Shown here piece after piece: positions 1 through 64,000 of a DNA stretch of 64,000 bases (its first letter is position 1; the number at the start of each line of letters is the position of its first letter). This stretch comes from Marchantia polymorpha subsp. ruderalis (Eukaryota > Streptophyta > Marchantiopsida > Marchantiales > Marchantiaceae): positions 7,212,001-7,276,000 of the forward strand of contig AP031357.1 of the NCBI GenBank assembly GCA_037833965.1, in the 5' to 3' direction. Made by a program: the position numbers and the translations under genes. The notes under the pieces are model-generated. The model made no database searches. It was not told where the DNA came from and was given only the letters and a program-made list of their open reading frames with translations.

Positions 1-93
1 CTGCTACGAGTTCGTGTTTCATGTGGATCATTACGCCTTACAGCACCTGGTGAAGAAGGCGGATCTGTCCGGACGAATTGCTAGGTGGGTACT
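1..93 (+). pseudogene. A-outer pol fragment (end of RNase H region), left of the A1 insertion
   Basis: Translation from base 2 matches the RNase H/connection region of the A1 pol around 9210-9300, including the FHVDHYALQHL stretch. The coding sequence stops where the TG of the A1 5' LTR begins at 94. It resumes at 15619 with the expected next codons, so this is the left half of a gypsy pol split by A1. Bases 89-93 (gtact) are the left target-site duplication. The 5' part of this host element lies before the window. Confidence 0.9.
89..93. repeat. Target-site duplication of A1, left copy (gtact)
   Basis: The 5-bp sequence gtact directly precedes the LTR start and is repeated directly after the 3' LTR at 15614-15618. 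With one copy removed, the two flanks join into uninterrupted pol sequence, as seen in the intact A1 pol near 9296. Confidence 0.95.
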
Positions 94-287
94 TGTGGTA
101 ACACACTTTTTGTTTTTTTTGCAGAATTTAAACAATTTTAGAAAACTAGTACCAAAGCAGTGTTTGTAGCTAGAGAAGGGTACGCTAAATAGAGTGGATT
201 GATGAGATCGTCACGAGGGCACAAAGAATCACGTAGTCGGATGTACCAACGCCAACGTCTTCGGCGCCTTCGGCAAAAGCTCCTTTT

Positions 288-352
288 TGAGGTGTCTCTA
301 CTCACGCGCCTCTAGCGTATAAGGAAGCTACGCTTCCGGCGCAGACACCTCA
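288..352. repeat. Inverted repeat in A LTR U3 (possible stem-loop)
   Basis: TGAGGTGTCT at 288-297 is exactly complementary to AGACACCTCA at 343-352. Inside it lies a second dyad, GGAAGCTACGCTTCC, at 323-337. The structure recurs in other A LTRs (near 10943, 17262, 32167, 46121 and, reversed, 24375 and 58890). In several copies the loop sequence differs while the outer arms are kept or nearly kept. Function is unknown; it could be a protein-binding cruciform or an RNA hairpin. Confidence 0.6.
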
Positions 353-1147
353 GGAGGAGGTTTTGCTAAAGACGTCAGGAGAAGGGCCCGGACCTCTAAA
401 GGCATCCGACCATGAGTGCGCCTTCGGCGAAGCGCCGCTAGCGCGGAAAGGGAAAACCTTCATAACAATCGGGATACACAGTAGATCCAGTTGGTTGAAG
501 TTGCATTAGAAAGAGCTCGGAACGCTCGTTCTAACGAGTCCAAGAGCGCCGGAGATGGATCAGGAATGGAGAAGTTATGAGCGTCGGAAAACTCGTAGCC
601 GGACATGCGCCGTTCGCGCTAGGGTTCACAGCCGGAAAGGATTCCCGTACGCCCTCGGCGATGCGCCTTCGGCGGAATCACGCGCTCACAGGAGGAAACC
701 AACTCAGAGTCGGAAGCGCCCTTGGCGGCTGTTCATGGAAGGAAAGCGCCGGTCGGATGTACGCCTCCGACGTGGCGCTGACGGCCGGATGCGCTGGCAT
801 GAGTTGCGCTGACGGATATGCGCTGGCAGCAACGGACGAGGCATAAAGGACAAAATAGGCGGTACGACTGCGCGCCGGCGTAATTCGCTCCGGCTGGATG
901 TGCGCCTCCAGCAAGGCGCCGACGGATAATGAACGCACCAGCGGCGACACACCTCCGGAGAAGGGCGGGTTAGGAAAAGACAACAGGGCCGACGTATACC
1001 CTGCAGCGGACTCGAGTCCGGAAGGTGGCGGCGGCGGGAGAATTCAACGTTTAAGCATGCGAATGCGCGCAATGCGGAGACGTGAATTCGCGCATGCAAA
1101 GGGCGAACCGTTAAGCCGTATAGCCGGCTGCGTACGTTGCAACCAGT

Positions 1148-1166
1148 AAGAACGTTGGACGTTCTT
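1148..1166. promoter_or_regulatory. 19-bp palindrome with paired ACGT cores upstream of the LTR ORF
   Basis: AAGAACGT-tgg-ACGTTCTT is a perfect dyad with 8-bp arms and a 3-bp spacer, about 285 bp before the LTR-ORF start. ACGT cores are the typical half-sites of plant bZIP factors. The dyad is intact in A1, A-outer (18123) and the reverse solo LTR (about 23567). One arm is mutated in A3 (33043), the A3 3' LTR and the 54252 solo LTR. A regulatory role is inferred only from position and symmetry. Confidence 0.4.
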
Positions 1167-1450
1167 GAAATCGGAGAAGAAAAGACTGCGCTCCAGTCTC
1201 ATTCTCTCATTCTTGACTTTGCGATTTCCAGTTCCAAGATTACGCGCAAGGGCGGAGCGACCTGCAGTGAGAGTAGAGAGTGCGGAGACGAGTTGCGCAA
1301 GGATCTTGGCGGACCTTGAAAGAATTGTGAGTAGCGATCTTGAACGAGCGCAGAGAGAGTGAGCAGTCAGTGCTTGAGTGGCCGACGCACAGTGGCGATT
1401 GTGAGAGAGCGAGCGAAAGGGAGAACGTTTGTGTGTGTGCAGGCAACGCA

Positions 1451-3997
1451 ATGTCGAAGGTTCCCCAGCTGCGAGTGTCTCCACTCAGGGTGCCGCAGAT
1501 CGGTCTACGCGCATTTCAAGATGTGCTGTTGAGGTTGAAGCTCGATTTTCTCCTATGGGGGTGGAATTGGACATGTCCGGAGATGGTGCGCGAGTATCTG
1601 CAGGAGAGACACAAGCCTTCTCGCGGATTTCGCCCACACCCAGAGAGATGGGACATTTGCAATTGGGCGCAGGTGTTGGGCAGGTGTGCCGGCGAGGAAG
1701 GGGATCTCCTCTTCGAGGCCGATAGCGTGAAGGTGTCCCAGGAGGAAGAAGTCTCTTACAATGAGCTCTTCAAAGTGGCCAGACATCCCAAGAACGGTTT
1801 CCGGACACGGGATTACAAGGATCGATTGCGGAGAAATGTCGCGACGGCATTGCTGCAGATATTGCAGCCGACCAAGACCGCTTACATGCATGGTTGGCAG
1901 GTAGAGTTCGTGGAGCTAGTGCTGTCAGGAGCTCCGGTGCATTGGGCACGGCTCCTGTGGAAGGTGACGCGCCAACATGCGCAAGAAGAGAAGGGAGGAA
2001 CCCTCAATCATCTATCGCCTTACTTAATCGTGTTTTACCGGGCGATGGGATGTTTGACAAATGCTGAGAAAACTCGATTTCCGCAGCTGACCCGGACTTA
2101 TCCAGGAAGATATTCGAGGGAGGCCGAAGTAGACACAGATCCGGACGAGGAACCTGCCAGTACGCCTCCGGCTCCGGCCCCAGCAAGAGCAGCAGAAGAA
2201 CGTCGAAGCGAGCTCATTCCGCGAAAGCGAAAGTGGGATGAGAGACCTGAGGACAGGCAGCCGGAAGTGCCAGCTGCGCCGACTCGTGGTCGGCCCACCC
2301 CCGAGCCTCACAGTCAACCAAAACAGAGGGCACGCAAAATGCCAACTGTTACTGAGGAGACCAGGCGAACTCCGACCCGGCGGAATCTCACACAGGAAGA
2401 GATAATCGCTCAGATTCTAGGGAAGACGGCAGATACCTCTGCACAGAAGGCACCACGGCCTTCGGGAGGAGATGGACGGACTGACAGCCGGCCAACTGCG
2501 AGTCGGATGACTGAAGGTCGACAAGCGGAAGGAAGGCCAACTGAACGGCGCGTTGAACCGGACAGCAGGCCGGAAGCAGAAGAGAGTTTGGCTGACGAGC
2601 CAACAATCCTCAAAGGGTCGTCTTCGGCGGAAGGCACTTCTGGAAGAACGCCCCCAACAAGCAGGCCAAGTGGAGTCAAGACGCGCAGGGTGTATCCGAC
2701 TCCCAGTCGGACAACTGCTGGTCGGCCGACTGCGAGTCGGACAACAGAGAGTCAGCCGGATTCGCCGACTGCGAGACGGATGGGGCCAACGACCAGTGTG
2801 CGGACGCCTTCGGCGGACGCACCTTCAGCAAGGACACCTTCCGCGCAGATTGCGCCGGAAGGACAGGCAGCAGAAGCGGGCGGTGCAAGAATGACAAAAG
2901 TCACTGCGGCGTCGACCCCTTCACAAACCGAAGATCGAGCCGGAACAGGGGCTCAAGCAGTGGGATCTCCCACTGCCCTGGATATTTTAGCAGGCAGTGG
3001 AGCAGCAGAAGCTGCTGCGCGCCACAGTTCCAGGGAGTCGCCAAGGGATTCGGTGGCGACTGAAATCCTCGAGACTGAGGATGATACGAGCTCGGAAGAG
3101 CAGGAAGCGGATTCGGTGCAGAAAACGCCAACAGGGGTGCTGTGCGAACAGATAGTTCCACTCCTGCGATATCTGGATCGCAAGACATCCAAATACGGAA
3201 GTGCCTTAAAACCGCAGTCTTATGTGGAGACTATCAGGCGAAGGACGAGGATCAAGGTGGCAAAGTGGGCCTCTAGTTGCCAAGTATATGTGGAAAGGAA
3301 CACCGCCCTCCAACAACACCTGGCGGTCACCCAGAAGCTATACCAAGCCTTGCAGCAGCAGAAGGAGGATGCGGCGACGAAAAGTCAGGCGGATGCCGAA
3401 CTAATACGGGCAAAGATCGAGTTGGAACTGCAGGAGGAGCGGAGACAGAACAAAGTCCTAGCAGCCGAGCTTGCGCGCCAGACGCGCGCCTTAGAAGAAA
3501 GTCAAAGAGCCCGCAAGGAGGATGAGGAGTTGTTGTGCAACTTGCAATCCGAGTGCTCGGATTTGAGGGCACAACGTGCGGGATTAGAAATGCAGCTGGC
3601 CGAGGTGGAGAGCAGCTGCAGGGCGCGAGGAGAGTTGGCGGCACAGGTGACTCGTTGTCTAAAAGGATACACCCATTGGGAGGTGGCAGCCCAAGAGAGG
3701 ATCACACTCAGGGAGTTCGAGCTTCGGGCGGCGGCATTGACGGAAGGTGACAGTCGGAGTCGGCGGCGAGTGGCGAGAAAATTAGAAACCTTCTTGTCGG
3801 GTGCGCGCGACACTATGGCGCACTTGCAGTCGGAAGTCACCACAGCGCTCCGACGCCTGGGGTTACGCAGCCGGTCGGAAGACTGGCAAAGTAGAGATAG
3901 TACGCGGAGCAGTCCGGCGCGCAGGAGGCGCAGCACCGGATCTGCTGAGTGCAGTAGAGTAGTTTGGTTTCGCGCAGATACTGCGAGTGGTAGATAG
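1451..3997 (+). CDS. LTR-encoded coiled-coil protein (LTR-ORF, family A)
   Basis: 848 aa, encoded inside the LTR upstream of the TATA box. I chose ATG 1451 because the context AACGCA-ATG is kept in every A copy and in family B (36082), and homology between families begins a few residues later. Residues about 10-230 form a conserved, probably globular domain rich in Trp and Arg (motifs DFLLWGWN, RTRDYKDR, LNHLSP). About 235-580 is low complexity (P/S/T/R/E, repeated tracts such as GRPTASRTTE). About 590-800 is predicted coiled coil with long runs of E/R/Q/L. The tail is basic and ends near STGSAECS and WFRA. The N-terminal layout loosely resembles the putative plant transposon protein domains found in plant retroelements; this is an untested inference. 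No catalytic motif, signal peptide or membrane segment is visible. Function unknown. Confidence 0.8.
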   Translation: MSKVPQLRVSPLRVPQIGLRAFQDVLLRLKLDFLLWGWNWTCPEMVREYLQERHKPSRGFRPHPERWDICNWAQVLGRCAGEEGDLLFEADSVKVSQEEEVSYNELFKVARHPKNGFRTRDYKDRLRRNVATALLQILQPTKTAYMHGWQVEFVELVLSGAPVHWARLLWKVTRQHAQEEKGGTLNHLSPYLIVFYRAMGCLTNAEKTRFPQLTRTYPGRYSREAEVDTDPDEEPASTPPAPAPARAAEERRSELIPRKRKWDERPEDRQPEVPAAPTRGRPTPEPHSQPKQRARKMPTVTEETRRTPTRRNLTQEEIIAQILGKTADTSAQKAPRPSGGDGRTDSRPTASRMTEGRQAEGRPTERRVEPDSRPEAEESLADEPTILKGSSSAEGTSGRTPPTSRPSGVKTRRVYPTPSRTTAGRPTASRTTESQPDSPTARRMGPTTSVRTPSADAPSARTPSAQIAPEGQAAEAGGARMTKVTAASTPSQTEDRAGTGAQAVGSPTALDILAGSGAAEAAARHSSRESPRDSVATEILETEDDTSSEEQEADSVQKTPTGVLCEQIVPLLRYLDRKTSKYGSALKPQSYVETIRRRTRIKVAKWASSCQVYVERNTALQQHLAVTQKLYQALQQQKEDAATKSQADAELIRAKIELELQEERRQNKVLAAELARQTRALEESQRARKEDEELLCNLQSECSDLRAQRAGLEMQLAEVESSCRARGELAAQVTRCLKGYTHWEVAAQERITLREFELRAAALTEGDSRSRRRVARKLETFLSGARDTMAHLQSEVTTALRRLGLRSRSEDWQSRDSTRSSPARRRRSTGSAECSRVVWFRADTASGR

Positions 3998-4030
3998 GAT
4001 AGCGTAGTGCTAGTTAGGATCTTTTGAGGG

Positions 4031-4037
4031 TATAAAG
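4031..4037 (+). promoter_or_regulatory. TATA box of A1 5' LTR
   Basis: TATAAAG lies 33 bp after the LTR-ORF stop codon and is conserved in all A and B LTRs at the same place (14686, 28118, 31035, 38963, 41298, 48737 and on the minus strand at 20676, 26797, 53743, 63132). It is the best candidate for the start of genome-length RNA, about 30 bp downstream. This puts the LTR ORF in U3. Confidence 0.75.
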
Positions 4038-4042
4038 TAGAT

Positions 4043-4059
4043 CAAGGCGTTTTGCCTTG
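4043..4059. promoter_or_regulatory. Conserved dyad between TATA box and predicted start site
   Basis: CAAGGC-gtttt-GCCTTG is a 6-bp-arm dyad 5 bp after the TATA box. Some B copies have CCAGGC-gtttt-GCCTGG instead (38975, 48749, 26776 reversed), so both arms changed together. Such paired changes point to selection on the dyad, either as a protein-binding site in DNA or as an RNA hairpin near the RNA end. Confidence 0.6.
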
Positions 4060-4701
4060 CGACTCTTCCAGTTTCGGAAGTGCAGATCAGGAACTCACTT
4101 TCTTGGCGTGTTTGTGCATTTTGGTCCTGGCACCACGTAGAGAAGCTGCAGCATAGCAAAGTTACCGTATGTTGTAGTTGAAGGCCTTCGGCTGAATGTT
4201 CAGAGCTAGTACCCGGTTAGAGACTTGAGTAGTGCGGATCTGCACCTGCGGGTGATTTCTGATGCTCAGAGCCGGCTGCGAGTTAGATACTTGAACAGTT
4301 CCCCCTTACTCCTTCGAGTGACATATCCTGATTGTACTCCTACGGGAAGTTTCCCCTGAATGCCAATGTGAAGTTTCATTACTTCGTGTAAACCTTGGTT
4401 TGTAATTCAGGTTGTGTGTGTGTTACTGGATCGTGTTTTCAGTAAGTTCTCAGTCGGGTCTGCACTCCCTGCGTTTTGTGTGATAGTCGAGGGTGACGTC
4501 CACGGCGTACGTAGAGGCTTCGTTCCGAAGTGGGAAGTCCAGTCCGGGTACCCCCGCTAGTTCCTGGCGGAAGGGCAGTAAAAGCCGGAGTGGGAGGCAC
4601 TACCTGCAGAACCTCTGAGTGAACTTGTGAGACACTTTCCTCCTGAAATCCGAAGCGGAGGTCCTGACCGACCTCCGAGTTGTGCTTTTTGCCAGTTTCA
4701 G

Positions 4702-4723
4702 GTGTGTGTGTGTGTGTGTGTGT
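4702..4723 (+). repeat. (GT)n microsatellite in R-U5
   Basis: About 11 GT units directly after the conserved TTTCAG. Every A and B LTR has a GT tract here with a different unit number (for example 31802-31825 and 49495-49523), so it is a fixed, length-variable part of the LTR. Confidence 0.85.
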
Positions 4724-4980
4724 TGAGTGACCACGCTGTACCGTGCATCCTCCGAGCATCCTCCGAGTTGAGATCCTCCTCCGAGTCGAGCCTCCGAGTC
4801 GAGCACTGCAGTATTTCTGGGAGTGACAGTCGCCTAGAATTCAAACTCTACAAAAGTCTGTTAAATGTGACACTTTTACTCTGTGTGTTGCCTCTGTCCC
4901 TGTGGGTTCGATCTTTTTACCACCATACTGCAGTTTTAGCCTTTGGTGGGTTATTACATAAGGAGCCGACAACTTCTTTT

Positions 4981-4998
4981 TGGCGCCGCTGCCGGGGA
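4981..4998 (+). promoter_or_regulatory. Primer-binding site (tRNA-Asp type) of A1
   Basis: TGGCGCCGCTGCCGGGGA differs at one base from the TGGCGCCGTTGCCGGGGA complement of the plant tRNA-Asp 3' end used by Athila-like elements. It begins 22 nt after the LTR end at 4958, not within the usual few bases. The 22-nt gap is kept in A3 and B-outer. Confidence 0.8.
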
Positions 4999-5030
4999 CA
5001 GTGCGTCAACACCAGAAACCTTGAGCAGCA

Positions 5031-5072
5031 ATGCTCGGTGAATGTCGACGAGCGATAGTGTGGGAAACCTGA
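5031..5072 (+). other. 13-codon upstream ORF overlapping the gag start
   Basis: ATG 5031 opens a 13-codon frame, starting MLGEC, that ends at TGA 5070-5072 and overlaps the gag ATG at 5042 in another frame. A3 has the same arrangement (42296). B-outer (49924) also has 13 codons, ending in TAA. A role in limiting gag initiation is possible but inferred. Confidence 0.4.
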
Positions 5073-7870
5073 GTGCGAGAGCCACACGGAAACTCCGTCG
5101 AGATTCAGAAAAAGCCGTGGAAACAAAACGGCGAACTAAAAAGAAGACTCCCGGTGAGGACTCTGCAGAAAGATCGCCATCACCGACTACTGGAAGACAA
5201 AGGCGTTCCAGTTCACCTACCGAGAGCATTGAGCTAACAGTTCTATTGGACATCCCTCCGACAGGAACTCTTTCTGAGTTTGGCCAACCTAGGATCAGTC
5301 CGTCGACAGGATCACCGATGGCAGAACATCAAGCCAATCTCCGCCAGGCGTTTTCCCAACCTACCACCAAACATTCGTATCCAAGATACACGGGAACGGG
5401 CGACGACGATGATGCAGATTCATACATAAAGCTCTTCGAGTCTGTCTCCATCGCCAATCGTGAGACCAGTGATGAAGACAGATTACGAATCTTTCCTAGC
5501 CTGCTACGCAGACGAGCGCGTAGCTGGTACAACCATGAGAGCACCGACCCCACTGGCATCCGGACCTGGGCTCAGCTCAAGGAAAAGTTTCTGAGGCGGT
5601 TCCGCGAACTCGGATATGACAGTCGAGTTCTGACCCGGCTTCGAAATCTTCGACGCGAGCGGAAGGAGAATCTTCGAGACTACACTGAGAGATTCCAAGA
5701 CCTCCTAGATCGAATTCCGAAGACAGGCCCGGGAGAACCGTATTCGGTACAACAGGCAGTGGATTGGTATGTGACAGGGCTCTCAAGAGAAATGGAGACC
5801 TTCTGTAGGAGAGGCAAGACTGACACAATCCAAGATGTGATAGCTTCCGCGGAGACCTTTGAGACGTCAACCCTTGACACTCAAAGACGCGACCGACGGT
5901 CGACGAAGAAGAAGTCGCAAGGCGGACGTCGGAAGAGAAGGAACTCGCCTTCCTCGACAGAAGAATCAAGCTCCTCCGAATCAAGTTCTTCCTCGGAAGA
6001 GGAAGAGGACTCGTCATCTTCAGAAGAAGAAAGACGGAAGAAGAAACGCAGTGCGATCAAGAAGAAGGATCGAGGTAAGGGAATCCCAGTGAAGACTCAA
6101 GGGGACATCGCAGCCAAGGTAGACAACCTGGTGAAGAATTTTGCGGACCTGAAAGTTCATGTAGTGGGAGGCCAAGACCGACGTAAATCACCTGCGAGAC
6201 AACGAGCGAATCTCTGGTGTACTACGTGCGGACAGGTGGGACATGCCAACACGGAGTGCATGTCCGCTAGGCCATCTTACCCAGTGAATGCGGTCGAATG
6301 GGCACCACAGTGGGAGAACCCCATGTATTATGCTGAGCCGCCTATGTATTATGCTGAGCAGGTTGAGGACACCGCCTACTCGGTACAGACAGCTCCAGCT
6401 ACAACTCCGAACCCACCGGTGCATATACCGCGCTTTGTTCCGAGGGAAATGGCGGGTACACTCCCACCAAGACGCATGGCACCTCCAGGCAATCACAACC
6501 GACCTCGACCACAATTCGATGGTTGCTACAACTGCGGAGACATGGGGCATTACGCGCCAAGCTGTCCCCACCCGAGGAAGCCAATGGGGTATGCACCGTT
6601 GTGCAGCAATTGCAAGAAGTCTGGACATACAGTAGCCGAATGTGACCAGCCACAACTCCCTAGGCCAGCCGTGCGTTTCGTATCGACACCTGGCAAGGAA
6701 GAGGTGCAGGTCAACCAGGTAGAACTGAGTCTGGACCCAGCTGAAGAAAACGAAGTATGGCCAGAGGAAGAAGTAATGTGCGGCCGGGTAGAAACCCGAA
6801 GTTCGAAGAGGAGAGGAGAAGGCCATGAGGACACTCGCCGCCTCGAGCGTAGGGAAGAGAGGAGGAAGTCTAAAGAAGTTAGAGAAGGCCAAAGGAGAAC
6901 GCCAAGTACACCTCCGGCTATGAGAAACACCCAGCCGGAGCAGAACTCAGAAAAGGCGAACAGGTATTCGGAAGAGTTCCGGACTCGAGATTACCTTCCG
7001 GACATCAAAGATGAGGTGAGTCACCTCATCAAGGAAGCACTGGGCGCCGGAATGACATCCGACGTCCGGAAGGCGGTTAGGCCCCCTACACCACTTCCGA
7101 CCGCGAGTACAGGAAAACTTCCGGCTGTGACTTCCAACACTCCCTACGACATAGTGGAAGACATAGGGAGCCAGAGGGCAAATATTTCCTTCCACCAGTT
7201 GTTGGAAGACAATAAGACGTACAGAAGGATGCTGATGCTTTCGTTGCGCCGACCACGCAAACCCCGAAAAGAGAAACTTCCGGCTGTGTACAGAGTGGAA
7301 GGAGGAGACCTGGGACCTCCAGAGATCGAAGTAGAGATCGGAGGCTGCGTCATACAGAAGGTACCAGTGGACTCCGGCTCGGGCGTGAATATCATGACCG
7401 AGGAGACAGCGAACTCCTTGGGGTTCCAGACCTTCGAGCCTACATCCCGAGTATTGCGACTGGCCGATCAAACACGCAGAATGCCACTAGGAATGTTGAG
7501 CAATGTGAGAACCAACATTGGAGGAGTGGACTTTCAACTGTCCTACATAATACTGCAACCTCTGATGAAGAAAGGTTATGATGTGCTGCTTGGCAGACCG
7601 TGGCTATACGATGCCAAAGCAAGGTGTGACTGGAGTAGGAAGAGATTACAGTTCCGTAGCCCTGCGGACCCTCCGACTGTCATTACCGTACCGTGGACCA
7701 AGGTACCCCATGAGGGCGAAACACCTTCCACCACCTCCGGTTACACAACTGGAAGGGAGACCAGCTCATCATGCACTTCAGAGACCGAAACGTCGGAGGA
7801 CTTTGTGGGCTACGTCACTTGCTGCTCCATTGAGGAGGAAGGAGACGAGGTGTATCCGGATGAGGAATAG
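5042..7870 (+). CDS. gag-pro: Gag-protease polyprotein (A1)
   Basis: 942 aa, forms the particle and supplies the protease. Visible in order: a basic N-terminus; a retrotransposon Gag capsid region at about 125-285 (contains RARSWYNHE and LREKF-like LKEKFLRRFRELGYDSR); a Ser/Glu/Lys-rich stretch at about 290-350; three CCHC zinc knuckles of form C-x2-C-x4-H-x4-C at about 393-406, 495-508 and 521-534; and a retropepsin with catalytic D777-S-G and a downstream LLGRPWL motif. The start ATG is shared with B-outer. The frame ends at TAG 7868-7870, and pol follows in the same frame, so Pol is probably made by stop-codon readthrough. No defect seen. Confidence 0.95.
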   Translation: MSTSDSVGNLSARATRKLRRDSEKAVETKRRTKKKTPGEDSAERSPSPTTGRQRRSSSPTESIELTVLLDIPPTGTLSEFGQPRISPSTGSPMAEHQANLRQAFSQPTTKHSYPRYTGTGDDDDADSYIKLFESVSIANRETSDEDRLRIFPSLLRRRARSWYNHESTDPTGIRTWAQLKEKFLRRFRELGYDSRVLTRLRNLRRERKENLRDYTERFQDLLDRIPKTGPGEPYSVQQAVDWYVTGLSREMETFCRRGKTDTIQDVIASAETFETSTLDTQRRDRRSTKKKSQGGRRKRRNSPSSTEESSSSESSSSSEEEEDSSSSEEERRKKKRSAIKKKDRGKGIPVKTQGDIAAKVDNLVKNFADLKVHVVGGQDRRKSPARQRANLWCTTCGQVGHANTECMSARPSYPVNAVEWAPQWENPMYYAEPPMYYAEQVEDTAYSVQTAPATTPNPPVHIPRFVPREMAGTLPPRRMAPPGNHNRPRPQFDGCYNCGDMGHYAPSCPHPRKPMGYAPLCSNCKKSGHTVAECDQPQLPRPAVRFVSTPGKEEVQVNQVELSLDPAEENEVWPEEEVMCGRVETRSSKRRGEGHEDTRRLERREERRKSKEVREGQRRTPSTPPAMRNTQPEQNSEKANRYSEEFRTRDYLPDIKDEVSHLIKEALGAGMTSDVRKAVRPPTPLPTASTGKLPAVTSNTPYDIVEDIGSQRANISFHQLLEDNKTYRRMLMLSLRRPRKPRKEKLPAVYRVEGGDLGPPEIEVEIGGCVIQKVPVDSGSGVNIMTEETANSLGFQTFEPTSRVLRLADQTRRMPLGMLSNVRTNIGGVDFQLSYIILQPLMKKGYDVLLGRPWLYDAKARCDWSRKRLQFRSPADPPTVITVPWTKVPHEGETPSTTSGYTTGRETSSSCTSETETSEDFVGYVTCCSIEEEGDEVYPDEE

Positions 7871-7876
7871 CAACTA
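7868..7876 (+). promoter_or_regulatory. Stop-codon readthrough site between gag-pro and pol
   Basis: UAG CAA CUA fits the known leaky-stop context UAG-CAR-YYA (the tobamovirus type). The frame stays open from 7871 straight into RT with no shift. B-outer has UAG CAA UUA at the matching place (52752-52760). This would set the Gag:Gag-Pol ratio. Confidence 0.75.
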
Positions 7877-10396
7877 GCAGCCGGACTGGGCAGAAGCGAG
7901 ATCAGTCACACAGAGGGGATTGTTGACCCGAGTGATTGCTGCGAACTGCAGCTCAGTCCAGGTAAAGGCTTGAAGGTGTCAAGCCAGGTACAAGGAGAAG
8001 AGTTGAACAGGGTACAGGCGTTTCTTCGCCAGTATGAGGATGTCTTCGCATGGAAGATTGAAGACATGAAAGGCATACCTGCAAGGTATGGAGAGCACAG
8101 GATCGACTTGTTGGACGAGGCAGTTCCGGTTCGCCAACGCCAATACAGGCTCAACCCAAAATATTCATTATTGGTGAAGGACGAAATCGATAAGTACCTG
8201 AGCGCAGGAATCATCTACCCGGTACTCAGTAGCGAGTGGGTGTCGCCTATCGTGATCGTGCCCAAGAAACTGACGGGTAAGATCCGGGTGTGCCAGGACT
8301 TCCGAAAGCTGAACGCAGCAACGAGGAAGGACCATCACCCTCTTCCTTTCACGGACTCTATTTTAGACCATGTAGCAGGGCATGAATGCTACAGTTTCCT
8401 AGACGGATTCTCCGGCTACAACCAGGTGTCCATCAGGGAACAGGACAAGGACAAAACAACCTTCACGACCGACTGGGGAACCTATGCTTATCACAAGATG
8501 CCGTTCGGTCTGTGCAACGCGCCAGCGACGTTCCAGCGGATGATGACAAACATTTTCCAAGAGCACCTGAGGAAGTTCCTAGAAATTTTCATCGACGACT
8601 TTTGTGTCTTCGGTAAGAGGTCGGAGCACCTTAACCATCTTCGGCAAACGTTCGACAGATGTAGGGAGAGCAGCTTGTCCTTACACCCTGAGAAATGTTT
8701 CTTCTTCATGACCAGCGGAATCCTGCTAGGGCACCGAGTTTCGTCCGATGGCATTGCAGTGGATGTAGAGAAGGTGAAGATTATTCTCGAACTGCAGCCG
8801 CCAACGAATCTGCGTGAGTTGAGGGCCTTCCTTGGCCATGTAGGTTATTACAGAAGGTTCATAAATATGTACGCCATCTTGGCAGCCAACCTGACGAAGC
8901 TGCTTAAGAAGGAGGAACCCTATGTGTGGGGCAAAGAGCAACAGCTGGCGTTTGAAACGCTCAAAGCCAAACTGACGACTGCTCCGGTTCTGAGAAGTCC
9001 GGATTGGAACAGACCTTTCCATGTCTATGTAGACACGTCGGCGTTTGCAATCGGAGTGGTTCTCAGTCAGAAGGACGACAACAAGAAAGACTACCCGATT
9101 TACTTCGCGAGTCGTCAGTTGTCAGCAGCAGAGAAGAAATACACGACAACTGAGAGGGAGGCGTTGGGAATGGTGTACTCCTGTAAGAAGTTCCGACATT
9201 ATTTGATCTGCTATGAGTTCGTGTTTCATGTAGATCATTACGCCTTACAGCACCTGGTGAAGAAGGCGGATCTGTCCGGACGAATTGCCAGGTGGGTACT
9301 ACTGCTGCAGGAATTCACCTACACTGTACAGACACGGAAAGGCGTTCACCATGAGAACGCGGACTACCTCTCCCGACTATGGACCGAACCCATAGAGGAG
9401 GAAGTAGTGGATGATTTTCCCGACGAACAACTTTTTCAGTTGTCCGCCAGCCATGAGTCCAGGTACGCGGACTTATACAGGTTTCTGCTCACACTCCAAT
9501 GTCCGGAAGGATTGGATGCGGAGCAGCGCACAGTCTTCGTTCATAAAGCGGGACCTTACCAGCTTCAACAGGGGGTCTTGTTCAAGAAAATGGCAGACGA
9601 CAGGCTGTGCAGATGTCTAGAGGAGTCTGAAGTCCCGCGAGTTGTAAAAGCCATGCACACAGAAGACGCTGGTGGTCACTACGCCACCAGAAATACAGTG
9701 ACCAAAATTGTGAATGCAGGATACTGGTGGCCGACGATGTTCAAAGATGTACACGACTACGTTCGCAAATGCGACAGCTGCCAGAGGACGGGAAGGCCGA
9801 CTCCGACCACGAGATGGCCTCTTACACCAATCATGCCATTGGCACCATTTGAAAAATGGGGGATCGACTTCGTGGGACCAATACAACCTGTCACTAAAGG
9901 CACGCGCAGGCGCTACATATTGGTAGCAACAGACTATGCGACCAAGATGGTGGAGGCAGAAGCCACAAGGCACGACGACGCAGCCGCAGTAGCACGGTTC
10001 CTATTCGAATCCATCATCACACGCTACGGGTGCCCCCTAGAAATAGTCAGTGACAGAGGAACGCACTTTCTGAATCAGGTGATAGAAAGTTTGACGCGGC
10101 ACTTCCAGATTAAGCATCGGAAGACTACTCCATACAACCCCAAGGCAAATGGTCTGACAGAGAAGTCCAATGGATTACTCTGTAAGATACTCCTCAAAGT
10201 GACTGTAAACCATGCTCATGACTGGGACACCAAGCTACCGGCCGCCTTATGGGCATATAGAACGGCAGAAAAAGTCACCACCAGGCAAACACCTTACTTC
10301 CTAGTTTATGGGCAGCATCCGATCTTACCCATCGAATTCGAGATACCTACCAAGAGGACCTTAGATCAGAGAAGGCTGGACGCGGAAGAAAGTTAG
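7871..10396 (+). CDS. pol: Pol: reverse transcriptase, RNase H, integrase (A1, ends at a nonsense codon)
   Basis: Same frame as gag-pro and read after the UAG at 7868. RT lies at about 8100-8850 with the PFGLCNAPATFQ motif and the catalytic FIDD (aspartates at 8594-8599). RNase H follows at about 9000-9300 with FHVYVDTS and TEREAL. Integrase has an N-terminal H-H-C-C zinc region (about 9655-9790, ending KCDSCQ) and a catalytic triad D (9866), D (10052), E (10160) with 35 residues between the last two. There is no chromodomain. TAG at 10394-10396 replaces a CAG that is intact in A-outer (16709) and A3, so the last about 105 residues are cut off. The enzyme core is intact, but whether the truncated integrase works is unknown. 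Confidence 0.93.
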   Translation, partial: QLAAGLGRSEISHTEGIVDPSDCCELQLSPGKGLKVSSQVQGEELNRVQAFLRQYEDVFAWKIEDMKGIPARYGEHRIDLLDEAVPVRQRQYRLNPKYSLLVKDEIDKYLSAGIIYPVLSSEWVSPIVIVPKKLTGKIRVCQDFRKLNAATRKDHHPLPFTDSILDHVAGHECYSFLDGFSGYNQVSIREQDKDKTTFTTDWGTYAYHKMPFGLCNAPATFQRMMTNIFQEHLRKFLEIFIDDFCVFGKRSEHLNHLRQTFDRCRESSLSLHPEKCFFFMTSGILLGHRVSSDGIAVDVEKVKIILELQPPTNLRELRAFLGHVGYYRRFINMYAILAANLTKLLKKEEPYVWGKEQQLAFETLKAKLTTAPVLRSPDWNRPFHVYVDTSAFAIGVVLSQKDDNKKDYPIYFASRQLSAAEKKYTTTEREALGMVYSCKKFRHYLICYEFVFHVDHYALQHLVKKADLSGRIARWVLLLQEFTYTVQTRKGVHHENADYLSRLWTEPIEEEVVDDFPDEQLFQLSASHESRYADLYRFLLTLQCPEGLDAEQRTVFVHKAGPYQLQQGVLFKKMADDRLCRCLEESEVPRVVKAMHTEDAGGHYATRNTVTKIVNAGYWWPTMFKDVHDYVRKCDSCQRTGRPTPTTRWPLTPIMPLAPFEKWGIDFVGPIQPVTKGTRRRYILVATDYATKMVEAEATRHDDAAAVARFLFESIITRYGCPLEIVSDRGTHFLNQVIESLTRHFQIKHRKTTPYNPKANGLTEKSNGLLCKILLKVTVNHAHDWDTKLPAALWAYRTAEKVTTRQTPYFLVYGQHPILPIEFEIPTKRTLDQRRLDAEES

Positions 10397-10711
10397 GCAT
10401 ATCGACTGCAAGAGGTAATGGCACTGGAGGAAAGACGTCAAGAGGCCGAAGATCGGACAAAGCAATTACAACTCAGGCGGAAGGAGAAGTACGATCGAAG
10501 GCTCAAACCAGTACTGCTGGAGAAGGGCGACTTGGCTCTGCTATACGATAGCAGACATGCTAGATTTCCAGGCAAGCTCCACTTGAGGTGGATGGGACCT
10601 TACAAGGTGATAGAAGTTTTCCCAAATGGATCCATCCAACTCGCAGAACTGACGGGAGAATGGTTAGGCACCCGCGTGAACGGATGGCGTCTGAAGAAAT
10701 ACCACGTGTAA
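10397..10711 (+). pseudogene. Integrase C-terminal part of pol, after the nonsense codon
   Basis: In frame with pol and open to TAA 10709-10711. It encodes the integrase C-terminal region with the GPYKVIEVFPNG and RVNGWRLKKYHV motifs typical of non-chromoviral gypsy elements. It is separated from the rest only by the TAG at 10394. An internal ATG at 10418 exists, but separate translation is not expected. Confidence 0.85.
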
Positions 10712-10735
10712 ATGTTCGCGTGGGCGCTCACAATT

Positions 10736-10748
10736 GAGGAGGGGGGCA
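10736..10748 (+). promoter_or_regulatory. Polypurine tract of A1
   Basis: GAGGAGGGGGGCA directly abuts the 3' LTR start at 10749, the expected place for the plus-strand primer. The same tract precedes the A-outer (17054-17066) and A3 (45913-45925) 3' LTRs. Confidence 0.9.
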
Positions 10749-12105
10749 TGTGGTAACACACTTTTTGTTTTTTTTGCAGAATTTAAACAATTTTAGAAAA
10801 CTAGTACCAAAGCAGTGTTTGTAGCTAGAGAAGGGTACGCTAAATAGAGTGGATTGATGAGATCGTCACGAGGGCACAAAGAATCACGTAGTCGGATGTA
10901 CCAACGCCAACGTCTTCGGCGCCTTCGGCAAAAGCTCCTTTTTGAGGTGTCTCTACTCACGCGCCTCTAGCGTATAAGGAAGCTACGCTTCCGGCGCAGA
11001 CACCTCAGGAGGAGGTTTTGCTAAAGACGTCAGGAGAAGGGCCCGGACCTCTAAAGGCATCCGACCATGAGTGCGCCTTCGGCGAAGCGCCGCTAGCGCG
11101 GAAAGGGAAAACCTTCATAACAATCGGGATACACGGTAGATCCAGTTGGTTGAAGTTGCATTAGAAAGAGCTCGGGACGCTCGTTCTAACGAGTCCAAGA
11201 GCGCCGGAGATGGATCAGGAATGGAGAAGTTATGAGCGTCGGAAAACTCGTAGCCGGACATGCGCCGTTCGCGCTAGGGTTCACAGCCGGAAAGGATTCC
11301 CGTACGCCCTCGGCGATGCGCCTTCGGCGGAATCACGCGCTCACAGGAGGAAACCAACTCAGAGTCGGAAGCGCCCTTGGCGGCTGTTCATGGAAGGAAA
11401 GCGCCGGTCGGATGTACGCCTCCGACGTGGCGCTGACGGCCGGATGCGCTGGCATGAGTTGCGCTGACGGATATGCGCTGGCAGCAACGGACGAGGCATA
11501 AAGGACAAAATAGGCGGTACGACTGCGCGCCGGCGTAATTCGCTCCGGCTGGATGTGCGCCTCCAGCAAGGCGCCGACGGATAATGAACGCACCAGCGGC
11601 GACACACCTCCGGAGAAGGGCGGGTTAGGAAAAGACAACAGGGCCGACGTATACCCTGCAGCGGACTCGAGTCCGGAAGGTGGCGGCGGCGGGAGAATTC
11701 AACGTTTAAGCATGCGAATGCGCGCAATGCGGAGACGTGAATTCGCGCATGCAAAGGGCGAACCGTTAAGCCGTATAGCCGGCTGCGTACGTTGCAACCA
11801 GTAAGAACGTTGGACGTTCTTGAAATCGGAGAAGAAAAGACTGCGCTCCAGTCTCATTCTCTCATTCTTGACTTTGCGATTTCCAGTTCCAAGATTACGC
11901 GCAAGGGCGGAGCGACCTGCAGTGAGAGTAGAGAGTGCGGAGACGAGTTGCGCAAGGATCTTGGCGGACCTTGAAAGAATTGTGAGTAGCGATCTTGAAC
12001 GAGCGCAGAGAGAGTGAGCAGTCAGTGCTTGAGTGGCCGACGCACAGTGGCGATTGTGAGAGAGCGAGCGAAAGGGAGAACGTTTGTGTGTGTGCAGGCA
12101 ACGCA

Positions 12106-14652
12106 ATGTCGAAGGTTCCCCAGCTGCGAGTGTCTCCACTCAGGGTGCCGCAGATCGGTCTACGCGCATTTCAAGATGTGCTGTTGAGGTTGAAGCTCGA
12201 TTTTCTCCTATGGGGGTGGAATTGGACATGTCCGGAGATGGTGCGCGAGTATCTGCAGGAGAGACACAAGCCTTCTCGCGGATTTCGCCCACACCCAGAG
12301 AGATGGGACATTTGCAATTGGGCGCAGGTGTTGGGCAGGTGTGCCGGCGAGGAAGGGGATCTCCTCTTCGAGGCCGATAGCGTGAAGGTGTCCCAGGAGG
12401 AAGAAGTCTCTTACAATGAGCTCTTCAAAGTGGCCAGACATCCCAAGAACGGTTTCCGGACACGGGATTACAAGGATCGATTGCGGAGAAATGTCGCGAC
12501 GGCATTGCTGCAGATATTGCAGCCGACCAAGACCGCTTACATGCATGGTTGGCAGGTAGAGTTCGTGGAGCTAGTGCTGTCAGGAGCTCCGGTGCATTGG
12601 GCACGGCTCCTGTGGAAGGTGACGCGCCAACATGCGCAAGAAGAGAAGGGAGGAACCCTCAATCATCTATCGCCTTACTTAATCGTGTTTTACCGGGCGA
12701 TGGGATGTTTGACAAATGCTGAGAAAACTCGATTTCCGCAGCTGACCCGGACTTATCCAGGAAGATATTCGAGGGAGGCCGAAGTAGACACAGATCCGGA
12801 CGAGGAACCTGCCAGTACGCCTCCGGCTCCGGCCCCAGCAAGAGCAGCAGAAGAACGTCGAAGCGAGCTCATTCCGCGAAAGCGAAAGTGGGATGAGAGA
12901 CCTGAGGACAGGCAGCCGGAAGTGCCAGCTGCGCCGACTCGTGGTCGGCCCACCCCCGAGCCTCACAGTCAACCAAAACAGAGGGCACGCAAAATGCCAA
13001 CTGTTACTGAGGAGACCAGGCGAACTCCGACCCGGCGGAATCTCACACAGGAAGAGATAATCGCTCAGATTCTAGGGAAGACGGCAGATACCTCTGCACA
13101 GAAGGCACCACGGCCTTCGGGAGGAGATGGACGGACTGACAGCCGGCCAACTGCGAGTCGGATGACTGAAGGTCGACAAGCGGAAGGAAGGCCAACTGAA
13201 CGGCGCGTTGAACCGGACAGCAGGCCGGAAGCAGAAGAGAGTTTGGCTGACGAGCCAACAATCCTCAAAGGGTCGTCTTCGGCGGAAGGCACTTCTGGAA
13301 GAACGCCCCCAACAAGCAGGCCAAGTGGAGTCAAGACGCGCAGGGTGTATCCGACTCCCAGTCGGACAACTGCTGGTCGGCCGACTGCGAGTCGGACAAC
13401 AGAGAGTCAGCCGGATTCGCCGACTGCGAGACGGATGGGGCCAACGACCAGTGTGCGGACGCCTTCGGCGGACGCACCTTCAGCAAGGACACCTTCCGCG
13501 CAGATTGCGCCGGAAGGACAGGCAGCAGAAGCGGGCGGTGCAAGAATGACAAAAGTCACTGCGGCGTCGACCCCTTCACAAACCGAAGATCGAGCCGGAA
13601 CAGGGGCTCAAGCAGTGGGATCTCCCACTGCCCTGGATATTTTAGCAGGCAGTGGAGCAGCAGAAGCTGCTGCGCGCCACAGTTCCAGGGAGTCGCCAAG
13701 GGATTCGGTGGCGACTGAAATCCTCGAGACTGAGGATGATACGAGCTCGGAAGAGCAGGAAGCGGATTCGGTGCAGAAAACGCCAACAGGGGTGCTGTGC
13801 GAACAGATAGTTCCACTCCTGCGATATCTGGATCGCAAGACATCCAAATACGGAAGTGCCTTAAAACCGCAGTCTTATGTGGAGACTATCAGGCGAAGGA
13901 CGAGGATCAAGGTGGCAAAGTGGGCCTCTAGTTGCCAAGTATATGTGGAAAGGAACACCGCCCTCCAACAACACCTGGCGGTCACCCAGAAGCTATACCA
14001 AGCCTTGCAGCAGCAGAAGGAGGATGCGGCGACGAAAAGTCAGGCGGATGCCGAACTAATACGGGCAAAGATCGAGTTGGAACTGCAGGAGGAGCGGAGA
14101 CAGAACAAAGTCCTAGCAGCCGAGCTTGCGCGCCAGACGCGCGCCTTAGAAGAAAGTCAAAGAGCCCGCAAGGAGGATGAGGAGTTGTTGTGCAACTTGC
14201 AATCCGAGTGCTCGGATTTGAGGGCACAACGTGCGGGATTAGAAATGCAGCTGGCCGAGGTGGAGAGCAGCTGCAGGGCGCGAGGAGAGTTGGCGGCACA
14301 GGTGACTCGTTGTCTAAAAGGATACACCCATTGGGAGGTGGCAGCCCAAGAGAGGATCACACTCAGGGAGTTCGAGCTTCGGGCGGCGGCATTGACGGAA
14401 GGTGACAGTCGGAGTCGGCGGCGAGTGGCGAGAAAATTAGAAACCTTCTTGTCGGGTGCGCGCGACACTATGGCGCACTTGCAGTCGGAAGTCACCACAG
14501 CGCTCCGACGCCTGGGGTTACGCAGCCGGTCGGAAGACTGGCAAAGTAGAGATAGTACGCGGAGCAGTCCGGCGCGCAGGAGGCGCAGCACCGGATCTGC
14601 TGAGTGCAGTAGAGTAGTTTGGTTTCGCGCAGATACTGCGAGTGGTAGATAG
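12106..14652 (+). CDS. LTR-encoded coiled-coil protein, 3' LTR copy (A1)
   Basis: 848 aa, with translation identical to the 1451-3997 copy in the 5' LTR. Same start context AACGCA-ATG, same N-terminal conserved domain, low-complexity middle and C-terminal coiled coil. It lies in U3 of the 3' LTR, so it is part of the genome-length transcript initiated in the 5' LTR. No splice sites conserved across copies were found to bring it near an RNA 5' end. Function unknown. Confidence 0.8.
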   Translation: MSKVPQLRVSPLRVPQIGLRAFQDVLLRLKLDFLLWGWNWTCPEMVREYLQERHKPSRGFRPHPERWDICNWAQVLGRCAGEEGDLLFEADSVKVSQEEEVSYNELFKVARHPKNGFRTRDYKDRLRRNVATALLQILQPTKTAYMHGWQVEFVELVLSGAPVHWARLLWKVTRQHAQEEKGGTLNHLSPYLIVFYRAMGCLTNAEKTRFPQLTRTYPGRYSREAEVDTDPDEEPASTPPAPAPARAAEERRSELIPRKRKWDERPEDRQPEVPAAPTRGRPTPEPHSQPKQRARKMPTVTEETRRTPTRRNLTQEEIIAQILGKTADTSAQKAPRPSGGDGRTDSRPTASRMTEGRQAEGRPTERRVEPDSRPEAEESLADEPTILKGSSSAEGTSGRTPPTSRPSGVKTRRVYPTPSRTTAGRPTASRTTESQPDSPTARRMGPTTSVRTPSADAPSARTPSAQIAPEGQAAEAGGARMTKVTAASTPSQTEDRAGTGAQAVGSPTALDILAGSGAAEAAARHSSRESPRDSVATEILETEDDTSSEEQEADSVQKTPTGVLCEQIVPLLRYLDRKTSKYGSALKPQSYVETIRRRTRIKVAKWASSCQVYVERNTALQQHLAVTQKLYQALQQQKEDAATKSQADAELIRAKIELELQEERRQNKVLAAELARQTRALEESQRARKEDEELLCNLQSECSDLRAQRAGLEMQLAEVESSCRARGELAAQVTRCLKGYTHWEVAAQERITLREFELRAAALTEGDSRSRRRVARKLETFLSGARDTMAHLQSEVTTALRRLGLRSRSEDWQSRDSTRSSPARRRRSTGSAECSRVVWFRADTASGR

Positions 14653-14685
14653 GATAGCGTAGTGCTAGTTAGGATCTTTTGAGGG

Positions 14686-14692
14686 TATAAAG
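14686..14692 (+). promoter_or_regulatory. TATA box of A1 3' LTR
   Basis: TATAAAG, followed by the CAAGGC/GCCTTG dyad at 14698-14714. From this copy, transcripts would run out into the A-outer pol remnant. Confidence 0.7.
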
Positions 14693-15613
14693 TAGATCAA
14701 GGCGTTTTGCCTTGCGACTCTTCCAGTTTCGGAAGTGCAGATCAGGAACTCACTTTCTTGGCGTGTTTGTGCATTTTGGTCCTGGCACCACGTAGAGAAG
14801 CTGCAGCATAGCAAAGTTACCGTATGTTGTAGTTGAAGGCCTTCGGCTGAATGTTCAGAGCTAGTACCCGGTTAGAGACTTGAGTAGTGCGGATCTGCAC
14901 CTGCGGGTGATTTCTGATGCTCAGAGCCGGCTGCGAGTTAGATACTTGAACAGTTCCCCCTTACTCCTTCGAGTGACATATCCTGATTGTACTCCTACGG
15001 GAAGTTTCCCCTAAATGCCAATGTGAAGTTTCATTACTTCGTGTAAACCTTGGTTTGTAATTCAGGTTGTGTGTGTGTTACTGGATCGTGTTTTCAGTAA
15101 GTTCTCAGTCGGGTCTGCACTCCCTGCGTTTTGTGTGATAGTCGAGGGTGACGTCCACGGCGTACGTAGAGGCTTCGTTCCGAAGTGGGAAGTCCAGTCC
15201 GGGTACCCCCGCTAGTTCCTGGCGGAAGGGCAGTAAAAGCCGGAGTGGGAGGCACTACCTGCAGAACCTCTGAGTGAACTTGTGAGACACTTTCCTCCTG
15301 AAATCCGAAGCGGAGGTCCTGACCGACCTCCGAGTTGTGCTTTTTGCCAGTTTCAGGTGTGTGTGTGTGTGTGTGTGTTGAGTGACCACGCTGTACCGTG
15401 CATCCTCCGAGCATCCTCCGAGTTGAGATCCTCCTCCGAGTCGAGCCTCCGAGTCGAGCACTGCAGTATTTCTGGGAGTGACAGTCGCCTAGAATTCAAA
15501 CTCTACAAAAGTCTGTTAAATGTGACACTTTTACTCTGTGTGTTGCCTCTGTCCCTGTGGGTTCGATCTTTTTACCACCATACTGCAGTTTTAGCCTTTG
15601 GTGGGTTATTACA

Positions 15614-15618
15614 GTACT
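15614..15618. repeat. Target-site duplication of A1, right copy (gtact)
   Basis: Matches 89-93 exactly. Pol coding sequence of A-outer resumes right after it. Confidence 0.95.
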
Positions 15619-17029
15619 ACTGCTGCAGGAATTCACCTACACTGTGCAGACTAGGAAAGGCGTTCACCATGAGAACGCGGACTACCTCTCCCGACTATGG
15701 ACCGAACCCATAGAAGAGGAAGTAGTGGATGATTTTTCCGACGAACAACTTTTTCAGTTGTCAGCCAGCCATGAGTCCAGGTACGCGGACTTATACAGGT
15801 TTCTGCTCACACTCCAATGTCCGGAAGGATTGGATGCGGAGCAGCGCACAGTCTTCGTTCATAAAGCGGGACCTTACCAGCTCCAACAGGGGGTCTTATT
15901 CAAGAAAATGGCAGACGAGAGGCTGTGCAGATGCTTAGAGGAGTCTGAAGTTCCGCGAGTCGTTAAAGCCATGCACACAGAAGACGCTGGTGGTCATTAC
16001 GCCACCAGGAATACAGTGACCAAAATTGTGAATGCAGGATACTGGTGGCCGACGATGTTCAAAGATGTACACGACTACGTTCGCAAATGCGATAGCTGCC
16101 AGAGGACGGGAAGGCCGACTCCGACCACGAGATGGCCTCTGACACCGATCATGCCCTTGGCACCATTTGAAAAATGGGGGATCGACTTCGTGGGACCAAT
16201 ACAACCTGTCACTAAAGGCACGCGCAGGCGCTACATATTGGTAGCAACAGACTATGCGACCAAGATGATGGAGTCAGAGGCCACAAGGTACGACGACGCA
16301 GCAGCAGTAGCACGGTTCCTATTCGAATCAATCATCACACGCTACGGGTGCCCACTAGAAATAGTCAGTGACAGGGGAACGCACTTTCTGAATCAGGTGA
16401 TAGAAAGTTTGACGCTGCACTTCCAGATTAAGCATCGGAAGACTACTCCATACAACCCCAAGGCGAATGGTCTGACAGAGAAGTCCAATGGATTGCTCTG
16501 TAAGATACTCCTCAAGGTGACTGTGAATCATGCTCACGACTGGGACACCAAGCTACCGGCCGCCTTATGGGCATACAGAACGGCATAAAAAGTCACCACC
16601 AGGCAAACACCTTACTTTCTGGTTTATGGGCAGCATCCGATCTTACCCATCGAATTCGAGATACCCACCAAGAGGACCTTAGATCAGAGAAGGCTGGATG
16701 CGGAAGAAAGTCAGGCATATCGACTGCAAGAAGTAATGGCACTGGAGGAAAGACGTCAAGAAGCCGAAGATCAAACAAAGCAACTACAACTAAGGCGGAA
16801 GGAGAAGTACGATCGAAGACTCAAACCAGTACTACTTGAGAAGGGCGACTTGGCTCTGCTCTAGGATAGCAGACATGCTAGATTTCCAGACAAGCTACAC
16901 TTGAGATGGATGGGACCTTACAAGGTGATCGAAGTTTTCCCCAATGGATCAATCCAACTCGCAGAACTGACAGGATAATGGCTAGGCACCCGCGTGAACG
17001 GGTGGCGTTTGAAGAAATACCACGTGTAA
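15619..17029 (+). pseudogene. A-outer integrase region of pol, decayed
   Basis: Continues the RNase H/integrase frame of 1-93. The HHCC zinc region, the D-D-E catalytic residues and the C-terminal region are all recognisable. In-frame stops occur at about 16586-16588 (GAA to TAA), 16862-16864 (TAC to TAG) and about 16975-16977 (GAA to TAA), so no full integrase can be made. The first 322 codons after the A1 junction are open. The normal end is TAA 17027-17029. The CAG that is mutated in A1 is intact here. Confidence 0.9.
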
Positions 17030-18427
17030 ATGTTCGCGTGGGCGCTCACAATTGAGGAGGGGGGCATGTGGTAACACACTTTTTGTTTTTTTTGCAGAAT
17101 TTAAACAATTTTAGAAAACTAGTACCGAAGCAGTGTTTGTAGTTAGAAAAGGGTACGTTAAAAAGAGTGGATTGATGAGATCGTCACGAGGTCACGAAGA
17201 ATCGCATAGTCGGATGTACCAACGCCAATGTCTTCGGCGCCTTCGGCAAAAGCTCCTTTTCTGAGGTGTCTTTACTCACGCGCTTCCAGCGTTTAAGGAA
17301 GCCACGCTTCCGGCGCAGACACCTCAGGAGGAGGTTTTGCTAAAGACGTTAGAAGAAGGGCCCGGACCTCTGAAGGCGTCCGACCATGAGTGCGCCTTCG
17401 GCGATGCGCCGCTAGCGCGGAAAGGGAAAACCTTCATAACGATCGGAATACACGGTAGATCCAGTTGGTTGAAGTTGCATTAGAAAGAGCTCGGGACGCT
17501 CGTTCTAACGAGCCCAAGAGCGTCGGAGATGGATCAGGGACGGAGAAGTTATGAGCGTCGGAAAACTCGTAGGCGGACGTGTAACCGTTCGCGCTAGGGT
17601 TCATAGCCGGAAAGGACTCCCGTACGCCCTCGGCGATGCGCCTTCGGCGGAATCGCGCGCTCATGGGAGGAAACCAACTCAGAGTCTGAAGCGCCTTTGG
17701 CGGCTGCTCATGGAAGGAAAGCGCCGGTCGGATGTACGCCTCCGACGTGGCGCTGATGGCCGGATGCGCTGGCATGATTTGCGCTGGCGGATATGCGCCG
17801 TCAGCAATGGACGAGGCATAAAGGACAAAATAAGCGGTACAAATACGCGCCGGCGTAATTCGCTCCGACTGGATGTGCGCCTCCAGCAAGGCGCCGACGG
17901 ATAAGGAACACGCCAGCGGCGACACGCCTCCGGTGATGGACGGGTTAGGGAAAGACAACATAGCCGACGCATACCCTGCGGCGGACTCGAGTCCGGAAGA
18001 CGGCGGCGGCGGGAGAATTCAACATTCACGCATGCGAATGCGCGCAGTGCGGAGACGTGAATCCGAGCATGCAAAGGGCGAACCGTTAGGCCGTATAGCC
18101 GGCTGCGTACGTTGTAACCAGTAAGAACGTTGGACGTTCTTGAATTCGGAGGAGAAAAGACTGCGCTCCAGTCTCATTCTCTCATTCTTGATTTTGCGAT
18201 TTCCAGCTTCCAAGATTACGCGCAAGGGCGGAGAGACCTGCAGTGAGAGGAGAGAGTGCGGAGACGAGTGGCGCGAGGATCTTGACAGACCTTGGAGAGA
18301 ATTGCGAGTAGCGAACTTGAGCGTGAGCGAAGAGAGAGTGAGCAGTCAGTGCTTGAGCGGCCGACGCGCAGTGGCGATTGTGAGAGAGCGAGCGAAAGGG
18401 AGAACGTTTGTGTGTGCAGGTAACGCA

Positions 18428-19758
18428 ATGTCGAAGGTTCCCCAGCTGCGAGTGTCTCCCCTCAGGGTGCCGCAGATCGGTCTACGCGCATTTCAAGATG
18501 TGCTGCTGGGGCTGAAGCTCGATTTCCTCCTGTGGGGGTGGAACTAGACATGTCTGGAGATGATGCGCGAGTATCTGCAGGAGAGACACAAGCCCTCACG
18601 CGGATTCCGTCCACATCCAGAAAGATGGGACATTTGTAACTGGGCGCAGGTGTTGGGCAGGTGTGCCGGCGAGGAAGGGGATCTCCTCTTCGAGGCCGAT
18701 AGCGTGAAGGTGTCCCAGGAGGAAGAAATCTCCTACAATGAGCTCTTCAAAGTTGCCAGGCATCCCAAGAACGGTTTCCGGACACGGGATTACAAAGATC
18801 GATTGCGGAGAAATGTCGCGACTGCATTGCTGCAGATATTGCAGGCGACCAAGACCGCTTACATGCATGGTTGGCAGGTAGAATTTGTGAAGCTAGTGTT
18901 GTCAGGAGCTCCAATGCATTGGGCACGGCTCCTGTGGAAGGTGACGCGCCAACATGCGCAAGAAGAGAGAGGAGGAACCCTCAATCATCTTTCGCCTTAC
19001 GTGATTGTGTTTTATCGGGCGATGGGATGTTTGACAAATTCTAAGAAGACACGGTTTCCGCTGCTGACCCGGAGCTATCCAAGTAGATACTCACGGGAGG
19101 CCGAAGTAGACACGGATCCGGACGAGGAACCTGCCAGTCCGCCTCCGGCTCCGGCCCCAGCAAGAGCAGCAGAAGAACGTCGAAGTGAGCGCATTCCGCG
19201 AAAGCGGAAGTGGGATGAGAGACCTGAGGACAGGCAGCCGGAAGTGCCAGCTGCGCCGACTCGTGGTCGGCCCACCCACGAGCCTCATAGTCGACCAAAA
19301 CAGAGGGCACGCAAAATGCCAACTAGTACTTAGGAGACCGGGCGTACTCCGCTCCGGCGGAATCCCACGCAGGAGGAGATAATCGCGCAGATTCTAGGTA
19401 AGTCGACAAATACCTCTGCGCAGAAGGCACCAATGCCTTCGGAAGGAGATGGACGGACTGACAGTCGGCCGACTACGAGTCGGGCGACTGAAGGACGACA
19501 AGCGGAAGGAAGGCCAACTTAACGGCGCGTTGAACCGGACAACAGGCCGGAAGCAGAAGAGAGTTTGGCTGACGAGCCAACAACCCTCAGAAGGTCGTCT
19601 TCGGCGGAAGGCACTTATGGGAAAACGCCACCAGCAAGCAGGCCAAGTGGAGTGAAGACGCGCAGGGTGTATCCGACTCCCAGTCGGACAACTGCTGGTC
19701 GGCCGACTGCGAGTCGGTCAACAGAGAGTCGGCCGGATTCGCCGACTGCGAGACGGAC
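18428..19758 (+). pseudogene. LTR-ORF pseudogene of A-outer, segment 1
   Basis: Starts at the conserved ATG 18428 with the SKVPQ N-terminus. Nonsense codons include TAG 18545-18547 (Trp in A1), TAG 19331-19333 (Glu in A1) and a further stop near 19518. The N-terminal domain is otherwise well preserved. It is cut at 19758 by a solo LTR and continues at 24637 and 28044. Confidence 0.88.
19754..19758. repeat. TSD of reverse solo A LTR, left copy (cggac)
   Basis: Repeated at 24632-24636 directly after the solo LTR. Confidence 0.95.
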
Positions 19759-20675
19759 TGTAATAACCCACCAAAGGCTAAAACTGCAGTATGGTGGTAA
19801 AAAGATCGAACCCACAGGGACAGAGGCAACACACAGAGTAAAAGTGTCACGTTTAACAGACTTTTGTAGAGTTTGAATTCTAGGCGACTGTCACTCCCAG
19901 AAATACTGCAGTGCTCGACTCGGAGGCTCGACTCGGAGGAGGATCTCAACTCGGAGGATGCTCGGAGGATGCACGGTACAGCGTGGTCACTCAACACACA
20001 CACACACACACCTGAAACTGGCAAAAAGCACAACTCGGAGGTCGGTCAGGACCTCCGCTTCGGATTTCAGGAGGAAAGTGTCTCACAAGTTCACTCAGAG
20101 GTTCTGCAGGTAGTGCCTTCCACTCCGGCTTTTACTGCCCTTCCGCCAGGAACTAGCGGGGGTACCCGGACTAGACTTCCCACTTCGGAACGAAGCCTCT
20201 ACATACGCCGTGGACGTCACCCTCGACTATCACACCAAACGCAGGGAGTGCAGACCCGACTGAGAACTTACTGAAAACACGATCCAGTAACACACACACA
20301 ACCTGAATTACAAACCAAGGTTTACACGAAGTAATAAAACTTCACATTGGCATTCAGGGGAAACTTCCCGTAGGAGTACAATCAGGATACGTCACTCGAA
20401 GGAGTAAGGGGGAACTGTTCAAGTATCTAACTCGCAGCCGGCTCTGAGCATCAGAAATCACCCGCAGGTGCAGATCCGCACTACTCAAGTCTCTAACCGG
20501 GTGCTAGCTCTAAACATTCGGCCGAAGGCCTTCAACTACAACATACGGTAACTTCGCTATGCTGCAGCTTCTCTACGTGGTGCCAGGACCAAAATGCACA
20601 AACACGCCAAGAAAGTGAGTTCCTGATCTGCACTTCCGAAACTGGAAGAGTCCCAAGGCAAAACGCCTTGATCTA

Positions 20676-20682
20676 CTTTATA
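20676..20682 (-). promoter_or_regulatory. TATA box of reverse solo A LTR
   Basis: TATAAAG on the minus strand, just downstream of the LTR-ORF stop at 20716, with the CAAGGC/GCCTTG dyad beside it (20654-20670). Transcription would run leftward and produce RNA antisense to the A-outer LTR and pol. Confidence 0.7.
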
Positions 20683-20715
20683 CCCTCAAAAGATCCTAAC
20701 TAGCACTACGCTATC

Positions 20716-23271
20716 CTATCTACTACTCGCAGCATCTGCGCGAAACCAAACTACTCTACTGCACTCGGCAGATCCGGTGCTGCGCCTCCTGCGCGCCGGA
20801 CTGCTCCGCTTACTGTCTCTACCTTGCCAGTCTTCCGACCGGCTGCGTAACCCCAGGCGTCGGAGCGCTGTGGTGACTTCCGACTGCAAGTGCGCCATAG
20901 TGTCGCGCGCACCCGACAAGAAGGTTTCTAATTTTCTCGCCACTCGCCGCCGACTCCGACTGTCACCCTCCGTCAATGCCGCCGCCCGAAGCTCGAACTC
21001 CCTGAGTGTGATCCTCTCTTGAGCTGCCACCTCCCAATGGGCGTATCCTTTTAGACAACGAGTCACCTGTGTCGCCAACTCTCCTCGCGCCCTGCAGCTG
21101 CTCTCCACCTCTGCTAGCTGCATTTCTAATTCCGCACGTTGTGCCCTCAAATCCGAGCACTCGGATTGCAAGTTGCGCAACAACTCCTCATCCTCTTTGC
21201 GGGCTCTTTGACTTTCTTCTAAGGCGCGCGTCTGGCGCGCAAGCTCGGCTGCTAGGACTTGGTTCTGTCTCCGCTCCTCCTGCAATTCCGACTCGATCTT
21301 TGCCCGTATTAGCTCGGCATCCGCCTGACTTTTCGTCGCCGCATCCTCCCTCTGCTGCTGCAAGGCTTGGTATAGCTTCTGTGTGACCGCCAGGTGTTGT
21401 CGGAGGGCGGTGTTCCTATCCACATATACTTGGCACCTAGAGGCCCACCTTGCCACCTTGCTCCTCGTCCTTCGCCTGATAGTCTCCACGTAAGACTGCG
21501 GTTTTCCAGTACCCGCGTACTTGGATGTCTTGCGATCCAGATATCGCAGGAGTGGAACTATCTGTTCGCACAACACCCCTGTTGGCGTTTTCTGCACCGA
21601 ATCCGCTTCCTGCTCTTCCGAGCTCGTCTCATCCTCAGTCTCGAGGATTTCAGTCGCCACCGAATCCCTTGGCGACTCCCTGGAACTGTGGCGCGCAGCA
21701 GCTTCCGCTGCGACTGCTGCTCCACTGCCTGCTAAAATATCCAGGGCAGTGGGAGATCCCACTGCTTGAACCCCTGTTCCGGCTCGATCTTCGGTTTCTA
21801 AAGGGGTCGACGCCGCAGTGACTTTTGTCACTCTTGCACCTCCCGCTTCTGCTGCCTGTTCTTCCGGCGCAATCTGCGCGGAAGGTGTCCTCGCTGAAGG
21901 TGCGTCCGCCGAAGGCGTCCGCACACTGGTCGTTGGCCCCATCCGTCTCGCAGTCGGCGAATCCGGCCGACTCTCTGTTGTCCGACTCGTAGTCGGCCGA
22001 CCAGCAGTTGTCCGACTGGGAGTCGGATACACCCTGCGCGTCTTGACTCCACTTGGCCTGCTTGCTGGTGGCGTTTTCCCAGAAGTGCCTTCCGCCGAAG
22101 ACGACCCTCTGAGGATTGTTGGCTCGTCAGCCAAACTCTCTTCTGCTTCCGGCCTGCTGTCCGGTTCAACGCGCCGTTCAGTTGGCCTTCCTTCCGCTTG
22201 TCGGCCTTCAGTCATCCGACTCGCAGTCGGCAGACTGTCAGTCCGTCCATCTCCTCCCGAAGGCCGTGGTGCCTTCTGTGCAGAGGTATCTGCCGTCTTC
22301 CCTAGAATCTGAGCGATTATCTCCTCCTGTGTGAGATTCCGCCGGGTCGGAGTTCGCCCGGTCTCCTCAGTACCAGTTGGCATTTTGCGTGCCCTTTGTT
22401 TTGGTCGACTGTGAGGCTCGGGGGTGGGCCGACCACGAGTCGGCGCAGCTGGCACTTCCGGCTGCCTGTCCTCAGGTCTCTCATCCCACTTCCGCTTTCG
22501 CGGAATGCGCTCACTTCGACGTTCTTCTGCTGCTCTTGCTGGAGCCGGAGCCGGAGGCGTACTGGCAGGTTCCTCGTCCGGATCCGTGTCTACTTCGGCC
22601 TCCCTCGAATATCTACCTGGATAGTTCCGGGTCAGCTGCGGAAACCGTGTTTTCTCAGCATTTGTCAAACATCCCATCGCCCGATAAAACACGATTAAGT
22701 AAGGCGATAGATGATTGAGGGTTCCTCCCTTCTCTTCTTGCGCATGTTGGCGCGTCACCTTCCACAGGAGCCGTGCCCAATGCACTGGAGCTCCTGACAA
22801 CACTAGCTCCACAAACTCTACCTGCCAACCATGCATGTAAGCGGTCTTGGTCGGCTGCAATATCTGCAGCAATGCAGTCGCGACATTTCTCCGCAATCGA
22901 TCTTTGTAATCCCGTGTCCGGAAACCGTTCTTGGGATGCCTGGCAACTTTGAAGAGCTCATTGTAAGAGACTTCTTCCTCCTGGGACACCTTCACGCTAT
23001 CGGCCTCGAAGAGGAGATCCCCTTCCTCGCCGGCACACCTGCCCAACACCTGCGCCCAGTTGCAAATGTCCCATCTCTCTGGGTGTGGGCGGAATCCGCG
23101 AGAGGGCTTGTGTCTCTCCTGCAGATACTCGCGCACCATCTCCGGACACGTCCAGTTCCACCCCCATAGGAGAAAATCGAGCTTCAGCCTCAGCAGCACA
23201 TCTTGAAATGCGCGTAGACCGATCTGCGGCACCCTGAGTGGAGACACTCGCAGCTGGGGAACCTTCGACAT
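20716..23271 (-). CDS. LTR-encoded coiled-coil protein, intact copy in a solo LTR
   Basis: 851 aa from the conserved ATG (CAT at 23269-23271 on the plus strand) to the stop at 20716. It is fully open, with the same N-terminal domain, low-complexity middle and coiled coil as the A1 copy. It differs by scattered substitutions and a few small in-frame indels, for example three extra residues in the AVAAEAAARH region. The frame is also open upstream of the ATG for about 95 codons, but that part has no conserved start. That a solo-LTR copy keeps this frame open fits recent origin, recent selection, or both. Function unknown. Confidence 0.8.
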   Translation of the reverse strand: MSKVPQLRVSPLRVPQIGLRAFQDVLLRLKLDFLLWGWNWTCPEMVREYLQERHKPSRGFRPHPERWDICNWAQVLGRCAGEEGDLLFEADSVKVSQEEEVSYNELFKVARHPKNGFRTRDYKDRLRRNVATALLQILQPTKTAYMHGWQVEFVELVLSGAPVHWARLLWKVTRQHAQEEKGGTLNHLSPYLIVFYRAMGCLTNAEKTRFPQLTRNYPGRYSREAEVDTDPDEEPASTPPAPAPARAAEERRSERIPRKRKWDERPEDRQPEVPAAPTRGRPTPEPHSRPKQRARKMPTGTEETGRTPTRRNLTQEEIIAQILGKTADTSAQKAPRPSGGDGRTDSLPTASRMTEGRQAEGRPTERRVEPDSRPEAEESLADEPTILRGSSSAEGTSGKTPPASRPSGVKTRRVYPTPSRTTAGRPTTSRTTESRPDSPTARRMGPTTSVRTPSADAPSARTPSAQIAPEEQAAEAGGARVTKVTAASTPLETEDRAGTGVQAVGSPTALDILAGSGAAVAAEAAARHSSRESPRDSVATEILETEDETSSEEQEADSVQKTPTGVLCEQIVPLLRYLDRKTSKYAGTGKPQSYVETIRRRTRSKVARWASRCQVYVDRNTALRQHLAVTQKLYQALQQQREDAATKSQADAELIRAKIESELQEERRQNQVLAAELARQTRALEESQRARKEDEELLRNLQSECSDLRAQRAELEMQLAEVESSCRARGELATQVTRCLKGYAHWEVAAQERITLREFELRAAALTEGDSRSRRRVARKLETFLSGARDTMAHLQSEVTTALRRLGLRSRSEDWQGRDSKRSSPARRRRSTGSAECSRVVWFRADAASSR

Positions 23272-24631
23272 TGCGTTGCCTGCACACACAAACGTTCTCC
23301 CTTTCGCTCGCTCTCTCACAATCGCCACTGCGCGTTGGCTGCTCAAGCACTGACTGCTCACTCTCTCTGCGCTCAAGCTCAAGATCGCTACTCGCAATTC
23401 TCTCCAAGGTCCGCCAAGATCCTTGCGCAACTCGTCTCCGCACTCTCTACTCTCACTGCAGGTCGCTCCGCCCTTGCGCGTAATCTTGGAAACTGGAAAT
23501 CGCAAAGTCAAGAATGAGAGAATGAGACTGGAGCGCAGTCTTTTCTTCTCCGATTTCAAGAACGTCCAACGTTCTTACTGGTTACAACGTACGCAGCCGG
23601 CTATACGGCTTAACGGTTCGCCCTTTGCATGCGCGAATTCACGTCTCCGCACTGCGCGTATTCGCATGCGTAAACGTTGAATTCTCCCGCCGCCGCCTCC
23701 TTCCGGACTCGAGTCCGCTGCAGGGTATACGTCGGCCCTATTGTCTTTTCCTAACCCGTCCCTCACCGGAGGCGTGTCGCCGCTGGTGCGTTCATTATCC
23801 GTCGGCGCCTTGCTGGAGGCGCACATCTAGTCGGAGCGAATTACGCCGGCGCGCAGTCGTACCGCTTATTTTGTCCTTTATGCCTCGTCCGTTGCTGCCG
23901 GCGCATATCCGCCAGCGCAACTCATGCCAGCGCATCCGGCCGTCAGCGCCACGTCGGAGGCGTACATCCGACCGGCGCTTTCCTTCCATGAACAGCCGCC
24001 AAAGGCGCTTCCGACTCTAAGTTGGTTTCCTCCTATGAGCGCGTGATTCCGCCGAAGGCGCATCGCCGAGGGCGTACGGGAATCCTTTCCGGCTGTGAAC
24101 CCTAGCGCGAACGGCGCATATCCGGCTACGAGTTTTCCGACGCTCATAACTTCTCCGTCCCTGATCCATCTCCGACGCTCTTGGGCTCGTTAGAACGAGC
24201 GTCCCGAGCTCTTTCTAATGCGACTTCAACCAACTGGATCTACCGTGTATCCCGGTTGTTATGAAGGTTTTCCCTTTCCGCGCTAGCGGCGATTCGCCGA
24301 AGGCGCACTCATGGTCGGACGCCTTTAGAGGTCCGGGCCCTTCTCCTGACGTCTTTAGCAAAACCTCCTCCTGAGGTGTCTGCGCCGGAAGCGTAGCTTC
24401 CTTATACGCTGGAGGCGCGTGAGTAGAGACACCTCAGAAAAGGAGCTTTTGCCGAAGGCGCCGAAGACATTGGCGTTGGTACATCCGACTACGTGATTCT
24501 TTGTGTCCTCGTGACGATCTCATCAATCCACTCTATTTAACGTACCCTTTTCTAACTACAAACACTGCTTCGGTACTAGTTTTCTAAAATTGTTTAAATT
24601 CTGCAAAAAAAACAAAAAGTGTGTTACCACA

Positions 24632-24636
24632 CGGAC
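24632..24636. repeat. TSD of reverse solo A LTR, right copy (cggac)
   Basis: Matches 19754-19758. Confidence 0.95.
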
Positions 24637-25819
24637 AGGGCCGGCGACCAGTGTGCGGACGCCTTTGGCGGACGCACCTTCAGCGAAGACACCTTCCGCG
24701 CAGATTGCGCCGGAAGGGCAGGCAGCAGAAGCGGGCGGTGCAAAGGTGACAAGAGTCACTGCGGCGTCGACCCCTTCGGAGACCGAAGATCGAGCCGGAA
24801 CAGGGGCTCAAGCAGTGGGATCCTCCACTACCCTGGATATTTTAGCAGGCAGTGGAGCAGCAGTCGCAGCGGAAGCTACTGCGCGCCACTGTTCCAGGGA
24901 GTCGCCAAGGGATTCGGTGGCGACTGAAATCCTCGAGACTGAGGATGAGACGAGCTCGGAAGAGCAGGAAGCGGATTCTGTGCAGAAAACGCCAACAGGG
25001 GTGTTGTGCGAGCAGATAGTCCCACTCCTGCGATATCTGGATCGCAAGACATCCAAGTACTCGGGTACTGGAAAACCGCAGTCTTATGTGGAGACTGTCA
25101 AGCGCAGGACGAGGAGCAAGGTGGCCACTTGGGCCTCTAGGTGCCACGTATATCAGGAGAGGAATACCGCCCTCCGACAACACCTGGCGGTCACACAGAA
25201 GCTATACCAAGCCTTGCAGCAGCAGAGGGAGGTTGCGGCGACGAAAAGCCAGGCGGATGCCGAGCTAATGCGGGCAAAGATCGAGTCGGAATTGCAGGAA
25301 GAGCGGAGACAAAACCGCATCCTAGCAGCCGAGCTTGCGCGCCAGACGCGCGCCTTAGAAGAAATTCAAAGAGGCCGCAAGGAGGATGAGGAGTTGTTGC
25401 GCAACTTGCAATCCGAGTGCTCGGATTTGAGGGCGCAGCGTGCGGAAGCAGAAATGCAGCTGGCAGAGGTGGAAGGCAGCTGCCGGGCGCGAGAAGAGTT
25501 GGCGACGCGGGTGACTCACTGTCTAAAAGGATACGTCCATTGGGAGGTGGCAGCTCAAGAGAGGATCACACTCAGGGAGTTCGAGCTTCGGGCGGCGGCA
25601 TTGACGGAGGGTGACAGTCGGAGTCGGCGGCAAGTAGCGAGGAAATTAGAAACCTTCTTGTCGGGTGCGCGCGACACTATGGCGCACTTAGAGTCGGAAG
25701 TCACTGCAGCCCTCCGACGCCTGGGGTTGCGCAGCCGGTCGGAAGACTGGCAAGGAAGAGACAGCGAGCGGAGCAGTCCGGCGCGCAGGAGGCGCAGCAC
25801 CAGATCCGCCGAGTGCAGT
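24637..25819 (+). pseudogene. LTR-ORF pseudogene of A-outer, segment 2 (coiled coil)
   Basis: Continues the ORF broken at 19758. Encodes the end of the low-complexity region and nearly the whole coiled coil, open throughout this segment. Ends at the TSD gcagt (25815-25819) of the next insertion. It is also segment 2 of the A-outer 3' LTR. Confidence 0.9.
25815..25819. repeat. TSD of reverse B-short solo LTR, left copy (gcagt)
   Basis: Repeated at 28039-28043. Confidence 0.93.
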
Positions 25820-26775
25820 TGTAATAACCCACTAAAGGCTAAAACTGCAATATAGTGGTAGAAAGGTCGAACCCACAGGGACAGAGGAACACACAGGGTA
25901 CAAAGTGTCACGTTTAACAGACTATTGATGAGTTTGAATTCTCAGGCGACTGTCACTCCCAGAAATACTGCAAGTGTCCACTCGGAGCGCACTCGGAGGT
26001 CGCATAGTGCAGCGTACACACACACACACACACCCACACACACACACACCTGAAACTACAGAAACACAACCCAGAGATCCGTTAGGACCTCTACTCAAGA
26101 TTTCAGGGGGAAGTCTCTCAAGAGTACACTCAGCGAAGCTGCGGGTAGTGACTTCCAACTCCGGCTTTTACAACGCTTCCACTAGCTTGCTGCTAGCGTA
26201 GGAAACCCGGTTTGGACTGCCTACTTCAGATCGAAGTCACTCATACGCGGTGAACAACACTCTCAACTCACAAAACGCGCAGAGAACACAGGTCCGCACT
26301 GAAGGACTCACTATGAAACATTCCAGTAACACAACAACAGTCTATTGAAGAGTTTGAATTCTCAGGCACTTGTCATTCCCAGAAATACTACAGGGGTTAC
26401 CCTCAAAGCACCTGCTGCAGCGTAACCTGAATTTTACAACCAAGGCTTACACGAAGTAGCAAAACTTCACTTTGGCATTCAGGGGAAAAATCCCAAGGGA
26501 GTACAATCAGAAAGGAACACTCGAAGGTGTAGGGGCGAAAGTGTTCAAGTATCTAACTAGTCACTGGCTCTGAGCATCGGCAGTCACCCGCAGGTGCAGA
26601 TCCGAACTACTCAAGTCTCTAACCAATAGACTAGCTCTGAACATTCGGCCGAAGGCCTTCAGCTACAAAATGCGGAACGCTAAGTTGTAACTCCTCGTGC
26701 GTGGTGACAGAACTCAAGGACACAAACACGCAAAGGAAATGGGTTCCTGACCTGCACTTCTGATGGGAAAGAACC

Positions 26776-26804
26776 CCAGGCAAAACGCCTGGAACTATTT
26801 TATA
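26776..26804 (-). promoter_or_regulatory. TATA box and dyad of B-short LTR
   Basis: Minus-strand TATAAAAT at 26797-26804, followed in its direction by CCAGGC-gtttt-GCCTGG (26776-26792), the same core-promoter arrangement as in the long LTRs. The promoter has been kept although the ORF is absent. Confidence 0.65.
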
Positions 26805-26916
26805 CCTTCTAAGTCCTACCTAACACTACACTGCAATGCCATGGTGCGAGCCGCAACAGATCCTACACCTGAGGAGTCGGCGGCTGCTGCCTTCCCCTCT
26901 AACTTACAACCTAAAT

Positions 26917-26934
26917 CTAACCCTAACCCTAAAT
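26917..26934. repeat. Short telomere-like stretch in B-short U3
   Basis: Two to three CCCTAA-type units (CTAACCCTAACCCTAAAT). Only the last unit fits the full plant CCCTAAA repeat. Too short to be an interstitial telomere; probably chance or a regulatory telo-box. Confidence 0.45.
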
Positions 26935-27412
26935 CTGAATCCTAAGCCTACTGTACAGAGCCGCCAGCGCCTCTCTATCCAAGATCTGAGGCTGAAAATT
27001 TGCAGGCATGCGTGGCCAGCCGAGATCAACGGCCCCACAAAATTTCAGATCCATCCGACCGTCCATCGCAAAGATATGAGCCCCGCAAGATCTCTGAACC
27101 TAGGCCAAAATTCCTTCTCCAAAATCCGAGGATTGTGGGTCCCACGCGTCCTACACGCAAGCCGCCTACTCGCAGGCCGCCTTGGGCCGAAGGCCCCTCT
27201 AACTGTTAACGCCGAAGGCCTCACGCCTAACCATGACAGCCGCTTTCGACGCTCATAACTCATTGAAGCCTTATCCATTTCAAGAGATCTTGGTCTCGTT
27301 GGAACCAGCTCGTCGAGTTCTTTCCAACGAGACCCGAATTAAGTCAAACCGCTAAGAATTGAGAAAGTTGTGACGGTTTTACTCTTCCGCCGAAGGCGTT
27401 CGCCTATCCACA

Positions 27413-27517
27413 GGCCGTCCGCGGCGCTGAGCTGTCCGTCCGCGGCGATGACCTGGCCGTCCGCGGCGCTGAGCTGTCCGTCCGCGGCGATGACCTGTCC
27501 GTCCGCTGCGCTGCGCT
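27413..27517. repeat. 21-bp minisatellite, five units
   Basis: Units start ggccgtccgcggcgctgagct (27413), alternate with a gtccgtccgcggcgatgacct variant (27434, 27476), and a more diverged fifth unit ends at 27517. The A-B-A-B order suggests duplication of a 42-bp dimer. Being a multiple of three, the minus strand could read it as a 7-residue repeat, but no real gene is supported. Confidence 0.85.
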
Positions 27518-28038
27518 GGCGCAGCAGGCGCCGTACAATTTCTACCTCACAAGGCGCATTTCTAGGGCCCAAGGCGGATTTCCCGCCGACGCCGAAGCGC
27601 CTGTGCACAGGCGAACGCCTGTGCGCAGGCGAACTTCCTTCGTCCGCGCATAGGACAAAACTTTCTTCGCCTGTGCGCAGGCGGAAAGCTGAGTATCTTG
27701 CGACCTTCACAACTCCCGGAATTCTCCTCCGTTTGTGGCGTTCTTGGGCTCGTTAGAATCAGCGCGTCGAGTTCTTTCCAACGAGACCCTAAGCAACTCA
27801 AAGCGTTACGAATTGAGAAAGTTATGAGTGATCTACCGCCGAAGGTGCTCGAAGCGGATCCTGCAGCATGAACCGCCCGTTCCGTCCCAAGCGTCCCACT
27901 GTGGCCTAAGCCCAAAACCCCTTGACTGTCCTCGATCCTCTGGTTTCGCGTACCGATTACTATTTACAGCTACTGCCGCGGTACTTACTATTCAAAAATG
28001 TTTTAGTTCCGACAAAAAACAAAAAGTGGGTTACCACA

Positions 28039-28043
28039 GCAGT
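28039..28043. repeat. TSD of reverse B-short solo LTR, right copy (gcagt)
   Basis: Matches 25815-25819. Confidence 0.93.
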
Positions 28044-29043
28044 AGTATAGTTTGGTTTCGCGCAGATGTTGCGAGTAGTAGATAGGATAGCGTAGTGCTA
28101 GTTAGGACCTTTGAGGGTATAAAGTAGATCAAGGCGTTTTGCCTTGGGACTCTTCCAGTTTCGGAAGTGCAGATCAGGAACTCACTTTCTTGGCGTGTTT
28201 GTGCATTTTGGTCCTGGCACCACGTAGAGAAGCTGCAGCATAGCGAAGTTACCGTATGTTGTAGTTGAAGGCCTTTGGCTGAATGTTCAGAGCTAGCACC
28301 CGGTTAGAGACTTGAGTAGTGCGGATCTGCACCTGCGGGTGATTTCTGATGCTAAGAGCCGGCTGCGAGTTAGAGACTTGAACAGTTCCCCCTTACTCCT
28401 GCGAGTGACCTATCCTGATTGTACTCATACGGGAAGTTTCCCCTGAATGCCAATGTGAAGTTTTATTACTTCGTGTAAGCCTTGGTTTGCAATTCAGGTT
28501 GTGTGTGTGTTACTGGATCGTGTCTCAGTTAAGTTCTCAGTCAGGCCTGCACTCCCTGCGTTTGGTGTGAGAGTCGAGGGTGACGTCCACGGCGTATGAA
28601 GAGGCTTCATTCCGAAGTGGGAAGTCTAGTCCGGGTACCCTACGCTAGTTCCTGGCAGAAGGGCAGTAAAAGCCGGAGTGGGAGTCACTACCTGCAGAAC
28701 CTCTGAGTGAACTTTTGAGACACTTTCCTCCTGAAATCCGAAGCGGAGGTCCTGACCGACCTCCGAGTTGTGCTTTTGCCAATTTCAGGTGTGTGTGTGT
28801 GTGTGTGTTGAGTGACCACGCTGTACCGTGCATCCTCCGAGCATCCTCCGAGTTGAGATCCTCCTCCGAGTCGAGCCTCCGAGTCGAGCACTGCAGTATT
28901 TCTGGGAGTGACAGTCGCCTAGAATTCAAACTCTACAAAAGTCTGTTAAACGTGACACTTTTACTCTGTGTGTTGCCTCTGTCCCTGTGGGTTCGATCTT
29001 TTTACCACCATACTGCAGTTTTAGCCTTTGGTGGGTTATTACA
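28044..29043 (+). repeat. A-outer 3' LTR, last segment (ORF tail, promoter, R-U5)
   Basis: Holds the last codons of the LTR ORF (to TAG 28083-28085), TATAAAG at 28118, the CAAGGC/GCCTTG dyad, the GT tract and the terminal GGGTTATTACA ending at 29043. There is no gene in the rest. Confidence 0.93.
28118..28124 (+). promoter_or_regulatory. TATA box of A-outer 3' LTR
   Basis: TATAAAG 33 bp after the ORF stop, as in A1. Readout would enter the B-type LTR sequence at 29044. Confidence 0.7.
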
Positions 29044-30998
29044 CGCGGACACGGCGACGATCGCCACGGAGAAAGGAAGTGCGTCGCCGGAGAGAAACGA
29101 GGGAGCGCGGACGTCTGCAGGAGCGACGGACCACGCTGCACCTCCGACGGACGAGAGGCGGCCTTCGGGCCAAGGGCCTCCGGAGTTACCACGTGCGATG
29201 CGGATGAGTGTTCCGCCTGCGCAAAGGCGAGCTTCAGCGGAAAGGCGACCTCAAGCGGACGTGGACCTCTGCCTACGCGTAGCCAGAGAAAGTCCGCCTA
29301 CGCGCAGGCGTTCGCCTACACACATGCCGCCTACGCACAGGCAGGATTCACCCCCGGTCCAACGTAGGAAGGGGAAGGAGCCGGCGGAAGATCCGCCTTC
29401 GGGTCAAGGGCCTTCAGGACCAGACCCTCCGGCGTACAACGCGCCGCGATTCGCGCCTTCGGCGCCAGGACCTTCAGGTCAGCGAGTTTTGAGTAGGGAG
29501 CGTGCGGACACCGCCCCTTCGGCGGGTAATCCGCCGGTAGATGCGCCTTCGGCGGTAGGGCCTTCGGGGCCAGGGACATCGGGCGAGCGGCCTCCGGCTC
29601 TGTCGCCTTCGGCGATAGACGCCTTCGGCGCTGCGCCTATCCTGCAAGGATCCGGCGGACAAGGCGCTGGTATTTGCGCCTACGCACAGGCCAGACGCAG
29701 CCCTCGCGCAGGACCGATCGAGGGAGGAGGACCTAACGGAGGAGCGGATTGTCTGTCCGCGGGACGAAATTCGGGTGCGCGATGCGCAATTACACCCCGC
29801 GCAGACACATTCCGCTCGATCGCCTTCGGCGGCGGACGTCGGCGGCGAAAAGGATACAGTCGATGATCGACAGGCAGAGGATGAGGTTGTAGCACGATCA
29901 CATTCACCCACCGCCTTGGACATTTTGGCGGGGAGCAGCGAAGCTACAGGAGTGCCTTCGGAGGCAGCACCCGTAGACAACTCGCAGCCCCACTCGGGTC
30001 AGTCGCCAACGCAATCAATGGCGACTGAAATCCTTCCCTCGGATGATGACGACGGAGGCTCCACAGAAGCAATGTCGGGATCCGGAGATACTGAGGAGGA
30101 GGAGGAGGAGATTATTGGAGCGCCGGCGGCGGCGCTCTCTGAGCAGGTAATACCTCTGCTAAAGTACTTGGATCGCAAATTTGATAAATACGCCGATCCA
30201 CTCCAGCCGGGGTCCTACATTGAATTAGTGCACAGGCGGACTCTCACTAAAGTCCACACCAGCAAGCTACTAGCTAGGGTGGACCGGGAGCTGAAGGATT
30301 TACGGGAGAAGCATGACTGTTTGTGGGGACAGTATAACCTCGTGCGGAAGATGCACACCCACTACGACGCATTGAAGAAGGCGAGAATGGAAGAGCTCAC
30401 CAAGGATGTGGTGAAGACCACGGAGGATTTGATTTCTGAGAAAACTCAGAATCAGATTCTGTCAGAGGAGCTCGTGCGACAGACGCGGTTGTTGGCGGAG
30501 TGTCAGCTCGCACGACAGGCGGATGAGGATTTAATCCGCAGGCTGCAGTCGGAGTGCGGGGAATTGAGAGCTCAGCGTGCGGAGGCCGAATCGCAGTTGG
30601 TAGTAATTGAAGACGATCGCAGGCGAGAGGCGGATCGCACGAAGGAAGAGATGGCGAGGCGAGTCGCCCACTGTCTCAAGGGCTACGCCCACTGGGAAGT
30701 GGCGGCGCAGGAGAAACTCACACTGCGTGAGTTGGAGCTTCGTGCAGCCGAGTTGTTGTCAGGTGACAGTAGGAGTCGGCGGAAGGTGGCGAAGAAGTTA
30801 GACACTTTTCTGTCGAAGGCGCGGGATACCATGTCCACCCTCGAGGTGGAGGTGTCCGCGGCGTTGCAGCGTTTGGGACTGCGCAGTCGAGCAGAAGATT
30901 GGCAGGGTAGGGAGTTAGTGCGCGGCAGTCCGTTGCGCAGGAGGCAAAGCACAGGTTCCGCGGAGTGTAGTGTAGCGTGGTTCCGTGCTGGCGTGTAG
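29044..30998 (+). pseudogene. LTR-ORF pseudogene, family B (B-outer)
   Basis: C-terminal two thirds of the B LTR ORF. The Pro/Ser-rich middle reads from 29044 in one frame up to about 29620, then the match moves to another frame until the stop at 30996-30998, so at least one frameshift lies at about 29620-29780. The C-terminal 400 codons, including the acidic run (EEEEE), the YLDRK motif, the long coiled coil and the STGSAECS tail, are open. The N-terminal domain was removed by the A-outer insertion. Confidence 0.85.
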
Positions 30999-31966
30999 TG
31001 TAGTGCAGTGTAGTGTTAGTTAGGACTTAGAAGGTATAAAGTAGTTCAAGGCGTCTTGCCTTGTGATCTTTCCCAACATCAGAAGTGCAGATGAGGAACT
31101 CATTTTCTCTGCATGTTTGTGTCCTTAATTCTGTCACCACGCAAGAGGAGCTACAACTTGGCGTTCTGCATTTTGTAGCTGAAGGCCTTCGGCCGAATGT
31201 TCAGAGCTAGTACATTGGTTAGAGACTTGAGTAGTTCGGATCTACACCTTCGGGTGATTGCCGATGCTCAGAGCCAGTGACTAGTTAGATACTTGAATAG
31301 TTTCGCCCCTACACCTTCGAGTGTTTGTTCCTGATTGTACTCCTTCGGGATTTTTCCCCTGAATGCCAAAGTGAAGTTTTGTTACTTCGTGTAAGCCTTG
31401 GTTGTAAATTCAGGTTACGCTGCAGCAGGTGCCTTTGGGGTAACCCCTGTAGTATTTCTAGGAATGACAAGTGCCTGAGAATTCAAACTCTTCAATAGAC
31501 TGTTATGGTGTGTTACTAGAATGTTCCTCAGTGAGTCCTTCAGTGCGGACCTGTGTTCTCTGCGCGTTTTGTGAGTTGAGAGCGTTGTTCACCGCGTATG
31601 AGTGACTTCGATCCGAAGTAGGCAGTCCAACCCGGGTTTCCTGCGCTAGCAGCAAGCTAGTGGAAGTGTTGTAAAAGCCTGAGTTGGAGTCACTACCCGC
31701 AGCTTCGCTGAGTGTACTCTTGAGAGACCTTCCCCCTGAAATCTTGAGTAGAGGTCCTGGGTTCTGGGTGAAATCCTGGGTTGTGTTTCTGTAGTTTCAG
31801 GTGTGTGTGTGTGTGTGTGTGTGTTATGCTGCACTGTGCGACCTCCGAGTGCGCTCCGAGTGGTTACTTGCAGTATTTCTGGGAGTGAAAGTCGGTTGAG
31901 AATTCAAACTCCTCAATAGTCTGTTAAACGTGACACTTTGTACCCTGTGTGTTCCTCTGTCCCTCT

Positions 31967-31971
31967 GGGTT
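31967..31971. repeat. TSD of A3, left copy (gggtt)
   Basis: The right copy at 49796-49800 reads gggtc, one transition different. B-LTR sequence joins across the two sites (CTGTGGGTTCGACC in other copies). Confidence 0.85.
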
Positions 31972-33347
31972 TGTGGTAACACACTTTTTGTTTTTTTGCA
32001 GAATTTAAACAATTTTAGAAAACAAGTACCGAAGCAGTGTCTGTAGTTAGAAAAGGGTACGTTAAATAGAGTGGATTGAGGAGATCGTCACGAGGTCACG
32101 AAGAATCGCGAAGTCGGATGTACCAGCGCCAAATGTCTTCGGCGCCTTCGGCAAAAGCTCCTTTTCTGAGGTGTCTCTACTCACGCGCTTCCAGCGTTTA
32201 AGGAAGCTACGCTTCCGGCGCAGACATCTCCGGAGGAGATTTTGCTAAAGACGTCAGAAGAATGGCACGGACCTCTGAAGGCTTCTGACCATGAGTGCGC
32301 CTTCGGCGATGCGCCGCTAGCGCGGAAAGGGAAACCTTCATAACGATCGGAATACACGGTAGTTCTACTTGGTTGAAGTTGCATTGGAAAGAGATCGGGA
32401 CGGTCGTCCTAACGAGCCCAAGAGCGTTGGAGATGGATGAGGGACGAAGAAGTTATGAGCATCGGAAAACTCGTAGTCGGACATGCGCCGTTCGCGCTAG
32501 GGTTCACGGTCGGAAAGGACTCCCGTACGCCTTCGGCGATGGGCCTTCGGCGGAATCACGCGCTCATGGGAGGAAATCAACTCAAAGTCGGAAGCGCCTT
32601 TGGCGGCTGCGCAACGGAAGAAAAGCGCCGGCCGGATGTACGCCTCCGACGTGGCGCTGATAGGCGGATGCGCTGGCATGATTTGCGCTGGCATGATTTG
32701 CGCCGGCGGGATATGCGCCGTCAGCAATAGACGAGGCAGAACGGACAAAACAAGTGGTACGAATACGCGCCGGCGTAATTCGCGCCGACTGGATGTGCGC
32801 CTCCAGCAAGGCGCCGACGGATAAGGAACACGCCAGCGGCGACACGCCTCCGGTGATGGTCGGGTTAGGAAAAGACAACATAGCCGACGCATACACTGCG
32901 GCGAACTCGAGTCCGGAAGACGGTGGCGGCGGGAGAATTCAACATTCACGCATGCGAATGCGCGCAGTGCGGAGACGTGAATTTGAGCATGCAAGGGCGA
33001 ACCGTTAGGCCGTATAGCCGGCTGCGTAAATTGTAACCAGTAAGAACGTTGGACGATCTTGAATTCGGAGAAGAAAAGACTGCTCTCCAGTCTCATTCTC
33101 TCATTCTTGATTTTGCGATTTCCAGCTTCCAAGATTACGCGCAAGGGCGGAGAGACCTGCAGTGAGAGGAGAGAGTGCGGAGACGAGTTGCGCAAGGATC
33201 TTGACAGACCTTGGAGAGAATTTGCGAGTAGCGAACTTGAGCGCAAGAAGAGAGAGTGATTGCAGTCAGTGCTGGAGCGGCCGACGCGCAGCGGCGATTG
33301 TGAGAGAGCGAGCGGAAGGGAGAACGTCTGTGTGTGCAGGAAACGCA

Positions 33348-34585
33348 ATGTCGAAGGTCCCCCAGCTGCGAGTGTCTCCACTAAGGGTGCCGCAGATCGG
33401 TCTACGCGCATTCCAAGATGTGCTGACAGGGCTGAAGCTCGATTTCCTCCTGTGGGGATGGAACTGGACATGTCCGGAGATGGTGCGCGAGTACCTGCAG
33501 GAGAGACACAAGCCCTCACGCGGATTCTGTCCACATCCAGAGAGGTGGGACATTTGTGACTGGGCGCAGGTGTTGGGCAGGTGTGCCGGCGAGGAAGGGT
33601 ATCTCCTCTTCGAGGCCGATAGCGTGAAGGTGTCCAAGGACGAAGAAATCTCCTACAATGAGCTTTTCAAAGTTGCCAGGCATCCCAAGAACGGTTGCCG
33701 GACACGGGATTACAAAGATCGATTGCGGAGAAATGTCGCGACTGCATTGCTGCAGATATTGCAGCCGACCAAGACCGCTTACATGCATGGTTGGCAAGTA
33801 GGATTTGTGGAGCTAGTGTTGTCAGGAGCCTTAGTGCATTGGGCCCGGCTCCTGTGGAAGGTGACGCGCCAACATGCGCAAGAAGAGAGAGGAGGAACCC
33901 TCAATCATCTTTCGCCTTACCTGATTGTGTTTTATCGGGCGATGGGATGTTTGACAAATTCAGAGCGGACACGGTTTCCGCTGCTGACCCGGAGCTATCC
34001 AGGTAGATACTCGCGGGAGGCCGAAGTAGACACGGATCCGGACGAGGCACCTGCCAGTCCGCCTCCGGCTCCGCCCCCAGCAAAAGCAGCAGAAGAACGT
34101 CGAAGTGAGCGCGCTCCGCGAAAGCGGAAGTGGGATGAGAGACCTGAGGACAGGCAGCCGGAAGTGCCAGCTGCGTCGACTCGTAGTCGGCCAACCAACG
34201 AGCCTCACAGCCGACCGAAACAGAGGGCACGCAAAGTGCCAACTAGTACTGAGGAGACCGGGCATACTCCGGTCCGGCGGAGTATCCTGCCCACGCAAGA
34301 GGAGATAATCGCGCAAATTCTGGGGAAGTCGGCAAATACCTCTGCGCAGAAGGCACCAATGCCTTCGGAAGAAGACAGACGGACTGACAGTCGGCCGACT
34401 ACGAGTCGGGCGACTGAAGGTCGACAAACGGAAGGAAGGCCGACGGAGCGGCGCGTTGAACCGGACAGCACGCCGGAAGCAGAATGGAGTTTGGCTGACG
34501 AGCCAACAACCCTCAGAGGGTCGTCTTCGGCGGAAGGCACTTCTGGGAAAACGCCGCCAGCAAGCAGGCCAAGTGGAGTGAAGAC
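33348..34585 (+). pseudogene. LTR-ORF of A3, segment 1
   Basis: Starts at the conserved ATG 33348 and stays open through the N-terminal domain and much of the low-complexity region until the solo B LTR begins. Continues at 39942. Small differences from A1 include an extra SILP insertion near 34290. Confidence 0.88.
34581..34585. repeat. TSD of solo B LTR, left copy (aagac)
   Basis: Repeated at 39937-39941. Confidence 0.95.
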
Positions 34586-36081
34586 TGTGGTACCCCACTT
34601 TTGGTAATTTTGAAGAAATTAAAACATTTTTGGAAAAACTGTACCCTGGCAGCAATGTAAATAGCCTTCGGTGCATCAAAACAAAGTGAATTCGGAAGAT
34701 CGCGGGGATTCTCGAGGGATCTTGTAGAATCTAGGATTTGGGTGCAGCAATAAGGATGGGCACCACCCTCCCTGCGAGCTCTGCAGTTAGGATCCCTACG
34801 GCGCAAGGCGCAAAACCCGCCTTCGGAAGCTGCGTCCGCGGCGGTAGGGAAATCCTTCATATTTAGGTCAACCCTCGGGCGCCTTGACCGAGTTAGGGTC
34901 TCGTTGGAAAGAGCTCGACGCACTGATTCCAACGAGCCCAAGAACGCTTGGAACGGATGAGGACTTAGGGAGTTATCACTATCGGAAGATACGTAGACGT
35001 TCGCCTTCGGCGGAAGGAGTTCGCCACCGGCGGGAATTCCGCCTACACGGAAGGGGGATCAAGTTTTGCCCTATGCGCGGACGAAGGATGTTTGCCTGTG
35101 CACAGGCGAAGTAGGGTTTGAGGAGGCGCGGAGTCCGCCTACGCACAGGAGGTCACCTGTGCACAAGCGCTTCGGCGTCGGCGGAAAATCCGCCTTGGGC
35201 CCTAGAAATGCGCCTTGTGAGGTAGAAAGTGTACGGCGCCTTCTGCGCCAGCACAGCGCCGCGGACGAGCAAGGAGCTGCCAGAATAATCAAATCCGTAC
35301 GGACCATGCGGACGGGACGGGTGGATGCGCTCTTGGACGGACGAAGTTGCGGCGGCGGAAGCGCCGACGAAGAGACAAGGAACGGACAGTCTGGACGGAG
35401 ACGGCTGACCGCGGTCAACGCCTTCCGCGCCAGCGCGTCGCCGCGGACGGAATTTGCCTACGCACAGGCGAGCGCCTGTGCACAGGAGGATGAAGTTCCG
35501 CGCCGGCGGAGAATCCGCCGAGGAGTCTGCCTGCGCACAGGCAGGAGTTGAACTTTTGTCCGACATGCGGACACACGCGTCGAGGCAGAAGGGGATTGGC
35601 TGAGGAGCGGTACGAACAAGTGTACCGCGCAAGGCGGAAAACTCGCCTTCGGCGCTGCGCTCCCATGTCCGCGGGGTAGTACGCTCGCGGAGTTCAAATC
35701 CGCCAATTCGAGCGTGAGAGTTTAATCGGCGACGGCGGAGCGTGAAGCCGCGCGTGAGAGCGGAGACCGTTCCAGCGTAGAGCCGGCGCGGCCATCAAGT
35801 GAGACGTCCTCCACGAGCAAGAGCCGACCATGACCTTCGACCGGGCGGCGGAGAGCGTCCCATTCTTGAATTCGCGATTCCACTCTCTTGTGCGAGCTGC
35901 GCGCGTCCATCTGCTGGCTGCTAAGCATTCTCGACGTCGCCGCACAGAGGATTTCTTGGTGATTGAGGGAGAAGTGAGTGCGCGTGATTTGGAATTGAGG
36001 GCGATTAGAGTTTGCCGAGAGAGAAAGGAGCTCGAGCGGTGCGGAAGTAGAATGAGCGGGCGAGCGAACTCCAAGAACGCA

Positions 36082-38937
36082 ATGACGAGACCGGGCAGAT
36101 TGCGGATGCTGCCGCTTCGTCTACCACAGAACGGGCTGCGCGCTTTCGAGGAGCGCTTGATAGCAAGAAAGCTCGATTTCTTGCTATGGGGATGGAACTA
36201 CATCTGTGCGGATATGGTGCGCGAGTGGCTAGAGCCACAGGGACCACCCTCGCGCGGATTGCGTCCGCATGTTGATCGGTGGACAGTCCAAGATTGGGCG
36301 CAGGCATTGGGAAGATGTGCCGGCATGCCAGGGCATCTCCTCTTTGACAGTGAGAGCATCAAGGTGACCAAGCAGGAAGAGGCGCAATTTGTGGAGCTGT
36401 TCAAGACCGGGAGGTCTACCAAGAATGGGTACAGGACCCGCGATTACAAGGATCGATTTCGCCGGACTTTGTCCGCGGCGCTGATGCAATTACTGCAGCC
36501 ACACCGCGCCTGCTACATCACATTGTGGCAGGTCTCTTTTGTGGAGTGCGTCATCGAGGGAACTCCAATTCACTGGGCGAGCATCCTGCACAGGGTGATG
36601 CGACAGCACGCTTTTGAGGAGAAGGAGGGAACTCTAAACCATCTCTCTCCTTTCCTCATCAATTTTTATCGACAGCGGAATTGTTTGACAGCGGCGGAGC
36701 TTGAGCGTTTTCCGCCGTTGTCCGTCGACCATCCCGGGAAGTATGTGCGGGAGAATGAGGTCGACACTGATGCAGAGGTGTCACCGACTTCTACTCCATC
36801 AAGGCGGAGGGACGAAGGGAGAAACACTCCTGCAGCACGAGTGCCGCGGAAGCGGCGATGGAGAGAAGAGTCCGAAGAGGAGCAGCATCAAGAACCCTCT
36901 GCTCGTATTCGACCGCAGCCGTTGTACGAGTCATACAGCCGGCCGAAGCAGAAGGCACGCAGACTGGTGTTACCAGCCAACAGTGCGGACACGGCGACGA
37001 TTGCGACGGAGAAAGGAAGTGCGTCGCCAGAGAAGCATGAGGAAGCGCGGACGTCCGCAGGAGCAACGGACCACGCTGCAGCCTCGACGGGCGAGAGGCC
37101 GCCTACGGGCCAAGGGCCTCCGGAGTTACCACGTGCGTTGCGGACAGGTGTTCCGTTTGCGCACAGACGAGACTCCGCGGACGGACGAGCCTCCGCGGAC
37201 AGACGATCACAAGCGGACGTAGATCTACGCTTACGCGTGGGAAGGAGCTGTCCGCCTGTGCACAGGTCGCCTGTGCACAGGTCACCTCCACACGTGCCGC
37301 CTGTGCACAGGCAGGAATCACCCCCGTTCCAACGTAGGAAGGGGAAGGAGCCGGCGGAAGAGCCGCCTACGAGACACCGGCCTTCGGGGCCAGACCCTCC
37401 GGCGCACCACGCGCCGCGATTTGCGCCTTCGGCGCCAGGGCCTTCGAGCCGAGGAGATACGAGCAGGGAGTGTGCGGAGGCCACACCATCGGCGGATAAT
37501 CCGCCGGTAGATGCGCCTTCGGCGGTAGGGCCTCAGGGCCAAGGGACATCGGGCGAGCGGCCCCCGACCATGTCGCCTTTGGCGATGGATGTCCGCGGCG
37601 CTACGCCTGCGGCGGACAAGGCGCCGGCATTTGCGCCTGAGCATAGACCAAGCACAGCCCCCGCGGGCCGATCAAGGGAGCAGCAACTGGCGGAGGAGCG
37701 GAGTGACTGTCCGCGGGATGAATTTTCGGTGCGCGATGCGCAATCACCCTCCGCTCGATCGCCTTCGGCGGCGGACGTCGGCGGTAGGGAGGATACGGTA
37801 GACGATCAACAAGCGGGCGGCGGGGATGCAGCACGGGCACATTCGCCTACCGCCTTGGACATTTTGGCGAAGAGCACCGAGGCTGCAGCCGTGCCTTCGC
37901 AGGCAGCACACGTCAACGACGTGCAGCCCCACTCGGGTCAGTCGCCAACGCAATCAATGGCGACTGAAATTCTCCACTCGGATGATGACGACGGAGGCTC
38001 CACCGAAGAAATGTCAGGAGCGGGGGACACCGAGGAGGAGGAGGAGGAAATTGTTGGAGCGCCGGCGGCGGCGCTCTCTGAGCAGGTGATTCCGTTGCTG
38101 AGGTACTTGGATCGCAAAGTCGATAAATACGCCAACCCACTTCAGCCGGGATCTTACATCGAGTTAGTGCGTAGGCGGACTCGCACTAAAGTCCACACCA
38201 GCAAGCTACTAGCTAGAGTGGACCAGGAGTTGAGGGAATTGAAGGAGAAGCATGAATGCTTGTGGGGTCAGTATAAACTCAATCAGAAATTCTACATGTA
38301 CTCCGAGAAGGTGAGGGATGGGAAACTGGAAGAGCTCACCAAGGAGCAGGTGAAGGTCACAGAAGCACTAATTTCTGAGCAGGCCCAGAATCGGATTTTG
38401 TCAGAGGAGCTCGTGCGACAGACGCGGTTGTTAGAACAGTGTCAGCTCGCACGGCAGGCGGATGAGGAGGTAATCCGCAGGCTACAGTCAGAGTGTGGCG
38501 AATTGAGAGCGCAACGTGCTGAGGCCGAATCGCAATTAGTGGTAATTGAGGAGGATCGCAGGAAGGAGGCAGATCGCACAAAGGTGGAGACGGCGAGGCG
38601 TGTCGCCCACTGTCTCAAGGGCTACGCCCACTAGGAAGTGGCGGCGCAGGAGAAATTCACACTGCGTGAGTTTGAACTTCGCGTAGCCGGGTTGTTGTCA
38701 GGCGACAGTAGAAGTCGGCGGAAGGTAGCAAAGAAGCTCGATGCTTTTCTGTCGAAGGCGCAGGATACCATGTCCGCCCTCGAAGTGGAGGTGACCGCGG
38801 CGTTGCAGCGATTGGGACTGCGCAGTCGAGCAGAAGACTGGCAGGGTAGGGAGTTAGTGCGCGGCAGTCCGTCGCGCAGGAGACGTAGCACAGGTTCCGC
38901 GGAGTGTAGTGTAGCGTGGTTCCGTGCAGGCGGGTAG
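36082..38937 (+). pseudogene. LTR-encoded coiled-coil protein, family B (one nonsense codon)
   Basis: About 951 codons. ATG 36082 has the same AACGCA-ATG context as family A; an in-frame ATG at 36052 is an alternative start. Residues about 10-230 align without large gaps to the A protein, with shared DFLLWGWN, RTRDYKDR and LNHLSP motifs and roughly half the positions identical by eye. The middle is Pro/Ser/Arg-rich with repeats reading PVHR encoded by CCTGTGCACAGG palindromes. Then follow an acidic run, YLDRK, a long coiled coil and a tail like that of A. TAG 38632-38634 replaces the Trp codon seen in B-outer, cutting off the last 101 codons. Function unknown. Confidence 0.83.
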
Positions 38938-38962
38938 TGTAGTGCTAGTAGGACTTAGAAGG

Positions 38963-38991
38963 TATAAAATAGTTCCAGGCGTTTTGCCTGG
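38963..38991 (+). promoter_or_regulatory. TATA box and dyad of solo B LTR
   Basis: TATAAAAT at 38963-38970, then CCAGGC-gtttt-GCCTGG at 38975-38991. Compared with family A, one base pair of the dyad is changed on both arms. Confidence 0.72.
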
Positions 38992-39936
38992 GGTTCTTTC
39001 CCATCAGAAGTGCAGATCAGGAACCCATTTCCTTTGCGTGTTTGTGTCCTTGAGTTCTGTCACCACGCACAAGGAGTTACAACTTAGCGTTCCGCATTTT
39101 GTAACTGAAGGCCTTCGGCCGAATGTTCAGAGCTAGTACATTGGTTAGAGACTTGAGTAGTTCGGAACTGCACCTGTGGGTGACTGCCGATGCTCAGAGC
39201 CAGTGACTAGTTAGATACTTGAACAGTTTCGCCCCTACACCTTCGAGTGTTTCTTTCTGATTGTACTCCCTTGGGATTTTTCCCCTGAATGCCAAAGTGA
39301 AGTTTTGCTACTTCGTGTAAGCCTTGGTTGTAAATTCAGGCTACGCTGCAGCAGGTGCCTTGAGGGTAACCCCTGTAGTATTTCTGGGAATGACAAGTGC
39401 CTGAGAATTCAAACTCTTCAATAGACTGTTGTTATGTTACTGGAATGTTTCTCAGTGAGTCCTTCAGTGCGGACCTGTGTTCTCTGCGCGTTTTGTGAGT
39501 TGAGAGTGTTGTTCACCGCGTATGAGTGACTTCGATCCGAAGTAGGCAGTCCAAACCGGGTTTCCTACACTAGCAGCAAGCTAGTGGAAGTGTTGTAAAA
39601 GCCGGAGTTGGAAGTCACTACCCGCAGCTTCGCCGAGTGTGCTCGCGAGAGACTTTCCCCCTGAAATCCTGAAGTAGGGGTCCTAACGGATCTCTGGGTT
39701 GTGTTTCTGTAGTTTCAGGTGTGTGTGTGTGTGTGTGTTACGCTGCACTGTGCGACCTCCGAGTGCGCTCCGAGTGGACACTTGCAGTATTTCTGGGAGT
39801 GACAGTTGCCTGAGAATTCAAACTCCTCAATAGTCTGTTAAAACGTGACACTTTGTACCCTGTGTGTTCCTCTGTCCCTGTGGGTTCGACCTTTCTACCA
39901 CTATATTGCAGTTTTAGCCTTTAGTGGGTTATTACA

Positions 39937-39941
39937 AAGAC
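39937..39941. repeat. TSD of solo B LTR, right copy (aagac)
   Basis: Matches 34581-34585. Confidence 0.95.
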
Positions 39942-41265
39942 GCGCAGGGTGTATCCGACTGCCAGTCGGACACCTGCTAGTCGGCCGACTGCGAGTCGGT
40001 CAACATAGAGTCGGCCAGATTAGCTGACTGCGAGACGGACAGGGCCGGCGACCATTGTGCGGACGCCTTTGGCGGACGCACCTCCAGCAAAGACACCTTC
40101 CGCGCAGATCGCGCCGGAAGGGCAGGCAACAGAAGCGGGCGGTGCAAAGGTGACAAAAGTCACTGCGGCGTCGACCCCTTCGGAAACCGAAGATCGAGCC
40201 GGAACAGGGGCTCAAGCAGTGGGATCCCCCACTGCCTTGGATATTTTAGCAGGGAGTGGAGCGGCAGTCGCGACGGAAGCTGTTGCGCGCCACAGTTCCA
40301 GGGAGTCGCCAAGGGATTCGGTGGCGACTGAAATCCTCGAAACGGAGGATGAGACGAGTTTGGAAGAGCAGGAAGCGGACTTTGTGCAGAAAACGCCAAC
40401 AGGGGTGTTGTGCGAGCAGATAGTTCCACTCCTGCGCTATCTGGATCGCAAGACATCCAAGTACTCGGGTACCGGAAAACCGCAGTCTTACGTGGAGACT
40501 GTCAAGCGCAGGACGAGGAGCAAGGTGGCCACTTGGGCCTCTAGGTGCCAAACATTGCAGGATAGGAACGCTACCCTCCGACAGCACCTGGCGGTCACGC
40601 AGAAGCTATACCAAACCTTGCAACAGCAGAGGGAGGATGCGGCGACGAAAAACCAGGCGGATGCCGAGCTAATGCGGGCAAAGATCGAGTCGGAATTGCA
40701 GGAAGAGCGGAGACAAAACCGCATCTTAGCAGAAGAGCTTGCGCGCCAGAAGCGCGCCTTAGAAGAAAGTCAAAGTACACGCACGGAGGATGAGGAATTG
40801 TTGCGCAACTTGCAATCCGAGTGCGCGGATTTGAGGGCGCAGCGCGCAGATGCGGAAATGCAGCTAGCAGAGGTGGAAGGCAGCTGCCGGGCGCGAGAAG
40901 AGTTGGCGACGCGGGTGACTCACTGTCTAAAAGGATACGCCCATTGGGAGGTGGTAGCTCAAGAGAAGATCACACTTAGGGAGTTCGAGCTTCGGGCGGC
41001 GGCATTGACGGAGGGTGACAGTCGGAGTCGGCGGCGAGTAGCAAGGAAATTAGAATCCTTCTTGTCGGGTGCGCGCGACACTATGGCGCACTTGGAGTCG
41101 GAAGTGACTGCAGCCCTCCGGCGTCTAGGGTTGCGCAGCCGGTCGGAAGATTGGCAAGGTAGAGATAGAGAGCGAGGCAGTCCGGCGCGCAGGAGGCGCA
41201 GCACCGGATCTGCAGAGTGCAGTAGCGTAGTTTGGTTTCGAGCAGGTGTTGCGAGTAGTAGATAG
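39942..41265 (+). pseudogene. LTR-ORF of A3, segment 2
   Basis: Continues from 34585. Two in-frame TAG codons (40006-40008 and 40021-40023) interrupt the low-complexity region. The coiled-coil part from about 40057 to TAG 41263-41265 is open, so the N- and C-terminal parts remain readable but cannot be joined in one protein. Confidence 0.88.
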
Positions 41266-42223
41266 GATAGTGTAGTGTTAGTTAGGACCTTTGAGGGTAT
41301 AAAGTAGATCAAGGCGTTTTGCCTTGGGACTCTTCCTGTTTCGGCAGTGCAGATCAGGAACTCACTTTCTTGGCGTGTTTGTGCATTTTTGGTCCTGGCA
41401 CCACGTAGAGAAGCTGCAGCATAGCGAAGTTACCGTATGTTGTAGTTGAAGGCCTTCGGCTGAATGTTCAGAGCTAGTACCCGGTTAGAGACTTGAGTAG
41501 TGCGGATCTGCACCTGCGGGTGATTTCTGATGCTCAGAGCCGGTTGCGAGTTAGAGACTTGAACAGTTCCCCCTTACTCCTTCGAGTGACATATCCTGAT
41601 TGTACTCCTACGGGAAGTTTCCCCTGAATGCCAAAGTGAAGTTTTATTACTTCGTGTAAGCCTTGGTTTGCAATTCAGGTTGTGTGTGTGTTACTGGATT
41701 GTGTCTCAGTTAAGTTCTCAGTCGGGCCTGTACTCCCTGCGTTTGGTGTGAGTCGAGGGTGACGTCCACGGCGTATGAAGAGGCTTCGTTCCGAAGTGGG
41801 AAGTCCACTCCGGGTTTCCTACGCTAGTTCCTGGCGGAAGGGCAGTAAAAGCCGGAGTGGGAGTCACTACCTGCAGAACCTCTAAGTGAACTTTTGAGAC
41901 ACTTTCCCCCTGAAATCCGAAGCGGAGGTCCTGACCGACCTCCGAGTTGTGCTTTTGCCAGTTTCAGGTGTGTGTGTGTGTGTGTTGAGTGACTACGCTG
42001 TACTGTGCATCCTCCGAGCATCCTCCGAGTCGAGCATCCTCCTCCGAGTCGAGCCTCCGAGTCGAGCACTGCAGTAATTCTGGGAGTGACAGTCGCCTGA
42101 GAATTCAAACTCTACAAAAGTCTGTTAAACGTGACACTTTTTACTCTGTGTGTTGCCTCTGTCCCTGTGGGTTCGATCTTTTTACCACCATACTGCAGTT
42201 TTAGCCTTTGGTGGGTTATTACA
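39942..42223 (+). repeat. A3 5' LTR, second segment
   Basis: Continues the LTR after the solo B insertion: rest of the LTR ORF, TATAAAG at 41298-41304, dyad at 41310-41326, GT tract and terminal ATTACA at 42221-42223. Confidence 0.92.
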
Positions 42224-42245
42224 TAAGGAGCCGACAACTTCTTTT

Positions 42246-42263
42246 TGGTGCCGCTGCCGGGGA
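42246..42263 (+). promoter_or_regulatory. Primer-binding site of A3 (mutated)
   Basis: TGGTGCCGCTGCCGGGGA, one base changed from A1, again 22 nt after the LTR end. Confidence 0.75.
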
Positions 42264-42306
42264 CAGTGCGTCAACACCAGAGTACTTGAGCAGCAATGCT
42301 CGGTGA

Positions 42307-44976
42307 ATGTCGACGAGCGATAGTGTGGGAAACCTGAGTGCGAGAGCCACACGAAAGCTCCGTCGAGATTCAGAAAAAGCCATAGAAGCAAAACGGCGAA
42401 CTAAAAAGAAGACTCCTGGTGAGGACTCTACAGAAAGATCGCCATCACCGACTGCTGGAAGACAAAGGCGTTCCAGTTCACCTACTGCGAGCATTGAGCT
42501 AACAGTTCTATTGGAAATTACTCCGACAGAAACTCTTCCTGAGTTTGGCTAACCTAGGATCAGTCCGTTGACAGGATCATCAATGGTAGACCATCAAGCC
42601 AATCTCCGCCAGGTGTTTTCCCAACCTTTCACGAAACATTCGTATCCAAGATACATGGGAACGGGCGACGACGATGATGCAGATTCATACATAAAGCTCT
42701 TCGAGTCTGTCTCCATCACCAATCGCGAGACCAGTGATGAAGACAGACTGCGAATCTTTCCTAGCCTGCTACGCAGGAGAGCTCGTAGCTGGTACAATCA
42801 TGAGAGCACCGACCCCACTGGCATCCGGACCTGGGCTCAGCTCAAGGAAAAGTTTCTGAGGCGGTTTCGCGAACTCGGATATGACAGTCGAGTACTGACC
42901 CGGCTTCGAAATCTTCGACGCGAGCGGAAGGAGAATCTTCGAGACTATACTGAGAGATTCCAAGACCTCCTAGATCGAATTCCGAAGACAGGCCCAGGAG
43001 AACCGTTTTCGGTGCAACAAGCAGTGGATTGGTATGTGACAGGGCTCTCAAGAGAAATGGAGACCTTCTGCAGGAGAGGCAAGGCTGACACAATCCAAGA
43101 TGTGATAGCTTCGGCAGAGACCTTTGAAACGTCAACCTTTGACACTCGAAGACGCGACCGACGGTCGACGAAGAAGAAATCGCAAGGCGGACGTCGGAAG
43201 AGAAGGAACTCGCCTTCCTCGTCAGAAGAATCAAGCTCCTCCGAATCGAGTTCTTCCTCGGAGGAGGAAGAGGACTCGTCATCTTCAGAGGAAGAAAGAC
43301 GGAAGAAGAAACGCAGTACGATCGAGAAGAAGGATCGGGGTAGGGGAATCCCAGTGAAGAGTCAAGGGGACATCGCAGCCAAGGTGGACAACCTGGTGAA
43401 GAATTTTGCGGACCTAAAAGTTCATGTAGTGGGGGGCCAAGACCGACGTAAATCACCTGCAAGACAGCAAGCAAATCTCTGGTGTACTACGTGCGGACAG
43501 GTGGGACATGCCAACACGGAGTGCATGTCCGCTCGCCCGACTTACCCAGTGAATACGGTCGAATGGGCACCAAAGTGGGAGAACCCCATTTATTATGCTG
43601 AGCCGGCTGAGGACACCGCTTACGCGGTTCAGACAGCTCCGGCTACAACACCGAACCCACCTGTGCATATACTGCGCTTTGTTCCGAGGGAAATGGCGGG
43701 TACGCTCCCACCAAGACGCATGGCCCCTCCCGGCAATTTCAACCGACCTCCACCACAATTCAATGGTTGCTATAACTGCAAGGACATGGGACATTACGCG
43801 CCGAGCTGCCCCCACCCGAGGAAGCAAACTGGATATGTACCGTTGTGCAGCAATTGCAAGAAGTCTGGACATACGGCAGCCGAATGTGATCAGCCACCAG
43901 TCGCCAGGCAAACCGTGCGTTTCGTGTCGACACCTGGCAAGGAAGAAGTGCAGGTCAACCAGGTAGAGCTGAGCCCGTACCCAGCTGAAGAAGACGAAGT
44001 ATGGCCGGAAGAAGTGATGTGCGGACGGGTAGAGACCCAAAGTTCGAAGAGGAGGGGAGAGGACCACGAGGACACTCGCCGCCTCGAGCGTAGGGAAGAG
44101 AGTAGGAAGTCTAAAGAAGAGGAGAAGTCTAGCCGAAGAAAAAGGCCGGGTACACCTCCGGCGATACAAAACATCCAGCCGGTGCAGAACTCGGAGAAGG
44201 CGGACAGGTCTTCAGAAGAGTTCCGGACCCGAGACTACCTTCCGGACATCAAAGATGAGGTGAGTCACCTCATCAAGGAAGCACTGAGCGCCGGAACGAT
44301 ATCCGATGACCGGAAGGCGGCTAGGCCCCATACACCACTTCCGACCGCGACTACAGAGAGGGTGGCGGCTGTGACTTCCAACACTTCCTACGACATAGTG
44401 GAGGACATAGGGAGTCAGAGGGCAAATATTTCCTTCCACCAGCTGTTGGAGGACAATAAGACGTATCGAAAGATGCTGATGCTTTCGTTGCGCCGACCAC
44501 GCAAACCCCGAAAAGGGAAACTTCCGGCTGTGTACAAAGTGGAAGGAGGAGACCTAGGACCTCCGGAGATCGAAGTAGAGATCGGAGGCTGCGTCATACA
44601 GAAGGTACCAGTGGACTCCGGTTCGGGCGTGAACATCATGACTGAGGAGACAGCGAACTCCTTGGGGTTCCAGACCTTCGAGCCTACAACCCGAGTGTTG
44701 CGGCTGGCCGATCAAACGCGCAGAATGCCGCTAGGAATGTTGAGCAATGTGAGAACCAACATTGGAGGAGTGGACTTTCAATTGTCCTACATAATATTGC
44801 AGCCTCTGATGAAGAAAGGTTATGATGTGCTGCTTGGCAGACCGTGGCTATACGATGCCAAAGCAAGGTGTGACTGGAGGAGGAAGAGATTGCATTTCCG
44901 GAATCCTAGGGACCCTCCGACTGTCATTACCGTACCATGGACCAAGGTACCACACGAGGGCGAAACACCAGTATGA
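42307..44976 (+). pseudogene. Gag-protease of A3, one nonsense codon and truncated C-terminus
   Basis: Starts at the same ATG as A1. TAA 42550-42552 replaces CAA of A1 (5285). The frame then stays open through the capsid region, Ser/Glu stretch, three CCHC zinc knuckles and the protease (VDSGSG near 44613-44630, LLGRPWL). Sequence jumps after GGCGAAACACC (about 44970) to the start of pol, losing the C-terminal Gag-Pro end, the readthrough site and the pol N-terminus. Confidence 0.9.
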
Positions 44977-45888
44977 GGATGTCTTCGCATGGAAGATTGA
45001 AGACATGAAAGGCATACCTGCAAGGTATGGAGAGCACAGGATCGACTTCGTGGGACCAATACAACCTGTCACTAAAGGCACGCGCAGGCGCTACATATTG
45101 GTAGCAACGGACTATGCGACCAAGATGATGGAGGCAGAGGCCACAAGGCCATCGACGCAGCAGCAGTAGCAAGGTTCCTATTCGAATCAATCATCACACG
45201 CTACGGGTGTCCACTAGAAATAGTTAGTGACAGGGGAACGCACTTTTTGAATCAGGTGATAGAAAGTTTGACGCGGCACTTCCAGATTAAGCATCGGAAG
45301 ACTACTCCATACAACCCCAAGGCGAATGGTCTGACAGAGAAATCCAATGGATTGCTCTGCAAGATACTCCTCAAGGTGACTGTGAACCATGCTCACGACT
45401 GGGACACCAAGTTACCAGCCGCCTTATGAGCATACAGAACTGCACAGAAAGTCACCACCAGGCAAACACCTTACTTTCTGGTTTATGGGCAGCATCCGAT
45501 CTTACCTATCGAATTCGAGATACCCACAAAGAGGACCTTAGATCAAAGGAGGCTGGATGCGGAAGAAAGTCAGGCCTATCGACTGCAAGAAGTCATGGCA
45601 CTGGAAGAAAGACGTCAGGAGGCCGAAGATCGAACAAAGCAACTACAGCTCAGGCGGAAGGAGAAGTACGATCGGAGACTCAAACCAGTACTACTCGAGA
45701 AGGGCGACTTGGCTCTGCTCTACGATAGCAGACATGCTAGATTTCCAGGCAAGCTACACTTGAGATGGATGGGACCATACAAGGTGATCGAAGTTTTTCC
45801 CAATGGCTCAATCCAGCTCGCAGAATTGACAGGAGAATGGCTAGGCACCCGCGTGAACGGGTGGCGTCTGAAGAAATACCACGTGTAA
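44972..45888 (+). pseudogene. Pol remnant of A3 (RT and RNase H deleted)
   Basis: About 75 bp from the start of pol (equivalent to A1 8029-8108) is joined directly to the integrase core at the GATCGACTT shared by A1 8101-8109 and 9863-9871. All of RT and RNase H and the integrase zinc region are missing. A small frameshift lies near 45150. TGA 45427-45429 replaces a Trp codon. The C-terminal integrase part (45595-45888) is open, ending in the KKYHV motif. This copy is not autonomous. Confidence 0.9.
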
Positions 45889-45912
45889 ATGTTCGCGTGG
45901 GCGCTCACAATT

Positions 45913-45925
45913 GAGGAGGGGGGCA
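45913..45925 (+). promoter_or_regulatory. Polypurine tract of A3
   Basis: GAGGAGGGGGGCA, identical to A1, adjoining the 3' LTR at 45926. Confidence 0.88.
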
Positions 45926-47286
45926 TGTGGTAACACACTTTTTGTTTTTTTGCAGAATTTAAACAATTTTAGAAAACAAGTACCGAAGCAGTGTCTGTAG
46001 TTAGAAAAGGGTACGTTAAATAGAGTGGATTGAGGAGATCGTCACGAGGTCACGAAGAATCGCGAAGTCGGATGTACCAGCGCCAAATGTCTTCGGCGCT
46101 TTCGGCAAAAGCTCCTTTTCTGAGGTGTCTCTACTCACGCGCTTCCAGCGTTAAAGGAAGCTACGCTTCCGGCGCAGACACCTCCGGAGGAGATTTTGCT
46201 AAAGACGTCAGAAGAACGGCACGGACCTCTGAAGGCTTCCGACCATGAGTGCGCCTTCGGCGATGCGCCGCTAGCGCGGAAAGGGAAACCTTCATAACGA
46301 TCGGAATACACAATAGTTCCAATTGGTTGAAGTCTCATTGGAAAGAAATCGGGACGCTCGTCCTAACGAGCCCAAGAGCGTCGGAGATGGTTTAGGGACG
46401 AAGAAGTTATGAGCATCGGAAAACTCGTAGTCGGACATGCGCCGTTCGCGCTAGGGTTCACGGTCGGAAAGGACTCCCGTACGCCTTCGGCGATGGGCCT
46501 TCGGCGGAATCACGCGCTCATGAGAGGAAATCAACTCAGAGTTGGAAGCGCCTTTGGCGGCTGCGCAACGGAAGAAAAGCGCCGGCCGGATGTACGCCTC
46601 CGACGTGGCGCTGATAGGCGGATGCGCTGGCATGATTTGCGCCGGCGGGATATGCGCCGTCAGCAATAGACGAGGCAGAACGGACAAAACAAGTGGTACG
46701 AATACGCGCCGGCGTAATTCGCGCCGACTGGATGTGCGCCTCCAGCAAGGCGCCGACGGATAAGGAACACGCCAGCGGCGACACGCCTCCGGTGATGGTC
46801 GGGTTAGGAAAAGACAACATAGCCGACGCATACACTGCGGCAAACTCGAGTCCGGAAGACGGTGGCGGCGGGAGAATTCAACATTCACGCATGCGAATGC
46901 GCGCAGTGCGGAGACGTGAATTCGAGCATGCAAGGGCGAACCGTTAGGCCGTATAGCCGGCTGCGTAAATTGTAACCAGTAAGAACGTTGGACGATCTTG
47001 AATTCGGAGAAGAAAAGACAGCTCTCCAGTCTCATTCTCTCATTCTTGATTTTGCGATTTCCAGCTTCCAAGATTACGCGCAAGGGCGGAGAGACCTGCA
47101 GTGAGAGGAGAGAGTGCGGAGACGAGTTGCGCAAGGATCTTGACAGACCTTGGAGAGAATTTGCGAGTAGCGAACTTGAGCGCAAGAAGAGAGAGTGATT
47201 GCAGTCAGTGCTGGAGCGGCCGACGCGCAGCGGCGATTGTGAGAGAGCGAGCGGAAGGGAGAACGTCTGTGTGTGCAGGAAACGCA

Positions 47287-47569
47287 ATGTCGAAGGTCCC
47301 CCAGCTGCGAGTGTCTCCACTAAGGGTGCCGCAGATCGGTCTACGCGCATTCCAAGATGTGCTGACAGGGCTGAAGCTCGATTTCCTCCTGTGGGGATGG
47401 AACTGGACATGTCCGGAGATGGTGCGCGAGTACCTGCACGAGAGACACAAGCCCTCACGCGGATTCTGTCCACATCCAGAGAGGTGGGACATTTGTGACT
47501 GGGCGCAGGTGTTGGGCAGGTGTGCCGGCGAGGAAGGGTATCTCCTCTTCGAGGCCGATAGCGTGAAGG
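47287..47569 (+). pseudogene. LTR-ORF fragment, family A N-terminus, in the chimeric LTR
   Basis: Starts at the conserved ATG and encodes the first 94 residues through DSVK, then runs into the deletion junction. Confidence 0.85.
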
Positions 47570-47570
47570 G

Positions 47571-47624
47571 TTCGCCTATCGCCTTTCGCCTACCGCCTTA
47601 GACATTCGCCTACCGCCTTAGACA
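47571..47624. repeat. Tandem 20-bp repeats at the A/B deletion junction
   Basis: ttcgcctatcgcct (47571-47584), then ttcgcctaccgccttagaca twice (47585-47604, 47605-47624). The unit occurs once in an intact B LTR (about 37846). This looks like templated insertion during end joining. Confidence 0.85.
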
Positions 47625-48700
47625 TTTTAGCAAAGAGCAGCGAGGCTGCAGCAGTGCCTTCGCAGGCAGCACACGTCGACGACGTGCAGCCCCACTCGGG
47701 CCAGTCGCCGACGCAATCAATGGCGACTGAAATTCTCCACTCGGATGATGACGACAGAGGCTCCACCGAAGAAATGTCAGGAGCAGGGGACACCGAGGAG
47801 GAGGAGGAGGAAATTGTTGGAGCGCCGGCGGCGGCGCTCTCTGAGTAGGTGATTCTGTTGCTGAGGTACTTGGATCGCAAAATCGATAAATACGCCGACC
47901 CACTTCAGCCGGGATCTTACATCGAGTTAGTGCGCAGGCGGACTCGCACTAAAGTCCACACCAGCAAGCTACTAGCTAGAGTGGACCAGGAGTTGAGGGA
48001 ATTGAAGGAGAAGCATGAATGCTTGTGGGGTCAGTATAAACTCAATCAAAAATTCTACAAGTACTCCGAGAAGGTGAGGGATGGGAAACTGGAAGAGCTC
48101 ACCAAGGAGCAGGTGAAGGTCACGGAAGCACTAATTTCTGAGCAGGCCCAGAATCGGATTTTGTCAGAGGAGCTCGTGCGACAGACGCGGTTGTTAGAGC
48201 AGTGTCAGCTCGCACGACAGGCGGATGAGGATGTAATCCGCAGGCTACAGTCAGAGTGTGGCGAATTGAGAGCGCAACGTGCTGAGGCCGAATCGCAATT
48301 AGTGGTAATTGAAGAGGATCGCAGGCAGGAGGCAGATCGCACAAAGGTGGAGACGGCGAGGCGTGTCGCCCACTGTCTCAGGGGCTACGCCCATTGGGAA
48401 GTGGCGGCGCAGGAGAAACTCATATTGCGTGAGTTTGAACTTCGCGCAGCCGGGTTGTTGTCAGGCGACAGCAGGAGTCGGCGGAAGGTAGCAAAGAAGC
48501 TCGACGCTTTTCTGTCGAAGGCGCGGGATACCATGTCCGCCCTCAAAGTAGAGGTGTCCGCGGCGTTGCAGCGATTGGGACTGCGCAGTCGAGCGGAAGA
48601 CTGGCAGGGTAGGGAGTTAGTGCGCGGCAGTCCGTCGCGCATGAGACGTAGCACAGGTTCCGCGGAGTGTAGTGTAGCGTGGTTCCGTGCAGGCGTGTAG
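47625..48700 (+). pseudogene. LTR-ORF fragment, family B C-terminus, in the chimeric LTR
   Basis: Encodes the acidic run and coiled coil of the B protein. TAG 47846-47848 replaces CAG in other B copies. The frame after it is open for 283 codons to the stop at 48698-48700. Confidence 0.87.
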
Positions 48701-48736
48701 CGTAGTGCAGTGTAGTGCTAGTTAGGACTTAGAAGG

Positions 48737-48765
48737 TATAAAATAGTTCCAGGCGTTTTGCCTGG
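48737..48765 (+). promoter_or_regulatory. TATA box and dyad of the chimeric LTR
   Basis: TATAAAAT at 48737-48744, then CCAGGC-gtttt-GCCTGG at 48749-48765, B type. Confidence 0.7.
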
Positions 48766-49492
48766 GGTTCTTTCCCAACTCACAAGTGCAGATCAGGAAC
48801 CCATTTCCTTTGCGTGTTTGTGTCCTTAAGTTCTGTCACCACGCAAGAGGAGTTACAACTTAGCGTTCCGCATTTTGTAGCTGAAGGCCTTCGGCCGAAT
48901 GTTCAGAGCTAGTACATTGGTTAGAGACTTGAGTAGTTCGGATCTGCACCTGCGGGTGACCGCCGATGCTCAGAGCCAGTGACTAGTTAGATACTTGAAC
49001 AGTTTTGCCCCTACACCTTCGAGTGTTTCTTTCTGATTGTACTCCTTTGGGATTTTTCCCCTGAATGCTAAAGTGAAGTTTTGTTACTTCGTGTAAGCCT
49101 TGGTTGTAAATTCAGGTTACGCTGCAGCAGGTGCCTTTGGGGTAACCCCTGTAGTATTTCTGGGAATGACAAGTGCCTGAGAATTCAAACTCTTCAATAG
49201 ACTGTTGTTGTGTTACTGGAATGTTTCACAGTGAGTCCTTCAGTGCGGACCTGTGTTCTCTGCGCGTTTTGTGAGTTGAGAGTGTTGTTCACCGCGTAGG
49301 AATGACTTCGATCCGAAGTAGGCAGTCCAAACCGGGTTTCCTACACTAGCAGCAAGCTAGTGGAAGTGTTGTAAAAGCCGGAGTTGGAAGCCACTGCCCG
49401 CAACTTCGCTGAGCGTACTCTTGAGAGACCTTCCCCCCTGAAATCTTGAGTAGAGGTCCTAACGGATCTCTGGGTTGTGTTTCTGTAGTTTC

Positions 49493-49527
<35 letters not shown>

Positions 49528-49795
49528 GCTGCATTGTGCGACCTCCGAGTGCGCTCCGAGTGGACACTTGCAGTATTTCTGGGAGTGACAGTCGCCTGAG
49601 AATTCAAACTCCTCAATAGTCTGTTAAACGTGACACTTTGTACCCTGTGTGTTCCTCTGTCCCTGTGGGTTCGACCTTTCTACCACTATATTGCAGTTTT
49701 AGCCTTTAGTGGGTTATTACAGTGTTGCCTCTGTCCCTGTGGGTTCGATCTTTTTACCACCATACTGCAGTTTTAGCCTTTGGTGGGTTATTACA

Positions 49796-49800
49796 GGGTC
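49796..49800. repeat. TSD of A3, right copy (gggtc)
   Basis: Matches the left copy gggtt at four of five bases. B-outer LTR sequence resumes immediately after. Confidence 0.82.
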
Positions 49801-49850
49801 CGACCTTTCTACCACTATATTGCAGTTTTAGCCTTTAGTGGGTTATTACA
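49801..49850 (+). repeat. B-outer 5' LTR, final 50 bp
   Basis: Completes the B LTR broken at 31971 and ends GGGTTATTACA. It is followed by the B-outer interior, so this is a 5' LTR. Confidence 0.9.
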
Positions 49851-49872
49851 TAAAAAGCCGACAACTTCTTTT

Positions 49873-49890
49873 TGGCGCCGCTGCCGGGGA
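49873..49890 (+). promoter_or_regulatory. Primer-binding site of B-outer
   Basis: TGGCGCCGCTGCCGGGGA, identical to A1, again offset 22 nt from the LTR end at 49850. Confidence 0.8.
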
Positions 49891-49934
49891 CAGTTGCGTC
49901 AACACCGGGGTTTACGAGCAGCCATGCTCGGTGA

Positions 49935-52754
49935 ATGTCGACTGGAGCTAGTGGGAGCAACCTAAGTGCGAGAGCTGCCCGCAAGTTCCGACGAGATTCA
50001 GAGAAGGCCGTGGAAGAGACACGGCGTCAAAACAAGAAAACACCAAAAAGAGTATCTAAGCCTAGTCCGGCCGACATCCTTGGGGAAGCTACCCCCAGTG
50101 ACTCGGAACCAAACCTTGTGCTTACAGTTCTACTAGATATCCCTTGCACAGACCCCCCTCGTGATTTAGAACCGACCGCCCAAGAATCGTCGACAAACAC
50201 TCCGATGGCGGACGGACAAGCAAGTGCGCGGCTACCTCAGCCGATTACTAAGCATTCCTATCCGAAGTATAAAGGAAGTGGGGATGATGACGATGCAGAT
50301 TCCTACATCAAGCTGTTCAAATCAGTGTCAATCGCTAACCGCGAGATCCACGACGAGGACCGACTACGGATCTTTCCAAGTCTTATGCGGAAGAAGGCAC
50401 GAAGTTGGTACAACCACGAGAGCATCGATCCGAATGGGTTGACAACATGGGCTCAACTGAAGGAGAAGTTCCTTCGACGCTTCCGTGAGCTCGGCTACGA
50501 CAGTCGGGTATTGACCAAGTTACGTAACCTGCAACGGGAGAAGAAGGAGAGTCTGCGTGATTACACCGAGAGATTCCTGGACCTCCTTGACAGAATACCG
50601 AAAACGGGACCAGGGTCCCCCTTCTCGGTGCAGCAAGCTGTGGATTGGTATGTGACCGGCTTAACTCGAGAGATGGAGACTATTTGCCGACGCAGTAAGT
50701 GCGATACTATCGAGGACGTGATTGCATCGGCCGAAGCCCTTGAGACTTCCACTCTCAACCGAAGAGGGAGAGAGCGACGGGAGTCGAAGGAGCGAAAACC
50801 AAAGGGAGGGCGAAGAAGACGCAGAGGCGCGACACCGTCATCGGAAGAACAGTCCTCGGACGAGGACCGTTCCTCATCCGAAGAAGAAGAAACCTCCTCG
50901 TCGGAGGAAGAGAAGAAGAGAAAGAAGCATGGGGCAGCAAAGAAGAAAGGCCCCCGACGAGCAACTATGGACAGAGCGCCGGGAGACATTGCATCGAAGG
51001 TGGAGACCCTTGTGAAGGACTTCGCCGACCTGAAAGTCCACGTGGTGGGCGGCCAGGATCGACGAAAATCTCCCGGGAGAGTGCGAGCGAACTTGTGGTG
51101 CACTACGTGCGGAGCAGTGGGACATGCGAACACTGAGTGTCTTACCACCAGTCCGTCATATCCAGTCAACGCAGTGGAGTGGGCACAACCGTATTATGGG
51201 GAAAACCCCCAGTACTATGGAGAGGCGAGCGAAGAGGCAGCCTACGCCGTCCAGTCGGTCCCCGCCCCTACTGCAATTACGCCAGTGCATATTCCCCGGT
51301 ATCATCCGGTAGATAGGGCCACTACGGTACCCGTGAGGCGCAGGGCACCTCCAGGGACGTTTGACCCACCGCCACCGCGAGCTTGTTTTAATTGTGGGGA
51401 AGTTGGACACTACTCACCTCAGTGCCCCCATCCCAAAAGGCAAACCGGGTATGTTCCGACCTGTAGTAACTGCAAGAAGTCTGGGCATACTGCACCAGAG
51501 TGTGATCAGCCGCCAGTTCACCGGCAAACGGTACGATTTGTGACAACCCCTGCCAAGGAGGACGTCCAAGTTAAGTAGGTCGAAGTAAGCTCGGACAGAA
51601 ACGATCAAGGAGAAGAATGGCCGGCGGAAGAAGTTATGTGCGGACGAGTGGAAACTCGCAGTTCAAAGAAATCAAAGGAAGAAGAGCGCGACACTCGCAA
51701 GCACGATCGGAAGGCCGAGGACTGAACAGGAAAGGGAAAAGAGAAGGCAACCAGCAAGTCCGACTTGCGACCTGCACGAATGCCTTCGGCTATGCGAGAA
51801 GCACCAGCAGTGCGGACCGATACATCGGTCGAGGATGAGCCAGTACGCGTGCTGAAGCGGGACTATGCCCCGGATATCAGAGAGGAGGTAGCGAACTTGT
51901 TGAAAGAAGCGACCCGCCACCAAAAGGGACCAGAGCGGGAAGACTTGTCAACCTCCTTTGGTGCGAAGATGGTAGCAACTCTGGAACCACGCAGGATGTC
52001 GACTCCAAACCGACGCGTCCACTATGACTTTGTAGAAGATCTTGGGAACCGACAAGTGAACATCACGTTCAACCAGCTTATGGAGGACAACAAGACGTAT
52101 CGGAAGATGTTGATGCTTTCGTTACGACGCCCTCGGAAGCCGCGCGCATCCAAAATCCCCCAAGTGTACCAAGTGGCCAGCGAAGACCAAGGACCTCCAG
52201 AGATCGATGTAGAGATAGAAGGGTGTTGTGTACGCAAGGTACCAGTAGACTCTAGATCAGGAGTCAACATAATGACGGAGGACACTGCGCAAGCCTTGGA
52301 GTTCAGTGAATACGAACCTTCGAGGCGTGTGTTGAGGTTAGCGGATCAGACGCGGAGAATGCCTGTAGGTATGCTGCGCAATGTCCGAACAAACATCGGT
52401 GGTGCGGACTTTCGGTTGAACTATATCATCCTGCAGCCCATGCTGAAGCAAGGCTATGACATCCTGCTTGGGCGACCGTGGTTATATGGCGCCCAAGTAC
52501 GATGTGACTGGCGTAGGCATCGCCTTAAGTTCCCCCATCCTAAGGAGCCGACCAAGACCATCACTGTGCCCTGGACCAAGGTCCGACATGAAGGGGAGAC
52601 CCCGTCGACTAGTGCGGGTTACACATCGGGGGTGGACAGTGATTTGGCCGCCCAATCAGATTCCAGTGCCACTGAATCCGATTATTTTGTGGGATTCGTT
52701 GCCTGCTGTTATGTGGAAGAGGAACCAGACGCTATTCAGCCGGAGGACGAATAG
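49935..52754 (+). pseudogene. Gag-protease of family B (B-outer), two nonsense codons
   Basis: Homologous to A1 gag-pro over its whole length: basic N-terminus, capsid region, Ser/Glu/Lys stretch, three CCHC zinc knuckles (last one about 51460-51505) and protease. TAG 51576-51578 and TGA 51723-51725 interrupt the region between knuckles and protease; otherwise the frame is open to 52754. The protease reads D-S-R where A1 has catalytic-loop D-S-G (about 52250), which would disable it. It ends in UAG with a readthrough context. Confidence 0.9.
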
Positions 52755-52760
52755 CAATTA
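52752..52760 (+). promoter_or_regulatory. Readthrough site of B-outer
   Basis: UAG CAA UUA, the classic tobamovirus-type leaky stop context, at the same place as UAG CAA CUA in A1. Pol itself is missing in this copy. Confidence 0.72.
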
Positions 52761-53785
52761 ACGGTAGGACTGGGAAGTGTAATAACCCACTAAAAGCTAA
52801 AACTGCAATATAGTGGTAGAAAGGTCGAACCCACAGGGACAGAGGAACACAGAGGGTACAAAGTGTCACGTTTAACAGACTATTGAGGAGTTTGAATTCT
52901 CAGGAGACTGTCACTCCCAGAAATACTGCAAGTGTCCACTCGGAGCGCACTCGGAGGTCGCACAGTGCAGCGTAACACACACACACACAAACCTGAAACT
53001 ACAGAATCACAACCCAGAGATCCGTTATGACCTCTACTCAAGATTTCAGGGGGAAAGTCTCTCGCGAGCACCCTCAGCGAAGCTGCGGGTAGTGACTTCC
53101 AACTCCGGCTTTTACAACACTTCCACTTGCTTGCTGCTAGCGTAGGAAACCCGGTTTGGACTGCCTACTTCGGATCGAAGTCACTCATACGCGGTGAACA
53201 ACACTCTCAACTCACAAAACGCGCATAGAACACAGGTCCGCACTAAAGGACTCACTGAGAAACATTCCAGTAACACAACAACAGTCTATTGAAGAGTTTG
53301 AATTCTCAGGCACTTGTCATTCCCAGAAATACTACAGGGGTTACCCTGAAGGCACCTGCTGCAGCGTAACGTGAATTTACAACCAAGGCTTACACGAAGT
53401 AACAAAACTTCACTTTGGCATTTAGGGGAAAAATCCCGAAGGAGTACAACCAGAAACAAACACTCGAAGGTGTAGGGGCGAAACTATTCAAGTATATAAC
53501 TAGTCACTGGCTCTGAGCATCGGCAGTCACCCGCAGGTGTAGATCCAAACTACTCAAGTCTCTAACCAATGTACTAGCTCTGAACATTTGGCCGGAGGCC
53601 TCCAGCTACAAAATGCGGAACGCCAAGTTGTAGCTCCTCTTGCGTGGTGACAGAACTAAGGACACAAACACGCAGAGAAGATGAGTTCCTGATCTGCACT
53701 TCTGAAATTGGGAAAGAACACAAGGCAAAACGCCTTGAACTACTTTATACCTTCTAAATCCTAACTAGCACTACACTGCACTACG

Positions 53786-54251
53786 CTACACGCCTGCACG
53801 GAACCACGCTACACTACACTCCGCAGAACCTGTGCTTCGACTCCTGCGCGACGGACTGCCGCGCACTAACTCCCTACCCTGCCAGTCTTCCGCTCGACTG
53901 CGCAGTCCCAAACGCTGCAACGCCGCGGACACCTCCACCTCGAGGGTGGACATGGTATCCCGCGCCTTCGACAGAAAAGAGTCTAACTTCTTCGCCACCT
54001 TCCGCCGACTCCTACTGTCATCTGTCAACAACCCGGCTGCACGAAGCTCTAACTCACGTAGTGTGAGTTTCTCCTGCGCCGCCACTTCCCAATGGGCGTA
54101 GCCCTTGAGACAGTGGGCGACACGCCTCGCCATCTCCTCTTTCGTGCGATCTGCCTCTCGCCTGCGATCATCTTCAATTACCACCAACTACGATTCGGCC
54201 TCCGCACGCTGCGCTCTCAATTCCCCGCACTCCGACTGTAGCCTGCGGATT
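53786..54251 (-). pseudogene. LTR-ORF C-terminus, reverse B LTR
   Basis: Minus-strand coiled-coil end and STGSAECS tail of the B protein, with stop at 53786-53788. A TAG near 54188 replaces the CAG of other B copies. Upstream coding continues at 59157 beyond the solo A insertion. Confidence 0.86.
54247..54251. repeat. TSD of second reverse solo A LTR, left copy (ggatt)
   Basis: Repeated at 59152-59156. Confidence 0.95.
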
Positions 54252-57200
54252 TGTAATAACCCACCAAAGGCTAAAACTGCAATATGGTGGTAAAAAGATC
54301 GAACCCACAGGGACAGAGGCAACACATAGAGTAAAAAGTGTCACGTTTAACAGACTTTTGTAGAGTTTGAATTCTCAGGCGACTGTCACTCCCAGAAATA
54401 CTGCAGTGCTCGACTCGGAGGCTCGACTCGGAGGAGGATGCTCGACTAGGAGGATGCTCGGAGGATGCACAGTACAGCGTAGTCACTCAACACACACACA
54501 CACACACACCTGAAACTGGCAAAAGCACAACTCGGAGGTCGGTCAGGACCTCCGCTTCGGATTTCAGGGGGAAAGTGTCTCAAAAGTTCACTCAGAGGTT
54601 CTGCAGGTAGTGACTCCCACTCCGGCTTTTACTGCCCTTCCGCCAGGAACTAGCGTAGGGAACCCGGACTGGACTTCCCACTTCGGAACGAAGTCTCTTC
54701 ATACGCCGTGGACATCACCCTCGACTCACACCAAACGCAGGGAGTACAGGCCCGACTGAGAACTTAACTGAGACACAATCCTGTAACACACACACAACCT
54801 GAATTGCAAACCAAGGCTTACACGAAGTAATAAAATTTCACTTTGGCATTAAGGGGAAACTTCCCGTAGGAGTACAATCAGGATATGTCACTCGAAGGAG
54901 TAAGGGGGAACTGTTCAAGTCTCTAACTCGCAGCCGGCTCTGAGCATCAGAAATCACCCGCAGGTGCAGATCCGCACTACTCAAGTCTCTAACCGGGTAC
55001 TAGCTCTGAACATTCAGCCGAAGGCCTTCAACTACAACATACGGTAACTTCGCTATGCTGCAGCTTCTCTACGTGGTGCCAGGACCAAAATGCACAAACA
55101 CGCCAAGAAAGTGAGTTCCTGATCTGCACTTCCGAAACTGGAAGAGTCCCAAGGCAAAACGCCTTGATCTACTTTATACCCTCAAAGGTCCTAACTAACA
55201 CTACGCTATCCTATCTACTACTCGCAACACTTGCACGAAACCAAACTACACTACTGCACTCTGCAGATCCGGTGCTGCGCCTCCTGCACGCCGGACTGCC
55301 TCGCTCTCTATCTCTACCTTGCAAATCTTCCGACCGGCTGCGCAAGCCCAGACGCCGGAGGGCTGCAGTCACTTCCGACTCCAAGTGCGCCATGATGTCG
55401 CGCGCACCCGACAAGAAGGATTCTAATTTCCTCGCTACTCGCCGCCGACTCCGACTGTCACCCTCCGTCAATGCCGCCGCCCGAAGCTCGAACTCCCTGA
55501 GTGTGATCTTCTCTTGAGCTGCCACCTCCCAATGGGCGTATCCTTTTAGACAATGAGTCACCCGCGTCGCCAATTCTTCTCGCGCCCGGCAGCTGCCTTC
55601 CACCTCTGCTTGCTGCATTTCCGCATCCGCGCGCTGCGCCCTCAAATCCGCGCACTCGGATTGCAAGTTGCGCAACAACTCCTCATCCTCCTTGTGTGTA
55701 CTTTGACTTTCTTCTAAGGCGCGCTTCTGGCGCGCAAGCTCTTCTGCTAAGATGCGGTTTTGTCTCCGCTCTTCCTGCAATTCCGACTCGATCTTTGCCC
55801 GTATTAGCTCGGCATCCGCCTGGTTTTTCGTCGCCGCATCCTCCCTCTGCTGTTGCAAGGTTTGGTATAGCTTCTGTGTGACCGCCACGTGCTGTCGGAG
55901 GGTAGCGTTCCTATCCTGCAATGTTTGGCACCTAGAGGCCCAAGTGGCCACCTTGCTCCTCGTCCTGCGCTTGAAAGTCTCCATGTAAGACTGCGGTTTT
56001 CCGGTACCCGAGTACTTGGATGTCTTGCGATCCAGATAGCGCAGGAGTGGAACTATCTGCTCGCACAACACCCCTGTTGGCGTTTTCTGCACAGAGTCCG
56101 CTTCCTGCTCTTCCGAGCTCGTCTCATCCTCCGTTTCGAGGATTTTAGTCGCCACCGAATCCCTTGGCAACTCCCTGGAACTGTGGCGCGCAGCAGCTTC
56201 CGCCGCGACTGCCGCTCCACTCCCTGCTAAAATATCCAAGGCAGTGGGGGATCCCACTGCTTGAGCCCCTGTTCCGGCTCGATCTTCGGTTTCCGAAGGG
56301 GTCGACGCCGCAGTGACTTTTGTCACCTTTGCACCGCCCTCTTCTGCTGCCTGCCCTTCCGGCGCGATCTGCGCAGAAGGTGTCTTCGCTGGAGGTGCGT
56401 CCGCCGAAGGCGTCCGCACACTGGTCGCCGGCCCTGTCCGTCTCGCAGTCGGCGAATCTGGCCGACTCTCTGTTGACCGACTCGCAGTCGGTCGACTAGC
56501 AGGTGTCCGACTGGCAGTCGGATACACCCTGCGTGTCTTCACTCCACTTGGCCTGCTTGCTGGCGGCGTTTTCCCAGAAGTGCCTTCCGCCGAAGACGAC
56601 CCTCAGAGGGTTGTTGGCTCGTCAGCCAAACTCCCTTCTGCTTCCGGCCTGCTGTCCGGGTCAACGCGCCGCTCAGTCGGCCTTCCTTCCGTTTGTCGAC
56701 CTTCAGTCGCCCGACTCGTAGTCGGCCGACTGTCAGTCCGTCTGTCTTCTTCCGAAGGCATTGGTGCCTTCTGCGCAGAGGTTTTTGCCGACTTCCCCAG
56801 AATTTGCGCGATTATATCCTCCTGCGTGGGCAGGATACTCCGCCGGACCGGAGTATGCCCGGTCTCCTCAGTACTAGTTGGCATTTTGCGTGCCCTCTGT
56901 TTCGGTTGGCTGTGAGGCTCGTTGGTTGGCCGACTACGAGTCGGCGCAGCTGGCGCTTCCGGCTGCCTGTCCTCAGGTCTCTCATCCCACTTCCGCTTTC
57001 GCGGAACGCGCTCACTTCGACGTTCTTCTGCTGCTCTTGCTGAGGCCGGAGCCGGAGGCGGACTGGCAGGTGCCTCGTCCGGATCCGTGTCTACTTCGGC
57101 CTCCCGCGAGTATCTACCTGGATAGCTCCGGGTCAACAGCGGAAACAGTGTCCGCTCTGAATTTGTCAAACATCCCATCGCCCGATAAAACACAATCAGG

Positions 57201-59151
57201 TAAGGCGAAAGATGATTGAGGGTTCCTCCTCTCTCTTCTTGCGCATGTTGGCGCGTCACCTTCCACAGGAGCCGTGCCCAATGCACTGGAGCTCCTGACA
57301 ACACTAGCTCCACAAATCCTACTTGCCAACCATGCATGTAAGCGGTCTTGGTCGGCTGCAATATCTGCAACAATGCAGTCGCGACATTTCTCCGCAATCG
57401 ATCTTTGTAATCCCGTGTCCGGAAACCGTTCTTGGGATGCCTGGCAACTTTGAAAAGCTCATTGTAGGAGATTTCTTCCTCCTGGGACACCTTCACGCTA
57501 TCGGCCTCGAAGAGGAGATACCCTTCCTCGCCGGCACACCTGCCCAACACCTGCGCCCAATCACAAATGTCCGACCTCTCTGGATGTGGACGGAATCCGC
57601 GTGAGGGCTTGTGTCTCTCCTGCAGATACTCGCGCACCATCTCCGGACATGTCCATTTCCATCCCCACAGGAGGAAATCGAGCTTCAGCCCTATCAGCAC
57701 ATCTTGGAATGCGCGCAGACCGATCTGCGGCACTCTGAGTGGAGACACTCGCAGCTGGGGGACCTTCGACATTGCGTTTCCTGCACACACAAACGTTCTC
57801 CCTTCCGCTCGCTCTCTCACAATCGCCACTGAGCGTCGGCCGCTCAAGCACTGACTGCTGTCACTCTCTCTTCTCTCACGCTCAAGTTCGCTACTCGCAA
57901 TTCTCTCCAAGGTCTTGTCAAGATCCTTGCGCAACTCGTCTCCGCACTCTCTCCTCTCTCTGCAGGTCTCTCCGCCCTTGCGCGAATTCTTGGAAGCTAG
58001 AAATCGCAAAATCAAGAATGAGAGAATGAGACTGGAGAGCAGTCTTTTCTTCTCCGAATTCAAGATCGTCCAACGTTCTTACTGGTTACAATTTACGCAG
58101 CCAGCTATACGGCCTAACGGTTCGCCCTTGCATGCTCGAATTCACGTCTCCGCACTGCGCGCATTCGCATGCGTGAATGTTGAATTCTCCCGCCGCCACC
58201 GTCTTCCGGACTCGAGTTCGCCGCAGTGTATACGTCGGCTATGTTGGCTTTTCCTAACCCGACCATCACCGGAGGCGTGTCGCCGCTGGCGTGTTCCTTA
58301 TCCGTCGGCGCCTTGCTGGAGGCGCACATCCAGTCGGCGCGAATTACGCCGGCGCGTATTCGTACCGCTTGTTTTGTCCGTTCTGCCTCGTCCATTGCTG
58401 CCGGCGCGTATCCCGCTGGCGCAAGTCATGCCAGCGCAAATCATGCCAGCGCATCCGCCTATCAGCGCCACGTCGGAGGCGTACATCCGGCCGGCGCTTT
58501 TCTTCTGTTTCGCAGCCGTCAAAGGCGCTTCCGACTCTGAGTTGATTTCCTCCCATGAGCGCGTGATTCCGCCGAAGGCGCATCGCCGAAGGCGTACGGG
58601 AGTCCTTTCCGACTGTGAACCCTAGCGCGAACGGCGCATGTCCGGCTTCGAGTTTTCCGACGCTCATAACTTCTTCGTCCCTGATCCATCTCCGACGCTC
58701 TTAAGCTCGTTAGGACGAGCGTCCCGAGCTCTTTTCAATGCAACTTCAATCAATTGGAACTACTGTGTATTCCGATCGTTATGAAGGTTTCCCTTTCCGC
58801 GCTAGCGGCGCATCGCCGAAGGCGCACTCATGGTCGGAAGCCTTTAGAGGTCCGTGCCGTTCTTCTGACGTCTTTAGCAAAATCTCCTCCGGAGGTGTCT
58901 GCGCCGGAAGCGTAGCTTCCTTAAACGCTGGGAGCGCGTGAGTAGAGACACCTCAGAAAAGGAGCTTTTGCCGAAGGCGCCGAAGACATTTGGCGCTGGT
59001 ACATCCGACCTCGCGATTCTTCGTGACCTCGTGACGATCTCCTCAATCCACTCTATTTAACGTACCCTTTTCTAACTACAGACACTGCTTCGGTACTTGT
59101 TTTCTAAAATTGTTTAAATTCTGCAAAAAAAACAAAAAGTGTGTTACCACA
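54252..59151 (-). mobile_element. Second reverse solo LTR of family A (4900 bp)
   Basis: Reverse complement of an A LTR with TG/CA ends and a perfect TSD ggatt. No interior. It lies in the coiled-coil part of a B LTR ORF. It includes a nearly intact LTR ORF (complement 55211-57772) and the U3 inverted repeats. No other gene seen in 57773-59151 or 54252-55210. Confidence 0.95.
55211..57772 (-). pseudogene. LTR-ORF of second reverse solo A LTR, one nonsense codon
   Basis: About 853 codons from the conserved ATG (CAT at 57770-57772) to the stop at 55211-55213. A single in-frame TGA at 56603-56605 (Arg AGA in other copies) lies in the low-complexity region. Both sides are in the same frame and otherwise open, so the N-terminal domain and the coiled coil are each intact. 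Confidence 0.86.
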
Positions 59152-59156
59152 GGATT
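59152..59156. repeat. TSD of second reverse solo A LTR, right copy (ggatt)
   Basis: Matches 54247-54251. Confidence 0.95.
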
Positions 59157-61470
59157 AAATCCTCATCCGCCTGTCGTGCGAGCTGACACTCCGCCAACAA
59201 CCGCGTCTGTCGCACGAGCTCCTCTAACAGAATCTGATTCTGAGTTTTCTCAGAAATCAATTCTGTCGTGGTCTTCACCACATCCCTGGTGAGCTCTTCC
59301 AGTCTCTCCTTCTTCATCCTGTCGAGGGCGTGCGATTTCCTCACAAGGTTGTACTGACCCCACAAACAGGCATGCTTCTCCCTCAATTCCTTCAGCTCGT
59401 GGTCCACCCTAGCGAGTAGCTTGCTGGTGTGGACTTTAGTGCGAGTCCGCCTGCGCACTAATTCGATGTAGGATCCCGTCTGGAGTGGATCGGCGTATTT
59501 ATCAAATTTGCGATCCAAGTACTTCAGCAACGGTATTACCTGCTTAGAGAGCGCCGCTGCCTGCGCTCCAACAATTTCCTCCTCCTCCTCCTCGGTATCT
59601 CTTGACCCCAACATTGCTTCTGTGGAGCCTCCGTCGTCATCATCCGAGGGAAGGATTTCACTCGCCATTGATTGCGTTTGCGACTGACCCGAGGGGGGCT
59701 ACACGTCGTCTACGGGTGCTGCCTCCGAAGGCACACCTGCAGCTTCGCTGCTCCCCGCTAAAATGTCCAAGGCGGTGGGTGAATGTGGTCGTACTACATC
59801 CCCATCGCCCGCCTGTCGATCGTCGACTGTGTCCTCTTCGCCGCCGACGTCCGCCGCCGAAGGCGATCGAGCGGAGTGTGTCTGCGCGGGGTGTAATTGC
59901 GCATCGCGCATCTGAATTTCGTCATGCGGACAGACAATCCGCTCCACCGTTAGGTCCTGCTCCCTCGATCGGTCCTGCGCGAGGGCTGTGTCTGGCCTGT
60001 GCGCAGGCGCAAATACCGGCGCCTTGTCCGCCGCAGGCGCAGCGCCGAAGGCGACATAGCCGGAGGCCGCTCGCCCGATGTCCCTTGGCCCGAAGGCCCT
60101 ACCGCCGAAGGCGCATCTACCGGCGGATTACCCGCCGAAGGTGCGGTCTTCGCACGCTCCCTGCTCGCATCTCGTTGACTCGAAGGCCCTTGCGCCGAAG
60201 GCGCAAATCGCGGCGCGTTGTACGCAAGAGGGTCTGGTCCCGAAGGCCCTTGACCCGTAGGCGGATCTTCCGCCGGCTCCTTCCCCTTCCTACGTTGGAC
60301 CGGGGGTGAATCCTGCCTGTGCGCAGGCGGCCTGTGCACAGGCGAACGCCTGTGCACAGGCCGCCTTTCTCTGCCTACGCGTAGGCGGAGGTCCACGTCC
60401 GCTTGGGGTCGCCTTTCCGTTAAAGCTCGCCTGTGCGCAGGCGGAACACTCGTCCGCATCGCACGTGGTAATTCCGGAGGCCCTTGGCCCGAAGGCCGCC
60501 TCTAGTCCGTCGGAGGTGCAGCGTGGTCCGTCGCTCCTGCAGACGTCCGCGCTCCCTCGTTCTTCTCCGGCGACGCACTTCCTTTCTCCGTGGCGATCTT
60601 CGCCGTGTCCGCGCTGCTGGCTGGTAACACAAGCCCGCGCGCCTTCTGCTTCGGCCAGCTGCACACTTCGTGCAATGGCCGCTGTCAAATGGGAGCAGTG
60701 GGTTTTCGATGCTGCTCCTCCTCAGACTCCTCTCTCCATCGACGCTTCCGCGGCACTCTTGCTGCTGGTGTGTTTCTTCCCTCGTCCCTCCGCCTCGGTG
60801 GAGTAGAAGCTGGTGACTCCTCTACGTCGGTGTTGACCTCGTTATCCCGCACATACTTCCCGGGATGGTCGACGGACAATGGCGGAAAGCGAGCAAGCTC
60901 CGCCGCAGTCAAACAATTTCGCTGTCGATAAAAATTGATCAAGAAAGGGGAGAGGTGATTGAGAGTTCCCCCCTTCTCCTCAAACGCGTGCTGCCGCATC
61001 ACTCTGTGCAGGATGCTCGCCTAGTGAATTGGAGCTCCCTCGATGATGCACTCCACAAAAGAAACCTGCCACAATGTGATGTAGCAGGCGCGGTGTGGCT
61101 GCAGTAATTGTAGCAGCGCCGTCGCCACAGATCGGCGGAAGCGATCTTTGTAGTCGCGGGTCTTGTACCCATTCTTGGTAGACCTCTCCCGCTTGAACAA
61201 CTCCACAAATTGCGCCTCGTCCTGCTTCGACACCTTGACGCTCTCACTATCAAAGAGGAGGTGCCCTGGGATGCCGGCACACCTTCCCAATGCCTGCGCC
61301 CAATCTTGGACGGTCCACCGATCAACATGCGGACGCAATCCGCGCGAAGGTGGTCGCTGTGGCTCCAGCCACTCGCGCACCATATCCACACAAATGTAGT
61401 TCCATCCCCATAGCAAGAAATCAAGCTTTCTTGCAATCAGCCGTTCCTCGTAAGCGCGCAACCCGTTCTG
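59157..61470 (-). pseudogene. LTR-ORF of reverse B LTR, N-terminal and middle parts
   Basis: Minus strand. 61021-61470 encodes the N-terminal conserved domain from QNGLRA onward; 59157-61002 covers the rest of that domain, the Pro/Arg-rich middle (PVHR repeats), acidic run and start of the coiled coil. Several in-frame stops divide it (for example near 59698, 59948, 60507 and 61020). Homology to the B ORF ends abruptly at 61470, within codon 14 or so of the ORF, so the start codon and the rest of this LTR's U3 are deleted. Confidence 0.87.
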
Positions 61471-61514
61471 CAACCTCCGGGCTAACTCTCACTCAGGTTT
61501 ACCTCTGATGGCTT
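61471..61514 (-). other. Possible interior remnant of the 61515-62296 LTR element
   Basis: 44 bp unrelated to the A or B LTRs. Read on the minus strand it directly follows the CTACCACA end of an LTR and includes CCATCAGAGGT, which faintly resembles the tRNA-Met-type primer site containing ATCAGAG. It may be the start of that element's interior, cut by a deletion at 61470/61471. Confidence 0.35.
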
Positions 61515-62296
61515 TGTGGTAGCGCATCATGGTTCTAGAAGACTAGGATTCATACTCTCACTCTTGTCCCAAACACCTTCTCTCACACACTCTCATGTAT
61601 CACTCCAACTCACACACAAACTCTCCTCACATCGCCCTCTTCACATAAACTCAAACACACGTCGATACTCCAAGATAATCAAAAACTTCACTCCTTCATT
61701 ACTGAAACAAGTCCTCACACATGACTCTCCAAACTTGCTTGAGAGGTGCTACTCTACCTCTCTATTTATACTACTTGAGAAATTACCATAGTAACATGTG
61801 GTAATTTCTCCTAACTTACTTTTACCTAGGTAAGTTTGACTAACCTTCTCTACGTGGCAACATGCCATTGGCCTACCTAAACCTTCTAGAAGCTTCCGGA
61901 ATCCAAGGTTGAGGTGGCGACATGCCATTGGAAGCTTTTAAACTTCTACAAGCTTCCTAGCCACCAAGTCAACATTATACTTAGTCTAGCCAATCATCTT
62001 TCATACATTTAGTCAAACCAATCAAATCCAAGCTTCTAGTCAAATATCTAATCCCTTGGAATCTAGAATTTTTGTATAAGACAAAATAGAAGTGCTCACT
62101 CCATTCTTCTAGAATTCCGCTAATTATTCCGCCAACTATAGACATTGTAGCTAAACTTAGTCATGACTAGATAAACTTAGTTATAACTAACTAGTTTAGT
62201 CATAACTAGCTAGTCTTAGCTATGCCTTGGCTAATCATCTTTATTCCCTTGACCACTTCTAAGACTTAGTACATATGTGCAACACCCGGTCTTACA
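61515..62296 (-). repeat. LTR of an unrelated, AT-rich retroelement (truncated element)
   Basis: Minus strand: starts TGTAAGACCGGGTG at 62296 and ends CTACCACA at 61515, so TG...CA ends on a 782-bp AT-rich block unlike its neighbours. A minus-strand TATAAATA at 61763-61770 lies two thirds along, as expected for an LTR promoter. The flanks (ggctt and ggaca) do not match, because the left side is a deletion breakpoint. No coding sequence seen. Confidence 0.6.
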
Positions 62297-64000
62297 GGAC
62301 AGAGGCAACACACAGAGTACAAAGTGTTACGTTTAACAGACTTTTGGAGAGTTTGAATTCTCGGGCGACTGTCACTCCCAGAAATATTGCAATGCTCGAC
62401 TCGGAGGCCGCTCGGAGGATGCACAGTGCAGCGTAAGTCACTCAACACACACACACACACACACCTGAAACTGGAGAAGCACAACTCGGAGGTCGGCCAG
62501 GACCTCCGCTTAGGATTTCAGGGGGAAAGTCTCTCAAAAGTACACTCAGAGGCTCTGCAGGTAGTGACTCCCACACCGGCTTTTACAGCCCTTCCGCCAG
62601 TTTCTGCTAGCGTAGGGAACCCGGATTGGACTTCCCACTTCGGAACGAAGTCACTCATACGCAGTGGACGTCACCCTCGACTCACACCAAGCGCAGAGAG
62701 TACAGGCCCGACTGAGAACTCAACTGAGACACAATCCAGTAACACACACACACATAACCTGAATTGATAACCAAGGTTTACACGAAGTAACAAAACTTCA
62801 CTTTGGCATTAAGGGGAAACTTCCCGTAGGAGTACAATCAGGATATGTCACTTGAAGGTGTAAGGGGGAATTGTTCAAGTATCTAACTCGCAACCGGCTC
62901 TAAGCATCAGAAATCACCCGCAGGTGCAGATCCGCACTACTCAAGTCTCTAACCGGTGTACTAGCTCTGAACATTCAGCCGAAGGCCTTCTGCTACAACA
63001 TGCGGTAACTTCACTATGCTGCAGCTCCTCTACGTGGTGCCAGGACCAAATGCACAAACACGCCGAGAAAGTGAGTTCCTGATCTGCATTTCCGAAACTG
63101 GAAGAATCGCAAGGCAAAACGCCTTGAACTACTTTATACCCTCTAAGGTTCTAACTAACACTACGCTGCACTACCTGCTACTCTAAACTCCTGCACGAAA
63201 CCAAGCTACACTACTGCACTCTGCAGATCCGGTATTGTGCCTCCTGCGTGCCGGACTGCCTCGCACTATCTCCCTACCCTGCCAATCTTCCGACCGGCTG
63301 CGCAACCCCAGCCGCCGAAGGACTGCAGTCACTTCCGACTCCAAGTGCGCCATAGTGTCGCACGCACCCGACAAGAAGGCCTCTAATTTCCGCGCCACTC
63401 GCCGCCGACTCCGACTGTCACCCTCCGTCAATGCCGCTGCCCGAAGCTCAAACTTCCTGAGCGTGATCTTCTCTTGTGCCGCCACTTTCCAGTGGGCGTA
63501 TCCTCTTAGACAGTGGGTAACCCGCGTCACCAACTCCTCTCGCGTCCGGCTGCTGCCTTCCACCTCTGCTAGCTGCATCTCTGCATCTGCGCGCTGCGCC
63601 CTCAATTCCGCGCACTCGGATTGCAAGTTGCGCAACAACTCCTCATCCTCCTTGCGCGTGCTTTGACTTTCCTCTAATGCGCGCGTCTGGCGCGCAAGCT
63701 CCTCTGTTAGAAGGCGGTTTTGTCTCCGCTCTTCCTGCAATTCCGATTCGATCTTTGCCCGCATTAGCTCGGCATCCGCCTGGGCTTTCGTCGCCACATC
63801 CTCCCGCTGTTGTTGCAAGGTTTGGTGTAACCTCTTCGTGATCGCCAGGTGCTGTTGGAGGGCAGTATTCCTTATCTGCAATGTTTGGCACCTAGTGGCC
63901 CAAGTGGCTACCTTGCTCCTCGTCCTGCTCTTAACAATCTCCACATAAGACTGCGGTTTTCTGGAACTCGCGTACTTTGCTGTCTTGCGATCCAAATATC
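62297..64000 (-). repeat. Reverse A-type LTR, truncated on both sides in view
   Basis: Homologous to the reverse A LTRs from GGACAGAGGCAAC onward, so the terminal 59 bp are missing at the left. Contains a GT/AC tract, one U5 repeat, minus-strand TATAAAG at 63132-63138, the CAAGGC/GCCTTG dyad at 63110-63126 and the LTR-ORF C-terminus. More diverged from A1 than the other A copies. Continues beyond the window. Confidence 0.85.
63183..64000 (-). CDS. LTR-encoded coiled-coil protein, C-terminal part (runs off the window)
   Basis: Minus-strand frame open from the window end to the stop at 63183-63185, about 270 codons. Encodes the YLDRK-like start (MDRKTAKY), the full Glu/Arg/Gln/Leu-rich coiled coil and the tail ending WFRAGV, whose ending is closer to family B while the rest is family A. 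No defect in the visible part. Confidence 0.8.
   Translation of the reverse strand, partial: YLDRKTAKYASSRKPQSYVEIVKSRTRSKVATWATRCQTLQIRNTALQQHLAITKRLHQTLQQQREDVATKAQADAELMRAKIESELQEERRQNRLLTEELARQTRALEESQSTRKEDEELLRNLQSECAELRAQRADAEMQLAEVEGSSRTREELVTRVTHCLRGYAHWKVAAQEKITLRKFELRAAALTEGDSRSRRRVARKLEAFLSGACDTMAHLESEVTAVLRRLGLRSRSEDWQGREIVRGSPARRRHNTGSAECSSVAWFRAGV

What the first reader, a model, noticed from the sequence alone, without database searches (positions are those of the whole stretch)
1451..3997. A long protein gene lives inside the LTR (U3) of a gypsy retrotransposon
The sequence shows an 848-aa ORF wholly inside a 4.87-kb LTR, before the TATA box and therefore in U3. It occurs in every long A and B LTR seen. 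Plant LTRs normally lack coding genes. The best-known parallel is the U3-encoded accessory gene of mouse mammary tumour virus, by position only. In the 3' LTR it would lie near the 3' end of genome RNA, and each solo LTR carries a copy of its own. That it is a working accessory protein is inference.
Basis: partly seen in the sequence, partly recalled or inferred. Interest (0 to 1): 0.9.

Follow-up and report, generated by a model that had tools for sequence, protein, structure and literature searches.

The report
Protein gene inside retrotransposon's terminal repeat
In the liverwort Marchantia polymorpha, a very abundant Ty3/gypsy jumping element carries an 848-amino-acid protein gene inside its long terminal repeat, ahead of the predicted start of its own transcript, and the gene has been kept by natural selection; it likely makes a helper protein for the element, and even leftover single repeats carry copies of it.

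Summary
The window is Marchantia polymorpha. Element 94-15613 has 4,865-bp LTRs (3 differences, none in the ORF) and 5-bp target-site duplications. The LTR holds an ATG-started 848-codon ORF (1451-3997) ending 33 bp before a TATA box found in all 17 LTRs aligned, hence in predicted U3. Between diverged copies its frame shows dN/dS 0.21-0.39 (gag-PR 0.25); other forward frames give 0.88-1.24. In two LTR pairs the ORF indels are multiples of three; flanking ones are 1, 2, 4 or 16 bp. Subfamilies only 47-50% identical in protein have it too. Pattern counts: 1,478 A-type ORF starts, 3,210 core promoters. A solo LTR carries an intact copy. The protein has only weak coiled-coil or low-complexity Pfam hits, no significant PDB match, no transmembrane segment, and a KRKW-like basic motif (27 of 30), suggesting a nuclear accessory protein. 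Expression, transcript start and function are untested; AlphaFold models were poor; splice signals are only partly conserved. My literature searches found no plant LTR gene, but one survey's counts could hide such ORFs. Position resembles mouse mammary tumour virus sag; no homology was seen. New variant of a known kind.

The parts
89..93 (.). left target-site duplication GTACT (right copy 15614-15618)
94..4958 (+). 5' LTR (4,865 bp, TGTGGTAACA...GGTTATTACA)
1205..1235 (+). conserved block (CTCATTCTTGA.TTTGCGATTTC) about 215-245 bp before the ORF start; candidate start region of an ORF mRNA (inferred)
   Evidence: best conserved stretch of 1031-1440 in 18 copies
1451..3997 (+). LTR ORF, 848 aa, in predicted U3
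1451..2140 (+). N-terminal domain, about 230 aa; mostly helical in a low-confidence model
2219..2239 (+). basic motif PRKRKWD (RKRK at residue 258), NLS-like; pattern present in 27 of 30 homologues covering it
3116..3760 (+). helix/coiled-coil-like region, approximately residues 556-770
   Evidence: weak coiled-coil Pfam hits, composition
4031..4040 (+). TATA box (TATAAAGTAG), present in 17 of 17 LTRs aligned; predicted promoter of the genomic RNA
4061..4958 (+). predicted R-U5 (boundaries not mapped)
4981..4999 (+). primer binding site TGGCGCCGCTGCCGGGGAC (tRNA type not assigned by a call)
5042..7870 (+). gag-protease ORF (942 aa)
7868..7876 (+). TAG CAA CTA at the gag-PR/RT boundary; readthrough-type context
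7871..10393 (+). RT-RNase H-integrase frame
10736..10746 (+). polypurine tract just before the 3' LTR
10749..15613 (+). 3' LTR
12106..14652 (+). second copy of the LTR ORF in the 3' LTR, identical to 1451-3997
19759..24631 (-). solo LTR (TSD CGGAC both sides)
20716..23271 (-). intact LTR ORF (851 aa) in that solo LTR
34586..39936 (+). B-type solo LTR, 5,351 bp (TSD AAGAC both sides)
36082..38928 (+). B-type homologue of the ORF, one stop at 38632
54252..59151 (-). solo LTR, 4,900 bp; GGATT on both sides read from the printed flanks
55211..57772 (-). LTR ORF homologue in that solo LTR, one internal stop (codon 390)

Best explanation
The long terminal repeat of this Marchantia polymorpha Ty3/gypsy element holds an 848-codon gene, in predicted U3, that purifying selection has kept and that likely encodes a nuclear accessory protein of the element. 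Shown: the ORF, its place between the LTR start and the conserved TATA box, frame-specific purifying selection of the same order as on gag-PR, its presence in divergent subfamilies and in solo LTRs, and high copy number. Inferred mechanism: an mRNA would start in the conserved block about 215-245 bp upstream of the ATG and end at the same poly(A) site in R that the genomic RNA uses, so each LTR, solo LTRs included, would be a complete small gene. The protein (mostly helical N-domain in a weak model, KRKW-like motif, Ser/Thr/Pro-rich linker, coiled-coil-like C-part, basic tail, no transmembrane segment) would enter the nucleus and act in trans on the element's own LTRs or RNA, for example to keep them expressed. 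Inferred origin: because the ORF lies between the polypurine tract and R, an extra ORF in the env position would become part of U3, and so be copied into both LTRs, once the priming tract lay upstream of it.
For: ORF and LTR anatomy. TATA box 3' of the ORF in 17 of 17 aligned LTRs. dN/dS: element 1 vs solo E3 0.25 (bootstrap 0.16-0.38), vs E4 0.30 (0.23-0.37), E3 vs E4 0.32; vs four partial copies 0.24, 0.23, 0.27, 0.39; two pairs within another subfamily 0.30 and 0.39; two distant pairs 0.26 and 0.21 with dS above 1.6 (saturated); gag-PR 0.25. Other forward frames 0.88-1.24. ORF indels +9 (E3) and +6, +9 (E4); flanks show 1, 2, 4 and 16 bp. Start context AACGC[AG]ATG in 18 of 18 copies whose match reached residue 1 (the ATG itself is partly by that choice, the context before it is not). 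Among 28 equal-length young copies, 39 nonsynonymous to 49 synonymous variants against an expected 2.3:1 under an assumed transition weighting, nominal p about 1e-6 (LTR pairs of one element are in the set, so variants are not all independent). Homologues 47-50% identical over 705-816 codons, and a third subfamily whose interrupted copy lies upstream of a B-like LTR 3' end. Copy number: 1,478 ORF starts, 3,210 core promoters, controls 0. Basic motif in 27 of 30; no 19-residue window above 1.05 in hydropathy.
Against: No transcript, ribosome or peptide data could be reached. U3/R limits and the internal start site are predictions. No informative Pfam, PDB or fold match; both N-domain models are poor (mean pLDDT 60 and 50). 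Flanking LTR read as codons gives 0.54-1.10 forward and 0.44-0.95 reverse, not exactly 1, so the baseline is biased low. The B-type comparison and the second gag-PR comparison had infinite dS and give no ratio. An AG lies 6-8 bp before the ATG in 17 of 18 copies (read), which fits a spliced route as well. Many older copies are broken, as expected for dead insertions.
Confidence: 0.6

Rival explanations
1. Same gene, other expression route: the protein would be made only from the 3' LTR copy, as the last cistron of the genomic RNA, by splicing a leader from R/U5 to a site just before the ATG (the retroviral nef/sag manner); the 5' LTR and solo LTR copies would be silent by-products.
For: An AG lies 6-8 bp upstream of the ATG in 17 of 18 aligned copies (all but L042), and in the A group it ends a TGTGTGTGCAG acceptor-like site. 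A donor-like GT[AG]AGT at the start of U5 is present in 6 of 17 LTRs. Some host gene models fuse LTR-ORF and gag pieces in both orders (P0018, P0068, P0061).
Against: The U5 donor-like site is missing in 11 of 17 LTRs and the acceptor-like pyrimidine/TG stretch is A-group only. The fused gene models look like automatic annotation (my reading).
Confidence: 0.3
2. A structural or packaging protein: the coiled-coil and basic protein would assemble with Gag or genomic RNA in particles rather than act in the nucleus.
For: Coiled-coil-like C-part and basic tail; selection comparable to gag-PR.
Against: The KRKW-like motif (27 of 30) points to the nucleus; no capsid, nucleocapsid or zinc-knuckle match.
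Confidence: 0.2
3. A passenger: an ORF carried along without function, kept open by recent amplification from one source.
For: The copies scored in the first search are very young: 53 of 53 at 99-100% identity.
Against: Frame-specific selection between copies diverged at dS 0.08-0.51, frame-keeping indels and a conserved start context.
Confidence: 0.03
4. Mis-called U3: the main transcript would start before the ORF, so the ORF would sit in a very long R or leader and be translated as the first cistron of the genomic RNA.
For: A conserved block about 215-245 bp before the ATG could be a start site.
Against: A TATA box lies downstream of the ORF in 17 of 17 LTRs; R/U5 varies less than the rest of the LTR, as expected for transcript-end signals.
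Confidence: 0.1

Closest known systems
Mouse mammary tumour virus sag (superantigen encoded in the 3' LTR)
   Same: A whole protein gene in a long terminal repeat; sag is called an 'LTR-encoded ERV protein' (PMC11998498, passages read)
   Different: No homology appeared in the sequence searches run here (sag itself was not compared). Sag is a type II transmembrane protein (same paper); this one has no transmembrane segment. This one is in a plant Ty3/gypsy element, in over a thousand LTR copies by pattern count, solo LTRs included
Extra ORFs of plant Tat/Athila elements (plant mobile domain in Ogre, Transposase_28 in Retand, Athila ORF-1)
   Same: Additional long ORF of unknown role in non-chromovirus plant gypsy elements (PMC6317226 and PMC11963269, passages; PMC7264820, part 1 of 3)
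   Different: The review and the Retand paper speak of ORFs in the internal region; [quoted passage not shown] None of the three Pfam families matched the ORF
Retrosat2/RIRE3/RIRE8 ORF0 (rice)
   Same: Extra ORF in an element with LTRs of about 3 kb or more (PMC3485330, passages read)
   Different: ORF0 is described as upstream of the gag-pol ORF and was searched separately from the LTR; the passages do not say in so many words that it lies outside the LTR. Chromovirus-type elements (recalled)
VANDAL VANC anti-silencing proteins (Arabidopsis)
   Same: What the new protein might work like: a transposon protein that acts in trans on the element's own noncoding DNA (PMC10398659, abstract and outline read)
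   Different: DNA transposons; VANC targets form tandem repeats, for which the evidence here is mixed; no sequence relation shown
HIV nef (recalled)
   Same: A gene downstream of the polypurine tract that reaches into U3
   Different: nef only overlaps the 3' LTR in part; recalled, not tested

Membership tests
Ty3/gypsy LTR retrotransposon | two LTRs, TSD, PBS, PPT, gag-PR-RT-RH-INT order | tested here: met
[not shown]
   [not shown]
[not shown]
   a single RNase H region, no chromodomain match; absence by Pfam only
Known plant eORF families (PF10536, PF04195, PF03078) | Pfam match of the extra ORF | tested here: not met
   not among hits up to E 10 for P0001; not among hits up to E 1 for the 16 members of A1, P0001 included (HMMER filters drop most hits above about 0.1). 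The PF04195 genome search rang nowhere, controls included, so that one is uninformative
U3-resident retroviral accessory gene (sag-like position) | whole ORF inside U3 and so in both LTRs | tested here: met
   the U3 limit is predicted from the TATA box
MMTV sag family | type II transmembrane protein | tested here: not met
   maximum 19-residue hydropathy 1.05
env-like aORF | transmembrane segments | tested here: not met
VANC-like anti-silencing factor | binding to own noncoding repeats and loss of silent marks | not testable with these tools
   no binding or methylation data
VANC-like anti-silencing factor | repeated target motifs in the noncoding region | tested here: inconclusive
   top 8-mers of the A1 5' U3 occur 3 times, the 95% level of shuffles; in the B-type 5' U3 one palindromic motif occurs 5 times (95% level 4); in A1 R/U5 CCTCCGAG occurs 5 times and an AC repeat more (95% level 3)
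Purifying-selected protein gene | frame-specific dN/dS well below 1 | tested here: met

The most novel reading that the evidence does not exclude
The LTR is itself a complete gene: each LTR, including hundreds of solo LTRs left after the element is lost, expresses a nuclear protein that acts in trans to keep the whole LTR family unsilenced or mobile. Solo LTRs would then be a distributed helper supply and not dead debris.
Probability: 0.15. Interest if true: 0.92.

Novelty: new variant of a known kind. Interest (0 to 1): 0.74.

Why it matters
LTRs are generally treated as noncoding control DNA (recalled), and the review and Retand paper I read speak of extra ORFs in the internal region. Here a long, selected gene sits in an LTR whose core promoter is present about 3,200 times in a model plant. 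It would mean that solo LTRs can carry an intact protein gene, that automatic annotation can count transposon LTR genes as host genes (Mp_8g15400 is about 95% identical to the C-terminal 496 residues), and that reverse transcription can turn a gene near the 3' end into a two-copy LTR gene. It gives a testable system for why retroelements keep accessory proteins.

Tried and rejected
Chance open frame: disfavoured by dN/dS, shifted frames, indels and start context. A 5' UTR intron donor (GTGAGT) seen in element 1 is not kept in the other copies; a U5 donor-like site is in 6 of 17 LTRs; the AG before the ATG is in 17 of 18, so splicing is unproven but not excluded. VANC-like target repeats: mixed. 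Internal (non-LTR) ancestor of the ORF: the one locus of the third subfamily that I fetched (L046) also has the ORF, in pieces, upstream of LTR-like 3' sequence, so no ancestral state was found. Relatives outside Marchantia: three protein searches named only M. polymorpha (16, 42 and 26 hits; 5 of the 42 and 1 of the 26 are unnamed contigs); the search needs shared 5-residue words, so this does not show absence. Rfam: no match in 1-15700. Dropped rows: 'A1 vs L003' read the wrong strand and is void, and two comparisons had infinite dS; the motif count (4 of 5) used too strict a pattern and is replaced; one codon variant with two changes was left out of the counts, and one stop variant is not in the N:S figures. 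In one search codons with gaps or stops were skipped. PF04195 genome search was uninformative. Genome searches with P0005 and P0008 did not complete and I gave them up.
Full report
What is there. The window is taken to be Marchantia polymorpha: all 16 hits of the first protein search are M. polymorpha entries, one of them (P0017) is matched at 100% in the window's own genome, and the assembly has 241 Mb in 9 contigs. Element 1 spans 94-15613. Its LTRs (94-4958, 10749-15613) are 4,865 bp and differ at 3 positions, none in the ORF; it has TG..CA ends and a GTACT duplication on both sides. The interior holds gag-protease and RT-RNase H-integrase, a primer binding site and a polypurine tract. The element is inserted in the pol of a relative.

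The ORF. 1451-3997 is an ATG-started frame of 848 codons, identical in the 3' LTR (12106-14652). The only TATA[AT]A[AGT] match on the + strand of the LTR is at 4031; the block around it is conserved in all 17 LTRs aligned, across subfamilies. The ORF is therefore in predicted U3, 1.36 kb from the LTR start and 33 bp before the TATA box. The context AACGC[AG]ATG is present in 18 of 18 copies aligned; these copies were chosen because their protein match reached residue 1, so the ATG itself is partly by selection.

It is a selected protein gene. In the ORF frame dN/dS is 0.25 (element 1 vs solo E3), 0.30 (vs solo E4), 0.32 (E3 vs E4), 0.24, 0.23 and 0.27 (partial copies), 0.39 (C-terminal half of another), and 0.30 and 0.39 for two pairs within another subfamily; two distant pairs give 0.26 and 0.21 with saturated dS, and the B-type pair has infinite dS. 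gag-PR gives 0.25 in one pair and infinite dS in the other. Read in the other forward frames the two ORF alignments tested give 0.88-1.24; reverse frames of the ORF give 0.33-1.47, the low one (0.33, 0.44) being the frame whose degenerate positions probably fall on those of the true frame. Flanking LTR read as codons gives 0.54-1.10 forward and 0.44-0.95 reverse, so the no-selection baseline lies somewhat below 1. ORF indels are 9 bp (E3) and 6 and 9 bp (E4); flanking indels are 1, 2, 4 and 16 bp. Among the 28 equal-length young copies of the 30 fetched, single-change nonsynonymous to synonymous variants are 39:49 against an expected 2.3:1 (nominal p about 1e-6; singletons 20:20, p 0.008). That expectation assumes a transition weighting, and LTR pairs of one element are in the set.

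How widespread. The first genome search scored 53 copies out of 13,425 first-look candidates, all 99-100% identical; 50 of 53 have no stop. Ten copies picked by hand at rough intervals from the 100 listed of 1,478 ORF-start matches (the listed ones are exact matches): 7 of 10 are open for 851 codons. Pattern counts with up to 3 mismatches, control patterns 0: core promoter 3,210, A-type ORF start 1,478, 5' LTR/PBS junction 1,255, gag-PR/RT junction 364. If each of those 364 had two LTRs, about half of the ORF starts would lie outside such elements; this is rough, since the thresholds are not comparable. A second subfamily (P0007 query, 63 scored candidates, 144 matches) is about 50% identical in protein to element 1 in the two loci compared; 14 of the 15 loci taken have stops in the match, and the fifteenth, L031, has one at codon 16. 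A third (P0017 query, 81 scored, 108 matches) also mostly shows stops; the one locus fetched has the ORF in pieces upstream of sequence matching the end of a B-type LTR.

Window census. Complete uninterrupted copies: both LTRs of element 1 and the solo LTR 19759-24631. With stops or split: 18428-19756 plus 24632-25849; 33348-34586 plus 39934-41262 (split by a B-type solo LTR, TSD AAGAC); 36082-38928; 55214-57772; and further fragments.

The protein. A conserved N-terminal domain (about 230 aa) is followed by a Ser/Thr/Pro-rich stretch (35% S+T+P in residues 231-555), a helix/coiled-coil-like part and a basic tail. The pattern K[RK][RK][WFLR], mostly within PRKRKW, follows the N-domain in 27 of 30 homologues that cover it, near-identical window copies included. 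No 19-residue window exceeds a hydropathy of 1.05. Pfam and PDB give only weak hits.

How it may work (inferred). The best conserved stretch of 1031-1440 is 1205-1235. With the R-region end signals it would make each LTR a promoter-ORF-terminator unit. The rival, a spliced sag/nef-like mRNA, has some support: an AG lies 6-8 bp before the ATG in 17 of 18 copies, but the stretch before it is acceptor-like only in the A group and a U5 donor-like site is present in 6 of 17 LTRs. The nuclear-type motif and the lack of membrane segments favour a nuclear accessory role; I cannot show it. Origin: any gene between the polypurine tract and R becomes part of both LTRs, so a shift of the priming tract upstream of an env-position ORF would be enough (inference from retroviral replication, recalled).

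What is known. Searches for ORFs in LTRs returned 15, 0, 19 and 0 papers (listings seen), among them work on mouse mammary tumour virus; none of the listed titles or abstract starts describes a plant LTR gene. Of two of these papers I read passages. The library lacks most subscription journals. [quoted passage not shown]); it does not separate LTR from internal positions in the passages I read. A review describes additional ORFs in the internal region (PMC7264820, part 1 of 3), and so does a Retand study (PMC11963269, passages). Retrosat2 ORF0 is upstream of the gag-pol ORF (PMC3485330, passages). Tat elements without the additional RNase H are reported from Marchantia (PMC10508981, passages), consistent with the single RNase H here. 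Marchantia LTR retrotransposons are methylated and reprogrammed in the life cycle (PMC5784723, passages), which suggests tissues for expression tests.

Verdict. Real, and not described as far as these searches reach: a selected protein gene inside the LTR of an abundant plant retrotransposon. Coding and selection I hold at about 0.95; expression from a U3 start about 0.4-0.5; nuclear accessory role about 0.5; the solo-LTR helper model about 0.15.

Noticed in passing
window 7868-7876 and 52752-52760: The gag-PR frames of two subfamilies end in TAG followed by CAA CTA or CAA TTA, the CARYYA leaky-stop context known from tobacco mosaic virus (recalled); RT follows in the same frame (841 open codons) in the first, while the second is cut off 12 codons on. 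Suggests Pol is made by stop-codon readthrough.
   Followed up: partly
G000 contig C1 (5.59 Mb): In the listed exact matches, core promoters are denser on small contig C1 (20, 3.6 per Mb) than on C2 (41, 1.3 per Mb), and so are ORF starts, 28 (5.0 per Mb) against 53 (1.7 per Mb). C1 may be a sex chromosome (inferred from its size).
   Followed up: no
G000:C1 2438714-2441185, 2845083-2847554, 3187596-3190067: Three matches with identical or nearly identical scores and the same layout hint at a large triplicated block on C1.
   Followed up: no
protein P0003 (Mp_8g15400): An annotated 'hypothetical protein' of Marchantia matches the C-terminal 496 residues of this LTR ORF at about 95%, so the transposon gene is counted as a host gene.
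   Followed up: no
proteins P0018, P0061, P0068: Host gene models fuse LTR-ORF pieces with gag in both orders; P0018 also has a long Arg/Glu/Asp/Lys-rich stretch between them of unknown source.
   Followed up: partly
B-type 5' U3, window 34586-36081: A short palindromic motif (8-mers CCTGTGCA, CTGTGCAC and GCACAGGC, 5 times each) exceeds the shuffle level and could be a binding site.
   Followed up: no
window 49649-49850: The end of a B-type LTR is repeated in tandem (74- and 55-bp units) before a primer binding site, an odd LTR/PBS junction.
   Followed up: no
window 10394-10396: An in-frame TAG interrupts the frame after the integrase core in element 1.
   Followed up: no
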